Shown here one piece after another: positions 1 through 64,000 of a stretch of 64,000 bases of DNA. Position 1 is the first letter of the stretch. The number at the start of each line of letters is the position of its first letter. The DNA comes from Pseudomonadota bacterium (lineage in GTDB: Bacteria; Pseudomonadota; Gammaproteobacteria; Burkholderiales; Burkholderiaceae_C): NCBI GenBank assembly GCA_963204815.1, contig CAUJHQ010000061.1:1-64000 (forward strand). The letters run 5' to 3'. Under the pieces are notes generated by a model that saw nothing but the letters and a program-made list of their open reading frames with translations, was not told the origin of the DNA and did no database searches. The translations under genes and the position numbers were made by a program.

Positions 1-415
1 GGGCGTAGCCGCCCAGCGCGGCGAGCATCTGGCCGGTCTGGTTGCAGTCGTCGTCGATGGCCTGCTTGCCCAGGATGACGAGGCCGGGCTGTTCCTTGTC
101 GACCAGGGCCTTCAAGAGCTTGGCCACGGCCAGCGGCTGCAGCTCGACGTCGGTCTCCACCAGAATGGCGCGGTCGGCGCCGATGGCCATCGCGGTGCGC
201 AGCGTTTCCTGGCACTGCGTGACGCCGCAGGACACGGCGATGATCTCCGTGGCCACGCCCTTCTCCTTCAGGCGCACCGCCTCTTCGACACCGATCTCGT
301 CGAAGGGGTTCATGCTCATCTTGACGTTGGCCAGGTCCATGCCCGAGCCATCGGGCTTGACCCGCGCCTTCACGTTGTAGTCGAGCACCCGTTTGACGGG
401 CACGAGGATCTTCAT
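1..415 (-). CDS. etfB: Electron transfer flavoprotein beta subunit, 3' part cut by window edge
   Basis: The reverse strand encodes an N-terminus starting [16 protein letters not shown], the hallmark opening of EtfB, and continues with the conserved [16 protein letters not shown] segment. About 138 of the usual ~250 residues are inside the window. EtfB pairs with EtfA to accept electrons from acyl-CoA dehydrogenases and pass them to ETF-quinone oxidoreductase. The start codon overlaps the stop of the upstream ligase (ATGA), so it is translationally coupled to an operon containing two acyl-CoA dehydrogenases, its natural electron donors. etfA is expected just beyond the edge but is not visible. 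Confidence 0.96.
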
Positions 416-1950
416 GCGAGTTTCTCCTTGGGCAACAGATCGCGGAGCCGGCGACGCAGCAGCTTGCCGGTGGGCGAGCGTGGCAGGTCGTCGACGAGGT
501 GGAGGGCGTCGGGCCGCTTGAAGCGGCCGAGCCGTTGTTCGGTGTGTGCGCGCAGCGCCGCGAGCAGCGCGTCGGGGTCGGCGGCGTGCGAACGTGCAGG
601 CACGACGAAGGCCACCGGCCGTTCGCCGAAGCGTTCGTCGGGCACGCCGACGACGGCCACGTCCCACACGCCCGGCGCTTCGCGCAGCGCGGCCTCGATC
701 TCCTGCGGGTACAGGTTGACGCCGCCGGAGATGATCATGTCGTCCTGCCGGTCGGTGAGATAGAGATAGCCGTCGGCGTCGACGTGGCCGACGTCGCCGA
801 AGGTCTGCCAACCCTGCGGCAGCGTGCGCGCGGCGGTCTTCTCCGGCGCCTTGTAGTAGGCGAAGGGCGCGATGCCGCTGAAGCAGACGAGGCCGGTCTC
901 GCCGACCGGCCGTTCTCGCCCCGCCTCGTCGGCGATGTGCAGCGTGCCCTTGCGCGCGCGTCCCACCGAGCCGGGACGCTGCAGCGCTTCCTCCGAGGTG
1001 ATCAGCGTGAGCCCGATGCCTTCGCTGCCCGAGTAGTACTCCAGCAGGATCTGGCCCCACCAGTCGATCATCGCGCGCTTCACGGCGGGCGGGCAGGGCG
1101 CGGCGCCGTGGATGGCGGTGCGGTGCGCGGGCGCGTGGTGGCGCGCGCGGCGTTGGGCCGGCAGCGCGAGCAGGCGCTGGAACATCACCGGCACCCACTG
1201 GCTGTGCGTGATGGCTTCGCGCTCGATCAGGTCCAGCGCCGTGCCGGCGTCGAAGCGGTCCATCACGAACACGGTGCCGCCGCCGGCGGTGACGGCGAGC
1301 GCCACGCGCAGCGGCGCCGCGTGGTACAGCGGCGCGGTGGAGAGGTAGCGCACGTCGGTGCCGCCGACGCCGAAGAGCGCGATCAGGTCGGCCGCGAAGG
1401 GCGGCGTGCCGCGCCAGTCGGCGGGCAGCAACGGCCGGTGCACGCCCTTGGGCGCACCGGTGGTGCCCGAGGTGTACATCATCAGCGCGCCCGGCGGTTC
1501 GTGTTCGGCGGGCCGCGGCGATGCGGCGGCGGTCTCGGGCCGAAGGTCGTCGAAGCCGGCCAGGCCGCCGCGCAGTGCCAGCCGCTGCACGCCGGCGGGC
1601 CAGTCGACCGTGCCGGCCAGCGCGGCCTGCTCGTGGTCGACGATGACGGCCTTCGCGTCGCAGTCGTCGACCAGGTAGCGCACCTCGGCCGGCGCGAGCG
1701 CGGTCGACACCGGCGTGAGGTACAGCCCGGTGCGCCACGCCGCCCACGCCAGCGCGAGCCCTTCCGGCCGGTTGCCGACCAGCGTGGCAATGTGCTCGCC
1801 GCGCCGCAGCCCGCGCGCGCGCAGCACGGCCGCGAGGCGGTTCGCCAACGCCTCGAGTTCGCCGTAGCTCAGCCGCTCGTCACCGCAGACGAGCGCGCAG
1901 CGCTCCGGCGCGGCGGCCGCGTGGCGCCGAAGGTCCAGCACCTCTTGCAT
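412..1950 (-). CDS. Acyl-CoA synthetase (AMP-dependent ligase)
   Basis: A 512-residue ANL-superfamily enzyme that would activate a carboxylic acid to its CoA thioester through an acyl-adenylate. The P-loop-like motif [12 protein letters not shown] lies near residue 160. The A5-type motif is YYSGSEG, followed by a [17 protein letters not shown] hinge region and the C-terminal catalytic lysine context SPTGKLLRR. It sits between the DECR-like SDR (6 bp upstream) and etfB (4 bp overlap). The substrate cannot be read from the sequence; the ACAD-rich operon suggests a branched or cyclic acid. Family assignment is firm. Confidence 0.9.
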
Positions 1951-1956
1951 GCGGCC

Positions 1957-2859
1957 TCAGCCGGTCGAGCGCTGCGCCTTTTCCTGCTCGGCCTTGCCGC
2001 GCACGATGGCCTTGGCCTCGGCCCAGTCTTCCGGCGTGAGCTTGCCCAGCGCCGCAAAGGTGGAGGGCGCGGCCAGGTGGTGGCCGCCGTCGATGGCGAT
2101 GTTCTGGCCGGTCAGGTACTCGCAGCCGTCGGCCTGCAGGAAGGTCAGCAGGTTGCAGAGCTCGGGCATGCGGCCGAAGCGGCCCATCGGCACTTCGTCG
2201 GCCGACGCGGCGCCCACGTTGGCCTTCGGGATCGGTGCCAGCTTCTCCCATGCGCTTTCGGTGGGGAAGGGGCCCGGCGCCACCGCGTTGACGCGGATGT
2301 TGTGCTTGCCCCACTCGACGGCGAGCGACATCGTCATCGCGTGCACCGCGGTCTTGGCCATCGTGCTCGGCAGCACGTAGGCGCTGCCGGTCCAGACCCA
2401 GGTGACGAGCATGCTGACCACGCTGCCCGGCAGGCCGTCGCGGATCCAGCGCTTGCCGCAGGCCAGCGTGGAGAAGAGCGCGCCGTCCATCACCGTGCTG
2501 CGCACGGCGGCGAAGCCGCGCGGGCTGATGTCGACCGAGGGCGCGATGAAGTTGGCGGCCGCGTTGTTCACCAGCCCGGTGAGCGGGCCACCGGCCCAGA
2601 TCTTGTCGACCATGGCCTCGATGGCGTCGGCATCGCGCACGTCGCAGAGGTGGTACTCCACCTTGCCGCCGTGCTGGGCCGACTTCATCAGCTCGTCCAC
2701 CGCGCCCTGCAGCACCGCCTCGCGGCGGCCGCAGATGTGCACCGAAGCGCCGTGGGCGACGAAGTGGCGCGCCAGTTCCTTGCCCAGGCCGGTGCCGCCA
2801 CCGGTGATGAGGATGCGCTTGCTCGACAGGACGTCGGCGCGGAAGGTCGAAGGGGTCAT
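1957..2859 (-). CDS. SDR oxidoreductase of the 2,4-dienoyl-CoA reductase type
   Basis: A 300-residue short-chain dehydrogenase. The nucleotide-binding motif GGGTGLGKEL is at residues 20-29 and NNAAANF at about 98. The segment TGSAYVLPSTMAKTAV followed by LAVEWGKHNIRVN matches the peculiar active-site layout of DECR (TGSGFVVPSASAK, LAAEWGKYGMRFN) rather than classical YxxxK SDRs. It would reduce conjugated dienoyl-CoA with NADPH. The usual catalytic Tyr is absent: K169 is present but K-4 is Ser165, and the DECR Tyr position (15 residues before Lys) is Trp154; Tyr161 might substitute. It lies between an ACAD and the ligase. The exact substrate is unknown. Confidence 0.82.
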   Translation of the reverse strand: MTPSTFRADVLSSKRILITGGGTGLGKELARHFVAHGASVHICGRREAVLQGAVDELMKSAQHGGKVEYHLCDVRDADAIEAMVDKIWAGGPLTGLVNNAAANFIAPSVDISPRGFAAVRSTVMDGALFSTLACGKRWIRDGLPGSVVSMLVTWVWTGSAYVLPSTMAKTAVHAMTMSLAVEWGKHNIRVNAVAPGPFPTESAWEKLAPIPKANVGAASADEVPMGRFGRMPELCNLLTFLQADGCEYLTGQNIAIDGGHHLAAPSTFAALGKLTPEDWAEAKAIVRGKAEQEKAQRSTG

Positions 2860-2869
2860 GGGCGGGCCT

Positions 2870-4063
2870 CTAGGCGGGGTTGATGCCGGCGACGCCGTTG
2901 GCGCCCTTGGCCGGCTGGTATTCGGCGAACATCTTGCGGCCGATGATGTGCTTCATCACCTCGATCGAGCCGCCGGCGATCTTGACGATGCGGGCGTCGG
3001 CGTAGGCGCGCGCGATCGGGTATTCCCACATGTAGCCCCAGCCGCCGAACAGCTGCAGGCATTCGTCGACGACCTTGCAGTGCATGTTCGACAGCCACAT
3101 CTTGGCCATCGCCGCGTCCACCGCGTCGAGCTCGCCCTTCATGAACTTGGCGATGCACTGGTCGGTGAACACGCGGCCCACGGTGGCTTCGGTCTGCAGT
3201 TCGGCCAGCTTGAACTGGGTGTTCTGGAAGTCGCCGATCGTCTTGCCGAAGGCCTTGCGGTTGGCGGTGTAGTCCACCGTCCAGCCGATCACGGTCTCGG
3301 CCACCACGGCCGAGCGGATGGCCTGCGCCAGGCGCTCCTGCGCCAGCTTGGTCATCATCAGCTCGAAGCCCTTGCCTTCCTCGCCGAGCATGGCGCTGGC
3401 GGGGATGCGCATCTCGTCGAAGAACAGCTCCGACGTGTCCTGCGCCTTCATGCCCAGCTTGTCCAGGTTCTTGCCGCGGCGGAAGCCCGGCAGGCTGGTG
3501 TCGACGAGGAAGAGGGTCACGCCCTTGGCGCCGGCCGCGCTGTCGGTCTTGGTGGCGAGCACGATGACGTCGCAGAGCTGGCCGTTGGAGATGAAGACCT
3601 TCTGGCCGCTGATGACGAAGTCGTCGCCGTCGCGCACCGCCTTCGTGCGGATGGCCTTCAGGTCGGAGCCGGCGTGCGGCTCGGTCATGCCGAGCGAGCC
3701 GATGGCTTCGCCGCGCACCATCTTCGGCAGCCACTTCTTCTTCTGCGCCTCGCTGCCGAAGCTGGCGATGTAGGTGGCGACGAGGTCGCAGTGGATCATG
3801 AAGCCGGGGCCGGTGAAACCCGAGCGCGCCATCTCCTCGAAGACGACGACGTCGAACAGGTAGTCGGCGCCCGCGCCGCCGTACTGCTCGGGCACCGTGC
3901 AGCACAGCAGGCCGGCGGCGCCGGCCTTCAGCCACAGATCGCGCGGCACGACGCCGCTGTCTTCCCACTTCGCATGGTGCGGGGCGATCTCGTTCTCGAT
4001 GAAGCGACGCACGGTGTCGCGGAACGCCTCGTGGTCCTCGTTGAACAGCTCGCGCTTGAACAT
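2870..4063 (-). CDS. Acyl-CoA dehydrogenase, long-chain/LCAD-like
   Basis: A 397-residue FAD-dependent acyl-CoA dehydrogenase. The N-terminal helical domain (GLLCCTVPEQYGGAG) and the middle beta-domain motif LGMTEPHAGSD are clear. In the C-terminal domain, ERLAQAIRSAVVAET places a Glu at the helix-G position used as catalytic base by LCAD and isovaleryl-CoA dehydrogenases. The MCAD-type C-terminal Glu is replaced (KIAGGSIEV), as expected for that subgroup. It would introduce an alpha,beta double bond and hand electrons to EtfAB, whose beta subunit ends the same operon. The start has good context and the gap to the upstream ACAD is 12 bp. Confidence 0.92.
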   Translation of the reverse strand: MFKRELFNEDHEAFRDTVRRFIENEIAPHHAKWEDSGVVPRDLWLKAGAAGLLCCTVPEQYGGAGADYLFDVVVFEEMARSGFTGPGFMIHCDLVATYIASFGSEAQKKKWLPKMVRGEAIGSLGMTEPHAGSDLKAIRTKAVRDGDDFVISGQKVFISNGQLCDVIVLATKTDSAAGAKGVTLFLVDTSLPGFRRGKNLDKLGMKAQDTSELFFDEMRIPASAMLGEEGKGFELMMTKLAQERLAQAIRSAVVAETVIGWTVDYTANRKAFGKTIGDFQNTQFKLAELQTEATVGRVFTDQCIAKFMKGELDAVDAAMAKMWLSNMHCKVVDECLQLFGGWGYMWEYPIARAYADARIVKIAGGSIEVMKHIIGRKMFAEYQPAKGANGVAGINPA

Positions 4064-4075
4064 GGAATCTGCCTC

Positions 4076-5242
4076 TCAGTAGGACTTGGGAAGGTCGAGC
4101 ACCTTCTCGGCGATGAAGCACAGGATCAGCTGCTCGGTGACCGGCGCGATGCGCGTCACCGTCACCTCGCGCAGCAGGCGCTCGACGTGGTACTCCTTCG
4201 CGTAGCCGAAGCCGCCGTGCGTCAGCACGGCCTGCATGCAGGCGTCCTGGCCGGCACGCGCACCCAGGAACTTGGCGGTGTTGGCCTCGGCGCCGCAGGG
4301 CTTGTGGTGGTCATAGAGCCAGGCGCCCTTCATGACCATGTTCCAGGCCGCTTCCAGCGCCATCCAGCGTTCGGCCAGCGGGTGCTGGATGCCCTGGTTC
4401 TGGCCGATCGGGCGGTCGAACACGATGCGCTCGCGGGCGTACTGCGTGGCGCGGCGCAGCGCGTCCTGGCCGATCGCGATGGCCTCGGCGGCCACCAGCA
4501 GGCGCTCGGGGTTCAGGCTGTGCAGGATGTAGCTGAAGCCCTTGCCTTCCTCGCCGATGCGGTCGCTGTCGGGGATGAACAGGCCGTCGATGAAGATGGC
4601 GTTGCTGTCCACCGCCTTGCGGCCCATCTTCGGGATGCGGCGCACCTCGATCTTGCTGCGGTCGAGGTCGGTGTAGAAGATCGTGATGCCGTCGGTGGGG
4701 CGCTTGCAGTCTTCGAGCTTGGTCGTGCGCGTCAGCAGCATGATCTTGCTGGCCACTTGCGCGGTGCTCGTCCACACCTTCTGGCCGTGCACGAGGTAGC
4801 CGCCCGGCACCTTCTGCGCGAAGGTCTTGATGGCGGTGGTGTTGAGGCCGGCGTCGGGCTCGGTGAAGCCGAAGGCGCACTGGTCCTGGCCTTCGACCAG
4901 GCGCGGGATCCAGCGCGCCTTCTGCTCGGGCGTGCCGAAGACGACGATGGGGTGCGGACCGAACAGGTTGATGTGCACCGTGCTCGCCGCCGCCATGCCG
5001 CCGCCGTGGCTGGCGATCTCGTGCATCATGATCGCCGCTTCGGTGACGCCGAGGCCGGCGCCGCCGTATTCCGGCGGCATCGTGATGCCGAGCCAGCCGG
5101 CGTCGGCCATCGCGCGGTGGAACTCACGCGGGAACTCGCCGTCTTCGTCGCGGGCCAGCCAGTATTCGTCGTCGAAACGTTTCACCACGGCGGCCACGCC
5201 GTCGCGGATGGCGGTGTGGTCTTCGCTGACCGAGAAGTCCAT
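4076..5242 (-). CDS. Acyl-CoA dehydrogenase lacking the usual catalytic Glu
   Basis: A 388-residue ACAD-fold protein with MPPEYGGAGLG, FGFTEPDAGLNTTAI, QKVWTSTAQ and the dimer/FAD segment HGGFGYAKEYHVERLLREV. Helix G has an MCAD-like GQDALRRA sequence (no LCAD-type Glu), yet the C-terminal loop that should read YEGTxE reads RIAPVTEQL, so the expected base is proline. It may belong to an ACAD subgroup with another base or a different reaction. It sits between the CoA-ester lyase and a conventional ACAD in the etfB operon. Family assignment is firm, reaction uncertain. Confidence 0.9.
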   Translation of the reverse strand: MDFSVSEDHTAIRDGVAAVVKRFDDEYWLARDEDGEFPREFHRAMADAGWLGITMPPEYGGAGLGVTEAAIMMHEIASHGGGMAAASTVHINLFGPHPIVVFGTPEQKARWIPRLVEGQDQCAFGFTEPDAGLNTTAIKTFAQKVPGGYLVHGQKVWTSTAQVASKIMLLTRTTKLEDCKRPTDGITIFYTDLDRSKIEVRRIPKMGRKAVDSNAIFIDGLFIPDSDRIGEEGKGFSYILHSLNPERLLVAAEAIAIGQDALRRATQYARERIVFDRPIGQNQGIQHPLAERWMALEAAWNMVMKGAWLYDHHKPCGAEANTAKFLGARAGQDACMQAVLTHGGFGYAKEYHVERLLREVTVTRIAPVTEQLILCFIAEKVLDLPKSY

Positions 5243-5261
5243 CGAATCTCTCTTTCGTGTT

Positions 5262-6131
5262 CTAGCGCGCCGCGTCCAGCGTGCGCAGCGCCTGCGTGAG
5301 GTGGGGCTTGTCGATCATCACGCCGTCCAGGCTCAGCGTGCCGGCGTCGGGCTGGGCGGCGAAGGCTGCGACGATGCGGCGTGCGTGCTCGAGTTCGGCC
5401 GCGCTCGGCGAGTAGGCGGTGTTGATCGTCTCGACCTGGTCGGGGTGGATCGCGATGCGGCCGCGGAATCCGCGCCGGCGCGAGGCGCGGCAGGCCGCGG
5501 CCAGGCCGGCGGCGTCGCGGAAGTCGGCGTGCAGGGTGTCGATGGCGGGCACGTCGGCGGCGGCCGCGGCGGCCAGGCAGAGCGAGTTCGCCAGCTGGTA
5601 CAGCGGTGACCAGCTGCCGTCTTCGTCCTTGTTGGCGACCGCGCCGATGGCGGCCGACAGGTCTTCGGCGCCCCAGGTCACGCCGGCCAGGCGCGGCCGC
5701 GGGGCGCAGAAGCTCTGCATGTTGAGCACGGCCTGCGGTGTCTCGGTGGCGACCGGCACGATCTTCACGCTGCCGGGCGCGAGGCCGGCGCGCGCCTCGA
5801 GCGCGTCCAGGCCGTGGCCGAGCTGCACGATGCAGGCCGCGCTGCGGGTCTTCGGCTGCAGGATGCCGGCCAGCCCGGGCACGACGACGGCGGCGAGGTC
5901 GCCCATCGCCAGCGGCGTGTCCAGCGGGTTGATGCGCACGAAGAGCTTCGGGCCGATGCTCGCCGCGTGCGCGGCGATGAACTCCGCCGCCATCGTGCGC
6001 GCAACGGACTTGCGCGATTCGGCGACCGAGTCCTCCAGGTCGAGGATCAGCACGTCGGCCGCGCTGCCCACCGACTTGGCGAGCTTGCGCTCGCTGTCGG
6101 CCGGCACGAAGAGCATGGAACGCAGCTTCAT
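5262..6131 (-). CDS. HpcH/HpaI-family CoA-ester lyase (citrate lyase beta-like)
   Basis: A 289-residue TIM-barrel lyase of the CitE/malyl-CoA lyase family. It opens MKLRSMLFVPADSERKLAKS and carries the Mg-binding region LDLEDSV (about 30-36), the VATETPQAVLN strand and WGAEDLSAAIGA. These enzymes cleave beta-hydroxyacyl-CoA such as malyl-, beta-methylmalyl- or citramalyl-CoA into two smaller products. It overlaps the MaoC hydratase by 4 bp (ATGA); hydratase plus lyase neighbours are typical of mesaconyl-CoA/methylmalyl-CoA chemistry, which suggests processing of a methyl-branched dicarboxyl intermediate. The precise substrate is inferred. Confidence 0.87.
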   Translation of the reverse strand: MKLRSMLFVPADSERKLAKSVGSAADVLILDLEDSVAESRKSVARTMAAEFIAAHAASIGPKLFVRINPLDTPLAMGDLAAVVVPGLAGILQPKTRSAACIVQLGHGLDALEARAGLAPGSVKIVPVATETPQAVLNMQSFCAPRPRLAGVTWGAEDLSAAIGAVANKDEDGSWSPLYQLANSLCLAAAAAADVPAIDTLHADFRDAAGLAAACRASRRRGFRGRIAIHPDQVETINTAYSPSAAELEHARRIVAAFAAQPDAGTLSLDGVMIDKPHLTQALRTLDAAR

Positions 6132-6580
6132 GAGGGCTTCCGAAGCATCAGCGCCTGCCGCGTCGTCGTGCAGACCTCTTCGTCACGCTGGTTGAAGCCC
6201 TGGTGCAGGAAGGTCACGATGCCGGCGTTGGGGCGCGACTTGCTTTCGCGGACTTCCTTCACGGTGGTGCGCGAGCGGACCGTGTCGCCGTGGAACACGG
6301 GCTTCGGGAAGCGGGTGTCGGTCATGCCGAGGTTGGCCACCGTGGTGCCCAGCGTGGTGTCCTGCACCGACAGGCCGATCACCAGGCCGAGCGTGAAGAT
6401 GCTGTTCACCAGGGGCTGGCCGAACTCGGTACCCTTGCAGTACTCGGCGTCGATGTGGATCGCGGCGGGGTTGTAGGTGGCGCTGTTGAACCAGACGTTG
6501 TCGGATTCGGTCACGGTGCGGCGGATCTCGTGGTCGAAGACCTGACCCACGGCGAACTCCTCGAACCAGCGGCCTGCCAT
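6128..6580 (-). CDS. MaoC-family hot-dog hydratase
   Basis: A 150-residue single hot-dog protein, first gene of the leftward operon. The segment WFNSATYNPAAIHIDAEYCKGTEFGQPLVNS keeps the Asn-Pro...His-x-Asp pattern of (R)-enoyl-CoA hydratases and mesaconyl-CoA hydratase-like MaoC enzymes. GDTVRSRTTVKEVRESKSRP and GIVTFLHQGFNQRDEEVC are typical of the C-terminal strands. It would hydrate an enoyl-CoA to the hydroxyacyl-CoA cleaved by the overlapping lyase. The start is the first ATG after the divergent promoter region. Confidence 0.86.
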   Translation of the reverse strand: MAGRWFEEFAVGQVFDHEIRRTVTESDNVWFNSATYNPAAIHIDAEYCKGTEFGQPLVNSIFTLGLVIGLSVQDTTLGTTVANLGMTDTRFPKPVFHGDTVRSRTTVKEVRESKSRPNAGIVTFLHQGFNQRDEEVCTTTRQALMLRKPS

Positions 6581-6623
6581 CGGTATTTCCCCTTTTGATG
6601 CTGTCGTGCGGCAGTGTATGGAT

Positions 6624-6644
6624 GTACACGGTACGCATGTGTAC
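6624..6644. promoter_or_regulatory. Palindromic operator in divergent promoter MaoC / MDR
   Basis: The 119 bp between two divergent genes contains GTACACGGTACGCATGTGTAC, with perfect outer arms GTACAC/GTGTAC. It shares the GTACG core with about a dozen other intergenic sites in this window. On the minus strand a TTGATA -35-like hexamer lies at 6652-6647, so a bound repressor would cover the leftward promoter. This is one of the more divergent members of the set. Confidence 0.5.
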
Positions 6645-6699
6645 TATATCAAAGACCCCCGTCATGCAACTCGGGTCCAACCTTGATGGAGACCGTCTC

Positions 6700-7710
6700 G
6701 TGAGTGACAAGATCAACCGCCAGGTGCTGCTGGCCAGCCGGCCCGAAGGGGTGCCGCAGGCGGCGCACTTCCGCATCGTCGAAACGCCGATTCCGGTGCC
6801 CGGCCCCGGCCAGGTGCTGGTGCGCAACGAATGGCTGTCGGTCGAGCCGGCGATGCGCGGCTGGGTCAACGCCGCCGCCAACTATTCCGAGCCGGTGGCG
6901 GTGGGTGCGGTGATGCGCAGTTTCGCGGCCGGCCACGTGGTGGCGTCGAACCACGCCGACTGGGCCGTGGGCACGCCGGTGACGGGGCTCTTCGGCTGGC
7001 AGGACTACGCGGTGGTCGAGGTGTCGACGATCCAGCGCCGCGTGACCGAGACCGACCTGCCGCTGTCGACCGCGCTCGGCGTCATGGGCATCAACGGCGT
7101 CACCGCGCACTTCGGCCTGCTCGAGATCGGTGCGCCGCGCGCCGGCCAGACGGTGGTGGTGTCGACCGCCGCCGGCGCGGTCGGCTCGGCGGTCGGGCAG
7201 ATTGCGAAGCTGAAGGGCTGCCGCACGGTGGCCATCGCCGGCGGCGAGGTGAAGCGCCGTCTTTGCCTGGAACGCTTCGGCTACGACGTGGCGGTGGACT
7301 ACAAGGCAGCCGGCTTTGCCGCGGCGCTGGCCGAAGCCTGCCGTGGTGGCGTCGACGTCTACTTCGACAACACCGCCGGCCCGATCAGCGATGCCGTGAT
7401 CGCGCACCTGAACGTCGGCGCGCGCGTCGTCGTGTGCGGCACCGCCAGCATCGCGAACTGGAGCCCCTGGCCCGAGGGCCCGCGCGTCGAGCGCCACCTG
7501 CTGGTGAAGCGCGCGCGCATGCAGGGCTTCGTGATCTTCGACCACCCGGAGCACGCCGAGCCGGCGCGCGCCGACCTCGCGCGCTGGCTGCGCGCTGGCG
7601 AACTGCAGTACGTGGAGGAGGTGCTCGACGGCATCGAGCACGCACCCGACGCGATCGCCGGGCTCTACCGGGGCGAGAACCTGGGCAAGCGGCTGATCCG
7701 GTTGTACTGA
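6700..7710 (+). CDS. NADP-dependent MDR oxidoreductase (prostaglandin/alkenal reductase type)
   Basis: A zinc-free medium-chain reductase of 336 residues, of the leukotriene-B4 dehydrogenase/curcumin reductase type. It starts with SDKINRQVLLASRPEG and contains the motifs EPAMRGW, the nucleotide-binding VSTAAGAVGSAVGQIAKLKG and DVYFDNTAG. It would reduce an alpha,beta-unsaturated carbonyl using NADPH. I choose the GTG at 6700 over upstream ATGs at 6595 and 6664 because the homologous N-terminus begins there and GGAGA lies 8-10 bp upstream. It is followed 19 bp later by the histidine phosphatase. Confidence 0.9.
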   Translation: MSDKINRQVLLASRPEGVPQAAHFRIVETPIPVPGPGQVLVRNEWLSVEPAMRGWVNAAANYSEPVAVGAVMRSFAAGHVVASNHADWAVGTPVTGLFGWQDYAVVEVSTIQRRVTETDLPLSTALGVMGINGVTAHFGLLEIGAPRAGQTVVVSTAAGAVGSAVGQIAKLKGCRTVAIAGGEVKRRLCLERFGYDVAVDYKAAGFAAALAEACRGGVDVYFDNTAGPISDAVIAHLNVGARVVVCGTASIANWSPWPEGPRVERHLLVKRARMQGFVIFDHPEHAEPARADLARWLRAGELQYVEEVLDGIEHAPDAIAGLYRGENLGKRLIRLY

Positions 7711-7729
7711 CGCCCGGTCGATCGTTGCC

Positions 7730-8359
7730 ATGCCGCACTTCCTGCTCATCCGCCACGGCCTGCCGCACGAAGGCCACCCGCAGCGCCCAGGCGACCCGCC
7801 GCTGCACCCGCTGGGCCGGCGCCACGCCGAGCGTCTGGCGCGCCAACTCGCGCGTGAAGGCATCGCCCGCATCGTCAGCAGCCCGCAGCAGCGCGCCATC
7901 GACACGGCGGCGCCGCTGGCTCGGCTGCTTGGCTTGGAGCCCGAGATCCACGAAGGCCTCGCCGAAGTCGACCACGGCGTGGCGCGCTACCGTTCGGTGG
8001 AAACCGTGCGCGCGGAGGAGCCTGAACGCTGGCCGCTTTTCATGAAGTCGCCGGCGCGCTTCTTCGGCCGCGACCCCGAGGAGTACCGCCGCCGCGTGCG
8101 CAGCACCTTCGACGCGATCGTCACCGCGCCGGGCGGCGAGCGCATCGCCGTCTTCTCGCACGGCATGACGATCAAGACCATCCTCTGCGCTGCCCTCGGC
8201 GTCGCCGACGACGCCTATGCGCGGTTCCTGATCGCCCACTGTTCGGTGACGCGCGTGTCGGGCAGCGCACCGGACCGCCTGCGAGTGGACAGCGTCAACG
8301 AATCCATCTGCAAGCCCGCACCCGCTCATGTGGCCGTGGCTGCCCGCGGGGGGCCGTAG
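7730..8359 (+). CDS. Histidine phosphatase family protein
   Basis: A 209-residue phosphoglycerate-mutase-like phosphatase. The phosphohistidine motif LLIRHGLPHEG is at the N-terminus, SSPQQRAIDTA carries the second Arg, and FSHGMTIKTIL has the second catalytic His. The conserved insert ARYRSVETVRAEE and the tail VDSVNESI recur in the paralogue at 44465, so both belong to one unusual subfamily. Metabolic substrate unknown. It is cotranscribed with the MDR reductase. Confidence 0.88.
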   Translation: MPHFLLIRHGLPHEGHPQRPGDPPLHPLGRRHAERLARQLAREGIARIVSSPQQRAIDTAAPLARLLGLEPEIHEGLAEVDHGVARYRSVETVRAEEPERWPLFMKSPARFFGRDPEEYRRRVRSTFDAIVTAPGGERIAVFSHGMTIKTILCAALGVADDAYARFLIAHCSVTRVSGSAPDRLRVDSVNESICKPAPAHVAVAARGGP

Positions 8360-8364
8360 GCCCC

Positions 8365-8841
8365 TCAGCGCACCGGCATGCCGGGCAGCTGCAGCCGGTG
8401 GTCGCTCTCGCTCTCGGGCAGCAGCGGCCCGCGCCGGAACACGCCGCTGGCGCGCGCCACCGCCTTGTCGCCGCAGGTGATGAGGCCCTGCGAGAAGACC
8501 AGGTTCTTCGTCACCTGCAGGATGTCCGCCTCGCCCTGCACCCATTCGCCGAGCGGCGCGCCGTTCATGAAGTCGAGCTGCAGGCTGATGGTGGGCAGGA
8601 ACTGGCGCGGGATGTCGGTCTGGTACTGCGCCGCGCTGGACAGCACGATGTCGGCGAACAGGCTCAGCATGCCGCCGTGGCAGTTGTTGCCCGGGTTGAC
8701 CTGGTGCGGCTCGACGCGGAAGCCGACCTGGAAGTGGCCTTCGTGCCAACGCGCGTAGAGCTGGCCGCTGTGGGTGGCGAAGGCGCTGCCAAGGCGCACG
8801 GGGACGAAGCCTTCTGGCGGTGCGAGAGGGGTGTCGGTCAT
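8365..8841 (-). CDS. PaaI-type hot-dog thioesterase
   Basis: A 158-residue single hot-dog protein beginning MTDTPLAPPEGFVPVRLG. The segment NPGNNCHGGMLSLFADIVLS matches the N-x-x-x-x-H-G-G-x-x-x-x-x-x-D pattern of PaaI/YdiI acyl-CoA thioesterases. QFLPTISLQLDFMNGAPLGEWV follows the standard topology. It probably hydrolyses a stalled or dead-end acyl-CoA to recycle CoA. It is the last gene of the badH operon and its ATG overlaps the preceding stop (ATGA). The longer 453-codon ORF in the track is only an upstream read-through. Confidence 0.88.
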   Translation of the reverse strand: MTDTPLAPPEGFVPVRLGSAFATHSGQLYARWHEGHFQVGFRVEPHQVNPGNNCHGGMLSLFADIVLSSAAQYQTDIPRQFLPTISLQLDFMNGAPLGEWVQGEADILQVTKNLVFSQGLITCGDKAVARASGVFRRGPLLPESESDHRLQLPGMPVR

Positions 8842-10076
8842 AGCGAGCGGGCGATGTCGTCCCACGCCGCGGCGAGCGCGGCGCGGTGTTCGGGGGCGGC
8901 GATGGCGATCAGCGCCTGGGCGCGGGCGCCGAGCGACAGGCCGCGCAGTTCGGCCACGCCGTGTTCGGTGACCACGGCGTCGGCCAGGTGGCGCGGCAGC
9001 GTGACGAGTGCCTGGCGGTCCAGCGCCGGCACGATGCGCGACACGCTGCCGCCCTTGGCGGTGGCCGGCAGGCAGATCAGCAGCCGGCCGCCGGGCGAGG
9101 CGAGCGCGCCCTGCGCAAAGGCGGGCAGGCCGCCGGCGCCGGCCTGCAGCGTGCCGCCGGCGCGTTCGGCGTTGACCTGGCCGAAGAGGTCGACCTCGAC
9201 GGCGCCGTTCACGGCCACGAAGCGCGGCATCGCGCCCAGGCGCGCCGGGTCGTGCGTCTGCGTCACGTCGGTCAGGAAGAGGGTGGGCAGCTGCGCCGCG
9301 AAGTCGCGCAGCGCCGCGTCGCCCAGCACCACGCCGGTGGTGACGGGGGCGTCGCGGTCCAGCGCGCCGGCGTCCCACAGCGTGCGCACCGCCGACGGCA
9401 GCATGCCGCCGTGGAAGCGCAGCCGGCGGTGGTTCGACAGCGCCGCCGCCAGCGACAGCGGCACGCCGCCGATGCCGAACTGCAGCGTGTCGCCGTCGCG
9501 CACCAGCGTGGCGACGTGGGCGCCGATGCGCGCCTCGACCGCGCCCACCTTGGGGTCGGTGAAGTCGTTGAGCGGCGCGTCGGCCTCGACCGCGAGGCCG
9601 ATCTCCGAGCGGTGCACGCGGAAGCTGCTGTTCAGCCGCGGCAGGCGCGGGTTGAAGTGCGCCACGCGCAGTGCGGCGCGCTGCCACACCAGCGGCACGA
9701 AGTCGCAGGCCAGGCCGGGCGCGCACCAGCCGTCGGCGTCTGGTGGCGTGAGCTGGGCGATGGCGACGTCGAACGGCGGCGCGTCGCGCAGCTGGCGTGC
9801 GATGCCCAGGTAGTCCAGCGCCGGCAGCTCGGCGCGCCCTTCGGCGAGGCCGCGGCGCAGCGATGGCGACATGAACCAGCCGAGCTGGCGCGCTTGCGGG
9901 TGCAGCGCCAGGTAGTCGATGCGGTCGATGCCGGGGAACTGCACGCCGGCGAAGGTGACGCCGCGCGCGCGCTCGGGGTCGGCGCGCAACTCGTCGGCGA
10001 GCAGGGCCGATTCGTTGCTGAGCGTGGGCACCCAGACGCGCTGTCCGGGGCCGAGCGCGTCGACGAGGCGCTTCAT
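8838..10076 (-). CDS. Acetyl-CoA hydrolase/CoA-transferase family protein, short form
   Basis: A 412-residue family-I-type CoA transferase-like protein. GDTLQFGIGGVPLSLAAAL in the middle and the motif VNGAVEVDLFGQVNAE are diagnostic of the acetyl-CoA hydrolase/4-hydroxybutyrate CoA-transferase family. HLADAVVTEHGVAELRG near the C-terminus also fits. The stretch where relatives usually carry the catalytic Glu (GIHSEM-like) reads GGMLPSAVRTLWDAG, about four residues shorter and without Glu, so transferase activity is doubtful. It could swap CoA between products and substrate acids. It overlaps both neighbours by 4 bp. Confidence 0.82.
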   Translation of the reverse strand: MKRLVDALGPGQRVWVPTLSNESALLADELRADPERARGVTFAGVQFPGIDRIDYLALHPQARQLGWFMSPSLRRGLAEGRAELPALDYLGIARQLRDAPPFDVAIAQLTPPDADGWCAPGLACDFVPLVWQRAALRVAHFNPRLPRLNSSFRVHRSEIGLAVEADAPLNDFTDPKVGAVEARIGAHVATLVRDGDTLQFGIGGVPLSLAAALSNHRRLRFHGGMLPSAVRTLWDAGALDRDAPVTTGVVLGDAALRDFAAQLPTLFLTDVTQTHDPARLGAMPRFVAVNGAVEVDLFGQVNAERAGGTLQAGAGGLPAFAQGALASPGGRLLICLPATAKGGSVSRIVPALDRQALVTLPRHLADAVVTEHGVAELRGLSLGARAQALIAIAAPEHRAALAAAWDDIARSL

Positions 10077-10450
10077 GCGCCGACCCGCGCCGTGCCGGTC
10101 AGGACCTCGCTGCCGGCGGCGGTGCGGCCGCGCAGCATGTACTGCGCAGCGTCGCCTTCCACGCGCTCGAGCGTGGCCGTCAGCTCGATCACCTCGTCGA
10201 CGAGCGCCACCCCGGCGAAGCGCGTCTGCAGCGAACGCACGCTGCCGGCGCCGAAGTGCTGCGTGAGCAGGCGCCCGGCCAGCGCCATCGTCAGCATGCC
10301 GTGCACCACCGGCCGCTCGAAGCCGGCCTGGCGCGCGAACGCCGGGTCCAGGTGCAGCGGGTTGTGGTCACCCGAAGCGGCGGCGTACAGCGCCAGCTGC
10401 ACCGGCGTGACCGGCTCGCTGCGCAGGGTGAGCGTCTCGGGGAAGCTCAC
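10073..10450 (-). CDS. MaoC/FAS1-like dehydratase domain protein (hydratase half)
   Basis: 125 residues starting at GTG (VSFPETLTLRSEPVT). AAASGDHNPLHLDPAFARQAGFERPVVHGMLTMALAGR is the classic hydratase-2 motif with catalytic Asp and His. It probably forms a functional heteromer with the preceding MaoC-fold protein, equivalent to the two halves of a double hot-dog enoyl-CoA hydratase. The GTG overlaps the stop of a 21-codon mini-ORF (GTGA), which supports this start over the 167-codon ORF in the track. Confidence 0.85.
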   Translation of the reverse strand: MSFPETLTLRSEPVTPVQLALYAAASGDHNPLHLDPAFARQAGFERPVVHGMLTMALAGRLLTQHFGAGSVRSLQTRFAGVALVDEVIELTATLERVEGDAAQYMLRGRTAAGSEVLTGTARVGA

Positions 10451-10512
10451 TGGACGATCCTCCGCACGATGTGCTCCGGGACGAGCGCTTGGGAGCGGCC
10501 CGGCGCGCTCAT
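10447..10512 (-). CDS. Possible 21-codon coupling ORF between two MaoC genes
   Basis: MSAPGRSQALVPEHIVRRIVQ is exactly bracketed: its ATG overlaps the upstream MaoC stop (ATGA) and its TGA overlaps the downstream GTG start (GTGA). It has no recognisable domain. It may be a translational relay bridging a gap between two subunits, or an accident of compact coding. Confidence 0.25.
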   Translation of the reverse strand: MSAPGRSQALVPEHIVRRIVQ

Positions 10513-10937
10513 GCCACCGCCGCCACGGCGTTGCGCGACAGCACGGTCTGCGTCGCCGTGGCCACGCGCCGGCCACCGACGGCGTAGTGCGTCTCGATGA
10601 CGATGAAGGTCAGCGCACCGTCCTTCTTGTCGTAGATCTGCGCCACCGAACGCGTGATCTCGACCTCGTCGCCGATGCGCACCGGCGCCGCGTGGTCCAG
10701 GCGCTGTTCGGCATGCAGCACGCCGCGCAGCGGCACGTTCAACAGCTTCATCAGCGCGGCACTGCTGTAGTGCTCGCCTTCCAAGGCCTTCAGGAAGGTG
10801 GGCGGCAGCGGCGAACCCGGCGCCCAGGCGGCCGGGTCGGTCTCGCCGATGGCCTGGCAGAACAGCTTCACGCGCCACGCATCGACGGCCACCGTGGTCG
10901 GCGGCGTCGTGAAGCCGATGCGGCTGCGGTCGATCAT
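10509..10937 (-). CDS. MaoC-like N-terminal dehydratase domain protein (FAS1-like)
   Basis: 142 residues beginning MIDRSRIGFTTPPTTVAVDAWRVKLF. The opening matches the N-terminal, non-catalytic half of FAS1-type dehydratases (HsdA/HadA-like), including PLPPTFLKALEGEH, RGVLHAEQRLDHAAPVRIGDEVEITRSVAQIYDKK and a TFIVIETHY strand. It lacks the catalytic Asp/His motif found in the next protein, so the two are likely subunits of one heteromeric (R)-enoyl-CoA hydratase. The start overlaps the crotonase stop (ATGA). Confidence 0.85.
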   Translation of the reverse strand: MIDRSRIGFTTPPTTVAVDAWRVKLFCQAIGETDPAAWAPGSPLPPTFLKALEGEHYSSAALMKLLNVPLRGVLHAEQRLDHAAPVRIGDEVEITRSVAQIYDKKDGALTFIVIETHYAVGGRRVATATQTVLSRNAVAAVA

Positions 10938-12376
10938 GCCGGCTGGTCGGCCGACCAGGTCCGCGGGCCGCCGCTCCACGCCGGCGACACGCCGGCCAGG
11001 CAGGCCGCGACGTCGCCGAACGCGGGGTCGCCGTCGGTCCAGGCCGATGCGGTGCGCGCCTGCTCGGTCAGCGTCTTGCCGCGCAGCGCCGCGAGGCGGC
11101 TGCCCGGGCCGGGCGTGCGCCAGGGCAGCGACCACAGCTTGCCGACGAGTGCGCCGAGCGCCGCCGCGGCGCCGTCGTCGGCGCCGACGATCTCGATCAC
11201 GCGGCCGTACGGCCCCAGCGGGGCCAGCACCAGCTGGGCGCCGGCGGCCGGGTCGGCCGCTTCGTCCAGCACGCGCAGGGCGGCCGTGTGCGTGGCGCCG
11301 CCGCGGTCGGTGACGACCACGGTGTCGGCGGGCAGCGTGGCGTCGGCCTGCTGCGGCAGCTTGAGCTTGGCCAGCGCCGCCGTCCAGGCCTGGCGCGTGG
11401 CGCTGACCGGGCCCACGCGCAGGCTCTCGACGCCGGCGCCGGCCGGCGGCGCAAGCTCGCGTTCAGCGCGCAGGCGCTCGAGGAACAGCGTGCGCACCAT
11501 GCGGCCCGCGACCGGGCTGAACATCAGGCGCAGGAAGTTGTTCATCTCGGTCGCCGTCGCCTCGGCGAGGGGCTGGCGCGCGCCCTGCAGCACGCTGTCG
11601 ACGATGGCGCTGTAGGCGGGGTAGAGGTCGAAGTCTTCCGCGCCCACGCCATGCCGGGCGGCGATGGCGCGCGCGGTGGCGTCGCTGTGCGCGGGCACGT
11701 CGGCCTGCTCGAGGTTCTTGAACTTCAGTGCGGCGTCGAACGGCGTGCCGTGCAGCGCACGCGCCACCGCCTTCGCTTCGTCCACCAGCTTGGCCAGAGG
11801 GACGACGGACGAGACGATGCCGAGTTTGAGTGCCGTGCCGGGGTCGACCGAGCGACCCGTGAGCAGCAGGTCCATCGCCGGCTCGAAGCCGGCCAGCCGC
11901 GGCAGCCGCTGCGTGCCGCCGGCGCCCGGCAGCAGGCCCCAGCGCACCTCGGGCAGGCCGAGCTGCAGGCGCGGGTCGTCGGCCACCAGCCGCATGCGGC
12001 AGGCGAGCGACAGTTCCAGCCCGCCGCCGAGCGCGAGCCCGTTGACGGCGGCGACAAAGGGCTTGGCCGAGGCCTCCATGCGCACGAACTGGCGGCCCAG
12101 GCGGCCGCACATGTCGAACATCTGCGCGTGCGTGGCGCTGCGCGCGCTGTCGCAGTAGCCGCGCACCATCACGAGGTCGGCGCCAGCCAGGAAGCTGGAC
12201 TTGCCCGAGGTGATGACGCAGCTCTTCACCGCGGGGTCGCGGTCGACCTGGTCCATCAGCGCGTCGAGCGCGTCCATCAGCTCGACCGAGAACACGTTCA
12301 TCGTGCGGTCGGCCATGTCGATGGTGGCCAGCAGGACGCCGTCGGCGTCCAGTGAGGTCGTGATGGGCGCGCTCAT
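10934..12376 (-). CDS. FadJ/FadB-like enoyl-CoA hydratase with eroded dehydrogenase region
   Basis: A 480-residue protein. Residues 1 to about 200 form a crotonase domain with the oxyanion strands SSFLAGADL and NGLALGGGLELSLAC and the catalytic region LPEVRWGLLPGAGGTQRLPRL, closest in style to the alpha subunit of multifunctional beta-oxidation enzymes. A helical linker follows (to about 330). The last ~150 residues keep a faint echo of the 3-hydroxyacyl-CoA dehydrogenase domain (LVLAPLGPYGRVIEIVGADD, cf. LHFFSPVEKMPLVEVI) but no GxGxxG. It therefore looks like a FadJ that lost its dehydrogenase half. Start ATG at 12376, with its ribosome-binding context just inside the badI end. Confidence 0.85.
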   Translation of the reverse strand: MSAPITTSLDADGVLLATIDMADRTMNVFSVELMDALDALMDQVDRDPAVKSCVITSGKSSFLAGADLVMVRGYCDSARSATHAQMFDMCGRLGRQFVRMEASAKPFVAAVNGLALGGGLELSLACRMRLVADDPRLQLGLPEVRWGLLPGAGGTQRLPRLAGFEPAMDLLLTGRSVDPGTALKLGIVSSVVPLAKLVDEAKAVARALHGTPFDAALKFKNLEQADVPAHSDATARAIAARHGVGAEDFDLYPAYSAIVDSVLQGARQPLAEATATEMNNFLRLMFSPVAGRMVRTLFLERLRAERELAPPAGAGVESLRVGPVSATRQAWTAALAKLKLPQQADATLPADTVVVTDRGGATHTAALRVLDEAADPAAGAQLVLAPLGPYGRVIEIVGADDGAAAALGALVGKLWSLPWRTPGPGSRLAALRGKTLTEQARTASAWTDGDPAFGDVAACLAGVSPAWSGGPRTWSADQPA

Positions 12377-12381
12377 CGGCT

Positions 12382-13179
12382 TCAGCTCACGAACTTCTTG
12401 AAGTCCGGCTTGCGGCGTTCGTTGAAGGCGCGCACGCCTTCCTTGGACTCCTCGGTCTGGTAGTAGTGCTTGACCGTCTGGATGCCCTGGAAGCTGATGC
12501 CGCGGATGTGCTCGGTGTCGGCGGCGAACGAGCGCTTGACGATGGTGAGCGCCGTCGGGCTCATCTCGTTGATCTCGGCGCACCACTTGTCGACCTCGGC
12601 GTCGAGCTGGTCGTGCGGCACGACCTTGTTCACGAGGCCCATCGCGGCGGCCTCGGTGGCGCTGTAGCGGCGGCACAGGAACCAGATCTCGCGTGCCTTC
12701 TTCTCGCCGACGATGCGGGCCAGGTAGGCCGTGCCCCAGCCCGGGTCGGCCGAGCCGACCTTCGGGCCGACCTGGCCGAAGCTGGCCTTCTCCGACGCGA
12801 TCGTCAGGTCGCAGATGGTGGCGAACACGTTCCCGCCGCCGATCGCGAAGCCCTGCACCTTGGCGATGCTCACCTTGCGCAGGTCGCGCAGCGCGGTCTG
12901 CATTTCCTCGATCGGCATGCCGACCGTGCCGCGCGGGCCGTAGAGGCCGTCTTCGCTCAGATGAACCTTCTGGTCGCCGCCGGTGCAGAAGGCCTTGTCG
13001 CCGGCGCCGGACAGCACCATCACGTTGGCGCTCTTCTCTTCGTCGGCGCGGCGCAGCGCGTCGATCAGCTCTTCCAGCGTCTGGTTGCGGAAGGCGTTGT
13101 AGACCTCCGGGCGGTTGATCGTGATGCGCACGACGCCGTTGCTGACGTCGTACAGGATGTCCTTGTAGTCCTTGGCCAT
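12382..13179 (-). CDS. badI: 2-ketocyclohexanecarboxyl-CoA hydrolase
   Basis: A 265-residue crotonase-fold ring-cleaving hydrolase. MAKDYKDILYDVSNGV, FCTGGDQKVH, the YGPRGTVGMPIEEM segment, QGFAIGGGNVFATICDLTIASEKASFGQVGPKVGS and VGEKKAREIWFLCRRYSA follow Rhodopseudomonas palustris BadI almost motif for motif. BadI adds water to 2-ketocyclohexanecarboxyl-CoA and opens the ring to pimeloyl-CoA. MenB is the main alternative, but the BadH neighbour 17 bp upstream and the absence of menaquinone genes favour BadI. I chose M at 13179; an in-frame ATG 21 bp upstream is also possible. Confidence 0.88.
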   Translation of the reverse strand: MAKDYKDILYDVSNGVVRITINRPEVYNAFRNQTLEELIDALRRADEEKSANVMVLSGAGDKAFCTGGDQKVHLSEDGLYGPRGTVGMPIEEMQTALRDLRKVSIAKVQGFAIGGGNVFATICDLTIASEKASFGQVGPKVGSADPGWGTAYLARIVGEKKAREIWFLCRRYSATEAAAMGLVNKVVPHDQLDAEVDKWCAEINEMSPTALTIVKRSFAADTEHIRGISFQGIQTVKHYYQTEESKEGVRAFNERRKPDFKKFVS

Positions 13180-13196
13180 GATCGAGTCTCTTTCGT

Positions 13197-13967
13197 TCAA
13201 CCGTGCATCGTGAGACCGCCCGAGACGCTGATCGTCTGGCCGGTCATGAAGGCGGCGTCGTCACTCGCGAGGAAGGCGACGAGGCCGGGGTAGTCGTCGG
13301 GCACGCCGATGCGGCCCAGCGGCACGCCACGCACCATGGCGTCGCGGATCTTCTGGCCCTGCTCGCCGGTGCCGACGAAGGCGTCCATCGCCGGCGTGTC
13401 GGTCGGGCCTGGGCAGATGGTGTTGATGGTGACGTTGTTGCGTGCCACTTCGCGCGCCAGGGCCTTCGCGAAGGCGATCGTCGCCCCCTTGCAGCCGCTG
13501 TAGACGACCTCGCCCGAGCTGCCCACGCGGCCGGCGTCGGACGCGATGTTGACGATGCGGCCGCCCTTGCGCGCGTTCATGCCCTGCGCCACGGCGTGCG
13601 TCATGTGCAGCGGGCCGAACCAGTTGATGGCGGTGACCTTCTGCCAGAAGTCCGGCGTCGTCTTCAGGAACGGCATCGGCGTGTCCCAGCCGGCGTTGTT
13701 GACGAGGATGTCGGTGCCCTGGCCGGCCTGCTGCTCGAAGCTGGCGACGGCGGCGGTGACGGCTTCGTACTTCGTGATGTCGCAGCTCACGGCCAGCGCC
13801 TTGCCGCCCGCCTTCTCGATGGCGGCCACGGTCTCGGCGGCGCCGGCGGGGTTGATGTCGAACACCCCCACGGTGCAGCCTTCGGCTGCGAGCCGGGTGG
13901 CGATGGCGCGGCCGATGCCGCTGCCGGCGCCGGTGACGATGGCGGTCTTGCCGCTGAGTCCTCGCAT
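13197..13967 (-). CDS. badH: 2-hydroxycyclohexanecarboxyl-CoA dehydrogenase
   Basis: A 256-residue SDR with GAGSGIGRAIA, NNAGWDTPMPF, IVNIASDAGRVGSSGEVVYSGCKG (Ser-Tyr-Lys triad) and the C-terminus SVSGGLTMHG. The NNAGWD, SDAxRVGSSGE and SVSGGLTM signatures are those of BadH from R. palustris. It oxidises 2-hydroxycyclohexane-1-carboxyl-CoA to the 2-keto form, the direct substrate of BadI encoded next. AGGAGA sits upstream of the ATG at 13967, ruling out the longer ORF in the track. First gene of the leftward operon under the operator at 14045-14067. Confidence 0.88.
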   Translation of the reverse strand: MRGLSGKTAIVTGAGSGIGRAIATRLAAEGCTVGVFDINPAGAAETVAAIEKAGGKALAVSCDITKYEAVTAAVASFEQQAGQGTDILVNNAGWDTPMPFLKTTPDFWQKVTAINWFGPLHMTHAVAQGMNARKGGRIVNIASDAGRVGSSGEVVYSGCKGATIAFAKALAREVARNNVTINTICPGPTDTPAMDAFVGTGEQGQKIRDAMVRGVPLGRIGVPDDYPGLVAFLASDDAAFMTGQTISVSGGLTMHG

Positions 13968-14044
13968 GTCGAAGTTCTCCTGTGCAGGGTCGGGGAGGGT
14001 TCCGGGAAGCGGCCGGCCCACGCGGGCCGGTCGATGCTGTGCCA

Positions 14045-14067
14045 CATGATACGCTAGCGAACGATAA
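14045..14067. promoter_or_regulatory. Operator upstream of badH
   Basis: TACGCTAGCGAACGATAA with its CATGA 5' flank forms a 23-mer that recurs letter for letter at 18636-18658. The core GCTAGC is palindromic. It lies 78 bp upstream of the badH start on the minus strand and begins the 279 bp non-coding stretch shared with the divergent ligase. Confidence 0.65.
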
Positions 14068-14192
14068 GGCGGCAGGCCCGCGGCGGCTCCGGATCACCCG
14101 GGTTTTCCCCGGTCGCGCAGGGTTCCGGGCGCCGTCGCGACACGCGCTCCCTTCGTGCGCCGCCCGAGCGCGTTTCCCCGCATGGCCTGTGT

Positions 14193-14212
14193 CTTGCACT
14201 AGCGTACGATTC
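14193..14212. promoter_or_regulatory. Operator upstream of acyl-CoA ligase at 14247
   Basis: CTTGCACTAGCGTACGATTC, whose complement reads GAATCGTACGCTAGTGCAAG, carries the same GTACGCTAG core as the badH site in opposite orientation. It is 34 bp upstream of the ligase ATG, so this intergenic region has one operator per divergent gene. Confidence 0.6.
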
Positions 14213-14246
14213 CGCCGCCCTCGCGTGCCACCGGAGTCCGTCTGCC

Positions 14247-15818
14247 ATGAGCCAGAACCCGATCCACCCCGCCGTGGCCCAGTGGCTGCAGCGCCCCTTC
14301 GGCACGCTGGACGAGATGGTCCGCGTCCAGGCGCAGGTGCAGCCCGGGCACCCGGCGCTGGTGCTCGACGGCCGCACGCTGAGCTACGCGGACTTCGACC
14401 GCCAGATCGACCGCGTGGCCGCCGCGCTGCAACGCGACGGGCTGCGGCCGCGCGAGGTGATCGCCATCGCCGCCGGCATGTCGCTGGCCTACGCCGCCGT
14501 GTTTTTCGGCGCCCTGCGCGCCGGCCTGGCCGTGGCTCCGCTGGCGCCCGACCAGCGGCCCCAGACGCTGCAGGCCATGGTGGCCGATGCCGGTGCGCGG
14601 CGGCTCTTCATCGACGCTGCGGTCGCGCAGCACCTGGCCGGCGTGGCCGGTGCGTCCGACGTGCCGCGCGTGGCGCTGGACGACGCCGCCCCGGGCGCCG
14701 CGCTGTCGTCGTGGCAGGCGGCCGACGGCGCACGCCCGGCGCCGGTGGCGGTGCAGCCCGACTGGCCCTGCACGCTGATCTATTCGTCGGGCACGACCGG
14801 CCTGCCCAAGGGCATCACGGCGCCGCATTCGTACCGCTGGTCGGCGCTGCAGATGTTCCAGACGCTCGGCTACTCGCCGCAGTCGGTGGTGATGATCTCG
14901 ATCCCGCTGTACTCCAACATGACGCTGTCGAGCTTCCTGCCGTCGTTGGCGATGGGCTGCACGCTGGTGCTGATGTCGAAGTTCGACGCCGGTCGCTGGC
15001 TCGAGCTGGCCGAGCAGCACCGCGCCACCCATTGCATGCTGGTGCCGGTGCAGTACCAGCGGCTGTTGGCGCACCCCGACTTCGACCGCCGCGACCTCGG
15101 CGCCTTCCGCATGAAGTCCTGCGGCAGCGCGCCCTTCGCGGCGTCGATCAAGGCCGACGCGCTGCGGCGCTGGCCGGGCGAGCTGGTCGAGTTCTACGGC
15201 ATGACCGAAGGCGGCGCCGTCTGCGCGCTCGACACGCGCCGCCACCCCGACAAGCTGCACACCGTGGGCCGGCCGTTGCCGGGGCACGAGTTCCGCCTGA
15301 TCGACGACGACGGGCGCGAGTTGCCGCCCGGTGCGGTGGGCGAGCTGGTGGGCCGCTCGGGCGTGATGATGACCGGCTATCACAACCTGCCCGAGAAGAC
15401 GCGCGAGGCCGAGTGGTTCGACGCCGAGGGCCGGCGCTACATCCGCACCGGCGACGTCGGCCGCATCGACGACGACGGCTTCGTCGTGCTGATGGACCGC
15501 AAGAAGGACATGCTGATCTCCGGCGGCTTCAACGTCTACCCGAGCGATCTCGAGGCGGTGCTGTTGCAGCACCCGGCGGTGGCCGAGGCGGCGGTGGTGG
15601 GCGTGCCGTCCGAACGCTGGGGCGAATCGCCGGTGGCCTGCGTGGTGCCGCGCGCCGGCGCCACGGCCGCCGAGGCCGAGCTGATGGCGTGGGTGAACGA
15701 GCGCGTCGCCAAGCCGCAACGGCTGGCCGGTCTGCGCTTCGCCGCGGCGCTGCCGCGCAGCGAGATCGGCAAGGTCCTCAAGCGCGAGCTGCGCGAGCGC
15801 TGGCTGGCGGAGGCGTGA
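14247..15818 (+). CDS. Acyl-CoA synthetase (AMP-dependent ligase)
   Basis: A 523-residue ANL enzyme, monocistronic. LIYSSGTTGLPKGI (A3), EFYGMTEGG (A5), YIRTGDVGRIDDDGFVVLMDRKKDMLISGGFNVYPSDLE (A7-A8) and SEIGKVLKRELRE with the catalytic Lys are all present. It should make an acyl-CoA from an imported acid. Since it is divergent from badH/badI and shares their operator, an alicyclic acid is plausible, but the substrate cannot be read directly. The ATG is preceded by GGAGTCC. Confidence 0.9.
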   Translation: MSQNPIHPAVAQWLQRPFGTLDEMVRVQAQVQPGHPALVLDGRTLSYADFDRQIDRVAAALQRDGLRPREVIAIAAGMSLAYAAVFFGALRAGLAVAPLAPDQRPQTLQAMVADAGARRLFIDAAVAQHLAGVAGASDVPRVALDDAAPGAALSSWQAADGARPAPVAVQPDWPCTLIYSSGTTGLPKGITAPHSYRWSALQMFQTLGYSPQSVVMISIPLYSNMTLSSFLPSLAMGCTLVLMSKFDAGRWLELAEQHRATHCMLVPVQYQRLLAHPDFDRRDLGAFRMKSCGSAPFAASIKADALRRWPGELVEFYGMTEGGAVCALDTRRHPDKLHTVGRPLPGHEFRLIDDDGRELPPGAVGELVGRSGVMMTGYHNLPEKTREAEWFDAEGRRYIRTGDVGRIDDDGFVVLMDRKKDMLISGGFNVYPSDLEAVLLQHPAVAEAAVVGVPSERWGESPVACVVPRAGATAAEAELMAWVNERVAKPQRLAGLRFAAALPRSEIGKVLKRELRERWLAEA

Positions 15819-15874
15819 TCGGCGCGAGCGCTTGGCCCGCGCAGCCCGTATGCGCGCGAGCGCGCGCCCGCGCC

Positions 15875-17080
15875 TCAGGCGCCGTGGCGCCCGACGATGG
15901 CCACCGCGCACACGTTCTGGTGCGGGTGGCCGCCCAGGTTGTGCGTGAGGCCGAGGTCGAAGTCCTTCAGCTGCCGTTCGCCGGCGCGGCGCTGCAGCTG
16001 CAGCCAGATCTCGTAGACCATGCGCAGGCCCGACGCGCCGATGGGGTGGCCGAAGCACTTCAGGCCGCCATCGGGCTGCACCGGCAGCGCGCCGCCGCGG
16101 TCGAAGGTGCCGTCGAGCACGTCGTACAGCGCGCGGCCGGGCGCGCTGAAGCCCAGGTCTTCCATCAGCACGGTCTCGGTGACGGAGAAGCAGTCGTGCA
16201 CCTCGGCCATGCCGATCTGGCGCCGCGGGTCGGTGATGCCGGCGGCCTTGTAGGCGCGCGCCGAGGCTTCGCGGGCGGTCTGGATGCTGGCGCCGTCCCA
16301 GGCCTGGAAGCCGGCTTCCTCGCCGTTGCTGACCGAGAGTTCCAGCGCCTTGAGGGTGACGAGTTCGCGCCCCGGCTGCAGCGCGCGCGCGATCTCCGGC
16401 GTCGTGAGGATGGCGCAGGCCGCGCCGTCGCTCACGCCGCAGCAGTCGAACAGGCCCAGCGGCGCGGCGATCGTCGCCGCCTTCAGCACGTCTTCCTCGG
16501 TGATCTTGTTGCGCAGGTGCGCCTTCGGGTTCAGCGCCGCGTTGTCGTGGCTCTTCACCGACACGTGCGCCATCGCGCGCTTCAGGTCCTTCATGTCGAC
16601 GCCGTGTTTGGCGGCGTAGGCCGAGGCCAGCTGCGCGAAGGCGCCGGGCGCCGTGCTGTTGGGCAGCCAGAGGTCGTTGGCGACGCCGCGCGTGCGCACG
16701 GGCAGGCCGCCGTAGCCGGTGTCCTTCAGCTTCTCGACACCCAGCGCGAGCACGATGTCGTAGGCGCCGGAGGCGACCGCGTAGGCGGCGCCGCGCAGCG
16801 CCTCGGTGCCGGTGGCGCAGGCGTTTTCCACCCGCGTGGCAGCGATGCGCGGCAGCCGCAGCGCCGCGGCCAGCGGGCCGGCGGTCTTGCCGACGTTGTT
16901 CTCCTCGAGGCAGACGCCGAGCCAGGCGGCCTCGATCTGGCCGAGCTCGATGCCGGCGTCGGCCTTCGCCTCGTTGAAGGCCTCGACCATCAACTCGTCG
17001 GCGCCGGCGTCCCAGCGTTCGCCGAAGCGCGAGCAGCCCATGCCGAGGATGGCGACCTTGTCGCGAATGCCGGTGGCCAT
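15875..17080 (-). CDS. Thiolase (SCP-x/BbsB-like acetyl-CoA acyltransferase)
   Basis: A 401-residue thiolase of the lipid-transfer/SCP-x branch. The nucleophile Cys88 lies in ENACATGTEAL, the His motif is VHDCFSVTE, and GLKCFGHPIGASG carries the second His. All catalytic residues are intact. This branch typically works with a DUF35 Zn-ribbon/OB-fold partner, which is fused to the protein encoded 2 bp upstream. It probably performs the thiolytic or retro-Claisen step of a bulky acyl-CoA. Confidence 0.92.
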   Translation of the reverse strand: MATGIRDKVAILGMGCSRFGERWDAGADELMVEAFNEAKADAGIELGQIEAAWLGVCLEENNVGKTAGPLAAALRLPRIAATRVENACATGTEALRGAAYAVASGAYDIVLALGVEKLKDTGYGGLPVRTRGVANDLWLPNSTAPGAFAQLASAYAAKHGVDMKDLKRAMAHVSVKSHDNAALNPKAHLRNKITEEDVLKAATIAAPLGLFDCCGVSDGAACAILTTPEIARALQPGRELVTLKALELSVSNGEEAGFQAWDGASIQTAREASARAYKAAGITDPRRQIGMAEVHDCFSVTETVLMEDLGFSAPGRALYDVLDGTFDRGGALPVQPDGGLKCFGHPIGASGLRMVYEIWLQLQRRAGERQLKDFDLGLTHNLGGHPHQNVCAVAIVGRHGA

Positions 17081-17082
17081 CG

Positions 17083-18582
17083 TCAGCTCCGCTGGGCCGC
17101 CCCGAGGGGCTGAAGCGCCCCCTCGGGGGGCAGCGAACGGACGTGAGCTTGGGGGCTAATTTCCTGTCCTCTCACGGGGGTTGCCTTCCAGAAGTAGCGG
17201 CGGAAGCCGCGTTGGCGGTCGAAGTCCTTGATGCGGTAGACCATGCGCAGCGGCAGGCCGACCGCGAGTTCGCCGTTGTCGGCATCGGCGAACTCCATCA
17301 GCACGCGCGCGCCGTCGTCGAAGTCGACATGGCCGAACTGGAACGGCGGGTGCGGCGTGTAGGCCAGGAAGTCGGTGGTGTGCGACATGACCTTGGCGCG
17401 TGCATCGGCCAGGCTCACCGGGGCCTGCGTCTTCTGCGCCCGGCAGTCGGGGTTGACGCAGACGCCGGTGCGCGGGAACTGCACGGTGCCGCAGGCGCTG
17501 CAGCGGCCGCCTTCGAAGCGCGCGGCGCGCGCGTGGTCGCGCCAGGCGGCGGTGAGCGCGGTCTTGTTGTCCATCTCGGCGCGCATGCCCCATTCGAGGT
17601 CGATCTGGCCGCTGAAGGACAGGTACTTCATGTAGCTCGTCTCGGCCTTGCCTTCGGCCGGCACGCCGCCGGGGCAGGGCACTTCGGTGCGGCGCAGCAG
17701 CAGCGCGTCGCAGCCGCTGCCGAAGGCGGCGACGAGGATCAGCGCGCCCGGCGCCGCGCTGCGCAGCGCGATGTCGAGCATGGCCAGCGGCTGCGCGCTG
17801 CCGAGGTCGCCCACCGTCTCGTGTTCGGTCGACACCAGCGCCGTGGCGGGCACGCCGAGCTTCTTCGCGACCGCCTCGTTCACCTTCGCCAGCGGCGCCG
17901 GCATCACGAAGTGCGCCACGTCGGCGGCGGCGACGCCGGCCTCGGCGAGGCAGGCCTTCAGCGTGCCCAGCGCCACCTTCATGTAGCCCTCGTCGCGCAC
18001 CCAGCGTTCTTCCCAGCCGTAGTCGTGGTCGTGGCCGGCCTCGCGGAAGTGGTCGACGAGGTCGGCGTGCACGCCGCGGTGGGCGACGAACTGCGCGATC
18101 ACCGCGCCCGTGCCGACCCACGCGCCGGCGGCGCCGTCGCCCTGGATCATTTCCTGCGCGCTCGCCGGGCGCGGCGTGCGGCGCTCGGCGGCGAGCACCA
18201 GCGCGGCGGCGGGCTGGCGCAGCGCGGCGGCCAGTTCGGCCAGCGCGGCGCGCGAGGTCGACGCGACGTCGCGCAGCGCGGCGCCTTCGTCGAGGCCGAG
18301 CGCGGCGGCGACGATGCCGGCGTTCAGCCGGTCGGCGAAGGGCAGCGTGGTCGAGGCCAGCGTCAGCTGCGACACCGCGCCGGGGGCGAGCTGGCGCGCC
18401 GCCTCGACGGCCATCGTGACGACATCCTCGTCCCAATGGGCCATGGCGCGGCGGCCCTTGGCCAGGCCGCGCAGGCCGGGCGCCATCCAGCGGTGCAGCG
18501 CGAAGACCTCGCTGCGCTCCAGGCGCAGGCGCGGCACGTAGCGTGTGGTGGCGAGCAGGCCGTGTTCGGCGGTGGTGTTCAT
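17083..18582 (-). CDS. HMG-CoA-synthase-like domain fused to Zn-ribbon/OB-fold (DUF35)
   Basis: A 499-residue two-domain protein. Residues 1-335 have the thiolase-like HMG-CoA synthase fold (TEHETVGDLGSAQP, LILVAAFGSGCDALLLRR). Residues 350-480 are a DUF35 unit with a zinc ribbon Cys361-x2-Cys364-x10-Cys375-x4-Cys380 followed by an OB-fold. The HMGCS nucleophile Cys appears to be missing: the strand reads DVASTSRAAL (Ser108-Ser110) where a Cys is expected. It forms a two-gene operon with an active thiolase. By analogy with archaeal thiolase-HMGCS-DUF35 complexes and BbsAB/Ltp2-ChsH2, it may channel CoA substrates. The last ~24 residues are encoded by a GC-rich hairpin sequence. Confidence 0.85.
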   Translation of the reverse strand: MNTTAEHGLLATTRYVPRLRLERSEVFALHRWMAPGLRGLAKGRRAMAHWDEDVVTMAVEAARQLAPGAVSQLTLASTTLPFADRLNAGIVAAALGLDEGAALRDVASTSRAALAELAAALRQPAAALVLAAERRTPRPASAQEMIQGDGAAGAWVGTGAVIAQFVAHRGVHADLVDHFREAGHDHDYGWEERWVRDEGYMKVALGTLKACLAEAGVAAADVAHFVMPAPLAKVNEAVAKKLGVPATALVSTEHETVGDLGSAQPLAMLDIALRSAAPGALILVAAFGSGCDALLLRRTEVPCPGGVPAEGKAETSYMKYLSFSGQIDLEWGMRAEMDNKTALTAAWRDHARAARFEGGRCSACGTVQFPRTGVCVNPDCRAQKTQAPVSLADARAKVMSHTTDFLAYTPHPPFQFGHVDFDDGARVLMEFADADNGELAVGLPLRMVYRIKDFDRQRGFRRYFWKATPVRGQEISPQAHVRSLPPEGALQPLGAAQRS

Positions 18583-18635
18583 CGTGCTCCGGGACAGCCG
18601 ATCGGCGATGGGGGTTCAGTGTTTATGCTGTGACG

Positions 18636-18658
18636 CATGATACGCTAGCGAACGATAA
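18636..18658. promoter_or_regulatory. Operator in divergent promoter HMGCS-DUF35 / SDR
   Basis: An exact 23-bp copy of the badH operator (core TACGCTAGCGAACGATAA). It sits between HMGCS-DUF35 (start 18582, minus) and the SDR at 18743 (plus). GATAAT at 18653-18658 can serve as a rightward -10, and CATTAT on the other strand as a leftward -10, so one protein dimer could block both promoters. Confidence 0.65.
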
Positions 18659-18742
18659 TGGAACAAGACCCGGCACGGGCCGGCGGCACCGGGTTTTCCC
18701 AGGTTGGCCGCCATGGCCCCGGGGCCGGCGCGTGGAGAGCAC

Positions 18743-19657
18743 ATGAACAGGTTGCTGGAAGGCAAGGTGGCGCTGGTCACCGGGGGCGGGCGCGGCGTCG
18801 GGCGCGGCATCGCGCTGGCGCTGGCGGAGGCGGGCGCCAAGGTCGTCGTCAACGACCTCGGCGCCACGCTGGACGGGCAGGCGAGCGGCGAGCAGCCGGC
18901 GCACGAAGTGGCGGCCGCGATCGCGGCGCTCGGCGGCGAGGCGCTGGTCGACGGCGGCTCGGTCGCCGACTGGAACGCTGCGCACCGCATGGTCGAAGCC
19001 GCGGTCGAACGCTTCGGCCGCATCGACATCGTCGTCAACAACGCGGGCATCCTGCGCGACGTGATGTTCCACCGCATGAGCGAAGCCGAGTGGGACGCCG
19101 TGATCGCGGTGCACCTGAAGGGCACGTTCAACGTCAGCCGCGCCGCGGCACCGCACTTCAAGGCGCAGGGGGGTGGTGCGTTCGTGCACATGACGTCCAC
19201 CTCGGGCCTGATCGGCAACCTGGGCCAGGCCAACTACGCGGCGGCCAAGCTCGGCATCGTCGCGTTGTCGAAGTCGATCGCGATGGACATGGCGAAGTTC
19301 GGCGTGCGCTCGAACGCGGTCGCGCCGTTCGCCTGGACGCGCATGATCGACTCCATCCCGGCCGAGACGCCCGAGCAGAAGAAGCGGGTCGACGGCCTGA
19401 AGAAGCTGGTGCCGGAGAAGGTGGCGCCCTTCGTCGTCGCGCTGTGCGCCGACGCGGCGAAGGACGTGACCGGCCAGGTCTTCGGCGTGCGCAACAACGA
19501 GATCTACCTGTTCAGCCAGCCGCGGCCGGTGCGCACGGCGCACCGGGGCGAAGGCTGGACCCCCGAGTCCGTTCTGGAGACCGCCCTGCCGACCTTGCGC
19601 GCCGACTTCCACGCGCTCGACCGCTCGGCCGACGTCTTCACCTGGGACCCCGTCTGA
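18743..19657 (+). CDS. SDR, (R)-3-hydroxyacyl-CoA dehydrogenase (MFE2 type)
   Basis: A 304-residue SDR. GGGRGVGRGIALALAEAGAKVVVNDLG, VVNNAGILRD and the long insert before YAAAKLGIVALS match the N-terminal dehydrogenase domain of peroxisomal multifunctional enzyme type 2. It would oxidise a hydroxyacyl-CoA to the ketoacyl-CoA. AMDMAKFGVRSNAVAPFAWTRM is typical of this subgroup. I chose the ATG at 18743 with GGAGAG upstream over the 13-codon longer ORF. It is followed 32 bp later by BKACE, which would cleave a beta-keto product. Confidence 0.87.
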   Translation: MNRLLEGKVALVTGGGRGVGRGIALALAEAGAKVVVNDLGATLDGQASGEQPAHEVAAAIAALGGEALVDGGSVADWNAAHRMVEAAVERFGRIDIVVNNAGILRDVMFHRMSEAEWDAVIAVHLKGTFNVSRAAAPHFKAQGGGAFVHMTSTSGLIGNLGQANYAAAKLGIVALSKSIAMDMAKFGVRSNAVAPFAWTRMIDSIPAETPEQKKRVDGLKKLVPEKVAPFVVALCADAAKDVTGQVFGVRNNEIYLFSQPRPVRTAHRGEGWTPESVLETALPTLRADFHALDRSADVFTWDPV

Positions 19658-19689
19658 ATCACACTACACGCCGCCAAGGAGACACACGC

Positions 19690-20622
19690 ATGTCCGCACA
19701 GAAGAAGGTCATCATCACCTGCGCCGTCACCGGCGCGATCCACACGCCGTCGATGTCGCCGTACCTGCCGGTCACGGCGCAGGAGATCGCCGACGCCGCG
19801 GTCGGTGCCGTCGAGGCCGGCGCCGCCATCATCCACCTGCACGCACGCGACCCCGTCACCGGCAAGCCCGACCAGCGCCCCGAGGCCTTCGTGCCCTTCC
19901 TGAAGGACATCAAGGCGCGCTCGGACGCGGTGATCAACCTCACCACCGGCGGCTCGCCCTACATGACGGTGCAGGAACGCATGCTGCCGGCCAAGGTGCT
20001 GAAGCCCGAGGTGGCGTCGATGAACATGGGCACGATGAACTTCGGCCTGTTCCCGATGCTGCAGCGCTACAAGGAGTTCAAGCACGACTGGGAACGCCCG
20101 TACCTGGAAGGCAGCAAGGACCTGATCTTCCGCAACACCTACGGCGACCTCGAGACGGTGCTGACCGAACTGTCGGCGAACCAGACGCGCTACGAGTTCG
20201 AGTGCTACGACACCTCGCACCTGTACAACCTGGCCCACTTCGTCGACCGCGGCCTCGTGAAGGCGCCGTTCTTCGTGCAGACGGTGTTCGGCATCCTCGG
20301 CGGCATCGGCAGCCACCCGGACGACGTGATGCACATGAAGCGCACCGCCGACCGCCTGTTCGGCAAGGACTACCGCTGGTCGGTGCTGGGCGCCGGCCGG
20401 GCGCAGATGCCGATCGCGGCGATGTCGGCCTCGATGGGCGGCAACGTGCGCGTGGGCCTGGAAGACAGCCTGTGGATCGGCGCCGGCCAGCTGGCCAAGA
20501 CGAACGCCGAGCAGGTGCGCAAGGCGCGCGAGATCATCGAAGGCCTGGGCCTGCAGGTGGCGACGCCGGCCGAGGCGCGCGAGATCCTGGCGCTGAAGGG
20601 CAAGGACGCGGTCGCCTTCTGA
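19690..20622 (+). CDS. Beta-keto acid cleavage enzyme (BKACE, DUF849)
   Basis: A 310-residue TIM-barrel BKACE of the 3-keto-5-aminohexanoate cleavage family. The zinc-binding IIHLHARDP (His49, His51) is present, as are NLTTGGSP, the NMGTMNFG strand, GILGGIGSHPDDV and NVRVGLEDSLW with the conserved Glu. These enzymes condense a beta-keto acid with acetyl-CoA and cleave it to acetoacetate plus a new acyl-CoA. Here the ketoacid could come from the upstream SDR. A hairpin follows the stop. Confidence 0.92.
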   Translation: MSAQKKVIITCAVTGAIHTPSMSPYLPVTAQEIADAAVGAVEAGAAIIHLHARDPVTGKPDQRPEAFVPFLKDIKARSDAVINLTTGGSPYMTVQERMLPAKVLKPEVASMNMGTMNFGLFPMLQRYKEFKHDWERPYLEGSKDLIFRNTYGDLETVLTELSANQTRYEFECYDTSHLYNLAHFVDRGLVKAPFFVQTVFGILGGIGSHPDDVMHMKRTADRLFGKDYRWSVLGAGRAQMPIAAMSASMGGNVRVGLEDSLWIGAGQLAKTNAEQVRKAREIIEGLGLQVATPAEAREILALKGKDAVAF

Positions 20623-20650
20623 CCGGCCCCCGGCAGCCGCGGATGCGGGT

Positions 20651-20695
20651 TAGACCTGTGCCGGCGGGCGCCTCCGCGCCACCGGTGCAGGTCTA
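20651..20695. terminator. Hairpin after BKACE (terminator or operator)
   Basis: TAGACCTGTGCCGG and CCGGTGCAGGTCTA are near-perfect inverted arms (12 of 14 pairs) around a 17-nt GC-rich loop. It begins 28 bp after the BKACE stop and ends just before the MarR operator. There is no U-tract, so it may end transcription inefficiently or be a protein-binding site. Confidence 0.45.
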
Positions 20696-20696
20696 G

Positions 20697-20720
20697 AATG
20701 TACGCATCATTACAGTAACG
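20697..20720. promoter_or_regulatory. Putative operator upstream of marR
   Basis: AATGTACGCATCATTACAGTA has the GTACGC half-site and a degenerate second half (CAGTAAC). It is 31 bp before the MarR start. If it is a true member of the set, the regulator controls its own gene. Confidence 0.4.
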
Positions 20721-20750
20721 GGTCGACGCCTCGTCGCCGACGTTCACGGC

Positions 20751-21215
20751 ATGCCGACGGATCCGCACAGCATCGATTGGGAGCTTCGGCTCGGTTTCCT
20801 CATCCACGACGTCTCGCGCCTGCGGCGCAGCGCCTTCGACCGCTGCCTGAAGCCGCTGAACGTGACGCGCTCGCAGTGGTGGGTGCTGGCCTACCTGTCG
20901 CGCGAGGACGGCATGACGCAGAGCCAGCTCGCCGAGGAACTCGACCTCGGCAAGGTGGCGGTGGGCGGCCTCATCGACCGGCTGGAGAAATCAGGCCTCG
21001 TGCGCCGCGAGGCCGACGCCACCGACCGCCGCGTCAACCGCGTCTTCCTCGAGCCCAAGAGCAAGCAGCTCATCGCCAAGATGCGCAAGGTGAGCCACCG
21101 CATGAACGCGCAGATCCTCGAAGGCCTGGTCGACGAACGCCTCGAGAGCACCGCGCTCACGCTCGACCAGATGAAGCGCAACCTGCTCACCTACCTGCAG
21201 GGCAGCGAGATCTGA
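20751..21215 (+). CDS. MarR-family transcriptional regulator
   Basis: 154 residues with a standard MarR winged helix: LRLGFLIHDVSRLRRSAFDRCLKPLNVTRSQWWVLAYL, then MTQSQLAEELDLGKVAVGGLIDRLEKSGLVRRE (recognition helix) and the wing DATDRRVNRVFLEP. It is monocistronic, in the middle of the catabolic cluster, and has an operator-like site immediately upstream. It is the leading candidate for the repressor of the repeated GTACGSTAG operators, with acyl- or aroyl-CoA as likely inducer (inference). Confidence 0.93.
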   Translation: MPTDPHSIDWELRLGFLIHDVSRLRRSAFDRCLKPLNVTRSQWWVLAYLSREDGMTQSQLAEELDLGKVAVGGLIDRLEKSGLVRREADATDRRVNRVFLEPKSKQLIAKMRKVSHRMNAQILEGLVDERLESTALTLDQMKRNLLTYLQGSEI

Positions 21216-21229
21216 ACGCCTGCTCCGGG

Positions 21230-21282
21230 TTGACCACGATGCGCCGAGTCGCCCATAATCCATACAGTACGGTAGTGAACTA
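21230..21282 (+). promoter_or_regulatory. Promoter and operator of AliA-type ligase 1
   Basis: A -35 TTGACC (21230-21235), an 18-bp spacer and a -10 CATAAT (21254-21259), followed directly by the operator ATACAGTACGGTAGTGAACT (from 21262). The operator thus covers the transcription start. The identical arrangement precedes the paralogous ligase at 32344. Confidence 0.65.
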
Positions 21283-21337
21283 ATTCGGGCGCCACGGGAA
21301 TCCCTCCGCGGGCACGCCCGGCCCAGGAGCCCCCCGC

Positions 21338-22966
21338 ATGACCGCCGGTCGTTTCGATCCCGCCGCCCACGCCCGCGCCATGCGCGAAAGCGGCTTCTGG
21401 CTTGACAGCTCGTACGACGAATTCCTCGTCCGGGCCATCGCCGACACCCCCGACAAGCCGGCCCTGGTGGCCTACCGCGCCGACCGTGAGGGCGCGCGCC
21501 GCTTCAGCTGGCGCGAGTTCGGCGACCTCGTCGCGCGCTGCGCGGCCTCGCTGCGCGCACTCGGCGTGGGCGCGGGCGACATCGTCGGCGTGCAGCTGCC
21601 CAACTGGTGGGAGTTCGTCGTCGTCTCGCTCGCGTGCAACCGCATCGGCGCCGTCGTCAACCCGCTGATGCCGATCTTCCGCGAGCGCGAGATGGGTTAC
21701 ATGCTGGGCTTCGCCGAGGCCAAGGTGCTGGTCGTGCCCAGGTCGTTCCGCGGCTTCGACCACGCGGCAATGGGCCAGGCCTTGAAGCGCGACTGCCCGA
21801 AGCTGCAGCACGTGATCGTCGTCGACGGCGAGGGCGACGACAACTTCGACCGCCTGCTGCTGTCGGGCACGGCGCGCGTCGAACCCACGCCCAAGCGCCC
21901 GCTGCTCGCGCCCGACGCGATGGCGGTCGTGATGTTCACCTCCGGCACCACCGGCTCGCCGAAGGGCGTGATGCACTCGACGAACACGCTGATGGCCTGC
22001 AACCGGTCGCTCGCCGGGCGCTTTGGTCTCGCCACCGACGACGTGATGCTCGCCTGCTCGCCGCTCGGCCACATGACCGGCTACGCGGCGGTGATGCTGC
22101 TGGGCATCAGCCTCGGCTCCACCGTGGTGCTGCAGGACGTGTGGGAAGCGCGGCGCGGCGTGCAGATCATGGCGGACGAAGGCGTCAGCTACACCGCGGC
22201 GTCCACGCCCTTCCTGTCCGACATCTGCGAGGCGGTGGCCTCCGGCTCGCCGCGGCCGGCCAAGCTGCGCAACTTCCTGTGCGGCGGCGCGCCGATCCCG
22301 CCGGTGCTGATCGACCGCGCGGCGCGCGAGCTCGGCCTCACGGTGTGCTCGCTGTTCGGCATGACCGAGTCGCTGTCGAGCACGCTCACCGAGCCGGCGC
22401 GTGCGCACGAGAAATCGTCGACGACCGACGGCCGCGCGCTCGAAGGCGTGGGCGTCAAGGTCGTCGGCCACGACGGCAAGCCGCTGCCGGCCGGCCAGAC
22501 CGGCCGCCTGCTGGTGCGCGGCGCGCAGATGCTGATGGGCTACTACAAGCGCCCGGACATCGAGACCTTCGACGCCGAGGGCTGGTTCGACACCGGCGAC
22601 CTCGCCTACATGGACGACGAGGGCTACATCCGCATCAACGGCCGCACGAAGGACGTGCTGATCCGCGGCGGCGAGAACGTGCCGGTGGTCGAGATCGAGG
22701 CGCTGCTCTACAAGCACCCGTCGGTCGCCGCGGCGGCGCTCGTCGGCTACCCCGATGCGCGGCTGGGCGAACGCGGCTGCGCCTTCGTCGTGCTGCGCCC
22801 GGGCGCCAGCTTCACGCTCGACGACCTGCAGGCCTACATGGCCGAGTGCAAGGTCGCCAAGCAGTACTGGCCCGAGCGCGTGGAGGTCGTGGCCGACCTG
22901 CCGCGCACGCCCAGCGGCAAGATCCAGAAGTTCAAGCTGCGCGAAGTGGTGGCGAAGGCCGGATGA
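21338..22966 (+). CDS. Cyclohexanecarboxyl-CoA ligase-like acyl-CoA synthetase (AliA type), copy 1
   Basis: A 542-residue ANL enzyme. VQLPNWWEFVVV, NPLMPIFREREMGYMLGFAEAKVLVVP and FRGFDH are features I associate with AliA of R. palustris. Catalytic motifs are FTSGTTGSPKGV, FGMTESLSS, FDTGDLAYMDDEGYIRINGRTKDVLIRGGENV and TPSGKIQKFKLRE. It should activate an alicyclic carboxylate to its CoA ester, feeding BadH/BadI. The crotonase stop/start overlap (ATGA) couples it to the next gene. A close paralogue is at 32344. Confidence 0.85.
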   Translation: MTAGRFDPAAHARAMRESGFWLDSSYDEFLVRAIADTPDKPALVAYRADREGARRFSWREFGDLVARCAASLRALGVGAGDIVGVQLPNWWEFVVVSLACNRIGAVVNPLMPIFREREMGYMLGFAEAKVLVVPRSFRGFDHAAMGQALKRDCPKLQHVIVVDGEGDDNFDRLLLSGTARVEPTPKRPLLAPDAMAVVMFTSGTTGSPKGVMHSTNTLMACNRSLAGRFGLATDDVMLACSPLGHMTGYAAVMLLGISLGSTVVLQDVWEARRGVQIMADEGVSYTAASTPFLSDICEAVASGSPRPAKLRNFLCGGAPIPPVLIDRAARELGLTVCSLFGMTESLSSTLTEPARAHEKSSTTDGRALEGVGVKVVGHDGKPLPAGQTGRLLVRGAQMLMGYYKRPDIETFDAEGWFDTGDLAYMDDEGYIRINGRTKDVLIRGGENVPVVEIEALLYKHPSVAAAALVGYPDARLGERGCAFVVLRPGASFTLDDLQAYMAECKVAKQYWPERVEVVADLPRTPSGKIQKFKLREVVAKAG

Positions 22967-23760
22967 GCGACGCCCTCGTGCTCGAGCGGCAGGACGGCGG
23001 CATCGCCGTGCTGCGCCTGAACCGGCCGGCGGTGCTGAACGCGCTGACCGACGCGCTGGTCGACGAGCTGCACGCCGTGCTCGCCGACCTGGCGAACGAT
23101 GCCACGCTGCGCGTGCTGGTCCTCACCGGCACCGGCCGCGGCTTCTGCGCCGGCTTCGACCTCGGCGAAGCGGCCCACGCGCCAGACGAAGGCGAGCTCG
23201 GCCGCGCCACCGCCTGGACGGTGCGCCAGGAGCGTTTCGCCGGCCTGGTGCTGAAGCTGCGTGCGCTGCGCGCACCGGTGATCGCCGCCGTCAACGGCCT
23301 CGCCAACGGCGGTGGCCTGGCGCTCGCGCTCGGCGCCGAGATCCGCTACGCCGCTGCGTCGGCGCGTTTCAATGCCGCCTTCGTGAAGGTCGGCATGACC
23401 GGCTGCGACATGGGCGTCAGCTGGCTGCTGCCGCGCTGCGTGGGGCTGTCGCGCTCGTTCGAGATGCTGCTGACCGGGCGCCTGGTCGACGCTGCCGAGG
23501 CCGAGCGCATCGGCCTCGTCACCGCCACGGTGCCCGACGACCAGTTGCTGCCGCGCGCGCTGGCGACCGCGCGCGAGATCGCCGCGAACGACGCCTTCGG
23601 CGTCTGGATGACGAAGCGCGGCGGTTGGGCGAATGCCGAGGCGTCGAGCCTGCAGCAGGCCATCGAGCTGGAGAACCGCTCGCAGATCCTCGCGCAGTCG
23701 ACCGGCGGGCTTCAGCGCGCGGCCGAGGCGCTGCTGGCGCGCAAACGCAGCAAGGCGTAG
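22963..23760 (+). CDS. Enoyl-CoA hydratase/isomerase
   Basis: A 265-residue crotonase. GRGFCAGFDLGEA and AVNGLANGGGLALALGAEIRYAA build the oxyanion hole. The segment KVGMTGCDMGVSWLLPRCVG has Asp/Cys near the position of the second catalytic Glu, so it may act on an unusual enoyl-CoA. It is coupled to the AliA-type ligase, so it may fill the BadK-like hydration step (cyclohexene-carboxyl-CoA to 2-hydroxy form). Its 3' end overlaps the convergent ketopantoate-reductase-like gene by 49 bp. Confidence 0.87.
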   Translation: MSDALVLERQDGGIAVLRLNRPAVLNALTDALVDELHAVLADLANDATLRVLVLTGTGRGFCAGFDLGEAAHAPDEGELGRATAWTVRQERFAGLVLKLRALRAPVIAAVNGLANGGGLALALGAEIRYAAASARFNAAFVKVGMTGCDMGVSWLLPRCVGLSRSFEMLLTGRLVDAAEAERIGLVTATVPDDQLLPRALATAREIAANDAFGVWMTKRGGWANAEASSLQQAIELENRSQILAQSTGGLQRAAEALLARKRSKA

Positions 23761-24707
23761 ACCTCGTCGATCGTCGGCGTGGCCACGCCGGCCAGGTCGC
23801 GCATCGCGGCCACCGATTCGGTCAGCACGTCGATTTCCAGCGGCCGGCCGCGGTCCCAGTCCTGCAGCATCGACATGCGGTGCGCGCCGGCGTTGCGCGC
23901 GGCAGCGATGCGCTCGTCGGTGCTGATGGGCCAGTGGTCGACGCCCAGCGCCTCGGCGACGACCTCGGCCTCGCGCATCATGCGACGCACGATGGCCACG
24001 ACCTCGGGCGATGCGGTCAGCTTGTCGAGCGTGGCGCCGGTCAGCACCGCCAGCGGGTTCCAGCTCAGGCTGCTGATCATCTTGGCCCAGATCCAGGCGC
24101 GGATGTCGGGCACCACCTGCGCGTTCAGGCCGGCCGCGTTCATCGCGTCGGCCAGGCGCTGCAGGCGCGGGCTCGCCGTGCCGTCGGGTTCGCCGATCGG
24201 GAAGCGCAGCAGCTTGCCGTCGTGGTGGATCACGCCCGGCTCGGTGACTTCGGTCGCCACCCAGTAGACGCAGCCCAGCGCGCGCTCCGGCCCGAGCGTG
24301 CGCCACTGCGCGCCACCCGGGTCCAGGCGCTCGACCTGGCGCCCGCCATGCGCGCCGTCCAGCCCGTGGAAATACCAGTACGGGATGCCGGTCGTGGGGG
24401 GCACCACGCTGGTGTCGGGCCCCAGCAGCGAGGCCAGCGCCGGCAGTGCGTCGGCCAGCTGGTGCTGCTTCAGCGCGATGAAGACGATGTCCTGCGGGCC
24501 GAGGTCTTCGGCGCGGTCGGTCGCCTGCACGCGCGCCGCGACTTCGCCCTGCGGCGACACCACGCGCAGCCCGCGTTCGCGGATCGCCGCGAGGTGCGCG
24601 CCGCGCGCGACCACGCTGACCTCGACGCCGTCGACCCGCGCCAGGTGCGCGGCGACGAAGCCGCCGATGGCCCCGGCGCCGAAGATGCAGATTCGCGTGG
24701 GGCGCAT
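23712..24707 (-). CDS. 2-dehydropantoate 2-reductase (ApbA/PanE family)
   Basis: A 331-residue reductase with the N-terminal Rossmann motif ICIFGAGAIGGFVAAHL, the linker Lys region WAKMISSLSWNPLAVLTG and the C-terminal signature SMLQDWDRGRPLEIDVL. PanE homologues inside catabolic operons often reduce other 2-oxo acids. It is the last gene of the leftward Liv/SDR/MDR operon (13 bp from the hydratase), so a catabolic ketoacid is more likely than pantothenate synthesis. It overlaps the convergent crotonase end by 49 bp. Confidence 0.9.
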   Translation of the reverse strand: MRPTRICIFGAGAIGGFVAAHLARVDGVEVSVVARGAHLAAIRERGLRVVSPQGEVAARVQATDRAEDLGPQDIVFIALKQHQLADALPALASLLGPDTSVVPPTTGIPYWYFHGLDGAHGGRQVERLDPGGAQWRTLGPERALGCVYWVATEVTEPGVIHHDGKLLRFPIGEPDGTASPRLQRLADAMNAAGLNAQVVPDIRAWIWAKMISSLSWNPLAVLTGATLDKLTASPEVVAIVRRMMREAEVVAEALGVDHWPISTDERIAAARNAGAHRMSMLQDWDRGRPLEIDVLTESVAAMRDLAGVATPTIDEVYALLRLRASSASAAR

Positions 24708-24720
24708 GGCGCGGTTCCTT

Positions 24721-25605
24721 TCAGGGCGCGAGCGTGCAGAGGCCGCGGTCGAGCAGGCGCACGCCGCGTTCGACCGCGGTGCTGCGGAACTGCACGCGGC
24801 CGTGGCCGTCGTCGAACAGTTCGACGCGCACCGTGTCGCCGGGCAGGCCCGGCGACACGAATCGCGCGGCGATCGAGCGCACGCGCTCGGGGTGGCCCGG
24901 CGCGCAGGCCTTCAGCAGCGCGCGGCAGGCGCGGCCGAGGTTGTTCAGGCCGTGCGCGATGGGGCGCTCGAAACCGGCCTCGCGCGCGATGTCGGGGTCG
25001 GCGTGGATCGGCATCCAGTCCTGGCTGGCGACGCGGTAGAGCAGGGCGGACTGCGCCGAGGTGGCGTACTCCAGCACGGCGGTCGGCTGCGCGCCGTCGG
25101 CGATCAACGGCAGCGGCGCCGTCGCCGCAGCGGGGTCGCCCCAGTCGCCACAGCCGCCGTCGCCGCGCATGAACTGCACGCTCTGCAGGCTGGCGAGGTG
25201 CAGGCCGCTCGTGCGGTCGTACAGCTCGGTGTTCATCTGCAGCACGGCGCCGCGGCCGGCGCCCTTGTCCTGCACGCGCACCATGCGGTGCTGCGTGCGC
25301 ACCTGGCCGGCCGCCGGCAGCGGACGGTGCAGCTGCACGTGCTCTTCGCCGTGCAAGATGCGCTTCCAGTCGATGGCGAGCGCCGGGTCGTCCTGCCAGA
25401 AGGGCTGCCAGCCCAGGATCATGGCCTGCGAGGGCACCACCTGCTGCGGTCGCCCCGGCAGCGCTTCGTAGACGTAGGGCAGCTCGTCGGCATCCAGCGG
25501 GTCGCTGCCCATGCCGAGCGACAGCGCGTAGAGCAGGCTGTCGCGCGCCGTGTAGTCGTGGTCGGTGGGTGCGAAGTCCTGCCGGATGACGCGGTCGAGG
25601 TTCAT
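24721..25605 (-). CDS. MaoC double hot-dog hydratase (MFE2 hydratase-2 like)
   Basis: A 294-residue protein beginning MNLDRVIRQDFAPTDHDYTARDSLLYALSLG, the standard opening of eukaryote-type 2-enoyl-CoA hydratase 2. The C-terminal half has ASQDWMPIHADPDIAREAGFERPIAHGLNNLG, retaining Asp and His of the hydratase motif, although the usual Asn-Pro is Met-Pro. It would produce an (R)-3-hydroxyacyl-CoA for an SDR. The ATG overlaps the MDR stop (ATGA), so the 532-codon ORF in the track is not real. Confidence 0.88.
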   Translation of the reverse strand: MNLDRVIRQDFAPTDHDYTARDSLLYALSLGMGSDPLDADELPYVYEALPGRPQQVVPSQAMILGWQPFWQDDPALAIDWKRILHGEEHVQLHRPLPAAGQVRTQHRMVRVQDKGAGRGAVLQMNTELYDRTSGLHLASLQSVQFMRGDGGCGDWGDPAAATAPLPLIADGAQPTAVLEYATSAQSALLYRVASQDWMPIHADPDIAREAGFERPIAHGLNNLGRACRALLKACAPGHPERVRSIAARFVSPGLPGDTVRVELFDDGHGRVQFRSTAVERGVRLLDRGLCTLAP

Positions 25606-26630
25606 GCGGCCACCGTGACGACGACCTTGCCGAACTGCTCGCCGGCGTGCAGGCGGTCGAAGGCGTCGCGCACCTGCGCCAGCGGGTAGCGCTGGTCGAT
25701 CACCGGCTTCAGGCCGCCGCGCCCGAACAGCGCCACGAGCTGGCGGAACTCCTCGATGCTGCCGCCGGTGGAACCGTAGACCTCGAGCTGGCGGATGAAC
25801 ATGCGTTGCAGGTCGGCGCCGGGGTTCGACCCCGTCGTGGCACCGCAGGTGACCAGGCGCCCGCCACGCCGCAGGCTCTTCAGCGAATCGGACCAGCTGG
25901 CTTCGCCGACGCTGTCGATGACCATGTCGACGCCGTCGCCGCCGGTCATCTCCATCACGCGCTTGGCCACCTGCTCGGTGCGGTAGTTGATGCCGCCGCT
26001 GGCGCCCAGCGCCTTCGCGCGCGCCAGCTTCTCGTCGCTGCTGCTGGTGACGAGCACGCGCGCGCCGGCCATCAGCGCCAGCTGCAGGCAGGCCACCGCC
26101 ACGCCGCCGCCGATGCCGACGACCAGCACGGTCTCGCCGGCCTTCAGCGCGCGCTTGCCGAAGAGCATGCGCCACGCGGTGAGGTGGCCCACCATCAGCG
26201 CGCCGGCGTCGACCAGGTCGGCGTCGTCGGGCAGCGGGAAGAAGCAGTTCACCGGCATCGCGATGTACTCGGCCAGCGTGCCGTGGCGGTGCTCGCCCAT
26301 GATGTCGGCGTTCAGGCACAGCGGCTGGTCGCCGGCCAGGCAGAAGCGGCAGTGGCCGCAGTAGGCGTTGGAGTAGAGCACCGCCTTCTGGCCGACCTTC
26401 AGGCCGCTGCCGGCGGGCGCCTCGGCCACCACGCCGGCGGCTTCCACGCCCTGCACCAGCGGCAGCGTGTGCGTGATGCCGACGCCGCTGTCGCGCATGT
26501 ACAGGTCGACGCGGTTCAGGCCGACGGCGTGCACGCGCAGCAGCGCTTCGCCGGCCTTCGGCACGGGTTTCGGAAAGTCGCGCAGGTTCAGGCCCTCGCG
26601 GCCCCGGGTTTCGAGAACGGCAGCTTGCAT
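25602..26630 (-). CDS. Zinc-type MDR alcohol dehydrogenase/quinone oxidoreductase
   Basis: A 342-residue MDR protein. The structural zinc lobe YCGHCRFCLAGDQPLC is intact, whereas the catalytic-zinc Cys near residue 40 is replaced (GLNRVDLYMRD), so it is closer to structural-Zn quinone reductases. VLVVGIGGGVAVACLQLALMAGARV is the nucleotide-binding fold. It probably reduces or oxidises a carbonyl intermediate. It is located between the SDR and hydratase of the leftward transport operon. Confidence 0.88.
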   Translation of the reverse strand: MQAAVLETRGREGLNLRDFPKPVPKAGEALLRVHAVGLNRVDLYMRDSGVGITHTLPLVQGVEAAGVVAEAPAGSGLKVGQKAVLYSNAYCGHCRFCLAGDQPLCLNADIMGEHRHGTLAEYIAMPVNCFFPLPDDADLVDAGALMVGHLTAWRMLFGKRALKAGETVLVVGIGGGVAVACLQLALMAGARVLVTSSSDEKLARAKALGASGGINYRTEQVAKRVMEMTGGDGVDMVIDSVGEASWSDSLKSLRRGGRLVTCGATTGSNPGADLQRMFIRQLEVYGSTGGSIEEFRQLVALFGRGGLKPVIDQRYPLAQVRDAFDRLHAGEQFGKVVVTVAA

Positions 26631-26642
26631 GTCGACGGGCCT

Positions 26643-27449
26643 TCAGTTGGGGGTCAGCACCGCGCCACCGCAGACCGAGACGACCTGGCCGGTGACGTAG
26701 CGCGAGAGATCGGTGACGAGGAATTCGAGCACGCCGGCGCAGTCCTCGACCTCGCCGAAGCGGCGCAGCGGAATCTGTTCCAGCTCTTCGGCGCTGCCGA
26801 TGCCGCGCTGCGCGACGGCCTGCGCCACGCGCGCCGTCATCATCACGCCGGGCGAGATGCAGTTGGCGCGGATGCCGTGCGGCCCCAGCTCGCAGGCCAG
26901 GTAGCGCGTGTAGTGCGCCACCGCGGCCTTGCTGGCGGCGTAGGCCGCGATCAGCCCCTGCTTGTAGGTGCTGACGCCGGACTGCGACGCGATGTTGACG
27001 ATGACGCCGCCGCCCTGCCGCTTCATCGCCGGCACCGCGGCCTGGCAGCAGAACTGCATGCTCATGAAGTTGACGTCGAAGAGCAGCCGCGTGTCGGCCT
27101 CCGGCGACTCGGACGCGCGGCTGCGCTCGGCCGGCGTGATCGCGCCGCCGGCGTTGTTGACGATGATGTCCAGGCGGCCGAAGTGCTCGATCACGCGCTG
27201 CACGGCGGCCGTGGCGGCGTCGTGTTTCGACAGGTCGGCCTGCACGCCCAGGCTGCGGCGGCCGAGCAGCTCGATCTCGGCCGGCACGCTGGCGGCGCCG
27301 AGGATTTCGCCGTAGAGCGCGGCACCGTTGAGGTCGAGGTCGACGATGGCGACGTCGGCGCCCAGGCGGGCCAGGCGCAGTGCGTAGGCGCGGCCGAGGC
27401 CGCGGGCGCCGCCGGTCACGAGGGCGGTCTTGCCGGAGAGTGGGGTCAC
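26643..27449 (-). CDS. SDR-family oxidoreductase
   Basis: 268 residues with GGARGLGRAYALRLARLGADVAIVDLDL, IVNNAGGAITPAERSRASES, IVNIASQSGVSTYKQGLIAAYAASKAAV (Ser, Tyr, Lys intact) and a C-terminal VTGQVVSVCGGAVLTPN. The insert around EILGAASVPAEIELLGRRS is longer than usual. It likely acts as a 3-hydroxyacyl-CoA or alcohol dehydrogenase. The gap to the livF gene upstream is 10 bp, so it is in the transporter operon. Confidence 0.88.
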   Translation of the reverse strand: MTPLSGKTALVTGGARGLGRAYALRLARLGADVAIVDLDLNGAALYGEILGAASVPAEIELLGRRSLGVQADLSKHDAATAAVQRVIEHFGRLDIIVNNAGGAITPAERSRASESPEADTRLLFDVNFMSMQFCCQAAVPAMKRQGGGVIVNIASQSGVSTYKQGLIAAYAASKAAVAHYTRYLACELGPHGIRANCISPGVMMTARVAQAVAQRGIGSAEELEQIPLRRFGEVEDCAGVLEFLVTDLSRYVTGQVVSVCGGAVLTPN

Positions 27450-27459
27450 GAGGCTTCCT

Positions 27460-28185
27460 TCAGGCGGCGGCCGCGCCCAGGTAGGCGCGGCGCACGAGTT
27501 CGCTGTCGCGCAGATCGCGCGCCGGGCCGTGCCCGATCACGCGGCCTTGCGCCAGCACGTAGGCGGTGTCGGCGATCTGCAGCGCACGCTCGACCATCTG
27601 CTCGACGAGCAGGATCGTCGTGCCCTGCGCACGCAGCTGCACCACGGCGTCGAGCAATTGGTCGATGACGGCGGGCGCGAGGCCGAGCGACGGCTCGTCC
27701 AGCATCAGCAGGCGCGGCGCGTGCATCAGCGCCTGGCCCACCGCCAGCATCTGCTGCTGGCCGCCGGAGAGGATGCCGGCCGGCACGTTCGGCCGCTCGG
27801 CGAGCGCCGGGAAGAGGGCGTACACGCGCTCGTAGCGCGCGGCCGCCTCGCCCTTGGCGAGCTTGCTGCCCCACAGGCCGAGCTGCAGGTTGTCGCGCAC
27901 GCTCTGGCCGCGGAACAGGCGCCGGCCCTCGGCCACGTGCAGCAGCCCGCGGCCGACGATGGCGGCCGGGTCGGCGCCGCCGATGGAAGCGCCGCCGAAG
28001 GTGATCGTCCCCGCCGTCGGCCGCAGCAGGCCCGACAGCGTGCGCAGCAGCGTCGACTTGCCGGCGCCGTTGCTGCCCACCAGGGCGACGAAGCCGCGCT
28101 CGGGCACCTCGATCGACACGCCTTCGAGCACGCCGACATGGCCGTAGCCGGCGTGCAGGCCTTCCACCTTGAGCAACGCGCTCAC
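27460..28185 (-). CDS. livF: Branched-chain-type ABC transporter ATP-binding protein LivF
   Basis: 241 residues starting at GTG (VSALLKVEGLHAGYGHVGVLEGVS). Walker A GSNGAGKST, Q-loop region, signature LSGGQQQMLAVGQ and Walker B LLMLDEPSLGLAP are complete. The GTG overlaps the fused LivM-LivG stop (GTGA). With the neighbours it forms a complete HAAT-family importer, likely for the organic acid degraded by this cluster rather than for leucine. Confidence 0.92.
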   Translation of the reverse strand: MSALLKVEGLHAGYGHVGVLEGVSIEVPERGFVALVGSNGAGKSTLLRTLSGLLRPTAGTITFGGASIGGADPAAIVGRGLLHVAEGRRLFRGQSVRDNLQLGLWGSKLAKGEAAARYERVYALFPALAERPNVPAGILSGGQQQMLAVGQALMHAPRLLMLDEPSLGLAPAVIDQLLDAVVQLRAQGTTILLVEQMVERALQIADTAYVLAQGRVIGHGPARDLRDSELVRRAYLGAAAA

Positions 28186-29990
28186 CGCGATCCTCCGGTG
28201 CCTTCGCGCCCCATGTAGGCGCGCTCCACCTCGGGGTGGCGGAACACCTCGTCGGGCGTGCCGGCGGCGAGCACGCGGCCGCGGTCGAGCACGGTGACCT
28301 GCTGGCTGATGCGGGCGATGAGCTCGAGGTGGTGCTCGACGATCAGCACCGTGGTGCCGAGCGCGGCGATCGACTGGATGAGCGCGCCCAGGCGGTCCAG
28401 TTCGTCCATCGACAGGCCGGCGGCGGGTTCGTCCAGCAGCAGCAGCGCCGGCCGGCCGGCGAGCGCGCGCGCGATCTCCACCAGCCGCTGCTGGCCGTGC
28501 GGCAGGTCGCCCGCCAGTTCGCGCGCCCGCTCGGCCAGGCCGACGAAGCGCAGCAGCGCCATCGCCTCGGCGGTGCTCTCGTCGTGGTCGCGGCGCGCGC
28601 GCGGCAGCGCCAGCGCCACCTCGGCGGCGTTGGCGCGCTCGCGCACGAAGCCGCCCAGACGCACGTTGTCCAGCACGCTCATCTCGGCCAGCAGTTTGGG
28701 CGTCTGGAAGGTGCGGCCGACGCCCAGCCGCGCCACCTGGTGCGGCGCCAGCGCCGCGAGGTCGGTGTCGCCCAGCCGCACCTGGCCGGCGTCGGCGCGG
28801 ATGAAGCCGCTGATGACGTTCAGCGTCGTTGTCTTGCCCGACCCGTTCGGCCCCACCAGCGCATGCGTGCGGCCGGCGGCGGCGGTGAGCGCGCAGCCCT
28901 GCAGCGCCTTCACGCCGCCGAAGTGCTTCTCCAGCCCCTGCAGCACCAGCGGCTGGGCGGCGGCCTCGCGCGTGTGCACGGCGGGCAGGTCGGCGCCGGC
29001 CGTCGGCAGCGGCGGCGGGCGCTGCCAGCGCCGCCACACGGGCAGGCCCATCAGCCCGTGCGGCGCGAACACCATCAGCGCCAGCAGCACCACGCCGTAG
29101 ATCGCGAGCCGCCAGCTCTGCAGCGGGCCCAGCAACTCGGGCAGCAGGAAGAACACCAGCGTGCCGACCACCGGCCCCCACAGCTTGCCGAGGCCGCCGA
29201 CGACGATGCACAGCAGGAAGAAGATCGAGAAGTCGGCGCTGAAGTCCTCGGGCGTGATGACGGTCTTCTGCACCGCGAAGAAGGCGCCGCCGAGGCCGGC
29301 GATGGCCGCGCTGACGGCGAACGCGAACAGCTTGATGCGCCACAGCGACACGCCCGAGGCGGTTGCCGCCAGCGGGTTGTCGCGCGCCGCCACCATGCCG
29401 CGGCCGAAGCGCGAGTGCACCAGGTTGCGCACCAGCCAGAACGCGAGCACGACGCAGACGGCCACCGCCACGTACACCTCCCGCGGCGTCATCGGCCGGC
29501 CGAAGAAGCCCGGTGCCGGGATGCCGACGATGCCGGAGAACCCGCGCGTGAGGCCGCGCCATTCCACCAGCAGGTCCGTCACCACCTGCGCGAACGTGAG
29601 CGTGACGAGCGCGAAGTACCAGGTCGACAGGCGCAGCGCCGGCAGCGCCATCACGAGGCCGGCGCCGGTGGCGACCAGCATGCCGGCGGGCGCGGCGAGC
29701 CAGAAGCTCCACTTGGCGTCGACCATCAGCAGTGCTGTCGTGTAGGCGCCCAGGCCGACCAGCGCGCCGTGGCCGATCGACACCTGGCCGGCATAGCCGG
29801 TGAGGAAGTTCAGGCCGATGGCCACGAGCATCATCACCAGCGCCTGGGTGGCGAGGAAAAGCACGAAGTCGCCGCGGAAGGCGAGCGGCACCGCCAGCAA
29901 CGCGGCGGCCGCGAGCGCCAGCACGGCGCGCGGCAGGCGCCGCGGCGGGGCGGCCGGCGCGGCCAGCGTCTGCGAGGTCGGCGCGTTCAT
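28182..29990 (-). CDS. livM: Fused ABC permease-ATPase (LivM-LivG)
   Basis: A 602-residue fusion. Residues 1 to about 320 are a LivM permease with many hydrophobic helices and the motif LNFLTGYAGQVSIGHGALVGLGAY. Residues about 345-602 are a LivG ATPase with GPNGSGKTTT, LPHGQQRLVEIAR (degenerate signature), LLLLDEPAAGL and EHHLELI. In the second Liv system of this window the two are separate genes. A linker of about 25 residues rich in Pro/Ala joins the domains. Start ATG at 29990, just after livH. Confidence 0.92.
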   Translation of the reverse strand: MNAPTSQTLAAPAAPPRRLPRAVLALAAAALLAVPLAFRGDFVLFLATQALVMMLVAIGLNFLTGYAGQVSIGHGALVGLGAYTTALLMVDAKWSFWLAAPAGMLVATGAGLVMALPALRLSTWYFALVTLTFAQVVTDLLVEWRGLTRGFSGIVGIPAPGFFGRPMTPREVYVAVAVCVVLAFWLVRNLVHSRFGRGMVAARDNPLAATASGVSLWRIKLFAFAVSAAIAGLGGAFFAVQKTVITPEDFSADFSIFFLLCIVVGGLGKLWGPVVGTLVFFLLPELLGPLQSWRLAIYGVVLLALMVFAPHGLMGLPVWRRWQRPPPLPTAGADLPAVHTREAAAQPLVLQGLEKHFGGVKALQGCALTAAAGRTHALVGPNGSGKTTTLNVISGFIRADAGQVRLGDTDLAALAPHQVARLGVGRTFQTPKLLAEMSVLDNVRLGGFVRERANAAEVALALPRARRDHDESTAEAMALLRFVGLAERARELAGDLPHGQQRLVEIARALAGRPALLLLDEPAAGLSMDELDRLGALIQSIAALGTTVLIVEHHLELIARISQQVTVLDRGRVLAAGTPDEVFRHPEVERAYMGREGTGGSR

Positions 29991-29998
29991 GGGACGGC

Positions 29999-30877
29999 TC
30001 AGACGCTGCGCGCTTCGAGCGAGCTCACCAACCCGCCCGGCCGCGCCAGCAGCACCGCCAGCACCAGCAGCAGGATCACCGCGTTGTGATAGCCGGGCGA
30101 CAGCCAGAGTGCGCTCGCGGCTTCCGCGATGCCGATCATGTAGCCGGCGGCGAGCGCACCGCGGTTGCTGCCCAGGCCGCCGATCGCCGCCGCCGCGAAG
30201 CCCTTCAGCAGCAGCAGGCCGCCGAGCGTGGTCGACGCCGCGAGCACCGGCGCCGCGAGGTAGCCGGTGAGCGCGGCGAACGCGCCGCCGAAGGCGAACG
30301 ACCAGCGGCCGATGGAACGCGGGTCGATGCCGCGCAGCAGCGCGGCGTCGCGGTCCTCGGCGACCGCCATCGCCGCCTTGCCCCACAGGCTGCGGTAGAG
30401 GCGGTCGACGCCGAACACCAGGGCCAGCGTCAGCAGGATCAGCGCGACCTGGTAGCTGGAGACGCTGACGCCGTCGATCGGCAGCATGTCGGTGGACAGC
30501 GGGGGCGGCGCCGGCACGACGATGGGGTCGGGGCCCCAGACCTTGCCGACGAGGTTGGCGATGATCATCGCCACCGCCAGCGTCGTGATGATCCAGGCCG
30601 CGCCGCCGGCACTGCGCCGGAGCACCGGCGCGACGGCGATGCGCTCCTCCAGCAGCGCCAGCAGCGACACCGCCGCCATCGCCGCCGCGAGCGCGGCCCA
30701 CCACGGCCACTTCCACTGCGACAGCAGCAGCGCGCTGCCCATCGCGCCCAGCATCACCAGGTCGCCCTGCGCGAAGTTGAAGACCTTGGTCGGCCGGTAC
30801 AGGATGTTGAAGCCCACCGCGACCAGGCCGTACAGGCTGCCGGCCGTGAGGCCGCCGACGACGAGGTCCAGCAGCAT
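29999..30877 (-). CDS. livH: Branched-chain-type ABC transporter permease LivH
   Basis: A 292-residue polytopic membrane protein opening MLLDLVVGGLTAGSLYGLVAVGFNILYRPTKVFNFAQGDLVMLGA, the LivH signature with FNFAQG. GGLGSNRGALAAGYMIGIAEA is the cytoplasmic EAA-like loop. It works with the fused LivMG and LivF encoded downstream and the binding protein upstream (10 bp gap). Confidence 0.93.
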   Translation of the reverse strand: MLLDLVVGGLTAGSLYGLVAVGFNILYRPTKVFNFAQGDLVMLGAMGSALLLSQWKWPWWAALAAAMAAVSLLALLEERIAVAPVLRRSAGGAAWIITTLAVAMIIANLVGKVWGPDPIVVPAPPPLSTDMLPIDGVSVSSYQVALILLTLALVFGVDRLYRSLWGKAAMAVAEDRDAALLRGIDPRSIGRWSFAFGGAFAALTGYLAAPVLAASTTLGGLLLLKGFAAAAIGGLGSNRGALAAGYMIGIAEAASALWLSPGYHNAVILLLVLAVLLARPGGLVSSLEARSV

Positions 30878-30887
30878 GGCGCGGTCG

Positions 30888-32093
30888 TCAGGCGCGTTCG
30901 CGGAACACGCCCATCGAGCGTGGGTCTCGGCCGGAGGACAAGGTGGCCATCACCATCTGGTCGCCCGTGAGGGCGCAGTGGTTGTCGGGCGTGAAGGCGA
31001 TGCGGCCGATCATGCCGTCGTAGCCCTTCACGGCGTCGAACGCGGCCTTGACGCGTTCGGTGTCGAACTTCTTCTCCGCGTCGACCACCTTCTTCAGCAG
31101 GTGCAGGAAGTCGTAGAACGGGCTGATCGCGGCGTTGATCTCCCAGGTCTTGGCCTCGGGGAAGGTGACCACCTTCTTCGCATGTGCGACCTGGCGCGCG
31201 CCCACCGGCTCGGTGGCGCTGTAGGTCATGGTCTTCAGCAGCGTGGCCGAGGCGAGCTTCAGCACCTCGGGCGCGGCGTTGTCGAGCACGGTGTTGGAGA
31301 ACATCGAATTGCCGCCCAGCAGCGCCGGGTAGTACTTCATCGCCTGCAATCCGGCGGCGGTGAGCAGCACGCCCTGCGCCGGCGAGTTCCACAGCACCAG
31401 CGCGTCGGCGCCGGCGTTGCGGATCTTCGTCAGGTAGACCTTCAGGTCGGTCGCCGTGACGGGGTAGGTCTCGACCGCCACCGGCTCGAGGCCGAACTTC
31501 TTCAGCGCCCGCGTGGTGGCCGCGCCGCCGGCTTCGCCGAGCGCGGTGTTCTCCTGCAGGATGCCGACCTTCTTCAGCTTCAGGTTCTCGACGATGTGGC
31601 GCGCGATCGCCTCGCCCTGGTGGCCGGTGTTGTAGGTGAACTGGTAGTGATAGGGGTACTTGCGGCCGTCGGCGAGCTCTTCGGTCCAGCCGCCGCCGGC
31701 GTGGATGACCTTCGCCGGCGTGGTGGTGGCCACCGCCGACAGCGTGTGCGAACTGCCCACCGGCCCCAGGATGGCCTGCGAGCCGCCGTCGAGCAGCTTG
31801 CGCATCACGGCCGGCTCTTTCGCGGGCGAGCTCTCGTCGTCGGCTTCGATGATCTCGAGCTTGCGGCCGAGGATGCCGCCGGCAGCGTTGATCTCGTCGG
31901 CGGCGATCTTCACGCCCACGTACAGCGGCGCGAACGACGACGCGACCAGGCCGGTCATCGCGCGCGCCGAGCCGATCTTGAAGGTGTCGCCGCTCTGGCC
32001 GAAGGCGAGGCCGGAGCTGCCGAGCAGCAGGCTGCCGCCGGCGGCCAGGACCTCGCGGCGCGAGGGGCTGAGGGAACGGGGTGCTCGGCTCAT
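30888..32093 (-). CDS. ABC transporter substrate-binding protein (Peripla_BP_6), Tat-type signal
   Basis: A 401-residue periplasmic binding protein. The N-terminus MSRAPRSLSPSRREVLAAGGSLLLG has a twin-arginine motif (SRREVL) and a hydrophobic stretch ending near GLAFGQ. The mature domain FKIGSARAMTGLVASSFAPLYVGVKIAADEIN is LivK-like. AGGAGA precedes the ATG at 32093. It leads the leftward transport operon and is not closely like the other three binding proteins here, so ligand specificity probably differs. Confidence 0.92.
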   Translation of the reverse strand: MSRAPRSLSPSRREVLAAGGSLLLGSSGLAFGQSGDTFKIGSARAMTGLVASSFAPLYVGVKIAADEINAAGGILGRKLEIIEADDESSPAKEPAVMRKLLDGGSQAILGPVGSSHTLSAVATTTPAKVIHAGGGWTEELADGRKYPYHYQFTYNTGHQGEAIARHIVENLKLKKVGILQENTALGEAGGAATTRALKKFGLEPVAVETYPVTATDLKVYLTKIRNAGADALVLWNSPAQGVLLTAAGLQAMKYYPALLGGNSMFSNTVLDNAAPEVLKLASATLLKTMTYSATEPVGARQVAHAKKVVTFPEAKTWEINAAISPFYDFLHLLKKVVDAEKKFDTERVKAAFDAVKGYDGMIGRIAFTPDNHCALTGDQMVMATLSSGRDPRSMGVFRERA

Positions 32094-32147
32094 CGATGTC
32101 TCCTGGCTCCTCGGCATCGTCGCCGACGTGACAGTGAGCGTATAGAA

Positions 32148-32170
32148 AGTGCACCAGTGTACGAATAATG
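32148..32170 (-). promoter_or_regulatory. Operator of the leftward Liv operon
   Basis: Read on the minus strand, CATTATTCGTACACTGGTGC is a -10-like CATTAT immediately followed by the operator-like TCGTACACTGGTGCAC. This is the same -10/operator adjacency as at the AliA promoters. It lies 55 bp upstream of the binding-protein start. Confidence 0.5.
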
Positions 32171-32213
32171 GAAAACACGGGGCGCCGCCGCGGCGAAAAC
32201 GGGCGGTGCCCGG

Positions 32214-32265
32214 TTGACCCCGCGGCCCGCCGGGCCGCACAATCGATTCGTAAGGTAGTGAACGA
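32214..32265 (+). promoter_or_regulatory. Promoter and operator of AliA-type ligase 2
   Basis: TTGACC (32214-32219), an 18-bp spacer and CACAAT (32238-32243), then the operator ATTCGTAAGGTAGTGAACGA (32246-32265). The layout equals that of the paralogous ligase at 21338, which supports both promoter calls. Confidence 0.6.
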
Positions 32266-32343
32266 CCTTCGCCGGTTTGGGCGAGACACACAGCGGCGCC
32301 GGGCATCCCACCGCGCGCCGCGCAGGGCCAGGAGACACACGCC

Positions 32344-33975
32344 ATGGGCACGACCGCTTTCGACCCCGCAACGCACGCCGCGCGCATGCGCGCCGAGGGC
32401 TGGTGGAACGACCGCACCACCGACGCGCTGATCGCCGAGGCCGCGCAGCGCTGGCCGCAGCGCGACGCCGTCGTCGCCTACCGCGCCGACCGGCCGGGGC
32501 CGGCGCCGGTGAAGCGGCTGACCTTCGGTGAACTCGAAGCCTTGGTCGGCCGCGGTGCCGCGGCGCTGCGCGGCCTGGGTGTCGGCGCGGGCGACGTGGT
32601 CTCGGTGCAGTTGCCGAACTGGTGGGAGTTCGTCGTCGTCGCGCTCGCGGCGCGGCGGCTCGGCGCCATCGTCAACCCGCTGATGCCGATCTTCCGCGAG
32701 CACGAGCTGAGCTACATGCTCGCCTTCTGCGAAGCCAAGGTGCTGGTCGTGCCCAAGCAGTTCCGTGGCTTCGACCACGAGCAGATGGCCACCGCGCTGA
32801 AGGCGCGCTGCCCGACGCTGCAGCACGTGCTGGTGGTCGGCGGCAGCGGCGACAACGAGTTCGAGCGCGCGCTCTTCGGCGGCAGCGCGAGCGTGGCGCC
32901 GTCGGCGGCGCAGCGCGCCGACACGCTGGGCGTGCTGATGTTCACCAGCGGCACCACCGGCGAGCCCAAGGGCGTCATGCACAGCGACAACACGCTGGTG
33001 GCCTGCGTGCGCGGCCTGGCCGGCCGCTTCGGCCTGACCGACACCGATGTGCTGCTCGCCTGCTCGCCGCTGGGCCACATGACCGGCTACACGGCGGTGA
33101 TGCTGCAGGGCCTGTGCCTGGGCTGCACCGTCGTGCTGCAGGACGTGTGGGAAGGCGCGCGCGGCGTCGCCATCATGGCCGCCGAGAGTGTCACGCACAC
33201 CGCGGCGGCCACGCCCTTCCTGGTCGACATCTGCGAGGCGGTGGCCGCGGGCGGCCCGAAGCCGAAGCTGCGTACCTTCCTGTGCGGCGGCGCGCCGATC
33301 CCGCCGGTGGTGGTGCAGCGCGCGTCGAAGGAACTTGGGCTCGACGTCTCCAGCCTCTGGGGCATGACCGAATCGCTCGGCAGCACGCTGACCGAGCCGG
33401 CGCGCGCGCACGAGAAGTCGGCCTCCACCGACGGCCGGCCGCTGGACGGCACGCAGGTCAAGGTCGTCGACATCGACGGCAAGCCGCTGCCCACGGGCCA
33501 GACCGGCCGCCTGCTGGTGCGCGGCGCGCAGATGTTCATGGGCTACTACAAGAAGCCCGAGATCCCCACCTTCGACGCCGAGGGCTGGTTCGACACCGGC
33601 GACCTCGCCTACCTGGACGCCGAGGGCTACATCCGCATCAACGGCCGCACGAAGGACGTGCTGATCCGCGGCGGCGAGAACGTGCCGGTGGCCGAGATCG
33701 AGAACCTGCTGCTCAAGCACCCGGCGATCAGCGGCACGGCCGTCGTCGGCATTCCGGACGCGCGCCTGGGCGAACGCGGCTGCGCCTTCGTCACGCTGCG
33801 CCCCGGGCAGGCCTTCGACCTCGCCGAACTGCAGCGCTGGATGGCCGAGTGCAAGGTCGCCAAGCAGTACTGGCCCGAGCGCGTCGAGGTGGTCACGGAA
33901 CTGCCGCGCACGCCGAGCGGCAAGATCCAGAAGTTCGTGCTGCGCGAGAAGGCCAAGGCCTTCGCCCAGCCATGA
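32344..33975 (+). CDS. Cyclohexanecarboxyl-CoA ligase-like acyl-CoA synthetase (AliA type), copy 2
   Basis: A 543-residue ANL enzyme clearly paralogous to the 21338 copy: FDPATHAARMRAEGWWNDR, VQLPNWWEFVVVALAARRLGAIVNPLMPIFREHELSYML, FTSGTTGEPKGV, LWGMTESLGS, FDTGDLAYLDAEGYIRINGRTKDVLIRGGENVPVAEIE and TPSGKIQKFVLRE. It is likely to activate a related but distinct alicyclic or aromatic acid. The stop overlaps the start of an SDR (ATGA). Confidence 0.85.
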   Translation: MGTTAFDPATHAARMRAEGWWNDRTTDALIAEAAQRWPQRDAVVAYRADRPGPAPVKRLTFGELEALVGRGAAALRGLGVGAGDVVSVQLPNWWEFVVVALAARRLGAIVNPLMPIFREHELSYMLAFCEAKVLVVPKQFRGFDHEQMATALKARCPTLQHVLVVGGSGDNEFERALFGGSASVAPSAAQRADTLGVLMFTSGTTGEPKGVMHSDNTLVACVRGLAGRFGLTDTDVLLACSPLGHMTGYTAVMLQGLCLGCTVVLQDVWEGARGVAIMAAESVTHTAAATPFLVDICEAVAAGGPKPKLRTFLCGGAPIPPVVVQRASKELGLDVSSLWGMTESLGSTLTEPARAHEKSASTDGRPLDGTQVKVVDIDGKPLPTGQTGRLLVRGAQMFMGYYKKPEIPTFDAEGWFDTGDLAYLDAEGYIRINGRTKDVLIRGGENVPVAEIENLLLKHPAISGTAVVGIPDARLGERGCAFVTLRPGQAFDLAELQRWMAECKVAKQYWPERVEVVTELPRTPSGKIQKFVLREKAKAFAQP

Positions 33976-34742
33976 CGGTGCGGGCCCACCGCCTGGACGG
34001 CGTCGTCTGCGTCGTCACCGGCGCCGCGCGCGGCATCGGCCTGGCCATCGCCGAGCGGCTGGCCACCGAAGGCGGCCGCGTCGCCGCCTGGGACGTCAGC
34101 GAACGCCGGCTCGAGCCCGCCGTGGCCGAGCTGCGCGCGCGCGGGCTCGACGTGCACGGCTTCGCCTGCGACGTCGGTGCGCGCGCCGCCGTCACCGAGG
34201 CGATGGCCAAGGTCGAGCAGCATTTCGGCGCGCCGGTCGGCGTGCTCGTCAACAACGCCGTCTGGGCGCGCTTCGGCGCGCTGGCCGAGATCGACGACGA
34301 GGTCGCCGACCGCACGCTGGCCGTCGGCCTGAAGGCGCTGATGTGGACCACGCAGGCGGCGGCGCCGCAGATGCGCAGGCGTGGCGGCGGCAGCATCGTC
34401 AACCTGAGCTCGGTGTCGGCGCTGCACCCGCAGGCCTCGTCGATCGTCTACGCCGCGATGAAGGGCGGCGTGCTCGGCCTCACGAAGGCGGCGGCGGTGG
34501 AACTCAGCCCCGACCGCATCCGCGTCAACGCCGTCATCCCCGGCATGGTGGGCACGCCGGCGTCGAAGGCGCAGTTCGACGCTGCCACGCTCGCCGAACG
34601 CGAAGCGGCCATGCCGCTCGGCCGCTTCGGCGACCCCGCCGACATCGCCGGCGCAGTGGCCTTCCTGGCCTGCGACGATGGCGCCTACGTGCAGGGCGCC
34701 GAACTCATCGTCGACGGCGGCTGGACCGTCGGCACGCGCTGA
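33972..34742 (+). CDS. SDR-family oxidoreductase
   Basis: 256 residues with GAARGIGLAIAERL, VLVNNAVWARFG, IVNLSSVSALHPQASSIVYAAMKGGV (Ser, Tyr, Lys) and QGAELIVDGGWTVGTR. A typical 3-hydroxyacyl-CoA or cyclic alcohol dehydrogenase. It is coupled by a 4-bp overlap to AliA copy 2, so it probably oxidises a hydroxylated derivative of the same acid. The 483 bp after it contain no gene. Confidence 0.88.
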   Translation: MTVRAHRLDGVVCVVTGAARGIGLAIAERLATEGGRVAAWDVSERRLEPAVAELRARGLDVHGFACDVGARAAVTEAMAKVEQHFGAPVGVLVNNAVWARFGALAEIDDEVADRTLAVGLKALMWTTQAAAPQMRRRGGGSIVNLSSVSALHPQASSIVYAAMKGGVLGLTKAAAVELSPDRIRVNAVIPGMVGTPASKAQFDAATLAEREAAMPLGRFGDPADIAGAVAFLACDDGAYVQGAELIVDGGWTVGTR

Positions 34743-34795
34743 AGTGAAGCCTCGGTCTCCGGTGGCTGCAATGTCGGCTGAGCCAGTGGCGGCTT

Positions 34796-35125
34796 TCGGC
34801 GCGTTGCGGACGTTCGCGTGCTTGCGTTCGCGCGACGGCCAAGGCCGCCGGGTGCCGGGCTGCGCTCATGTCCCCCGGCCCGGCCTCTGGCCGGGCCTCC
34901 TCCTTTACTTCGCTCCACCCGGCACCCGGCGTCCTCGGCCCGGCACCCACGTGGCGTGCGTCCAGGTTGCGCGCCACCAGCGGTGCCGGAGCGAGTGCCC
35001 GGGGTGCCCCACGGAGCGAAGTAAAGGAGGAGCGGCGGGCGCAGCCCGACGCGGGGGACATGAGCGCAGTGGGGCACCCCGGGCGCTCGCGACCGCCAAC
35101 GAACGAACGTCCGCAACGTGCCGAG
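34796..35125. repeat. Large inverted-repeat element in a 483-bp gene-free stretch
   Basis: The region 34743-35225 has no credible gene. It holds two diverged inverted copies of a ~130 bp sequence. Matching arms are GCGTTGCGGACGTTCG (34801-34816) with CGAACGTCCGCAACG (35104-35118), TGCGCTCATGTCCCCC (34861-34876) with its complement (35053-35068), and the perfect 20-mer CTCCTCCTTTACTTCGCTCC (34897-34916) with its complement (35013-35032). Each half is itself bounded by a smaller inverted repeat such as GGGTGCCGGG/CCCGGCACCC. No transposase or obvious target duplication is seen. A MITE/REP-like dispersed element is the best guess. Confidence 0.75.
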
Positions 35126-35225
35126 TGTCGGCGCTCGGCGCCAGCCAATCTCATTCGTCGCGGGTGTCCTCCACGGCCGCGACCACGTCTCTGCGCCCAG
35201 GGTGGCGCGACGAAAGGACAAGCTC

Positions 35226-36014
35226 ATGAACCGCATGCAGGACAAGCGCTGTGTCGTCACCGGCGCCGGCAGCGGCATCGGCCGCGCCAGCGCGCAACGC
35301 TTCGCCGCCGAGGGCGGGCGGGTGCTGGCCGTGGGCCGCAGCGCCGCCAACATCGACGAGACCGTGGCGCTGATCCGTGCCGCCGGCGGCAGCGCAGAGG
35401 CCATGGTGGCCGATGCAACCGCCGAGGCCGACGTGAAGGCGGTGGTCGATCGTTGCATCGCCGCCTTCGGCGGCATCGACGTCTTCCTGGCCAACGCCGG
35501 CTCGCCGGGCACGAACGCGTCGCTGTTCGAGCAGACCGTCGACGAGTGGAACGAGGTCTGGCGCGACAACGCGCTCAGCAGCATGCTGGCCGTGAAACAC
35601 GCGGCGCCGCCGATGGTGGCGCAGAAGGGTGGCTCGATCATCCTCGTGTCTTCGGCGGCCTCGCTGCGCGCCAACGCGGGCGCCATCTCGTACAGCGCCA
35701 GCAAGGCGGCGGTGAACAGCCTGGCGCAGACGGCGGCGAACGCGCTCGCCGGCACTGGGGTGCGTGTCAACGCCATCCTGCCCGGGCTGGTGGAGACCAA
35801 GATGACGCGCAAGGTCTTCGAATACGCGCGCGAACGCGGCAAGGAAGGCCGCATCGGCCACATGGTGCCGCTGCAGCGCGCCGGCCGGCCGGAGGAGATC
35901 GCCGCGATGGCCACCTTCCTGGCCAGCGACGACGGCTCGTTCGTCACTGGCCAGTTGTACGCGGTGGACGGCGGCGTCAGCAGCACGCACCCGCACGGGA
36001 AGATCCCGGTGTGA
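35226..36014 (+). CDS. SDR-family oxidoreductase
   Basis: 262 residues: GAGSGIGRASAQRFAAEGGRVLAVGRS, VFLANAGSPG, ILVSSAASLRANAGAISYSASKAAV and VTGQLYAVDGGVSSTHPHGKIPV. Catalytic Ser, Tyr and Lys are intact. AAAGGA lies upstream of the ATG at 35226; the upstream part of the track ORF runs through the repeat and is not supported. It is translationally coupled (GTGA) to an EamA transporter, an unusual pairing. No operator of the common set was found here. Confidence 0.86.
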   Translation: MNRMQDKRCVVTGAGSGIGRASAQRFAAEGGRVLAVGRSAANIDETVALIRAAGGSAEAMVADATAEADVKAVVDRCIAAFGGIDVFLANAGSPGTNASLFEQTVDEWNEVWRDNALSSMLAVKHAAPPMVAQKGGSIILVSSAASLRANAGAISYSASKAAVNSLAQTAANALAGTGVRVNAILPGLVETKMTRKVFEYARERGKEGRIGHMVPLQRAGRPEEIAAMATFLASDDGSFVTGQLYAVDGGVSSTHPHGKIPV

Positions 36015-36925
36015 GCGACGGCGCCGCGTTGCAGCGCCGCGCGCTCGGCGCCGGCCTGTTGCTGGTGCTGCTGTGGGGCGCGGCCTTCACGATCCAGAAG
36101 GCGGCCTACGCGGCGATGGGGCCGGGCGGCTTCCTGTTCGGTCGCTCTGCGGTGATGACGCTGTGCGCCGTGCTGCTGCTGCTGTGGCGCCGCAGCCCGC
36201 TGTGGCCGCGGCTGGGTGCCGGCGAATGGCCGGTGCTGCTGCGCTGCATGCTGGTCGGCCCGGTGTTGCACATCCTGCTCATCACCTACGGCATCCACTG
36301 GTCGACGCCGTTCTCCGGCGCGCTCATCATGGCCCTGGGGCCGGTGTGCACGCTGGTGCTGCTGCGCGTGTTGCGTGGTACGCGGCTGCAGCGCCACCAG
36401 GTGATCGGCGTCGCGATGGCCTTCTGCGGCGTGCTGCTCTTCATGAGCCAGAAGCTGCTCGCCGCCGACCTGCGCGCCAGCGGCGGCGACCTGATGATGC
36501 TGGGTGCGACGGTGGTGTTCTCGCTCTACACGATCTGGGTCACGCCGCTCGTCGCCCGCCACGGTGGTGCCGAAGTCATGTGCTGGGCCACCTTGCTGGC
36601 GACGCCGCTGATGCTGGCGCTGACCACCGCGGCCGCGTGGCAGGCGCCCTACCTGGCGCTCGAACCGGCCATCTGGACGGCGTTCCTGTGGACCGTGCTC
36701 GTCTCCGGCTTCTTCGGCTGGATCCTCTGGGGCTGGGTCAACGCCGTGCGCGGCGTGGCGCGCACGGCGCCGCTGCTGTACCTGGTGCCGCCGGTGGCCG
36801 GCGTCGTCGCCTGGCTCACGGTCGGCGAGGCCTACACCGGCACCAAGCTGCTCGGCGCCGCGCTGGCGCTCGCCGGCGTCGCCTGGACGCAGTTCGCGCC
36901 GGTGCCGCCCGCGCCGCCCGCCTGA
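36011..36925 (+). CDS. EamA/DMT-family transporter
   Basis: 304 residues, about ten hydrophobic helices in two EamA repeats, starting at a GTG that overlaps the SDR stop. LWGAAFTIQKAAYAAMGPGGFLFGRS and ALIMALGPVCTLVLLRVLRG in the first half are mirrored by LWTVLVSGFFGWILWGWV and YLVPPVAGVVAWLTVGEAYTGTKLLGAALALAG in the second. It is probably an exporter or permease for small metabolites. The 685-codon ORF in the track is an artefact of the upstream repeat. Confidence 0.88.
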   Translation: MSDGAALQRRALGAGLLLVLLWGAAFTIQKAAYAAMGPGGFLFGRSAVMTLCAVLLLLWRRSPLWPRLGAGEWPVLLRCMLVGPVLHILLITYGIHWSTPFSGALIMALGPVCTLVLLRVLRGTRLQRHQVIGVAMAFCGVLLFMSQKLLAADLRASGGDLMMLGATVVFSLYTIWVTPLVARHGGAEVMCWATLLATPLMLALTTAAAWQAPYLALEPAIWTAFLWTVLVSGFFGWILWGWVNAVRGVARTAPLLYLVPPVAGVVAWLTVGEAYTGTKLLGAALALAGVAWTQFAPVPPAPPA

Positions 36926-36940
36926 CGCGGACTTCTCCCG

Positions 36941-36973
36941 TTGACATAGATCGTACACACATGTACGGTCTAT
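36941..36973 (+). promoter_or_regulatory. Promoter with embedded 28-bp palindrome upstream of ACAD-kinase operon
   Basis: TTGACA (36941-36946), 17-bp spacer and TACGGT (36964-36969). The spacer and -10 lie inside the palindrome ATAGATCGTACACA/CATGTACGGTCTAT (36946-36973; 11 of 14 pairs match). The TGTACG/CGTACA arms relate it to the other operators. Binding would directly block RNA polymerase. Confidence 0.6.
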
Positions 36974-37029
36974 GAGCCATATCAATCGACACCCCGGGCG
37001 ACCGGATCGCCCCTGCACAGGAGAACCCG

Positions 37030-38292
37030 ATGGACTTCCATCTGCCCGCCGAGATCACCGCCAAGCTGGCCGAGATCGACGCCTTCATCGAAGCCGAGAT
37101 CAAGCCGCTGGAGCGCGAGAACATGCAGTTCTTCGACCACCGGCGCGAGAACGCCCGCACCGACTGGGAGAACGACGGCCGCCCGCGCGCCGAGTGGCGC
37201 GCGCTGATCAGCGAGATGGAACGCCGCGCCGACAAGGCCGGCCACCTGCGCCTGGGCCTGCCCAGGAGCTGCGGTGGCCAGGCGGCGTCGAACCTGATGA
37301 TCGCCGCCATCCGCGAGCACCTGGCCGCCAAGGGCCTGGGCCTGCACAACGACCTGCAGGACGAGAGCTCCATCGTCGGCAACTTCCCGATCATCCCCGT
37401 GCTCGACGCCTACGGCACGCCGGACCAGAAGAAGTACATCGAGGGCATGATCAGCGGCAAGATGCACCTGAGCTTCGCGCTCACCGAGCCCGGCCACGGC
37501 AGCGACGCGACCTGGCTCGAAACCACCGGCGTGCGCGCGACCGACGGCTCGGGCGACTGGGTCCTGAACGGCATGAAGCGCTGGAACAGCCAGGTCGCGC
37601 GCGCGCACGGCAACCTGGTCTTCGCGCGCACGTCGGGCAAGCCGGGCGACGCGAAGGGCATCACCGCGTTCATCGTGCCGACCGACGCCGCCGGCCACAA
37701 GGTGCTCTACAACCACTGGACGTTCAACATGCCGAGCGACCACGCGGAAACCGAGCTGAAGAACGTGCGCGTGCCCGACAGCGCCATCCTGCACAAGGAA
37801 GGCGAGGGCCTGATGGTGGCGCAGCGCTTCGTGCACGAGAACCGCATCCGCCAGGCGGCGGCGAGCGCCGGCGCCGCGCGCTACTGCATCACCGAGGCGG
37901 CGAAGTACGCACGCTCGCGCATCGCCTTCGGCGAGCCGCTGTCGAAGAAGCAGGCGATCCAGTTCCCGCTCGTCGAGCTCTATGCCGAATGCGAGATGGT
38001 GCGCAACTACATTTTCCGCACCGCCTGGCAGATGGACCGCCAGGACCCGCTGGAGATCAGCGACATGGTCTCGATCTGCAACTTCCGCGCGAACCGCCTG
38101 TGCTGCGACGCCGCCGACCGCGCGATGCAGACCCACGGCGGCATCGGCTACAGCCGCGCGATGCCGTTCGAGCACATCTACCGCCACCACCGCCGCTACC
38201 GCATCACCGAGGGCTCGGAAGAGGTGCAGATGCGCCGTGTCGCGCAGTACCTGTTCGGCTTCGGCGGCAAGAAGGCGAACGCGAGCGCATGA
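37030..38292 (+). CDS. Acyl-CoA dehydrogenase (ACAD10/11-like subgroup)
   Basis: A 420-residue ACAD. SFALTEPGHGSDATWLETT, WVLNGMKRWNSQVARAHGNLVFART, a long 255-280 loop LKNVRVPDSAILHKEGEGLMVAQRFVHENRIRQA and HGGIGYSRAMPFEHIYRHHRRYRITEGSEEVQ, keeping the C-terminal catalytic Glu. The SDAT and ENRIRQ features recall the ACAD domain of ACAD10/11. Its stop overlaps an APH-fold kinase (ATGA), which in those animal proteins is the same polypeptide. It probably dehydrogenates, or removes phosphate from, a gamma-phosphorylated acyl-CoA. Confidence 0.88.
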   Translation: MDFHLPAEITAKLAEIDAFIEAEIKPLERENMQFFDHRRENARTDWENDGRPRAEWRALISEMERRADKAGHLRLGLPRSCGGQAASNLMIAAIREHLAAKGLGLHNDLQDESSIVGNFPIIPVLDAYGTPDQKKYIEGMISGKMHLSFALTEPGHGSDATWLETTGVRATDGSGDWVLNGMKRWNSQVARAHGNLVFARTSGKPGDAKGITAFIVPTDAAGHKVLYNHWTFNMPSDHAETELKNVRVPDSAILHKEGEGLMVAQRFVHENRIRQAAASAGAARYCITEAAKYARSRIAFGEPLSKKQAIQFPLVELYAECEMVRNYIFRTAWQMDRQDPLEISDMVSICNFRANRLCCDAADRAMQTHGGIGYSRAMPFEHIYRHHRRYRITEGSEEVQMRRVAQYLFGFGGKKANASA

Positions 38293-39338
38293 GCATCGGC
38301 AGAGCCGGGGGCGACATCGATTTCGATGTCGCGGCGCTGGACGCCTACTTGCGCGACTCGCTCGCGCTGGGTGCCGCGCCGCTGGATGTGCGGCGCACCG
38401 AAGGCGGCATGTCCAACCCCACCTACTTCCTGGCGAAGGGCGGCTGGCAGGCCGTGCTGCGCAAGCAGCCGGGCGGCGTGGTCATGCCCTCGGCGCACGC
38501 CATCGACCGCGAGTGGCGCGTGCTCAGCGCGTTGCGCGGCACGGCGGTCCCGGTGCCGGCGCCGCTGCACTACTGTGCCGACCGGACGGTGCTGGGCACG
38601 CCGTTCTACCTGATGGAGAAGCTCGACGGCCGGGTGTTCCACGAGTTCGCCACGCCCGGGCTCGCGCGCGCCGAACGCACGGCGCTGTACGAATCGATGG
38701 TGGCCACCATGGCCGCCATCCACCGCCTGGACGTCGGCGCGCTCGGGCTGGCCGACTACGGCCGCGCCGGCAACTACTTCGCGCGCCAGCTGAAGCGCTG
38801 GTCGGAACAGTGGGCGAAGTTCCGCCGCGACGACGCCGACAACCCGGCGCTCGACCGCGTCGTCGCCTGGCTCGCCGAACGCGTGCCCGCGAGCGAACTG
38901 CAGTCGCTGTGCCACGGCGACTTCCGCATCGGCAACGTGATGTTCCACGCCACCGAGCCGCGCGTCATCGGCGTGCTCGACTGGGAACTCTCGACGCTCG
39001 GCCACCCGCTGGTCGACGTCGCCTTCAACAGCCAGGCCTGGCGCATGGCACCCGACGAGAACGGCGGCCTGCTCGGCCTGCCGCTGACCGAACTCGGCAT
39101 CCCGACCGAAGACGACTACCTCGAGCGCTACTACGCGCTCGCGGGGTCCACCGAACGCATGACCACATTCCACCAGGTGTTCGCGATGTTCCGCGGTGCC
39201 GTCGGCAGCGCCGGCGTTGCCGTGCGCGGCGAACAGGGCAACGGTTTCCTGCCGGACGCCGCACGCATCGGCCGCAAGCTGGCGCTGGCCTATGCCGGCC
39301 GCGGCCTGGCGTTGATCGAAGCGCGGGGCGACCGATGA
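38289..39338 (+). CDS. APH-fold phosphotransferase (acyl-CoA kinase-like, LvaA/ACAD11 N-domain type)
   Basis: 349 residues of aminoglycoside-phosphotransferase fold. EGGMSNPTYFL and AVLRKQPGGVVMPSAHAIDREW (ATP-binding Lys) open it. SLCHGDFRIGNVMF is the Brenner catalytic motif (HGDxxxxN) and IGVLDWELSTLGHP is the Mg-binding motif. This subfamily is known from the kinase domain of ACAD10/11 and from P. putida LvaA, which phosphorylates 4-hydroxyvaleryl-CoA. Coupling to an ACAD supports that chemistry rather than antibiotic resistance. Substrate inferred. Confidence 0.86.
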   Translation: MSIGRAGGDIDFDVAALDAYLRDSLALGAAPLDVRRTEGGMSNPTYFLAKGGWQAVLRKQPGGVVMPSAHAIDREWRVLSALRGTAVPVPAPLHYCADRTVLGTPFYLMEKLDGRVFHEFATPGLARAERTALYESMVATMAAIHRLDVGALGLADYGRAGNYFARQLKRWSEQWAKFRRDDADNPALDRVVAWLAERVPASELQSLCHGDFRIGNVMFHATEPRVIGVLDWELSTLGHPLVDVAFNSQAWRMAPDENGGLLGLPLTELGIPTEDDYLERYYALAGSTERMTTFHQVFAMFRGAVGSAGVAVRGEQGNGFLPDAARIGRKLALAYAGRGLALIEARGDR

Positions 39339-39997
39339 CGCTGGACGACGCGATCCTGCAGCGCCGCTCGGTGCGCGGCTTCCTGGCACAGGAAGTGCCC
39401 GACGCCACGGTCCGCGAGGTGCTGGAACTGGCGCAATGGGCGCCGTCGAACTGCAACGTGCAGCCCTGGGTGCCGCACGTGGTGTCGGGCGCCGCGCTGG
39501 CCACGCTTCGCGACGCGCTCGTCGCCGCGGCGCTGGCGCAGCAGCCCTTCGACCCCGACTGGCCCGCCGACGGCAAGTACCACGGCATCTATCGCGAGCG
39601 CCAGTACGACGCCGCCGCGCGCCTGTACGGCGCGATGGGCGTCGAGCGGCGCGACCTCGAAGGCCGCCACGCCGCCTACCTGCGCAACCACATGTTCTTC
39701 GACGCGCCGCACGCCGTGTTCATCTTCATGCACGCGCCGTTCGACACCCGCGAGGCGACCGACATCGGCATCTACGCGCAGACGCTGATGCTGGCGCTGA
39801 CCTCGCGCGGCATCGGCTCGTGCGCGCAGGGCGCGCTGGGGCTGTACGCCGGCACCGTGCGGCGCCACCTTGGGCTGCCGGACGACCACCGGCTGCTGTT
39901 CGGCATCTCCTTCGGCTACGAAGACACCGGCGTGCGCGCGAACGCCGCGCGCACGGTGCGCGCGCCGCTGGCCGAAGCCGTCCGGTTCCACCGCTGA
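39335..39997 (+). CDS. Nitroreductase-family flavoprotein
   Basis: 220 residues. ILQRRSVRGFLAQEVPDATVREVLELAQWAPSNCNVQPWV is the classic nitroreductase N-terminus with FMN-binding Arg and Ser-Asn, and TDIGIYAQTLMLALTSRGIGSCAQGALG is the second FMN motif. Members reduce nitro groups, quinones or enones. It overlaps the kinase stop (ATGA), so a role in reducing a conjugated acyl intermediate is more likely than xenobiotic nitroreduction. Confidence 0.9.
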   Translation: MTLDDAILQRRSVRGFLAQEVPDATVREVLELAQWAPSNCNVQPWVPHVVSGAALATLRDALVAAALAQQPFDPDWPADGKYHGIYRERQYDAAARLYGAMGVERRDLEGRHAAYLRNHMFFDAPHAVFIFMHAPFDTREATDIGIYAQTLMLALTSRGIGSCAQGALGLYAGTVRRHLGLPDDHRLLFGISFGYEDTGVRANAARTVRAPLAEAVRFHR

Positions 39998-39999
39998 CC

Positions 40000-41232
40000 A
40001 TGAGGACCGTGGCCGTGGTCGGCCCGGGCCTGATGGGCCTGGGCATCACGCAGGTGGCCGCCGCGGCCGGCCTGCAGGTGCTGCTGGTGGGGCGCGATGG
40101 CGCGGCCGCCGCTGCCGGGCGCGCGCGCCTGGCCACGCAGCTGCAGCGCCAGGTCGAACGCCGGCGGCTCGACGCCGCCGCCGCCGAAGCGCTGCTCGCG
40201 CGCGTGGTGGCCGTGGCCGACGACGCCGAGCTCGCGCGCTGCGACCTCGCCATCGAATCGGTGGCCGAAGACCGCGCGGCCAAGCTCGGCGTGCTGCGCC
40301 GGCTGCAGGCCGCGCTGCCGGCCGGTGCGCTGATCGCCACCAACACCTCGGGCCTGCCGGTGAGCGGCCTGGCCGGCGCGCTGGCGCGGCCGGAGCGTTT
40401 CCTCGGCCTGCACTTCGTCTCGCCGGTCGAGCGCATGAAGCTCGTCGAGGTGGTGCGCGGCGAACGCACCGCGCCGGCGACGCTGGCCGCGGGCCTGGCG
40501 TTCGTCGAACGGCTCGGCCAGGTGCCGATCGTGGTGCGCGACGGGCCGGGCTTCTTCACCTCGCGCGTCTTCGCCGCCTACCTCGACGAAGCGCTCGCGC
40601 TGGTGGCCGAGGGCGTGGACCCGGTGCTGATCGACGCCGCCGTCACGGCGCACGGCCGCGCCATCGGCCCGCTGGCGGTGCTGGACGACATCTCGCTGGC
40701 GCTGAACCTGCAGCAGATCCGGCAGGCGCGCGCCGACGGCCTGCCGCCCGAGCGCTGCCGCCCGCTGGCCGAGCCGGTGCTCACCGCGATGCTGCTGAAC
40801 GGCCGCGCCGGCCGGCGCCAGGGCGGCGGCTTCTACGACACCGCCGCCGACGGCACGCGCACGCCCTGGCCGGGCCTGGCCGCGCTGTTCCCGCCGGCGG
40901 CGCTGCAGCCCACATCCGGCGGGCTGTGCCTGCGCCTGCGCTGCGCCGAGGCCATGGACGCGCTGCGCTGCCTGGAACACGGCGTGATCGACAGCGCCGA
41001 CGCCGCCGACACCGGCTCGCTGCTCGGCCTGGGTTTCCCGCAGGCCACCGGCGGCCTGCTGCGCTGGGTCGAGCACTTCGGCCTGCCGCGCTTCGTCGAC
41101 ACCTGCGCCGAGTTCGCACGCGAGCACGGCGCCCGCTTCACGCCGTCGCCCTGGCTGCGCGAGCGCGCCGCGCTCGGCCGCGGCCTCGCCGACTGGCGAA
41201 CCCCCACCCCCGAAAGGACGACCACGCCATGA
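40000..41232 (+). CDS. 3-hydroxyacyl-CoA dehydrogenase, FadB/FadJ-type dehydrogenase half
   Basis: 410 residues, longer than the ~285 of single 3HCDH enzymes. VVGPGLMGLGITQVAAAAG binds NAD; IESVAEDRAAKLGVL and ATNTSGLPVSGLA follow; LHFVSPVERMKLVEVVRGERT has the catalytic His, and VVRDGPGFFTSRVF the next motif. A second 3HCDH-C-like unit (LRLRCAEAMDALRCLEHGVI, LGLGFPQATGGLLRW) follows, as in the C-terminal half of FadB/FadJ. It thus looks like FadJ without its crotonase, complementary to the protein at 10934-12376. Confidence 0.9.
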   Translation: MRTVAVVGPGLMGLGITQVAAAAGLQVLLVGRDGAAAAAGRARLATQLQRQVERRRLDAAAAEALLARVVAVADDAELARCDLAIESVAEDRAAKLGVLRRLQAALPAGALIATNTSGLPVSGLAGALARPERFLGLHFVSPVERMKLVEVVRGERTAPATLAAGLAFVERLGQVPIVVRDGPGFFTSRVFAAYLDEALALVAEGVDPVLIDAAVTAHGRAIGPLAVLDDISLALNLQQIRQARADGLPPERCRPLAEPVLTAMLLNGRAGRRQGGGFYDTAADGTRTPWPGLAALFPPAALQPTSGGLCLRLRCAEAMDALRCLEHGVIDSADAADTGSLLGLGFPQATGGLLRWVEHFGLPRFVDTCAEFAREHGARFTPSPWLRERAALGRGLADWRTPTPERTTTP

Positions 41233-42341
41233 CCGGACCCCTCAAGGGCTTTCGCATCGTCGAGCTCGCCGCCATCGGCCCGGTGCCGTTCTGTGGCGCC
41301 TGGCTCGCCGACCTGGGCGCCGACGTCGTGCGCGTCGACCGCCTGCCGGTGCCGGGCCGCGCGCCCGACCAGCCGCCGCGCTTCGACTTCTACAACCGCA
41401 ACAAGCGCTCGGTCGCGTTCGACCTCAAGCAGCCGGCCGGCGTGCAGGCGGTGCTGAAGATGGTGGCCAAGGCCGACGTGCTGCTCGAAGGCTTCCGCCC
41501 CGGCGTCACCGAGCGCCTGGGTCTGGGCCCCGACACCTGCCTGGCCGCGAACCCGCGCCTCGTCTACAGCCGCATGACCGGCTGGGGCCAGGACGGCCCG
41601 CTCGCCACCGAGGCCGGCCACGACATCAACTACCTCGCGCTCACCGGCGCGCTGGCCAGCATGGGCGCGCCCGGCCTGCCGCCGCCGCCACCCCTGAACC
41701 TGGTGGCCGACCTCGGCGGCGGCGCGATGGTGCTGGCCGTCGGCGTGCTGGCGGCGGCGATGGAGGCGCGCAGCTCGGGCCGCGGCCAGGTGGTCGACAG
41801 CGCCATGGTCGACGGCGTGGCGGTGCTGATGTCGGCCTTCCAGGCCTTCCGCCAGCAGGGCACGTGGACGGCCCACCGCGGCGAGAACATCGTCGACGGC
41901 GGCGCACCGTTCTACGGCACCTACGAGACGGCCGACGGCCGCTACGTCGCGGTCGGGGCGATCGAGCCGCAGTTCTACGCCGCGCTGCTGTCCGTGATGG
42001 AACTGGACCCGGCGGCCCTGCCGGACCAGAACGACCGCAGCGCCTGGCCGTCGATGCGCGAGCGCTTCGCCGCCGTCTTCCGCACCCGCCCGCGCGACGC
42101 CTGGGTGGCCGCCGCGGCCGGCCGCGACGCCTGCCTGTCGCCGGTGCTCACCATCGACGAGGCGCCGTCGCACCCGCAGATGGCGGCTCGGCGCAACTTC
42201 ACGCCCTTCGACGGCGTGCTGCACCCGAGCCCGGCGCCGAAGCTGTCGCGCACCCCGGGTTCGCTGCGGCGCGGCGCGCCGGCCGCCGGCGAACACCAGG
42301 CCGAGGTGCTGCGCGACTGGGGTATCGCTGAAAATACCTAA
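41229..42341 (+). CDS. CaiB/BaiF family, alpha-methylacyl-CoA racemase-like
   Basis: 370 residues. LKGFRIVELAAIGPVPFCGAWLADLGADVVRVDR is the family-III CoA-transferase N-terminus. The short length, GHDINYLALTGALASMG (catalytic His, Asp region), RGQVVDSAMVDGVAVL and GGAPFYGTYETADGRYVAVG match alpha-methylacyl-CoA racemase rather than true CoA transferases. It would interconvert (R)- and (S)-2-methylacyl-CoA so that ACADs can act, implying methyl-branched substrates. It overlaps the dehydrogenase stop by 4 bp. Confidence 0.88.
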   Translation: MTGPLKGFRIVELAAIGPVPFCGAWLADLGADVVRVDRLPVPGRAPDQPPRFDFYNRNKRSVAFDLKQPAGVQAVLKMVAKADVLLEGFRPGVTERLGLGPDTCLAANPRLVYSRMTGWGQDGPLATEAGHDINYLALTGALASMGAPGLPPPPPLNLVADLGGGAMVLAVGVLAAAMEARSSGRGQVVDSAMVDGVAVLMSAFQAFRQQGTWTAHRGENIVDGGAPFYGTYETADGRYVAVGAIEPQFYAALLSVMELDPAALPDQNDRSAWPSMRERFAAVFRTRPRDAWVAAAAGRDACLSPVLTIDEAPSHPQMAARRNFTPFDGVLHPSPAPKLSRTPGSLRRGAPAAGEHQAEVLRDWGIAENT

Positions 42342-42345
42342 GCAA

Positions 42346-42365
42346 ACCGTACGCTAGCGTAAGGT
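42346..42365 (+). promoter_or_regulatory. Best-conserved operator palindrome
   Basis: ACCGTACGCTAGCGTAAGGT is a 20-bp palindrome with one mismatched pair (arms ACCGTACGCT / AGCGTAAGGT). It lies 5 bp after the racemase stop and 44 bp before the ACAD start, and defines the centre (CTAG) of the whole operator family. Confidence 0.7.
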
Positions 42366-42409
42366 ATCATCGACCGCAGGCGGGGCTTCGCCCGCTGGAG
42401 CATTCGACG

Positions 42410-43564
42410 ATGGTACTGACCGAAGATCAAAGAGCCCTGCAGGAGACCGCCCGCCGCTTTGCGCGCGAACGCCTGCTGCCCGACTACCAGAAGCGCGAGA
42501 AGGACGGCGGCCACCTCGACCGCGGCCTCGTCGCCGAGATGGGCCGCCTGGGCCTGCTGGGCGTGGACCTGCCGGAGGAATTCGGTGGCCTCGGCGTGGA
42601 CGCCGTCACCACCGGCCTCATCGCGGAAGAGCTCGCCTATGGCGACTTCAACGTCAGCGCGGTGCCGGTCGGCATCTCGCTGAACGCGGCCATCCTGATC
42701 CGCCACGCGCAGCCCGAGGTGGTGCGCGAGTGGGTGCCGAAGATGACGCGCGGCGAGGCCGTCGTCGCGATCTGCCTGACCGAACCGCGCGGCGGCTCCG
42801 ATGCGAGCAACCTCGCGCTGAAGGCGCGCAAGGACGGTGACCACTACGTCATCAACGGCGAGAAGACCTCGATCACCTTCGCCGACCGCGCCGACGCCTA
42901 CCTGATCTTCGCCCGCACCGGCCGGCCGGAGGAGGGCGCCAAGGGCGTCAGCGCGTTCTTCATCCCGTACGAGGGCACGAAGGGCATCTCGCGCACGAAG
43001 TTCGACGACGTCGGCAGCGCCGTCATCGGCCGCGGCTCGGTCTTCTTCGACGACGTGCGCGTGCCCGCCAGCCACCGCCTAGGCGACGAGGGCAAGGGCT
43101 TCACGCAGGTGATGCAGGGCTTCGACTACAGCCGCGCGCTGATCGGCCTGCAGTGCGTGGGTGCGGCGCAGGCCAGCCTGGACGAGGCCTGGGCCTATGC
43201 CAAGGAGCGCGAAGCCTTCGGCAAGCCGATCGGCCAGTTCCAGGGCGTGAGCTTCCCGCTCGCCGAGGGCGAGTCGCAGATCGAGGCGGTGCGCCAGCTC
43301 TGCTACCACGCGCTGGCGCTGCGCGACGCCGGGCTGCCGCACACGAAGGAAGCCGCCATGTGCAAGTGGATGGGTCCGCGCAACGCGTTCGACGTCATCC
43401 ACCAGTGCCTGCTGACCTTCGGCCACTACGGCTGGAGCAAGGACCTGCCGCACCAGCAGCGCATGCGCGACGTGATGGGCCTGGAGATCGGCGACGGCAC
43501 GGCGCAGATCATGAAGCTCATCATCGCGCGCGAACGCATCGGCCGCGCGGCGGTGCAGTACTGA
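42410..43564 (+). CDS. Acyl-CoA dehydrogenase with Asp base (AliB-like or LvaC-like)
   Basis: 384 residues. LGVDLPEEFGGLGVD, ICLTEPRGGSDASNLALKARKDGDHYVINGEKTSITFADRA, RVPASHRLGDEGKGFTQVMQGFDYSR and FGHYGWSKDLPHQQRMRDVMGLEIGDGTAQIMK. The C-terminal catalytic Glu (YEGT) is Asp (IGDGT). Similar sequences are annotated as cyclohexanecarboxyl-CoA dehydrogenase (AliB), which would suit the BadH/BadI pathway; the neighbouring kinase suggests an alternative, LvaC-like role. First gene of a five-gene operon. Confidence 0.88.
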   Translation: MVLTEDQRALQETARRFARERLLPDYQKREKDGGHLDRGLVAEMGRLGLLGVDLPEEFGGLGVDAVTTGLIAEELAYGDFNVSAVPVGISLNAAILIRHAQPEVVREWVPKMTRGEAVVAICLTEPRGGSDASNLALKARKDGDHYVINGEKTSITFADRADAYLIFARTGRPEEGAKGVSAFFIPYEGTKGISRTKFDDVGSAVIGRGSVFFDDVRVPASHRLGDEGKGFTQVMQGFDYSRALIGLQCVGAAQASLDEAWAYAKEREAFGKPIGQFQGVSFPLAEGESQIEAVRQLCYHALALRDAGLPHTKEAAMCKWMGPRNAFDVIHQCLLTFGHYGWSKDLPHQQRMRDVMGLEIGDGTAQIMKLIIARERIGRAAVQY

Positions 43565-43586
43565 CCTGACCCGGGGGAGCGCGGAC

Positions 43587-44459
43587 ATGCCGTACCAGTC
43601 GATCTACCGCCCCGGCCTCTTCGCCGGCCAGACCCTCATCGTCACCGGCGGCGGCAGCGGCATCGGCCGCTGCACGGCGCACGAACTGGCGTCGCTGGGC
43701 GCGCACGTCGCGCTCGTCGGCCGCAAGATCGAGAAGCTCGAGGCGGTGCGCGCCGAGATCACCGAAGACGGCGGCAGCGCCAGCTGCCACGTCGCCGACA
43801 TCCGCGAAGAGGCGATGGTGGTCCAGGTCATCGAGGACGTGCTGCGCGAGCGCGGCCGCATCGACGGCCTCGTCAACAACGCCGGCGGCCAGTACCGCAC
43901 GGCGATGAAGACGATTTCCACCAAGGGCTTCGAGGCGGTGGTGCGCAGCAACCTCACCGGCGGCTTCATCTTCATGCGGGAAACGTACAACCGCTGGATG
44001 GAAGCGCACGGCGGCGCCATCGTGAACATCATTGCCGACATCTGGGGCGGCTGGCCGGACTACGCCCACTCCGGCGCCGCGCGCGGCGGCATGCTCACGC
44101 TCAGCGAGACGGCGGCCTGCGAATGGGCCACCTCGGGCGTGCGCGTCAACTGCGTCGCGCCGAGCGGCATCGCCAGCAGCGGCTTCGACACCTACACGCC
44201 GGAAGCGAAGGCGAAGATCCTCGAGTTCCCGCCGCACGTGCCGCTGCAGCGCTACGGCACCGAGGCCGAAATCTCGTCGGCCATCGTCTACCTGCTGTCG
44301 CCTGCGGCGTCCTACATCACGGGCTCGTGCGTGCGGGTGGACGGCGGCACGCCGAACTTCAGGCCCACCTACTGGAAGCTGCAGCCGGTGCGCAACAACG
44401 TGCCGTACGAGGGCTTCCACCGCGCCGTGCTGCCCGACCTGCTGACCAAGGGCCTCTGA
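43587..44459 (+). CDS. SDR of the PECR/trans-2-enoyl-CoA reductase type
   Basis: 290 residues. VTGGGSGIGRCTAHELASLGAHVALVGRK, GLVNNAGGQY, IVNIIADIWGGWPDYAHSGAARGGMLTLSETAACEWATSGVRVNCVAPSGI and SYITGSCVRVDGG. The HSGAARGG segment replaces YxxxK exactly as in peroxisomal trans-2-enoyl-CoA reductase (HSGAARAG), which uses a different Tyr/Lys spacing. It therefore probably reduces an enoyl- or ketoacyl-CoA with NADPH. It precedes the phosphatase by 5 bp. Confidence 0.86.
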   Translation: MPYQSIYRPGLFAGQTLIVTGGGSGIGRCTAHELASLGAHVALVGRKIEKLEAVRAEITEDGGSASCHVADIREEAMVVQVIEDVLRERGRIDGLVNNAGGQYRTAMKTISTKGFEAVVRSNLTGGFIFMRETYNRWMEAHGGAIVNIIADIWGGWPDYAHSGAARGGMLTLSETAACEWATSGVRVNCVAPSGIASSGFDTYTPEAKAKILEFPPHVPLQRYGTEAEISSAIVYLLSPAASYITGSCVRVDGGTPNFRPTYWKLQPVRNNVPYEGFHRAVLPDLLTKGL

Positions 44460-44464
44460 GCGCC

Positions 44465-45058
44465 ATGCGGCTGACCCTGGTGCGCCACGGCCGACCCGAC
44501 GAGGGTGACACCGCCCGCCCGCACGACCCGCCGTTGCGCGCCGACGGCCGGCGCCAGGCGCAGGCCGTGGCGGCGCTGCTGGCCGGCGAGGGTGTCACGC
44601 GCGTCGTCGCCAGCCCGCTGTTGCGCGCCCACCAGACCGCCTTGCCGCTGGCCGAACGGCTGGGCCTGCCGGTCGACACCGTCGACGGCTGGGCCGAGGC
44701 CGACCGCCACCTCGCGCGCTACCGCAGCACCGAAACCCTGCGCGCGCAGGGCGAGGCCGAGTGGGCGCGCTTCCTCGCCGACCCCGTGCGCTACCTCGGC
44801 GGCGACCCCGAGGCCTTCCGCGCCGCCGTGCTCGGCGCGCTGCAGGTGTCGATCGACGGCGAGCGCGAGGCGCACGTCGCCGTCTTCACGCACGGCATGC
44901 CGATCAACGTGGTCTTGTCCCACGTGCTCGGCCTGTCGAAGATCATCCACTTCCAGCCGGGCTACGGCTCGGTGACGCGGCTGCGCGCCCGCAATGCCGA
45001 ACGCATCGGCGTGGTCAGCGTCAACGAGAGCGGCCACCACCAGCTTCCCCTCACATGA
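44465..45058 (+). CDS. Histidine phosphatase family protein (paralogue)
   Basis: 197 residues. LTLVRHGRPDEGD, ASPLLRAHQTALPLAERLG, VFTHGMPINVVLSHVLGLS. It shares ARYRSTETLRAQG and VVSVNESG with the protein at 7730, identifying a cluster-specific subfamily. Being sandwiched between an SDR and an acyl-CoA kinase-like gene (ATGA overlap with the kinase), it could dephosphorylate a phospho-acyl intermediate, but this is speculation. Confidence 0.87.
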   Translation: MRLTLVRHGRPDEGDTARPHDPPLRADGRRQAQAVAALLAGEGVTRVVASPLLRAHQTALPLAERLGLPVDTVDGWAEADRHLARYRSTETLRAQGEAEWARFLADPVRYLGGDPEAFRAAVLGALQVSIDGEREAHVAVFTHGMPINVVLSHVLGLSKIIHFQPGYGSVTRLRARNAERIGVVSVNESGHHQLPLT

Positions 45059-46086
45059 ACCCGATCGGCGACGACACCACCCTGGCCGCCCGCGTGGCCG
45101 ACTACCTGAGCCGCCAGGTCGGCCATGCCGTCACCGTGGGCCGCATCAAGCGCTTCCCGGTCGGTTTCTCCTGGCTGACCTTCGCGGTGCCGGTGTCCGG
45201 CCTGAAGGGGCCGGGCGACGCGCAGGAACTGATCCTGCGCCTGGGCCCCGACTACGGCCTCTTCGCACCCTACAGTGCCGGCCCGCAGGTGATGGCGATG
45301 CAGTCGCTCGAAGGCAGTGCCGTGCCGCTGCCGCGCGCCTTCTGGAGCAGCGACGACCCGGCCATCCTGGGCGCGCCCTTCATGTTCTGCGAGAAGGTCT
45401 CGGGCGATGCCGTCGTGCCCTGGGTGTCGGCCAGCGAGCCGCCGCTGGACGAAGGCTACCGCCGCCGCCTGGGCACCGACTTCATCGACGCGCTGGCGGC
45501 GCTGCACCGCGTGCGCTGGCAGGACAAGCCGATCGCCGCGCTCGCCGACGGCATCACCGCCGAGAACGCCGCGCAACGCAACGTCGAGCTCTACGAACGC
45601 CTGATCGAAGGCTGGGCGATGCGGCCCTACCCGCTGGCCGAGTGGGGCATCCGTTGGCTCAAGCGCCACAACCCGGTGGCGCCGCGCGTGACCATCGTGC
45701 ACGGCGACTACCGCACCGGCAACTTCCTGGAGCAGGGCGGCCACATCACGTCCATCCTCGACTGGGAACTCGTGCACCTGGGCGATCCGCACGAGGACCT
45801 GGCCTGGGTCAGCCTGCCGATGTACATGGGCGGCAGCAAGTACCTGTGCCGGCTCTGCGAGCCCGAGTGGTTCTACGAGCGTTACGCCGAGCAGTCGGGT
45901 ATCGCCGTCTCGATGGCGTCGGTGCGCTACTACCAGGTGTTCTCGCTGCTCAAGCTGGCGGCCACCCACATGGCGGCGGCGCGCTGCTTCGAGGAAGGCC
46001 GCTTCAACGACATGCGCATGCCGGCGATGGGCAGCCAGATCGCCACCTGCCTGCGCCAGATGGACAAGCTCATCGAGGCCGCCTAG
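45055..46086 (+). CDS. APH-fold phosphotransferase (LvaA-like)
   Basis: 343 residues. PVGFSWLTFAV and LILRLGPDYGLF form the N-lobe, VTIVHGDYRTGNFL is the catalytic HGDxxxxN motif and ITSILDWELVHLGDPHEDLAWV the metal-binding motif. This is the kinase family of LvaA and the ACAD10/11 N-terminal domain. The small protein encoded next resembles the partner arrangement LvaA-LvaB. Only moderately similar to the kinase at 38289, so the two likely treat different hydroxyacyl-CoAs. Confidence 0.86.
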   Translation: MNPIGDDTTLAARVADYLSRQVGHAVTVGRIKRFPVGFSWLTFAVPVSGLKGPGDAQELILRLGPDYGLFAPYSAGPQVMAMQSLEGSAVPLPRAFWSSDDPAILGAPFMFCEKVSGDAVVPWVSASEPPLDEGYRRRLGTDFIDALAALHRVRWQDKPIAALADGITAENAAQRNVELYERLIEGWAMRPYPLAEWGIRWLKRHNPVAPRVTIVHGDYRTGNFLEQGGHITSILDWELVHLGDPHEDLAWVSLPMYMGGSKYLCRLCEPEWFYERYAEQSGIAVSMASVRYYQVFSLLKLAATHMAAARCFEEGRFNDMRMPAMGSQIATCLRQMDKLIEAA

Positions 46087-46095
46087 ACCATCGCC

Positions 46096-46542
46096 ATGAA
46101 CAACTCATTCACCCGCCTGATCGACGGCATGTGCGCCACGCTGCGTGCCGAGGTGCTGACCCGCCTGGACGACGAATTCGCGCGTGGCCAGGTCTTCGGC
46201 GTCATCAACCTGCTGAACACCTTCAAGGTGCGCGCCGACTGGTCGGCGGGCTTCCTGATGCAGCAGCTGGCCGCCCAGCAGGAGGCCTTCGACGCGCTGG
46301 CGAAGCTGCCCGGCGCGCCGGCGCTGCCGCAGGCGCCCCTGCCGCCGGTAACGCCGATCGCCGAGCTGCTGGCGCGGCGCGACGAGGGCAACCGCGCCAT
46401 CGTCGAGCTGCTGCACGCCGAGACGCTGCCCGAGGGCGCCGAAGCCGTGCTGCGCCGCGCCATGCGCGCCGAGGTCGACCTCGAACTGAAGAACTCGCCA
46501 CGGCCGCTGTTCGCCGAAATGTCGAGCGGCCGAGAGGGTTGA
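46096..46542 (+). CDS. Small helical protein, possible kinase partner (LvaB-like position)
   Basis: A 148-residue protein of unknown function. It is predicted almost all-helical apart from a Pro/Ala-rich linker (PGAPALPQAPLPPVTPI) near residue 75-90. No signal peptide or membrane helix. The C-terminal helix AEAVLRRAMRAEVDLELKNSP is charged. It starts 9 bp after an APH-fold kinase, in the same place as LvaB, the small hypothetical partner required by LvaA in the levulinate pathway. Functional analogy is from position and size only; I cannot confirm homology by eye. Confidence 0.75.
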   Translation: MNNSFTRLIDGMCATLRAEVLTRLDDEFARGQVFGVINLLNTFKVRADWSAGFLMQQLAAQQEAFDALAKLPGAPALPQAPLPPVTPIAELLARRDEGNRAIVELLHAETLPEGAEAVLRRAMRAEVDLELKNSPRPLFAEMSSGREG

Positions 46543-46622
46543 AGCCCGCCCGCCGTGTGTGCGCTGCCGTCACAGCTGCCGTGAAGTCAGCGCCAGCGGG
46601 CCCGCCATCGGGGTCGCCCCCG

Positions 46623-46680
46623 TTGACAGCCTCGTTCCACGCGTTAGTCTTCCATCCATACAGTACGCTAGTGAAATAAC
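46623..46680 (+). promoter_or_regulatory. Promoter and operator of the second Liv operon
   Basis: TTGACA (46623-46628), a 16-bp spacer to TAGTCT (46645-46650), and then the operator CATACAGTACGCTAGTGAAA (from 46657), nearly identical to the site at 21262 (ATACAGTACGGTAGTGAACT). The 174-bp gap contains nothing else I recognise. Confidence 0.65.
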
Positions 46681-46716
46681 TAGCTCCCACCGCCCGCCCC
46701 GAACCGGAGACAAGCC

Positions 46717-47916
46717 ATGTCGAACATCACCCGCCGCGGCGCTGCCGCGGCCGCCGCCCTCGCGCTTGCCGCGCCGCTTGCGTTCGCGCAGGCTTCCGGC
46801 CCCATCAAGGTCGGCGTGCTGACCATCGACAGCGGCCCGTTCGCCGCCTACGCCAACCTGATCGAGCAGGGCGCCAAGACCGCGGCCGCCATCCTGAACG
46901 CCGAAGGCGGTGCCAACGGCCGCAAGTTCGAGGTCGTCGTCCAGGCCCACAGCGGCACGCCCGCGGCGGCCGTTGCCGCCGCCACGCGCCTGGTGCAGCA
47001 GAGCGGCGTGAGCCTGCTGCTGGGCCAGACGCTCAGCTCGCACTCGCTGGCGCTGGTGCCCAAGCTGGCCGACCTGAACGTCATCTTCATCGACCACTAC
47101 GCCCAGAGCATGGAGCTGATGGGCAAGGGCTGCACGCCGAACTACTTCCGCGTCAACACGCCGGACGGCGTCATCACGAAGGTGATGGAGGATTACGTCA
47201 AGAGCACCGGCGCGAAGACCTGGAACCTGATCTCGCCCGACTACGCCTCCGGCCACAGCTTCAGCAAGTCGTTCCAGGGCCTGGTCGGCTCGATGGGCGG
47301 CAACGTGCAGCAGAACCTGTTCGCACCGATCGGCACTTCCGACTTCGGCACCCACATCTCGCAGCTGTCGAAGCCGGCCGATGCGATCATGGTCACGCTG
47401 TTCATGAGCGACGGCCAGTCCTTCGCCAAGCAGGCCAAGCAGTTCGGCCTGTTCGACAAGTACAAGGTGGTGCTGGGCAACGGCTTCGCCACCGACTTCC
47501 AGCTCGACGCCCACGGCGACAACGTGTTGGGCGTGGTCAACAACCTCAGCTGGACGGCCGACCTGCCGGGCGAGCGCAACGCCAAGTACGTGAAGGAGTT
47601 CGTGCTCGCGACCAAGCGCTTCCCGTTCTACACCGACGCCGACGTGATGGCCGCGCTGGAAGTGTTCCGCGCCGGCGTCGTGAAGGCCGGCTCGACCGAT
47701 GCCGCGAAGGTGCGCAAGGCCCTCGAGGGCCTGAAGATCGACATGATCTTCGGCAAGGGCATCGAGATGCGCGCCGCCGACCACCACCTGATCCGCCAGG
47801 CCGGCATGGCCCAGGTGGTGAAGAGCCCGGGCGGCAAGAACGTCTTCGTGATGAAGGCGGTGAAGTCCGGCCCCGAGATCTACCCGGCGCCGAACCCGGA
47901 GTGCAAGGCCCAGTAA
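46717..47916 (+). CDS. ABC transporter substrate-binding protein, tandem copy A
   Basis: 399 residues. Signal MSNITRRGAAAAAALALAAPLAFAQ with a twin Arg and cleavage after AFA. Mature protein begins ASGPIKVGVLTIDSGPFAAYANLIEQGAKTAAAILNAEGG, a LivK-like Peripla_BP_6 domain. It has the same length as the next gene, and long identical stretches such as NLFAPIGTSDFG. A tandem duplication for two related ligands is likely. GGAGA precedes the ATG. Confidence 0.93.
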   Translation: MSNITRRGAAAAAALALAAPLAFAQASGPIKVGVLTIDSGPFAAYANLIEQGAKTAAAILNAEGGANGRKFEVVVQAHSGTPAAAVAAATRLVQQSGVSLLLGQTLSSHSLALVPKLADLNVIFIDHYAQSMELMGKGCTPNYFRVNTPDGVITKVMEDYVKSTGAKTWNLISPDYASGHSFSKSFQGLVGSMGGNVQQNLFAPIGTSDFGTHISQLSKPADAIMVTLFMSDGQSFAKQAKQFGLFDKYKVVLGNGFATDFQLDAHGDNVLGVVNNLSWTADLPGERNAKYVKEFVLATKRFPFYTDADVMAALEVFRAGVVKAGSTDAAKVRKALEGLKIDMIFGKGIEMRAADHHLIRQAGMAQVVKSPGGKNVFVMKAVKSGPEIYPAPNPECKAQ

Positions 47917-47981
47917 GCCTGCCGCGCCCGCCCGCGAAACCCGGGGCGGCGCGCACCGCCGCCCCTGCACCCGGAGACCTC

Positions 47982-49181
47982 ATGTCGTACCTCACCCGCC
48001 GCGGCGCCGTCGCGGCCGCCGCCTTCGCCCTCGCCGCGCCGCGCGCGTTCGCGCAGGCGTCCGGCCCCATCAAGGTCGGCCTGCTGACCATCGACAGCGG
48101 CCCCTTCGCCACCTACGCGAACCTGATCGACCAGGGCGCGAAGACGGCGGCGGCGATCCTCAACGCCGACGGCGGCGCCGCCGGCCGCAAGTTCGAGATC
48201 GTCACGCAGGCCCACAACGGCACGCCGGCGGCCGCCGTGGCGGCGGCCACGCGGCTGGTGCAGCAGGGCGGCGTCAGCCTGATCCTCGGCCAGACGCTCA
48301 GCTCGCACTCGCTGGCGCTGGTGCCCAAGCTGACGGACCTGAACGTGCTGTTCATCGACCACTACGCCGAGAGCACCGACCTGATGGGCAAGGGCTGCCA
48401 CCCGAACTACTTCCGGGTCAGCACGCCGCATGCGGTGACGACGAAGCTGATGGAAGACTTCGTCAAGTCCAGCGGCGTCAAGAGCTGGAACCTGATCACG
48501 CCCGACTACGCGTCGGGCCACAGCCTGAGCAAGTCGTTCCAGGCGCTGGTCGGTTCGCTCGGCGGCACGGTGCAGCAGAACCTGTTCGCACCGATCGGCA
48601 CCTCGGACTTCGGCTCCTACATCTCGCAGCTGTCCAAGCCGGCCGACGGCCTGCTCGTCGCGCTGTTCATGAGCGACGGCCAGTCCTTCGCGAAGCAGGC
48701 CAAGCAGTTCGGCCTGTTCGACAAGTTCAAGCTCGTGCTCGGCGCCGGCTTCGCCACCGACTTCCAGCTCGAGGCGCACGGCGACAACGTGCTGGGCGTC
48801 GTCAACTCGCTCAGCTGGACGCCGGAACTGCCGGGCGAGCGCAACGCACGCTACGTCAAGGAATTCGAGCAGATCGCCAAGCGGCGCCCGTTCTACACCG
48901 ACGCCGACATCATGGCCGCGCTCGAGTCCTACCGCGCCGGCGTGGTGAAGGCCGGCTCGACCGACCCCGCGAAGGTGCGCAAGGCGCTGGAAGGCCTGAA
49001 GATCGACATGATCTTCGGCAGCGCCGTCGAGATGCGTGCCGCCGACCACCACCTGATCCGCCAGCACGGCATGGCCCAGGTGGTGAAGGGCGCGGGCGGC
49101 AGGAACGCCTTCGTCATGAAGGCGGTGAAGCCCGGTGCCGAGCTCTACCCGGCACCGAACCCCGAGTGCAAGGTCGCCTGA
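47982..49181 (+). CDS. ABC transporter substrate-binding protein, tandem copy B
   Basis: 399 residues, start at 47982 with CCGGAGA upstream (not the 426-codon track ORF). Signal MSYLTRRGAVAAAAFALAAPRAFAQ, then ASGPIKVGLLTIDSGPFATYANLIDQGAKTAAAILNADGG. Clearly a duplicate of the gene 65 bp upstream. Differences cluster in NVLFIDHYAESTDLMGKGCHPNYFRVSTPHAV and around the second lobe, suggesting altered ligand specificity. The end ELYPAPNPECKVA is shared by both copies, and a similar PPSPECKM ends the protein at 59929. Confidence 0.93.
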   Translation: MSYLTRRGAVAAAAFALAAPRAFAQASGPIKVGLLTIDSGPFATYANLIDQGAKTAAAILNADGGAAGRKFEIVTQAHNGTPAAAVAAATRLVQQGGVSLILGQTLSSHSLALVPKLTDLNVLFIDHYAESTDLMGKGCHPNYFRVSTPHAVTTKLMEDFVKSSGVKSWNLITPDYASGHSLSKSFQALVGSLGGTVQQNLFAPIGTSDFGSYISQLSKPADGLLVALFMSDGQSFAKQAKQFGLFDKFKLVLGAGFATDFQLEAHGDNVLGVVNSLSWTPELPGERNARYVKEFEQIAKRRPFYTDADIMAALESYRAGVVKAGSTDPAKVRKALEGLKIDMIFGSAVEMRAADHHLIRQHGMAQVVKGAGGRNAFVMKAVKPGAELYPAPNPECKVA

Positions 49182-49206
49182 CCCGCAACGCCAAGGAAAC
49201 CGCAGC

Positions 49207-50079
49207 GTGGACTTCGCGCAACTCTTCAGCGTCGCACAGCTGGCCAACGCTCTCGCGCTGGCCAGCCTGCTGACCATCCTGGCCAGCGGCCTGGCCCTGA
49301 TCTTCGGCCTTCGCGACGTGATGAACTTCGGTCACGGCGCGCTGTACATGCTGGGGGCCTACCTCGGCTACAGCGTCGGCCAGCAGTTCAGCTTCTGGGC
49401 CGCGCTGGTCATCGTGCCGCTGATCCTGGCCGGCGTGGGCGTGGCCTTCGAGCTCGCCGTGCTGCGGCCGCTGCAGAAGCGCTCGCACATGGACGTGGCA
49501 CTCGTCACCTTCGGCCTCGCGCTGATCATCGGCCCGATGGTGCACAAGATCTGGGGCACCGCGCCGCTGTCGGTGGAGCCGCCGGCGGTGCTGGCCGGCT
49601 CGGTCAGCGTGCTGGGCACGATGTACCCGGTGTACCGGCTGTTCCTCATCGGCATCGGCTTCGGCACCTGCCTGGCGCTGGCCGGCTGGCTGAAGTACAC
49701 GCGGGTGGGCATGCACACGCGGGCGGTCAGCCAGCAGCCGCACGTGGCGCGCATGATGGGCGTCAACACCGACCGGCTTAGCCTGCTCGTCGTCTGCATG
49801 GGCACCGGCTTCGCCGGGCTGGCCGGGGTGCTGGCCGGTCCCTACCTCTCGGTCGACCCCGGCATGGGCGCGACCATCCTCATCAGCTGCCTGATCGTCG
49901 TCGTGATCGGGGGGCTGGGCAGCATCGGCGGCGCCATCGCGGCGGCGTTCGTCTACGGCTTCATCCAGGTCATCGGCACGGTGCTGTTCCCGTCGCTGGC
50001 GGTGCTGGCGCCGTACCTGCTGCTGTTCTTCGTGCTGCTGTGGCGACCGCAGGGCTTCGGCCGCGGCCGGGTGTCGTGA
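49207..50079 (+). CDS. livH: Branched-chain-type ABC transporter permease LivH
   Basis: 290 residues, start GTG at 49207 with AAGGAAA upstream. LASLLTILASGLALIFGLRDVMNFGHGALYMLGAYLGYSV carries the LivH motif NFGHG. VVVIGGLGSIGGAIAAAFVYGFIQ is the cytoplasmic coupling loop. The track ORF adds 24 unsupported residues. It is coupled to livM by a TGATG overlap. Confidence 0.93.
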   Translation: MDFAQLFSVAQLANALALASLLTILASGLALIFGLRDVMNFGHGALYMLGAYLGYSVGQQFSFWAALVIVPLILAGVGVAFELAVLRPLQKRSHMDVALVTFGLALIIGPMVHKIWGTAPLSVEPPAVLAGSVSVLGTMYPVYRLFLIGIGFGTCLALAGWLKYTRVGMHTRAVSQQPHVARMMGVNTDRLSLLVVCMGTGFAGLAGVLAGPYLSVDPGMGATILISCLIVVVIGGLGSIGGAIAAAFVYGFIQVIGTVLFPSLAVLAPYLLLFFVLLWRPQGFGRGRVS

Positions 50080-51101
50080 TGAGTGCTGTACAAGGTTCCC
50101 TCCCGTCCGCCGCGTCCGCCAGCACCGGCCGCGCGCCGTGGCTGCGGCCGGCACTGCTGGCCGGGCTGGTGGTGGCGGTGGCCGGCATCTTCCTGCCGGC
50201 GCTGTTCACCAACACCTACTACCTGGGCATGCTGATCAACGGCATGGTGCTCGGCGTGGCCGCGGTGGGCATCGGCTTCCTGATGTACCAGTGCGGGCTC
50301 GTGATGTTCGGCGTCGCCGCCTTCATCGGCCTGCCGGCCTACCTGGTGGGCATCGGGTCGGCGCAGTTCGGCCTCGGGCTCGGCGCCGCGGTGCTGTTCG
50401 CGCTGGCCGGCAGCACGCTGTTCGCGGCGCTGGTGGGCTTGCTCGTCGTGCGCGCGCGGCCGCTGCCGTTCACGATGCTGACGCTGGCGCTGGCGCAGAT
50501 GCTCAAGCAGGTGACGATGCTGCAGTCGATGCGCCCGCTGACCGGCGGCGACGACGGCCTCACGATGACCTTCAACGGCAGCTTCCTCGGCCTCACGCAG
50601 GCCGAGCTGGGCAAGGCGGCGAGCTTCTGGCCGCTGGCCTGGCTGTCGCTGTGCGCGGTGGTGCTGGTGGTGTGGCTGGTGTCGAGCTCGCGCTTCGGCC
50701 AGGTGCTGCGCGCCACGCAGGCCAACGAGGAGCGCATGCGCTTCTCCGGCTTCAACACCTACTGGCCGCGTGTCGCTGCGTTCACGCTGGCGTCCCTGCT
50801 GGTGTCGGTGTCGGGCGTGCTGACGGCGCTGAACAGCGCCTTCGCATCGCCCGAGCTGCTCGACTTCGCGACCGGCGGCCACGCCCTGGTGGCGATGCTC
50901 GTCGGCGGCGCCGCCAACGTGCTGGGGCCGCTGCTCGGCGCGCTGCTCTACACCTGGGGCCAGAGCGCGTTCGGCGCCACCGGCTACCTGGAGCTGCTGA
51001 CCGGCGTGGCGGTCGTCTTCATGATCTGCGCGTTCCCGAAGGGCGCGATGGGCTTCGTGCTGCAGCTGTTCGGCCTGCTGCGCGGCCGCGGGAGGAAGTA
51101 G
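50079..51101 (+). CDS. livM: Branched-chain-type ABC transporter permease LivM
   Basis: 340 residues starting MSAVQGSLPSAASASTGRAP, with ten or so hydrophobic helices. FLMYQCGLVMFGVAAFIGLPAYLVG replaces the more usual SLGH motif, and MLTLALAQMLKQVTMLQS and ATQANEERMRFSGFNTYWPRV (EAA-like loop) are LivM features. It directly abuts livG. Confidence 0.92.
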   Translation: MSAVQGSLPSAASASTGRAPWLRPALLAGLVVAVAGIFLPALFTNTYYLGMLINGMVLGVAAVGIGFLMYQCGLVMFGVAAFIGLPAYLVGIGSAQFGLGLGAAVLFALAGSTLFAALVGLLVVRARPLPFTMLTLALAQMLKQVTMLQSMRPLTGGDDGLTMTFNGSFLGLTQAELGKAASFWPLAWLSLCAVVLVVWLVSSSRFGQVLRATQANEERMRFSGFNTYWPRVAAFTLASLLVSVSGVLTALNSAFASPELLDFATGGHALVAMLVGGAANVLGPLLGALLYTWGQSAFGATGYLELLTGVAVVFMICAFPKGAMGFVLQLFGLLRGRGRK

Positions 51102-51803
51102 ATGTTGCGCGTCGAGAACCTGACGGTGGCGTACGGCAGCGTGCAGGCGCTGAGCGACGTCACGCTGGAAGTGTCGTCGCGCGGCGTGCTGCACGGCATC
51201 ATCGGCCCGAACGGTGCCGGCAAGTCGACGCTGATGGACGCCATCACCGGCCGCCGCAAGCCCACGCAGGGGCGCGTGCTGGTCGACGGCGAGGACATCA
51301 CCGCGCGGCCGGTCGAATGGCGGCGCCGCCACAAGGGCATGTCGCGCTCGTTCCAGCGCACCAGCATCTTTCCGGGCCTCACGGTGCGCGAACAGCTCGA
51401 GCTGGTGGCCTCTCAGCTCGGCGAGCCGGGGCTCGACGAGATCGTCGACGCCTTCGAGCTGCGCCCCTCGCTCGACCTGCCGGCCGACAGCATCGCCTAC
51501 GGCGACCAGCGCCGCGTCGACATCGCGCTGGCGATGATCGGCAAGCCCTCGCTGATGCTGCTGGACGAGCCGGCGGCGGGCCTGTCCACCACCGAGACGA
51601 TCTCGCTCTTCGAGCACCTGGTCGCGCTGGTGCGCCACCGTGGCGTGACGGCGCTCGTCGTCGAGCACGACGTGGATGCGGTGTTCCGGTTCTGCGACGA
51701 GGTGTCGGCGCTGGACCTCGGCCGCCTGCTCGTCACCGGCACGCCGGCGGCGGTGCGGTCCGATGCCCGCGTCATCACCGCCTACCTGGGAACGGCCGCA
51801 TGA
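51102..51803 (+). CDS. livG: Branched-chain-type ABC transporter ATPase LivG
   Basis: 233 residues. LRVENLTVAYGSVQALSDVTLEVSSRGVLHGIIGPNGAGKST (Walker A), RSFQRTSIFPGLTVREQ, the degenerate signature SIAYGDQRRVDIAL, LMLLDEPAAGLS (Walker B) and VEHDVDAVF. Start immediately follows the livM stop. Confidence 0.93.
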   Translation: MLRVENLTVAYGSVQALSDVTLEVSSRGVLHGIIGPNGAGKSTLMDAITGRRKPTQGRVLVDGEDITARPVEWRRRHKGMSRSFQRTSIFPGLTVREQLELVASQLGEPGLDEIVDAFELRPSLDLPADSIAYGDQRRVDIALAMIGKPSLMLLDEPAAGLSTTETISLFEHLVALVRHRGVTALVVEHDVDAVFRFCDEVSALDLGRLLVTGTPAAVRSDARVITAYLGTAA

Positions 51804-52495
51804 GCTTCCTCCAGATCCGCGGCCTGACGGCCGGTTACGGCAAGTCGGTCGTCCTGCGCGGCATCGACATCGAGGTCGACGAGGGCGAGTCCGTCGCCGT
51901 CGTCGGCAAGAACGGCGCCGGCAAGTCGACGCTGCTGAACTCCTTCTTCGGCGGCACCGCCATCCGCGGCGGCAGCATCGTGCTGGGCGGCGTGGCGATC
52001 GAGAAGCTGCCGGCCTACATCGCGCCCAAGCACGGCGCCACGATCTCGCCGCAGGGGCGCCTGATCCTGCCGCACCTCACGGTGCAGGAGAACCTGCTGC
52101 TCGGTGCCGCCTCGGCGCGCAAGGGGCAGTGGACGCTGGAGCGCATCTACGAGCTGTTCCCCATCCTGCAGGAGCGGCGCCACAAGATGGGCACTGCGCT
52201 CAGCGGCGGCCAGCAGCAGATGCTGGCGGTGGGCCGCGCGCTGATGGGCAACCCGCGCGTGCTGCTGCTCGACGAGCCTTCGGAAGGCCTGTCGCCGCTG
52301 CTCGTCGACGGCCTGGCCGACATCTTCAACAAGATCCGCGAAGCCGGCACCGGCGTGCTCATCGTCGAGCAGCACCTGAGCCTGGTGCGGCGCGTGTCGC
52401 AGCGCTTCGTCGTCATGTCCAAGGGCGAGATCATCGACCGCGGCCTCACGGCCGACATCGACACGCCCAAGCACCAGGCCGCACTGGCCTTCTGA
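51800..52495 (+). CDS. livF: Branched-chain-type ABC transporter ATPase LivF
   Basis: 231 residues. LQIRGLTAGYGKSVVLRGIDIEVDEGESVAVVGKNGAGKST, ISPQGRLILPHLTVQENLLLG, LSGGQQQMLAVGRALMGNPRVLLLDEPSEGLSP and VEQHLSLVRRVSQR. ATGA overlap with livG. Completes the second Liv importer, upstream of a Rieske oxygenase it presumably supplies with substrate. Confidence 0.93.
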   Translation: MSFLQIRGLTAGYGKSVVLRGIDIEVDEGESVAVVGKNGAGKSTLLNSFFGGTAIRGGSIVLGGVAIEKLPAYIAPKHGATISPQGRLILPHLTVQENLLLGAASARKGQWTLERIYELFPILQERRHKMGTALSGGQQQMLAVGRALMGNPRVLLLDEPSEGLSPLLVDGLADIFNKIREAGTGVLIVEQHLSLVRRVSQRFVVMSKGEIIDRGLTADIDTPKHQAALAF

Positions 52496-52577
52496 GCACG
52501 GCCCGGGGCGCCGGCATGGCGCCCTTTCATTTCCACCGCCATTGCAATTGCACAACCCCCAGCCGGAGACCACCGCC

Positions 52578-53888
52578 ATGAACGCCAAGGCAGCACTGCA
52601 GAAGGACAACGACGATCTCACGCGCGTCGGCCCCGACACCGTGATGGGCACGCTGATGCGCCGCTACTGGCTGCCGGCCATGCTGTCGAGCGAGCTGGAA
52701 GCCGGCGGCGACCCGGTGCGCCTGCTGCTGCTGGGCGAGAAGCTCGTCGCCTGGCGCAGCCCGCAAGGCGCGGTGGGCGTCATGGACCACCGCTGCGCGC
52801 ACCGCAACGCGTCGCTCTTCTTCGGCCGCAACGAGGAAGGCGGCCTGCGCTGCATCTACCACGGCTGGCAGTTCAACACCGCCGGGCGCTGCGTCGACGT
52901 GCCCAACATCGCCAAGGGCGACGACTTCAAGACCCGCGTGAAGACGACGGCGTACCAGGCCTTCGAGCGCCACGGCATCGTCTGGGTCTACATGGGCGAC
53001 CCGGCGGCGGCGCCGCCGGTGCCGAAGATCGAGGTCATGGACGCCGAGGAAGGCGACCTCGAGATCGAGTTCGCGCTGCGCGAGTGCAACTGGATGCAGG
53101 CACTGGAGGGCGACATCGACACCTCGCACCTCGGCTTCCTGCACGTGGGCAACATCGAGCCCGACGACCTGCTGCCCGACGACCCGATGCGCTACGTGGT
53201 GGCCCAGCGCGCCCCCGAGCTCGAGGTGGCCGACGCGCCCTGGGGCACCACCTACTGCGCCACCAAGCGCACGCCCACCGGCGGCCGCTACCTGCGCTAC
53301 GCGAACTTCATGTTCCCCTGCTGGACGCAGGCGCCGCAGGGCCAGTTCGAGAACAACCTGTTCTCGCGCGCCTGGGTGCCGATGGACGACACCCACACGA
53401 TGTCGATCACGCTGCTCTGGAAGCAGCGCGGCAACCTGTTCCGCACGATGGCCAACGGCGAGCCGCTGCCGGGCGTCGCGCCGCTCGCGCTGCTGCCCAA
53501 CACGACCGACTGGCTGGGCCGCTTCCGCTGCGTGCAGAACCCGCGCAACGACTACCTGATCGACCGCGACGCGCAGCGCAGCAACCGCATCTACAGCGGC
53601 ATCGAGAACATCGGCATGCAGGACCAGGCGGTCACGGAGTCGATGGGCCCGATCACCGACCGCACGCGCGAGCAGCTCGCGCCCAGCGACCTGATGATCG
53701 CGCGCACGCGGCGCCGGCTGCTGAAGGCGGCACGCGCGCTCGCCGCCGACGGCACGCAGCCGCCGGGCGTGGACGACCCCTTCGTCTACCGCAAGGCGCG
53801 CAGCGGCGACATGCTGGTCGAAGGCGACGCCGGCTGGCAGGAGACCTACGCCGAGAAGATCCGCGAAGCGGTGCGGCTGGGCGAATGA
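52578..53888 (+). CDS. Rieske non-heme iron oxygenase, large subunit
   Basis: 436 residues. The Rieske cluster ligands are Cys73-x-His75 and Cys92-x2-His95 (DHRCAHRNASLFF, CIYHGWQF). The mononuclear iron region is NWMQALEGDIDTSHLGFLH (His184, His189). It looks like the one-component-oxygenase, phthalate/phenoxybenzoate dioxygenase type that needs a separate reductase; none is in the window. It probably mono- or dihydroxylates a ring or demethylates a side chain. GGAGA precedes the chosen ATG at 52578, 12 codons inside the track ORF. The SDR that follows is coupled (ATGA). Confidence 0.92.
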   Translation: MNAKAALQKDNDDLTRVGPDTVMGTLMRRYWLPAMLSSELEAGGDPVRLLLLGEKLVAWRSPQGAVGVMDHRCAHRNASLFFGRNEEGGLRCIYHGWQFNTAGRCVDVPNIAKGDDFKTRVKTTAYQAFERHGIVWVYMGDPAAAPPVPKIEVMDAEEGDLEIEFALRECNWMQALEGDIDTSHLGFLHVGNIEPDDLLPDDPMRYVVAQRAPELEVADAPWGTTYCATKRTPTGGRYLRYANFMFPCWTQAPQGQFENNLFSRAWVPMDDTHTMSITLLWKQRGNLFRTMANGEPLPGVAPLALLPNTTDWLGRFRCVQNPRNDYLIDRDAQRSNRIYSGIENIGMQDQAVTESMGPITDRTREQLAPSDLMIARTRRRLLKAARALAADGTQPPGVDDPFVYRKARSGDMLVEGDAGWQETYAEKIREAVRLGE

Positions 53889-54679
53889 CCGCCGGCACCT
53901 TCGAAGGCCGCGTCGTCGCCATCACCGGCGCGGCGCGCGGCATCGGCGAGGCACTCGGCCGTGCCTTCCTGGCGCGCGGCGCGTCGCTCGTCGCACTCGA
54001 CCGACGCTGGGACGACGGCGACCTCTGGGCGCGCACGCTGCGCGACGCCGGCGCGCTGGTGCTCGACGCCGACATCACCGACGACGCCGCGCTCGACGCC
54101 GCGCTGGCCGCGACGCTGGCGCGCTTCGGCCGCGTCGACGTGCTCGTCAACAACGCCGCCATGCGCCAGCGCGATCTCTACCCGGTGGCCGGTGCCTGCG
54201 CCGTGCTCGACACCGAGGACGCGCACTGGGAGCGCATGTTCGCCGTCAACGTGGTGGGCACGCTGAAGGTGACGCGGCGGTTCATCCGGCCGATGCTGGC
54301 GCAGCGCGCCGGCAGCGTGATCCTGGTCAGCGCCAACGGCAGCCTCACGCACGCCGCCGGGCCCGGCGTGGCCACCGGCAACCACCCCGGGCTGCTGAAC
54401 CAGCCCTACGACGCCACCAAGGCCGCGCTCACGAGCCTGGGCTTCTACCTGGCCGAAGAGGTGAAGCCTTCGAACGTGGCCGTCAACACCATCTTCCCAG
54501 GCCCCACGCGCACCACCGGCAGCGACGATCTCGTGCCCGGCCGCGAGGCGCTGGGCCTGAAGATGGAACTGCTGCCGCCCGCGCACGTGGTGCCGCTGTG
54601 CCTGCAGCTCGCGCGTGCCGACGCCGCGAGCAGTGGACGCGCCTACGATGTGGTGCCCTGGAACGCCGCCCATGCCTGA
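53885..54679 (+). CDS. SDR-family oxidoreductase
   Basis: 264 residues. GAARGIGEALGRAFLARGASLVALDRR, VLVNNAAMRQRDLY, ILVSANGSLTHAAGPGVATGNHPGLLNQPYDATKAALTSLG and FPGPTRTTGSDDL. The YDATKAA triad Tyr/Lys is present, with an unusual insert before it. Coupled to a Rieske oxygenase, it may re-aromatise or oxidise the hydroxylated product. The longer track ORF is an artefact in the oxygenase. Confidence 0.88.
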   Translation: MTAGTFEGRVVAITGAARGIGEALGRAFLARGASLVALDRRWDDGDLWARTLRDAGALVLDADITDDAALDAALAATLARFGRVDVLVNNAAMRQRDLYPVAGACAVLDTEDAHWERMFAVNVVGTLKVTRRFIRPMLAQRAGSVILVSANGSLTHAAGPGVATGNHPGLLNQPYDATKAALTSLGFYLAEEVKPSNVAVNTIFPGPTRTTGSDDLVPGREALGLKMELLPPAHVVPLCLQLARADAASSGRAYDVVPWNAAHA

Positions 54680-55088
54680 CACCCCGAATGCCGTCACCCC
54701 GCTCGGCCTGCCCGAGATGGACGCCGCGCACGCCGAGTTCGAGGCCTGCGCCGCCGCGCTGCGCAGCGCGGCGCCCGGCGCTCACCGCGGCGCGCTGCAG
54801 GCGCTGGCCGCGCACTGCCGCGCCCACTTCGACGCCGAGCGGCAGCTGATGGAAAGCACCGGCTGCCCGGCCGCCGACTGCCACGTCGACGAGCACGAGG
54901 CGGTGATGAAGTCGCTGCACGAGGTGCTGGCGATGGACGATGCCGAAGCCGCGCCGGTGGTGGCGCGGCTGATCGTCGCGCTCGACGACTGGTTTCCGGC
55001 GCATGTCGACCACCTGGACTCGGCGGTCGCGCACTGGGTGACGAAGCAGCGCCACGGCGGCGTGCCGCTGGTGCTGCGCCGGCCATGA
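54672..55088 (+). CDS. Hemerythrin-domain protein
   Basis: 138 residues with the diiron ligand pattern MDAAHAEFEAC, HCRAHFDAERQLMESTGCP, HVDEHEAVMKSLHEV and FPAHVDHLDSAVAHW. Hemerythrins bind O2 reversibly through a mu-oxo diiron site. Placed directly after a Rieske oxygenase (8-bp overlap with the SDR), it could buffer or deliver oxygen or sense it. It does not look fused to any signalling domain. Confidence 0.9.
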   Translation: MPDTPNAVTPLGLPEMDAAHAEFEACAAALRSAAPGAHRGALQALAAHCRAHFDAERQLMESTGCPAADCHVDEHEAVMKSLHEVLAMDDAEAAPVVARLIVALDDWFPAHVDHLDSAVAHWVTKQRHGGVPLVLRRP

Positions 55089-55564
55089 AGCGCGACGACG
55101 CGCGCGCCTTCGACCCCACGGTCTCGGTGGCGGCGCTGCTGAACACGCTGAACAACCGGCTGTCGTCGGGCGCGTCGGACCTGTACCTGCGCCACTTCGG
55201 CGTCGGCATCAACGAGTGGCGCATCCTCACCGTGCTGTGCAGCACGTCGGGCTGCACGGCGGCGTACATCGCCGCGCGCGCGGCGATCCACCTCACGGTC
55301 ATCAGCCGCGGGCTGCGCAGCCTGCAGGGCAAGGGCCTGGTCGACATCGACCGCAGCGCCTGGCAGCGCCTGGCCATGCCCACCGCCGAAGGGCGCGCGC
55401 TGCACGACCGCATCGCCGCCGTCGCGCTGGCGCGCGAGCATTGCCTGCTGCAGGGACTGTCGCCCGCCGAGGTGGACTCGCTGCGCGGCCTGCTCGGCCG
55501 CCTCACCGCCAACGTGGCGGCGGTGGACGCCTACGCGCCCGAAGGCGGGGCCGCCTCGTCGTAG
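55085..55564 (+). CDS. MarR-family transcriptional regulator
   Basis: 159 residues. LLNTLNNRLSSGASDLYLRHFGVGINEWRILTVL, CTAAYIAARAAIHLTVISRGLRSLQGKGLVDIDRS and MPTAEGRALHDRI are a MarR winged helix and its dimerisation helices. It ends the second Liv/oxygenase operon (ATGA overlap with hemerythrin). An alternative regulator for the repeated operator. Its last 34 bp overlap the convergent NUDIX gene. Confidence 0.9.
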   Translation: MKRDDARAFDPTVSVAALLNTLNNRLSSGASDLYLRHFGVGINEWRILTVLCSTSGCTAAYIAARAAIHLTVISRGLRSLQGKGLVDIDRSAWQRLAMPTAEGRALHDRIAAVALAREHCLLQGLSPAEVDSLRGLLGRLTANVAAVDAYAPEGGAASS

Positions 55565-56265
55565 CCGGGCTGGCCGGGCAGCAGCACGCCGGCCAGGCGG
55601 CCCTGCGCATCGACCTTCACGCGTGGGTGCAGCGGCGGCAGGTGGCGGCGCGACGCGGCCTCGGCCAGCAGCGCGCCGGCGCTGCCGTACGGCACCAGCG
55701 ATTCCACCGTGCGCACGGTCGCGAATTCCATCTGGAAGCCGCCGCCGGCATGGTCGGCCAGTGCCGCCGGCGGGTGCACCCAGGCCAGCGTGGTGGTCTC
55801 GCCTTCGTCGACCTTCGGCACCTGGTCGGGCGGGCAGGGGGCGACGAAGAACAGCGTGTCGAAGCGCTTGGGCAGGCCGAAGGGCGTGACCCAGTGGCTC
55901 CAGGGCTGCAGCACGCTGGTGGCGTACAGCGGCGGCGCCGCGACGTCGGCGCCCAGGCGCAGGTTGCACTCTTCCTCGCATTCGCGCAGCGCGGCCACGG
56001 CGTAGGCGAGCGCGAGCGCGCCGACCCCGGTGACGGCGCCGATGCGGCGTTGCAGCGCGTCGGCGCTCTCGTCGGTGGGCACGGTGGCGTCGGCGGCGTC
56101 GACCGCGCCGCCCGGAAACACATAGGCGCCGGGCATGAAGCTGGCGTTCGGCGAACGCTTCACCATCAGCACTTCGAGGCCGGCGGCGCCGTCGCGCACG
56201 ACGAGCGTGGTGGACGCCGCACGCGGCACGACGGCCGCAGCCGCCACGGGGTCGAGGATCTTCAT
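55531..56265 (-). CDS. NUDIX hydrolase-like protein
   Basis: 244 residues. SPNASFMPGAYVFPGGAVD and AVAALRECEEECNLRLG form a Nudix box of the NUDT19/RappCoA-diphosphatase style with a long insert. Peroxisomal relatives hydrolyse CoA and acyl-CoA to phosphopantetheine, a reasonable function in a CoA-saturated pathway. Start ATG at 56265 shares one base with the upstream stop (TGATG), so the 588-codon ORF is not real. Overlaps the marR end on the other strand by 34 bp. Confidence 0.85.
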   Translation of the reverse strand: MKILDPVAAAAVVPRAASTTLVVRDGAAGLEVLMVKRSPNASFMPGAYVFPGGAVDAADATVPTDESADALQRRIGAVTGVGALALAYAVAALRECEEECNLRLGADVAAPPLYATSVLQPWSHWVTPFGLPKRFDTLFFVAPCPPDQVPKVDEGETTTLAWVHPPAALADHAGGGFQMEFATVRTVESLVPYGSAGALLAEAASRRHLPPLHPRVKVDAQGRLAGVLLPGQPGYDEAAPPSGA

Positions 56266-57374
56266 CAGATGGGGGGGTGCGCCTGCACCGCTTCGTATTG
56301 GGCGTAGCCCTTGCCGACGCCGTACTCGATGATGCCGTAGCCGACCTCGTCGCCGTCGCGCACCTCGATCACCTGGTCGGCCAGCGTGCGCACCTTGCGG
56401 CGCGTGGCGGGGTCGGTCAGGTCCCAGGTCTCGTGGGCGGTGAAGAGCTTGCCCTTGTCGTCGCCGTGGAACCAGCCGTCGAGGCCGCCGTAGAGGCCGC
56501 CCTTCAGGTAGTAGCGCGTCGGCAGCGCGCGCACCTGCACCGGCCGTTGCTCGCCGCTGGCGAACGTGAGGTTGAAGGTGGCGCGGTCCAGGCTCTGGCC
56601 GTGCGGGTCGTCGTGCCAGGTCACGTCGTGCTGCACCGTCACCAGCTGGTCGCGGCCTGAGGCCTTCTGGCCGAGCGGGCGCACGCGTTCGCCGCTGATG
56701 TAGATGAGGTCGCCGGGCGCGCGCTCCTTGAAGAAGATCACGAGGCCGTGGTCCTTGAACTGCGCCGTCGTCCAGCAGTAGAAGAAGGGCGGGTAGAAGG
56801 TGACCGGCGGGTGGCTCTCGTCGGTGCGCATCTCGGCGCGCACGCCCCAGCTGTGGTCGCGCTGGCCGACGAAGCCCACCAGGTCGATGCGCTTGCCGTC
56901 GTATTCCAGCCAGCCGGTGTAGCGGCCCATCTGCTGGGCGCGGTACATGTGCTCGGTGATGCGGCCCTCGCGCCGGCGCAGGTGGCCGGCCTCTTCGTGC
57001 GGGTTCAGCGTGGCGTGGAACTCGATGTCGAAGCGCAGCCCGGAGTCGTTCTCGCCGAGCACCAGGCGGTGGTGCTTCAGGCCTTCGATCACGGTGATGG
57101 CGAGCGGGCCGACGGTGGTGGTCAAGGGGTCGGGCCGCAGCCGGCGCGAGGCGCGGAAGTTCCACTGCCGGCCCGCCACCGCGACGCCGGCGAAGACGTC
57201 CATCACGTTGCGGTTCGGGTGGTAGCCCAGGCCGATGTCGAAGATCAGCTCGCCGCCGGGCACCGGGTGGCCGGTGTACCAGAGGCGCTCCATCCACGCC
57301 GGGTCGCTGTTGTCGATCTGGTCGAAGGGGGTCGGCAGCTGGTGGCCGATGAGGTCGTCCTGCGGGCTGAGCAT
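56265..57374 (-). CDS. Unknown beta-rich protein (CrtC/DUF7064-like)
   Basis: 369 residues: MLSPQDDLIGHQLPTPFDQIDNSDPAWMERLWYTGHPV, FDIGLGYHPNRNVMDVFAGVAV, GLRFDIEFHATLNPHEEAGHLRRREGRITEHMYRAQQMG and VGQRDHSWGVRAEMRTDES. The QRDHSWGVR motif and predicted beta-sheet content resemble the hydroxyneurosporene-synthase/CrtC-like calycin fold. No known enzyme assignment can be made. It is translated with the NUDIX gene downstream and transcribed divergently from two crotonases under an operator. The upstream 88 codons of the track ORF are not supported. Confidence 0.78.
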   Translation of the reverse strand: MLSPQDDLIGHQLPTPFDQIDNSDPAWMERLWYTGHPVPGGELIFDIGLGYHPNRNVMDVFAGVAVAGRQWNFRASRRLRPDPLTTTVGPLAITVIEGLKHHRLVLGENDSGLRFDIEFHATLNPHEEAGHLRRREGRITEHMYRAQQMGRYTGWLEYDGKRIDLVGFVGQRDHSWGVRAEMRTDESHPPVTFYPPFFYCWTTAQFKDHGLVIFFKERAPGDLIYISGERVRPLGQKASGRDQLVTVQHDVTWHDDPHGQSLDRATFNLTFASGEQRPVQVRALPTRYYLKGGLYGGLDGWFHGDDKGKLFTAHETWDLTDPATRRKVRTLADQVIEVRDGDEVGYGIIEYGVGKGYAQYEAVQAHPPI

Positions 57375-57390
57375 GCGGTTGGCTCTCGGG

Positions 57391-57428
57391 TTGACGCTGA
57401 GGTCTGAACTAGTACGGTAGTGTACAGT
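57391..57428. promoter_or_regulatory. Operator and promoter elements in divergent unknown protein / crotonase region
   Basis: TTGACG (57391-57396) followed after 16 bp by TACGGT (57413-57418), overlapping the palindrome-like ACTAGTACGGTAGTGTACAGT (57408-57428). It lies in the 88 bp between two divergent starts and could repress both. Confidence 0.6.
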
Positions 57429-57462
57429 CGACGGACGACCCTTCCATCGGAGACAACCCGCG

Positions 57463-58251
57463 ATGAGCACCGAATCGATCCGCGTCGAACGCGACGGCGA
57501 CCTGGCCATCGTCAGCCTTGCGCAGGCCGCGCGCGGCAACCCGTTCGACGGCACGTTCACGAAGGACTTCAAGGCCGTCGCCGCCGAGCTGTGGGACACC
57601 CCCGGCCTGCGCGGCGTGCTGCTGCGCGCCGACGGCCCCAACTTCAGCGTCGGCGGCGACCTGAAGACCTTCTACCCGGTGCGCCACGAGCTCGGGCCGC
57701 TGGTGCGCCGCTGGACCGGCGACCTGCACATGGGCCTGCAGCGCTTCTGGGCGCTGCCGGTGCCGGTGGTCTGCGCGGCGCAGGGCTTCGCGATGGGCGG
57801 CGGCGTCGGCCTGCTCGCCGGTGCCGACGTGGTGCTGGCCGGCGAGGGCACGAAGTTCGGCTCGGCGTTCGCGCAGCTCGGCTTCAACTGCGATTCCGGC
57901 TCCAGCGCCACGCTGACGGCGCGCATGGGCGCCGCGCGCGCACGCCGCTTCGTGATGCTGGCCGAGATGCTGAACGCGCCGGAGGCGCTGGCCGTCGGCC
58001 TGGTCGACCGCATCGTGCCCGACGCGCAGCTGCAGGACGAGGCGCTCGCGCTGGCGCGCAAGCTCGCGGCCGGCCCGACGCTGGCCTATGGCGAGATCAA
58101 GCGCCTGTTCATGAAGGCCGGCGCGGCCCAGCTGCAGGCACAGCTGGAAGACGAGGCGCTGACGCTGGCGCGCGTGGCCGCCGGCGCCGACGCGCAGGAA
58201 GGCATCGCGGCGATGGTCGAGAAGCGCAAGCCGGTGTTCCAGGGCCGTTGA
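57463..58251 (+). CDS. Enoyl-CoA hydratase/isomerase
   Basis: 262 residues. RGNPFDGTFTKDF, FSVGGDLKTFYPV, CAAQGFAMGGGVGLLAGADVVLAGEGTKFGSAFAQLGFNCDSGSS. The oxyanion GG is kept, but the second catalytic Glu region reads LGFNCDSGS, so it may be an isomerase/dehalogenase-like member. GGAGAC precedes the ATG. It is followed 10 bp later by a second crotonase. Confidence 0.88.
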   Translation: MSTESIRVERDGDLAIVSLAQAARGNPFDGTFTKDFKAVAAELWDTPGLRGVLLRADGPNFSVGGDLKTFYPVRHELGPLVRRWTGDLHMGLQRFWALPVPVVCAAQGFAMGGGVGLLAGADVVLAGEGTKFGSAFAQLGFNCDSGSSATLTARMGAARARRFVMLAEMLNAPEALAVGLVDRIVPDAQLQDEALALARKLAAGPTLAYGEIKRLFMKAGAAQLQAQLEDEALTLARVAAGADAQEGIAAMVEKRKPVFQGR

Positions 58252-58261
58252 GGCGCGGCGG

Positions 58262-59023
58262 ATGAGCGCCTACGAACACCTGCTCGTCGAGCGCCACGCC
58301 GACGGCTTCGCGACCATCGTCTTCAACCGCCCGGCGAAGCTGAACACGCTGTCGATCGCGCTGCGCCGCGAGCTCGGCCGCGCCGTCGACGAGCTCGAGG
58401 CCGACCCGGCGATCCACGTGCTGATCCTCACCGGCAGCGGCCGCGCGTTCACCGCCGGGTTGGACCTGGACGAGTGGAGCGCGGCCCCCGCCGCCGGCGC
58501 CTGGGAACACGACGCGGTGGCCGCGATCGAACGCTTCCGCGGCCCGGTGATCGGCGCGATCAACGGCCTGGCCATCACCGGCGGCGTCGAACTCGCGCTC
58601 GCCTGCGACCTGCTCATCGCTGCCAGCGACGCGCGCTTCGCCGACACCCACGTCAAGGTCGGCCTGCTGCCGGGCTGGGGCGGCTCGGTGCGCATGCAGC
58701 AGCGCATCGGCCCGCACCGCGCCAAGGAGCTCGCGCTGACCGGCCGCTTTTTCGGCGCCGAAGAGGCGCTGGCCTGGGGCTTCGTCAACCGCGTCGTCGC
58801 GCCGGAGTTGTTGCGTGCCGAGGCCGAGGCACTGGCGCGCCAGATGGCGGCCAACCCCCCCGAAGGCCTGCGCGCCTACAAGACCCTGCTGAACGACGAG
58901 GCCGGCCTGCCGCTGGCCGAGGCGTTCGTGCTCGAACGTGAACGTGCGCGGGCGGCCAATGTCGGCGTCACGCGCGAAGAGATCGACGCGCGGCTGGCCC
59001 GGCTGCGCCGCCAAGGACGATGA
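58262..59023 (+). CDS. Enoyl-CoA hydratase
   Basis: 253 residues. GRAFTAGLDLDEW, INGLAITGGVELALACDLLIAASDARFADTHVKVGLLPGWGGSVRMQQRIG. Residues around ITGGVELALACD and KVGLLPGWGGS suit a classical hydratase, although the first catalytic Glu (in GGxE) is present and the second is replaced by a His-Val-Lys context. Its stop overlaps tesB (ATGA). Confidence 0.88.
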   Translation: MSAYEHLLVERHADGFATIVFNRPAKLNTLSIALRRELGRAVDELEADPAIHVLILTGSGRAFTAGLDLDEWSAAPAAGAWEHDAVAAIERFRGPVIGAINGLAITGGVELALACDLLIAASDARFADTHVKVGLLPGWGGSVRMQQRIGPHRAKELALTGRFFGAEEALAWGFVNRVVAPELLRAEAEALARQMAANPPEGLRAYKTLLNDEAGLPLAEAFVLERERARAANVGVTREEIDARLARLRRQGR

Positions 59024-59910
59024 CCCACCACCCCATTCCCGCCTGGGACGGCCGCGACCTGCGCGACCTGATCGCACTCGACGCGGTCGAGCCGACCACC
59101 TTCCGCACGCGCTGCGGCGACGCCAACGCGCATGGCCGTGCCTACGGCGGCCAGATCCTCGCCCAGGCGCTGACGGCGGCGGCACGCACCGTGCCCGCCG
59201 GCCGTGCCTGCACGGCGATGCAGTTCATGTTCCTGCAAGGCACGCTCTGGAACGAAGCGCTCGACCTGCAGGTCACCACGTTGCAGGACGGCAAGCGCTT
59301 CTCGGCGCGCCACGTGCGCGGCGTGCAGGCCGGCGGCCGCCTCGTGCTGGACGCGCAGGTCAGTTTCGCGGTGCCGATCGAAGCGCCCGGCCACGGCGCG
59401 CCACCGCGCGTGGCGCTGGAAGACCCGGAGACGCTGCCCACCGTCGACCGCATGCCGGCCGACTGGGCGGCCTCGGTCGAACGGGCGGTCGGCTTCCCGT
59501 TCACGCTGAAGGACGGCATCGACTTCCGCTTCGCGGCGCCGCCGCCGCACCTGCGGCTGGCGCTGCCCGAGCCGCACCTGCGCTTCTGGCTGCGATCGAA
59601 GGCGCCGATGGTCGACGACCCGCACCTGCACGCGGCCGCCTTCGCCTACCTGTCGGACTGGTGGCTCAACTATCCCGGCGTCGGTGGCCACCAGCTCGAA
59701 GCGCAGGAGCACGGCGGCCTGTACGTCGCCAGCCTGAACCACACGATCTGGCTGCACCGCCCGCTGCGCGCCGACGAGTGGCTGCACTTCGACAGCACCA
59801 GCCCGGCGGCGGCGTCCGGCCGCGGCCTGTCGATCGCGCGCGTGCACGACCGCGCCGGCAACCTGCTGGCCAGCGCCACGCAGGAATGCCTGATGGCGCC
59901 GCGCGGCTGA
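59020..59910 (+). CDS. tesB: Acyl-CoA thioesterase II
   Basis: A 296-residue double hot-dog thioesterase. AHGRAYGGQILAQALTAAARTVP is the TesB N-half signature, SDWWLNYPGV and SLNHTIWLHRPLRADEWLHFDSTSPAAASGRG that of the C-half with the catalytic Asp/Thr/Gln area. It hydrolyses acyl-CoA to free acid and CoA, serving overflow. Ends 18 bp from the convergent binding-protein gene. Confidence 0.92.
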   Translation: MTHHPIPAWDGRDLRDLIALDAVEPTTFRTRCGDANAHGRAYGGQILAQALTAAARTVPAGRACTAMQFMFLQGTLWNEALDLQVTTLQDGKRFSARHVRGVQAGGRLVLDAQVSFAVPIEAPGHGAPPRVALEDPETLPTVDRMPADWAASVERAVGFPFTLKDGIDFRFAAPPPHLRLALPEPHLRFWLRSKAPMVDDPHLHAAAFAYLSDWWLNYPGVGGHQLEAQEHGGLYVASLNHTIWLHRPLRADEWLHFDSTSPAAASGRGLSIARVHDRAGNLLASATQECLMAPRG

Positions 59911-59928
59911 CGCGCGGCGCGTCTCAAC

Positions 59929-61113
59929 TCACATCTTGCATTCGGGGCTGGGCGGCAGCGTCGTGCGCGCCGCCGGCTCCACGCTGCGCAGCGCCATCTC
60001 GCCCTTGCCGGGTGCCGCCTTCACGGCCTGCACCACCACCATCGGCCGCACCAGCTGGTGGTCGGCGGCGCGCATCTCGATGTCGCCGACGATGGTGTTG
60101 GCGAGCTTCAAGCCCTTCAGCGCGCCGCGCACCGCGGCCACGTCGGTCGACTTCGCCTTCGTGATCGCCTCGTGCACGAGCATGAACGAGAGGTAGGCGT
60201 CGGCCGCCAGGTAGCTGGGCTTCTTGCTGTACTTGGCCTCGAAGGCTTTCACGAACTCGGCGTTCGCGGCGCCGGGCAGGGTGGCGAAGTAGCTCTGCGC
60301 CGACCACACGCCGACGGTGGTGTCGCCCTGGCCGGCGATCAGGATCTCGTTGACCATCGACGCGCTCAGCACGAGCTTGTACTTGTCGAACAAGCCGAAC
60401 TGCGCCTGCTGCTTGGCCAGGCCGATGCCGGCCGAGCCGGGCATGTACATCACCAGGCCCTCCGCCGGCTTGCTGAGCAGCTGGGCGATGTTGCCGCCGT
60501 GGTCGGTGGTGGACAGCGGCGTGTAGAGCTCTTTGCCGATGCTGCCGCCGAAGCTGGGCAGCGCGGCGGTGAAGTACTTGCTGGCGTTTCGCGCGGCGGC
60601 CATGTCGGCCATCATCAGGTCGAAGGTCTTGATGCCGTTGCGCTGCGCCAGTTCGCGCCACACCTGCACCTGGCTCGCGTCGCTGATGCCGACGCGGAAG
60701 TAGTTCGGGTTGCAGTTCTTGCCGGTGAGGTCGTCCGACGCCGCCGTGGCGTCGAGGAACAGGGCGTTCAGCTCGCCCAGCTTGGCGCTCACCGCCAGCG
60801 AGTTGCCCGAAGGGCTCAGGCTGGTGAAGAACGACACGCCCTGCTGCTGCACCAGCTTGTTGGCGGCGGCGATGGCGCCGGCCGGCGGGCCGTCGTGGTT
60901 CTGGATCACCAGCTCGTACTTGCGGCCGAGCGCGCCGCCCCTGGCGTTCAGCGTCTCGACGGCCAGCGTCGCGCCTTGGTTGATGGCGCTCGAACTCGGC
61001 ACCAGCGGGCCAGCCTCGATGTTCAGTACGCCCAGCTTGATGGTCTGCTGGGCAAAGGCGGCGCCGTGCAGCGCCAGGGCGGCGGCGAGCGCCGCACGAA
61101 TCGTCTTCTTCAT
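59929..61113 (-). CDS. ABC transporter substrate-binding protein (Peripla_BP_6)
   Basis: 394 residues. Sec signal MKKTIRAALAAALALHGAAFAQ, then QTIKLGVLNIEAGPLVPSSSAINQGATLAVETLN. GGSIGKELYTPLSTTDHGGNIAQLLSKPAEGLVMYMPG is a LivK-like second lobe. AGGAGAA precedes the ATG at 61113. It has no permease genes beside it and probably shares one of the two Liv importers here. It is cotranscribed with the upstream ligase. Confidence 0.92.
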   Translation of the reverse strand: MKKTIRAALAAALALHGAAFAQQTIKLGVLNIEAGPLVPSSSAINQGATLAVETLNARGGALGRKYELVIQNHDGPPAGAIAAANKLVQQQGVSFFTSLSPSGNSLAVSAKLGELNALFLDATAASDDLTGKNCNPNYFRVGISDASQVQVWRELAQRNGIKTFDLMMADMAAARNASKYFTAALPSFGGSIGKELYTPLSTTDHGGNIAQLLSKPAEGLVMYMPGSAGIGLAKQQAQFGLFDKYKLVLSASMVNEILIAGQGDTTVGVWSAQSYFATLPGAANAEFVKAFEAKYSKKPSYLAADAYLSFMLVHEAITKAKSTDVAAVRGALKGLKLANTIVGDIEMRAADHQLVRPMVVVQAVKAAPGKGEMALRSVEPAARTTLPPSPECKM

Positions 61114-61132
61114 CGTCTTCTCCTCTTGAAGT

Positions 61133-62692
61133 TCAGGCGATCTTGCGATCGCGGCCGGCCCAGTGCGGGTCGCGCAGCACGTTCTTGCGCACCTTGCCCA
61201 CCGGCGTGACGGGCAGCGGTTCGGCGCGGAATTCATAGCTGCGCGGCACCTTGTAGCCACCGATGTGGGCGCGGCAGTGGGCGTCGAGTTCGGCTTCGGT
61301 GACGCTCATGCCGTCGCGCGGCACGATGACGGCATGCACGCTCTCGCCCCACTGCGCGCTGGGCACGCCGATGACGGCGGCCTCGCGCACGGCGGGGTGC
61401 ATGAAGAGCACGCGCTCGACCTCGATCGAATAGACGTTCTCGCCGCCGGTGACGATCATGTCCTTGATGCGGTCGGCCACGTAGAGGAAGCCGTCCTCGT
61501 CCATCGTGCCGGCGTCGCCGGTGTGCATCCAGCCGTTCTTCAGCACCGCGGCGGTGGCGTCGGGGTTGTTGAAGTAGCCGTTCATCAGCATGTCGCTGCG
61601 CACGACGATCTCGCCCAGCGTGTCCGGCGGCGCGGTGCTGCCGTCGGGCAGCACGATCTTCACCTCGTTGCCGAAGGCCGGCTGGCCGGCCGAGCGCAGG
61701 CGCTTCGCCTTCGGGCCGCTGGTGAGGTGGTCGCGCCAGCGCAGGATGGTGGCGAAGCCGCCGGTCTCGGTCATGCCGAAGACCTGGAAGAAGCGCCACG
61801 TGGGCAGCTTCTTCATGGCCTGCGTGATCAGCGCCTCGGGCATCGGGCTGCCGCCGTAGACGCAGGTGCGCAGGCTGCTCAGGTCGTACTTGTCGAAGTC
61901 CGGATGGTTCAGCAGCAGGTTGATCATCGTCGGCACGAGCACCGCGTTGGTCACCTTGTGCTCCTGGATGGCCTGCATCACCAGCACGGGGTCGAACTTG
62001 GGCAGCGGCACGTGGGTGCCGCCGGCCATCGTGATGTAGAGGAGCGCGCTCGCGCCGGCGAAGTGGAAGTAGCCGGCCACGTAGGCGAAGCTCAGGTCTT
62101 CCACGTCGGGCAACCAGGCCAGGTAGCCCATCGTCGCGACGAAGAGGCCGCGGTGGCTCATCATCACGCCCTTCGGATGCGCGGTGGTGCCGCCGGTGTA
62201 GAAGATGACCCACAGGTCCTCGCCGCGGCGGCCCGCGTCTTCGAGCGGCGCGCTCTGCGCGACCAGCGTCTCGTAGTCGAGCATGCCGTCGGGGCAGGGG
62301 CCTTCGCCCATCCAGACCAGCGTCTTCACCCACGCGAGCCTGGCCTTCAGCTCGAGCGCCTGCTCGACGAAGCTGTCGTCGACGAACAGCACCGAGGCCT
62401 TCGAGTCGGTCAGCGCGTACTCGTTCTCGGCCACCGACCAGCGGATGTTCAGCGGCGCGAAGGCCCCGCCGGCCCAGGGCACGGCGAAGAAGAGCTCGAC
62501 GTAGCGGTCGGAGTTCATTGCCAGCGCGGCGACGAAGTTGCCGCCCGCGATGCCCAGCGCGCGCAGCGCGCCGGCCAGGCGCGGCACGCGCGTGCCCACC
62601 TCCCGCCAGGTGCGGCGGCGACCGTTGCAGACGGTGGCGGTGCGGTGCGGCTGGCAGGCGACGGCCTGCGTGAGAAAGCGGGTGCCTTGCAT
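61133..62692 (-). CDS. Long-chain/medium-chain acyl-CoA synthetase
   Basis: 519 residues. IFYTGGTTAHPKGVMMSH (A3, with an unusual TGGTT), VFGMTETGG, MHTGDAGTMDEDGFLYVADRIKDMIVTGGENVYSIEVER and TPVGKVRKNVLRD with catalytic Lys. Similar to FadD3/FadD13-type enzymes. The first gene of a two-gene leftward operon whose second gene is a binding protein, pairing uptake with activation. Confidence 0.9.
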   Translation of the reverse strand: MQGTRFLTQAVACQPHRTATVCNGRRRTWREVGTRVPRLAGALRALGIAGGNFVAALAMNSDRYVELFFAVPWAGGAFAPLNIRWSVAENEYALTDSKASVLFVDDSFVEQALELKARLAWVKTLVWMGEGPCPDGMLDYETLVAQSAPLEDAGRRGEDLWVIFYTGGTTAHPKGVMMSHRGLFVATMGYLAWLPDVEDLSFAYVAGYFHFAGASALLYITMAGGTHVPLPKFDPVLVMQAIQEHKVTNAVLVPTMINLLLNHPDFDKYDLSSLRTCVYGGSPMPEALITQAMKKLPTWRFFQVFGMTETGGFATILRWRDHLTSGPKAKRLRSAGQPAFGNEVKIVLPDGSTAPPDTLGEIVVRSDMLMNGYFNNPDATAAVLKNGWMHTGDAGTMDEDGFLYVADRIKDMIVTGGENVYSIEVERVLFMHPAVREAAVIGVPSAQWGESVHAVIVPRDGMSVTEAELDAHCRAHIGGYKVPRSYEFRAEPLPVTPVGKVRKNVLRDPHWAGRDRKIA

Positions 62693-62721
62693 GGCGCGGG
62701 TCTCCGGAAACGGTCAACTCA

Positions 62722-62752
62722 TACATTAGCGCACGGTGCACTGGCGAATGTA
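62722..62752. promoter_or_regulatory. Double operator between ligase and ACAD
   Basis: ACATTAGCGCACGG and GTGCACTGGCGAATGT form imperfect inverted arms around CGGTGCAC; the reverse strand reads CCGTGCGCTAATGTATG, again close to the GTACGCTA core. It lies 30 bp upstream of the minus-strand ligase start and 144 bp before the plus-strand ACAD. Confidence 0.5.
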
Positions 62753-62895
62753 GTGGTACTTACCCGGTCCTGTCCGCTGGCCTCGCCGGCGTGTTGCCGG
62801 TGCGGCACAGATGCTGTGCCGGCCGCTGCCTTGGCCGCACCGGCGGGCGGCCGTAGCCTCGTGCCCAGGCACTCAAGCCAGAGGACCCAGCACGC

Positions 62896-64000
62896 ATGAA
62901 CTTCACCGAAGAACAGGTCGCCTTCCGCGACAGCATCCGCCGCATGGTGGCCAAGCACGTGGCGCCGATCGCCGCCGAGGTCGACGAGACCGACCGCTTC
63001 CCGACCGAGCTCGTCAAGCTCTACGGCGAGATGGGGCTGATGCAGTTGTGGATCCCCGAGAAGTACGGTGGCCCCGAAGGCAACCTGACGATGATGTGCA
63101 TCGCCCGCGAGGAGATCAGCCGCGTGTCCCCGGCCTGCGGCTCGATCGCCGGCCTGAACACGATGTTCATCATGCCGCTGCTGCACTTCGGCACCGAGGA
63201 GCAGCGCCAGCGCTTCCTGCCCAAGGTGGCGGCCGGCGGCGTCGTCACCGCCATCGCCATCAGCGAGCCGCAGGCCGGCAGCGACGTCGGCGCGATGCAG
63301 ACGCGCGCCGTGCGTGACGGCGACAGCTACGTCATCAACGGCCGCAAGCAGTGGTGCAGCTACGGCGTCGAGGCCGACTACATCGTCGTCATGGCGCGCA
63401 CCAGCGGCCAGAGCGGCGCCGAGGGCATCAGCGCCTTCGTCGTCGAGCCGAAGAAGATGAAGGGCGTCACCTTCGGCCGCCACGAACGCAAGATGGGCTG
63501 GCGCGGGGCGCCGAACACGCCGATCTTCTTCGACAACGTGCGCGTGCCGGCCGAGAACCTGATCGGCGAGGAAGGCAAGGGCTTCAAGGCGAGCATGCGC
63601 GCGCTCGACCTGAACCGGCCGACCATCGGCGCGCAATGCGTGGGCCTGGCGCAGGGCGCGCTGGACGCCTGCGTGGACTACGCGAAGGAGCGCAAGCAGT
63701 TCAAGCGCGCCATCGCCGAGTTCCAGGGCGTGCAGTTCATGCTGGCCGACATGGCCATCAACATCGAGGCCGGCCGCACGCTGGTCTACGAGTGCGCGCG
63801 CGCCGGCGACAACGGCGAGTGGGAACGCCTGAACCTGCTGGCCAGCATGGCCAAGTGCTTCGGCAGCGACATGGCGATGAAGGTCACGACCGACGCCGTG
63901 CAGGTCTTCGGCGGCTACGGCTACACGAAGGACTACCCGGTGGAGCGCTGGATGCGCGACGCCAAGCTGGCGCAGATCTTCGAGGGCACGAACCAGATCC
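62896..64000 (+). CDS. Acyl-CoA dehydrogenase, cut by right window edge
   Basis: 368 residues are visible: MNFTEEQVAFRDSIRRMVAKHVAPIAAEVDETDRFP, LWIPEKYGGPEGN, AIAISEPQAGSDVGAMQTRAVRDGDSYVINGRKQWCSYG, FGGYGYTKDYPVERWMRDAKLAQIFEGTNQI. The catalytic Glu lies in FEGTNQI. It is a canonical short/medium- or branched-chain ACAD, needing only a few more residues to finish. Monocistronic start as far as can be seen, behind the divergent operator. Confidence 0.93.
   Translation, partial: MNFTEEQVAFRDSIRRMVAKHVAPIAAEVDETDRFPTELVKLYGEMGLMQLWIPEKYGGPEGNLTMMCIAREEISRVSPACGSIAGLNTMFIMPLLHFGTEEQRQRFLPKVAAGGVVTAIAISEPQAGSDVGAMQTRAVRDGDSYVINGRKQWCSYGVEADYIVVMARTSGQSGAEGISAFVVEPKKMKGVTFGRHERKMGWRGAPNTPIFFDNVRVPAENLIGEEGKGFKASMRALDLNRPTIGAQCVGLAQGALDACVDYAKERKQFKRAIAEFQGVQFMLADMAINIEAGRTLVYECARAGDNGEWERLNLLASMAKCFGSDMAMKVTTDAVQVFGGYGYTKDYPVERWMRDAKLAQIFEGTNQI

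Follow-up and report, generated by a model that had tools for sequence, protein, structure and literature searches.

A conserved acyl-CoA dehydrogenase–kinase gene pair related to ACAD10/ACAD11 in a bacterial cluster resembling those for alicyclic-acid catabolism

Gene arrangement of the locus

The window analysed in this study is a continuous stretch of 64,000 nucleotides from a bacterial genome. The genes of primary interest begin with ACAD_A (positions 37030–38292, + strand), which codes for a 420-aa acyl-CoA dehydrogenase whose family is discrete and, as judged from the trees described below, a sister to the LvaC/ACAD10/11 group. Every Pfam ACAD domain scores above its cut-off on this protein, which carries the motif LTEPGHGSDAT at residues 151–161 and has Glu394 as its predicted base and His238 as its predicted FAD-proximal histidine. 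The end of ACAD_A and the start of APH_A (38289–39338, + strand) share the four nucleotides ATGA. APH_A codes for a 349-aa small-molecule kinase, assigned to the ACAD10/11 type by its sequence kinship, that matches PF01636 with 172 bits and carries the motif CHGDFRIGN at residues 208–216 (HGD211xxxxN216) along with D231WE. An earlier note on this DNA had pointed out the 4-bp overlap, the SDAT-type motif of the dehydrogenase and the HGDFRIGN motif of the kinase, and all of these are indeed found. Absent from that note is the gene for a nitroreductase-fold protein (39335–39997, + strand), which overlaps APH_A by another 4 bp and is the third member of a conserved core.

Further along the same strand are genes for a 3-hydroxyacyl-CoA dehydrogenase-like protein (40003–41232) and a CoA-transferase family III (CaiB-type) protein (41229–42341), the latter a conserved neighbour. 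Beyond these lies a second set, also on the + strand, that includes ACAD_B (42410–43564), which is cyclohexanecarboxyl-CoA-dehydrogenase-like (TIGR03207, 549.4 bits, short of the equivalog cut-off of 575.35), a 2,4-dienoyl-CoA-reductase-like short-chain enzyme termed SDR3 (43587–44459), a branch 1 histidine phosphatase with an RHG motif (44465–45058) and a second, divergent kinase, APH_B (45055–46086), whose gene overlaps that of the phosphatase by 4 bp. ACAD_B and APH_B had been described as a second pair that is unlinked. Both genes are real, but ‘unlinked’ is too strong, given that they run in the same direction as the first pair with only the SDR and histidine phosphatase genes between them. 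In one related locus (L033), ACAD_B and APH_B are directly adjacent.

Much of the surrounding DNA looks like an alicyclic-acid (cyclohexanecarboxylate-like) island when judged by its predicted proteins. Upstream of the core are an AliA-like CoA ligase (32344–33975, + strand; TIGR03208, 675 bits), two conserved neighbours, SDR1 (33972–34742, + strand) and SDR2 (35226–36014, + strand), and a second AliA-like ligase (21338–22966, + strand; 720 bits), with neither ligase reaching the TIGR03208 equivalog cut-off of 792.3 bits. The opposite strand carries genes for a BadI-like 2-ketocyclohexanecarboxyl-CoA hydrolase (12382–13185; TIGR03210, 415.7 bits, cut-off 467.6) and a BadH-like 2-hydroxycyclohexanecarboxyl-CoA dehydrogenase (13197–13970; TIGR03206, 329.3 bits, cut-off 431.2). 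Thus, all of the AliA-, AliB-, BadH- and BadI-like matches fall somewhat under their NCBIfam equivalog cut-offs. The same degradation cluster is carried by the paddy-soil strain Rhodobacteraceae QY30 on a plasmid (CP023455.1, 76429–107670), where homologues of BadI, BadH, a thiolase, HMG-synthase-like and CitE-like proteins, ACAD_B and ACAD_A recur, and this shared gene set supports the view that the genes constitute one functional island. The two AliA-like ligases, the AliB-like ACAD_B and the BadH- and BadI-like proteins resemble the AliA/AliB/BadH/BadI pathway of the Rhodopseudomonas palustris type. To our knowledge, the kinases, the nitroreductase, the CaiB-type protein and ACAD_A have no part in that pathway. 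A Rieske oxygenase with a LigXa-like C-terminal domain is also encoded in the window (52542–53888), near a second set of ABC transporter genes.

Conservation of the linkage between ACAD_A and kinase genes

A scan of GTDB species genomes revealed at least 574 relatives of ACAD_A, ranging from bacteria to haloarchaea, of which the best 80 were kept for analysis. The family is discrete, such that its members share at least 57% identity and the next ACADs only about 35%. Of the 73 sampled members, 34 have a kinase gene within 1.5 kb, versus one of 50 other ACADs; the rows compared are related by descent, so statistical significance is only indicative. The linkage is tightest among close relatives. 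Among 13 independent loci at 75% identity or more, 12 have the kinase gene immediately downstream of ACAD_A, with representatives in Variovorax, Bradyrhizobium, Rhodoferax, Xenophilus, Roseicyclus, Mesorhizobium and Rubrivivax, and the kinase gene is adjacent in all nine sampled loci of this identity from named genomes. Given this recurrent order, and that the whole genome of 4.58 Mb yields only 16 APH matches, the adjacency is far above what chance would produce. Among 64 relatives at 60–65% identity, 25 have a kinase gene within 1.5 kb, and none was found within that distance for the other 39, including those of Reyranella.

The order ACAD_A–kinase–nitroreductase is kept in nearly all close loci, although one (L031) has the core without the nitroreductase gene. 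Haloarchaeal and Sulfitobacter plasmids encode a small protein between the kinase and the ACAD. The kinases linked to ACAD_A relatives belong to at least two lineages in the kinase tree, one of the ACAD10/11 type and a second. Three relatives (L050, L053 and L078) are accompanied by two kinases, and the tree places one in each lineage for L050 and L078. On the QY30 plasmid, the nitroreductase gene comes straight after ACAD_A, and no APH kinase was found within the 31 kb of the cluster. The coupling of ACAD_A to a kinase is therefore not obligatory.

Kinship of the kinases

Solved structures matched by the APH_A sequence include 3dxp, at 276 bits, and mouse ACAD11, at 222 bits. Its identity to the kinase domain of mouse ACAD11 is 42% over 309 aa. 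In alignment, APH_A keeps the catalytic Asp and Asn (D220/N225), the DWE motif and the CoA-contacting residues R86 and R176. Retained in it are the Arg that neighbours the alphaC Glu (DRE) and R176 (RQxxR). The CoA-binding role of these Arg residues was assigned in the study of ACAD11 (PMC12440821). Moreover, the kinase tree groups APH_A with the kinases associated with ACAD10/11 and LvaC and away from resistance kinases, in keeping with what the earlier note had proposed. We conclude that APH_A is an ACAD10/11-type kinase by sequence kinship, and predict that it acts on hydroxyacyl-CoA.

APH_B is only 32% identical to APH_A, scores 30 bits to ACAD11, lacks the alphaC DRE in alignment and occupies a separate lineage in the kinase tree. 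ACAD_B has the catalytic Asp of ACAD10/11 yet falls outside the LvaC/ACAD10/11 clade, with G, I and Q at the positions of mouse R626, H634 and R637, and by sequence it is AliB-like rather than LvaC-like. A proposal that the cluster carries two kinase–ACAD sets for two chain positions is thus weak, since ACAD_B resembles cyclohexanecarboxyl-CoA dehydrogenase and the kinases do not share a lineage. The second set shares four kinds of genes (kinase, histidine phosphatase, ACAD and SDR) with the levulinate cluster of Pseudomonas citronellolis LA18T (PMC6692424). However, it differs from that cluster in its AliB-like ACAD_B, its divergent APH_B and its gene order. In both places, a phosphatase gene sits beside a kinase gene.

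Kinship and active-site residues of ACAD_A

By pairwise comparison with ACAD_A, a Thermus MCAD-like enzyme scores 167 bits and ACAD11 only 87–89 bits. We had taken this as a sign that ACAD_A has no special kinship with ACAD11, a view that was overturned by the trees. The first tree had 55 rows, the second and third included 23 and 43 other ACADs, respectively (those of the third taken mostly from this genome and one Mycobacterium), and the fourth was bootstrapped and had 59 rows. The ACAD_A and LvaC/ACAD11 groups each form one clade (monophyletic at 100), and together they make up one side of a strong branch with support of 100/99, 98 and 100/98 in the second, third and fourth trees, respectively, where in the third tree one ACAD_A-type row and four mycobacterial rows with the LvaC signature that were labelled as ‘other’ fall inside those clades. 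The ACAD_A branch is long (~1.1), so long-branch effects on this placement are possible, and the other ACADs sampled were limited in number. Comparison of both proteins with ACAD10/11 by phylogeny, as the earlier note suggested, thus favours the kinase but not the ACAD, which is nonetheless no unrelated ACAD but a member of the sister group. On the basis of sequence relationships, the ACAD_A family is a conserved sister lineage of the ACAD10/11 clade, and apparently an undescribed one, given that our literature search found no description of it. Certain mycobacterial FadE-like proteins (L209, L214 and L221) carry the R-H-R-D signature of ACAD10/11, yet branch outside the core LvaC clade.

Some residues are shared by the ACAD_A and LvaC/ACAD10/11 clades. 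The FAD-proximal H597 of mouse has a His counterpart in 13 of 13 ACAD_A members (H238) and 16 of 16 LvaC-type proteins but in none of 43 other ACADs, and N107 is distributed in the same manner. The Thr of the SDAT motif (T161), which had been singled out previously, is indeed common to the two clades (92% and 75%) and is missing from all 43 of the others. Other residues differ. Rashan et al. report that phosphate elimination by ACAD10/11 is abolished by non-conservative replacement of R626, H634 or R637, or of the catalytic D753 (PMC12440821). At the positions of the phosphate-contacting clamp (R626, H634 and R637; HCMR in the mouse protein) and of D753, ACAD_A has Phe, Gln, Ala and Glu, respectively, with Glu394 taking the place of the Asp base. 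The mouse residues are found in none of 25 ACAD_A members, all of which match ACAD_A except for some variation at the R637 position.

Possible functions of the gene pair

ACAD10, ACAD11 and the LvaA/LvaC proteins function in the catabolism of 4-hydroxyacyl-CoAs (PMC12440821, PMC11342911). The window pair resembles these systems in its type of kinase, in the shared His and SDAT Thr, and in that kinase and ACAD are encoded together. In contrast, its ACAD belongs to the sister clade, lacks R626, H634 and R637 and has Glu rather than Asp as its base, the ACAD precedes the kinase, a nitroreductase is the third gene and the setting is one of alicyclic acids. No small gene is present between the window genes. 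In the lva operon (LvaA–LvaB–LvaC), the kinase has a small partner, LvaB. A family that may serve as a kinase partner like LvaB is DUF6285 (PF19802), which in this genome occurs only on contig C60. An APH kinase was its direct neighbour in all 22 loci inspected (L227–L249), often with an ACAD beyond. The C60 locus (28693–31144) has the order kinase–DUF6285–ACAD, and the ACAD from this set (30128–31144) is about 89% identical to one encoded in the window at 62896–63999.

The analysis shows how the genes are ordered and conserved, to which families they belong, that ACAD_A is sister to ACAD10/11 and that it has no phosphate clamp; the substrate, the order of steps and the use of phosphate given below are inferred. 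We judge the chances to be about even that ACAD_A forms an operon pair with APH_A in the catabolism of a cyclohexanecarboxylate-like (alicyclic, and probably substituted) acid, wherein the kinase phosphorylates a hydroxyacyl-CoA and ACAD_A acts downstream. Because APH_A shares its catalytic and CoA-contacting residues with the ACAD10/11 kinase, it would use ATP to phosphorylate the hydroxyl of a pathway hydroxyacyl-CoA, as that kinase does. The target could be a ring or side-chain hydroxyl, with ACAD_A working on the product or on the next intermediate. As a flavoenzyme with a Glu base, ACAD_A would remove the alpha proton and the beta hydride. If phosphate were present on the gamma carbon, it would then leave to yield an enoyl- or dienoyl-CoA, which could pass to SDR3, the nitroreductase and the BadH/BadI-type enzymes. 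By chemical reasoning, the hydroxyl of 3-hydroxycyclohexanecarboxyl-CoA would be in the gamma position, as it is in 4-hydroxyacyl-CoA.

The missing clamp residues and the plasmid cluster that has no kinase are real objections to a phosphate-coupled model, and it is possible that the dehydrogenase is an ordinary one and that the kinase next to it acts independently. ACAD_A could be an ordinary alpha,beta-dehydrogenase that acts on an unphosphorylated alicyclic acyl-CoA and passes electrons to ETF, while APH_A serves in a side reaction with a hydroxylated co-substrate or in detoxification, such that the two have only the operon in common. The canonical Glu base of ACAD_A and its lack of the clamp fit with this proposal, as do the MCAD-like enzymes that give its best PDB scores and the many 60–65% relatives that, like the plasmid, have ACAD_A without the kinase. 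However, the adjacency recurs across phyla and with kinases of two lineages, and ACAD_A shares both its sister position and a His with a clade that acts on kinase products. We therefore take this arrangement seriously but rate it as somewhat improbable. More speculatively, and with doubtful prospects, the ACAD_A family might be a second, separately evolved group of kinase-coupled ACADs that handle phosphorylated alicyclic or branched acyl-CoAs from bacteria to haloarchaea, with Glu as the base and phosphate bound at a site distinct from that of ACAD10/11.

The earlier note viewed the pair as a split bacterial equivalent of ACAD10/11, which would imply that it turns 4-hydroxyacyl-CoA into 2-enoyl-CoA in exactly the manner of LvaA/LvaC. 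The kinase type conforms to this view, and the SDAT motif, the H597-equivalent His and the sister position of ACAD_A are in line with it. We nevertheless consider it very unlikely, since ACAD_A lacks R626, H634, R637 and D753 and is placed outside the clade with 100% support. Orthology of ACAD_A with ACAD10/11 is rejected by scores, motif and trees alike. Moreover, the same genome carries an orthologous pair on another contig (C173), where an ACAD with GRLGPGRIHHCMR and LRFADGPDEVH scores 517 bits to mouse ACAD11, has all three of R626, H634 and R637, and lies 56 bp downstream of a kinase that scores 285 bits to the ACAD11 kinase. By sequence, the C173 genes are this genome's genuine split ACAD10/11 (an LvaC/ACAD11 orthologue plus kinase), and they have the kinase-first order of the animal fusion, which is reversed in the window pair. 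Searches of 66 related genomes revealed LvaC-type ACADs in 46, and window-type ACADs at 86% identity or more were found in four genomes besides this one among 149 searched. Finally, we give almost no credence to the idea that the two window kinases are of the antibiotic-resistance type and strayed into the cluster, because they share the PF01636 family with such enzymes but score far below the cut-offs of resistance models (for APH(3'), 40 bits where 205 are needed), the linkage is conserved, APH_A is 42% identical to the ACAD11 kinase and the tree already contradicts such an origin.

Implications

Among the ACADs sampled, none outside the ACAD10/11 clade is closer to it than the ACAD_A family, whose members have no clamp and yet are often adjacent to a kinase. 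One practical consequence concerns annotation, in that the names LvaA and LvaC are tempting but unsuited to the window pair. More broadly, comparison of ACAD_A with ACAD10/11 could reveal how phosphate elimination evolved from ordinary dehydrogenase activity, and how bacteria remove awkward hydroxyls from ring acids such as those of terpenoid or naphthenic origin.
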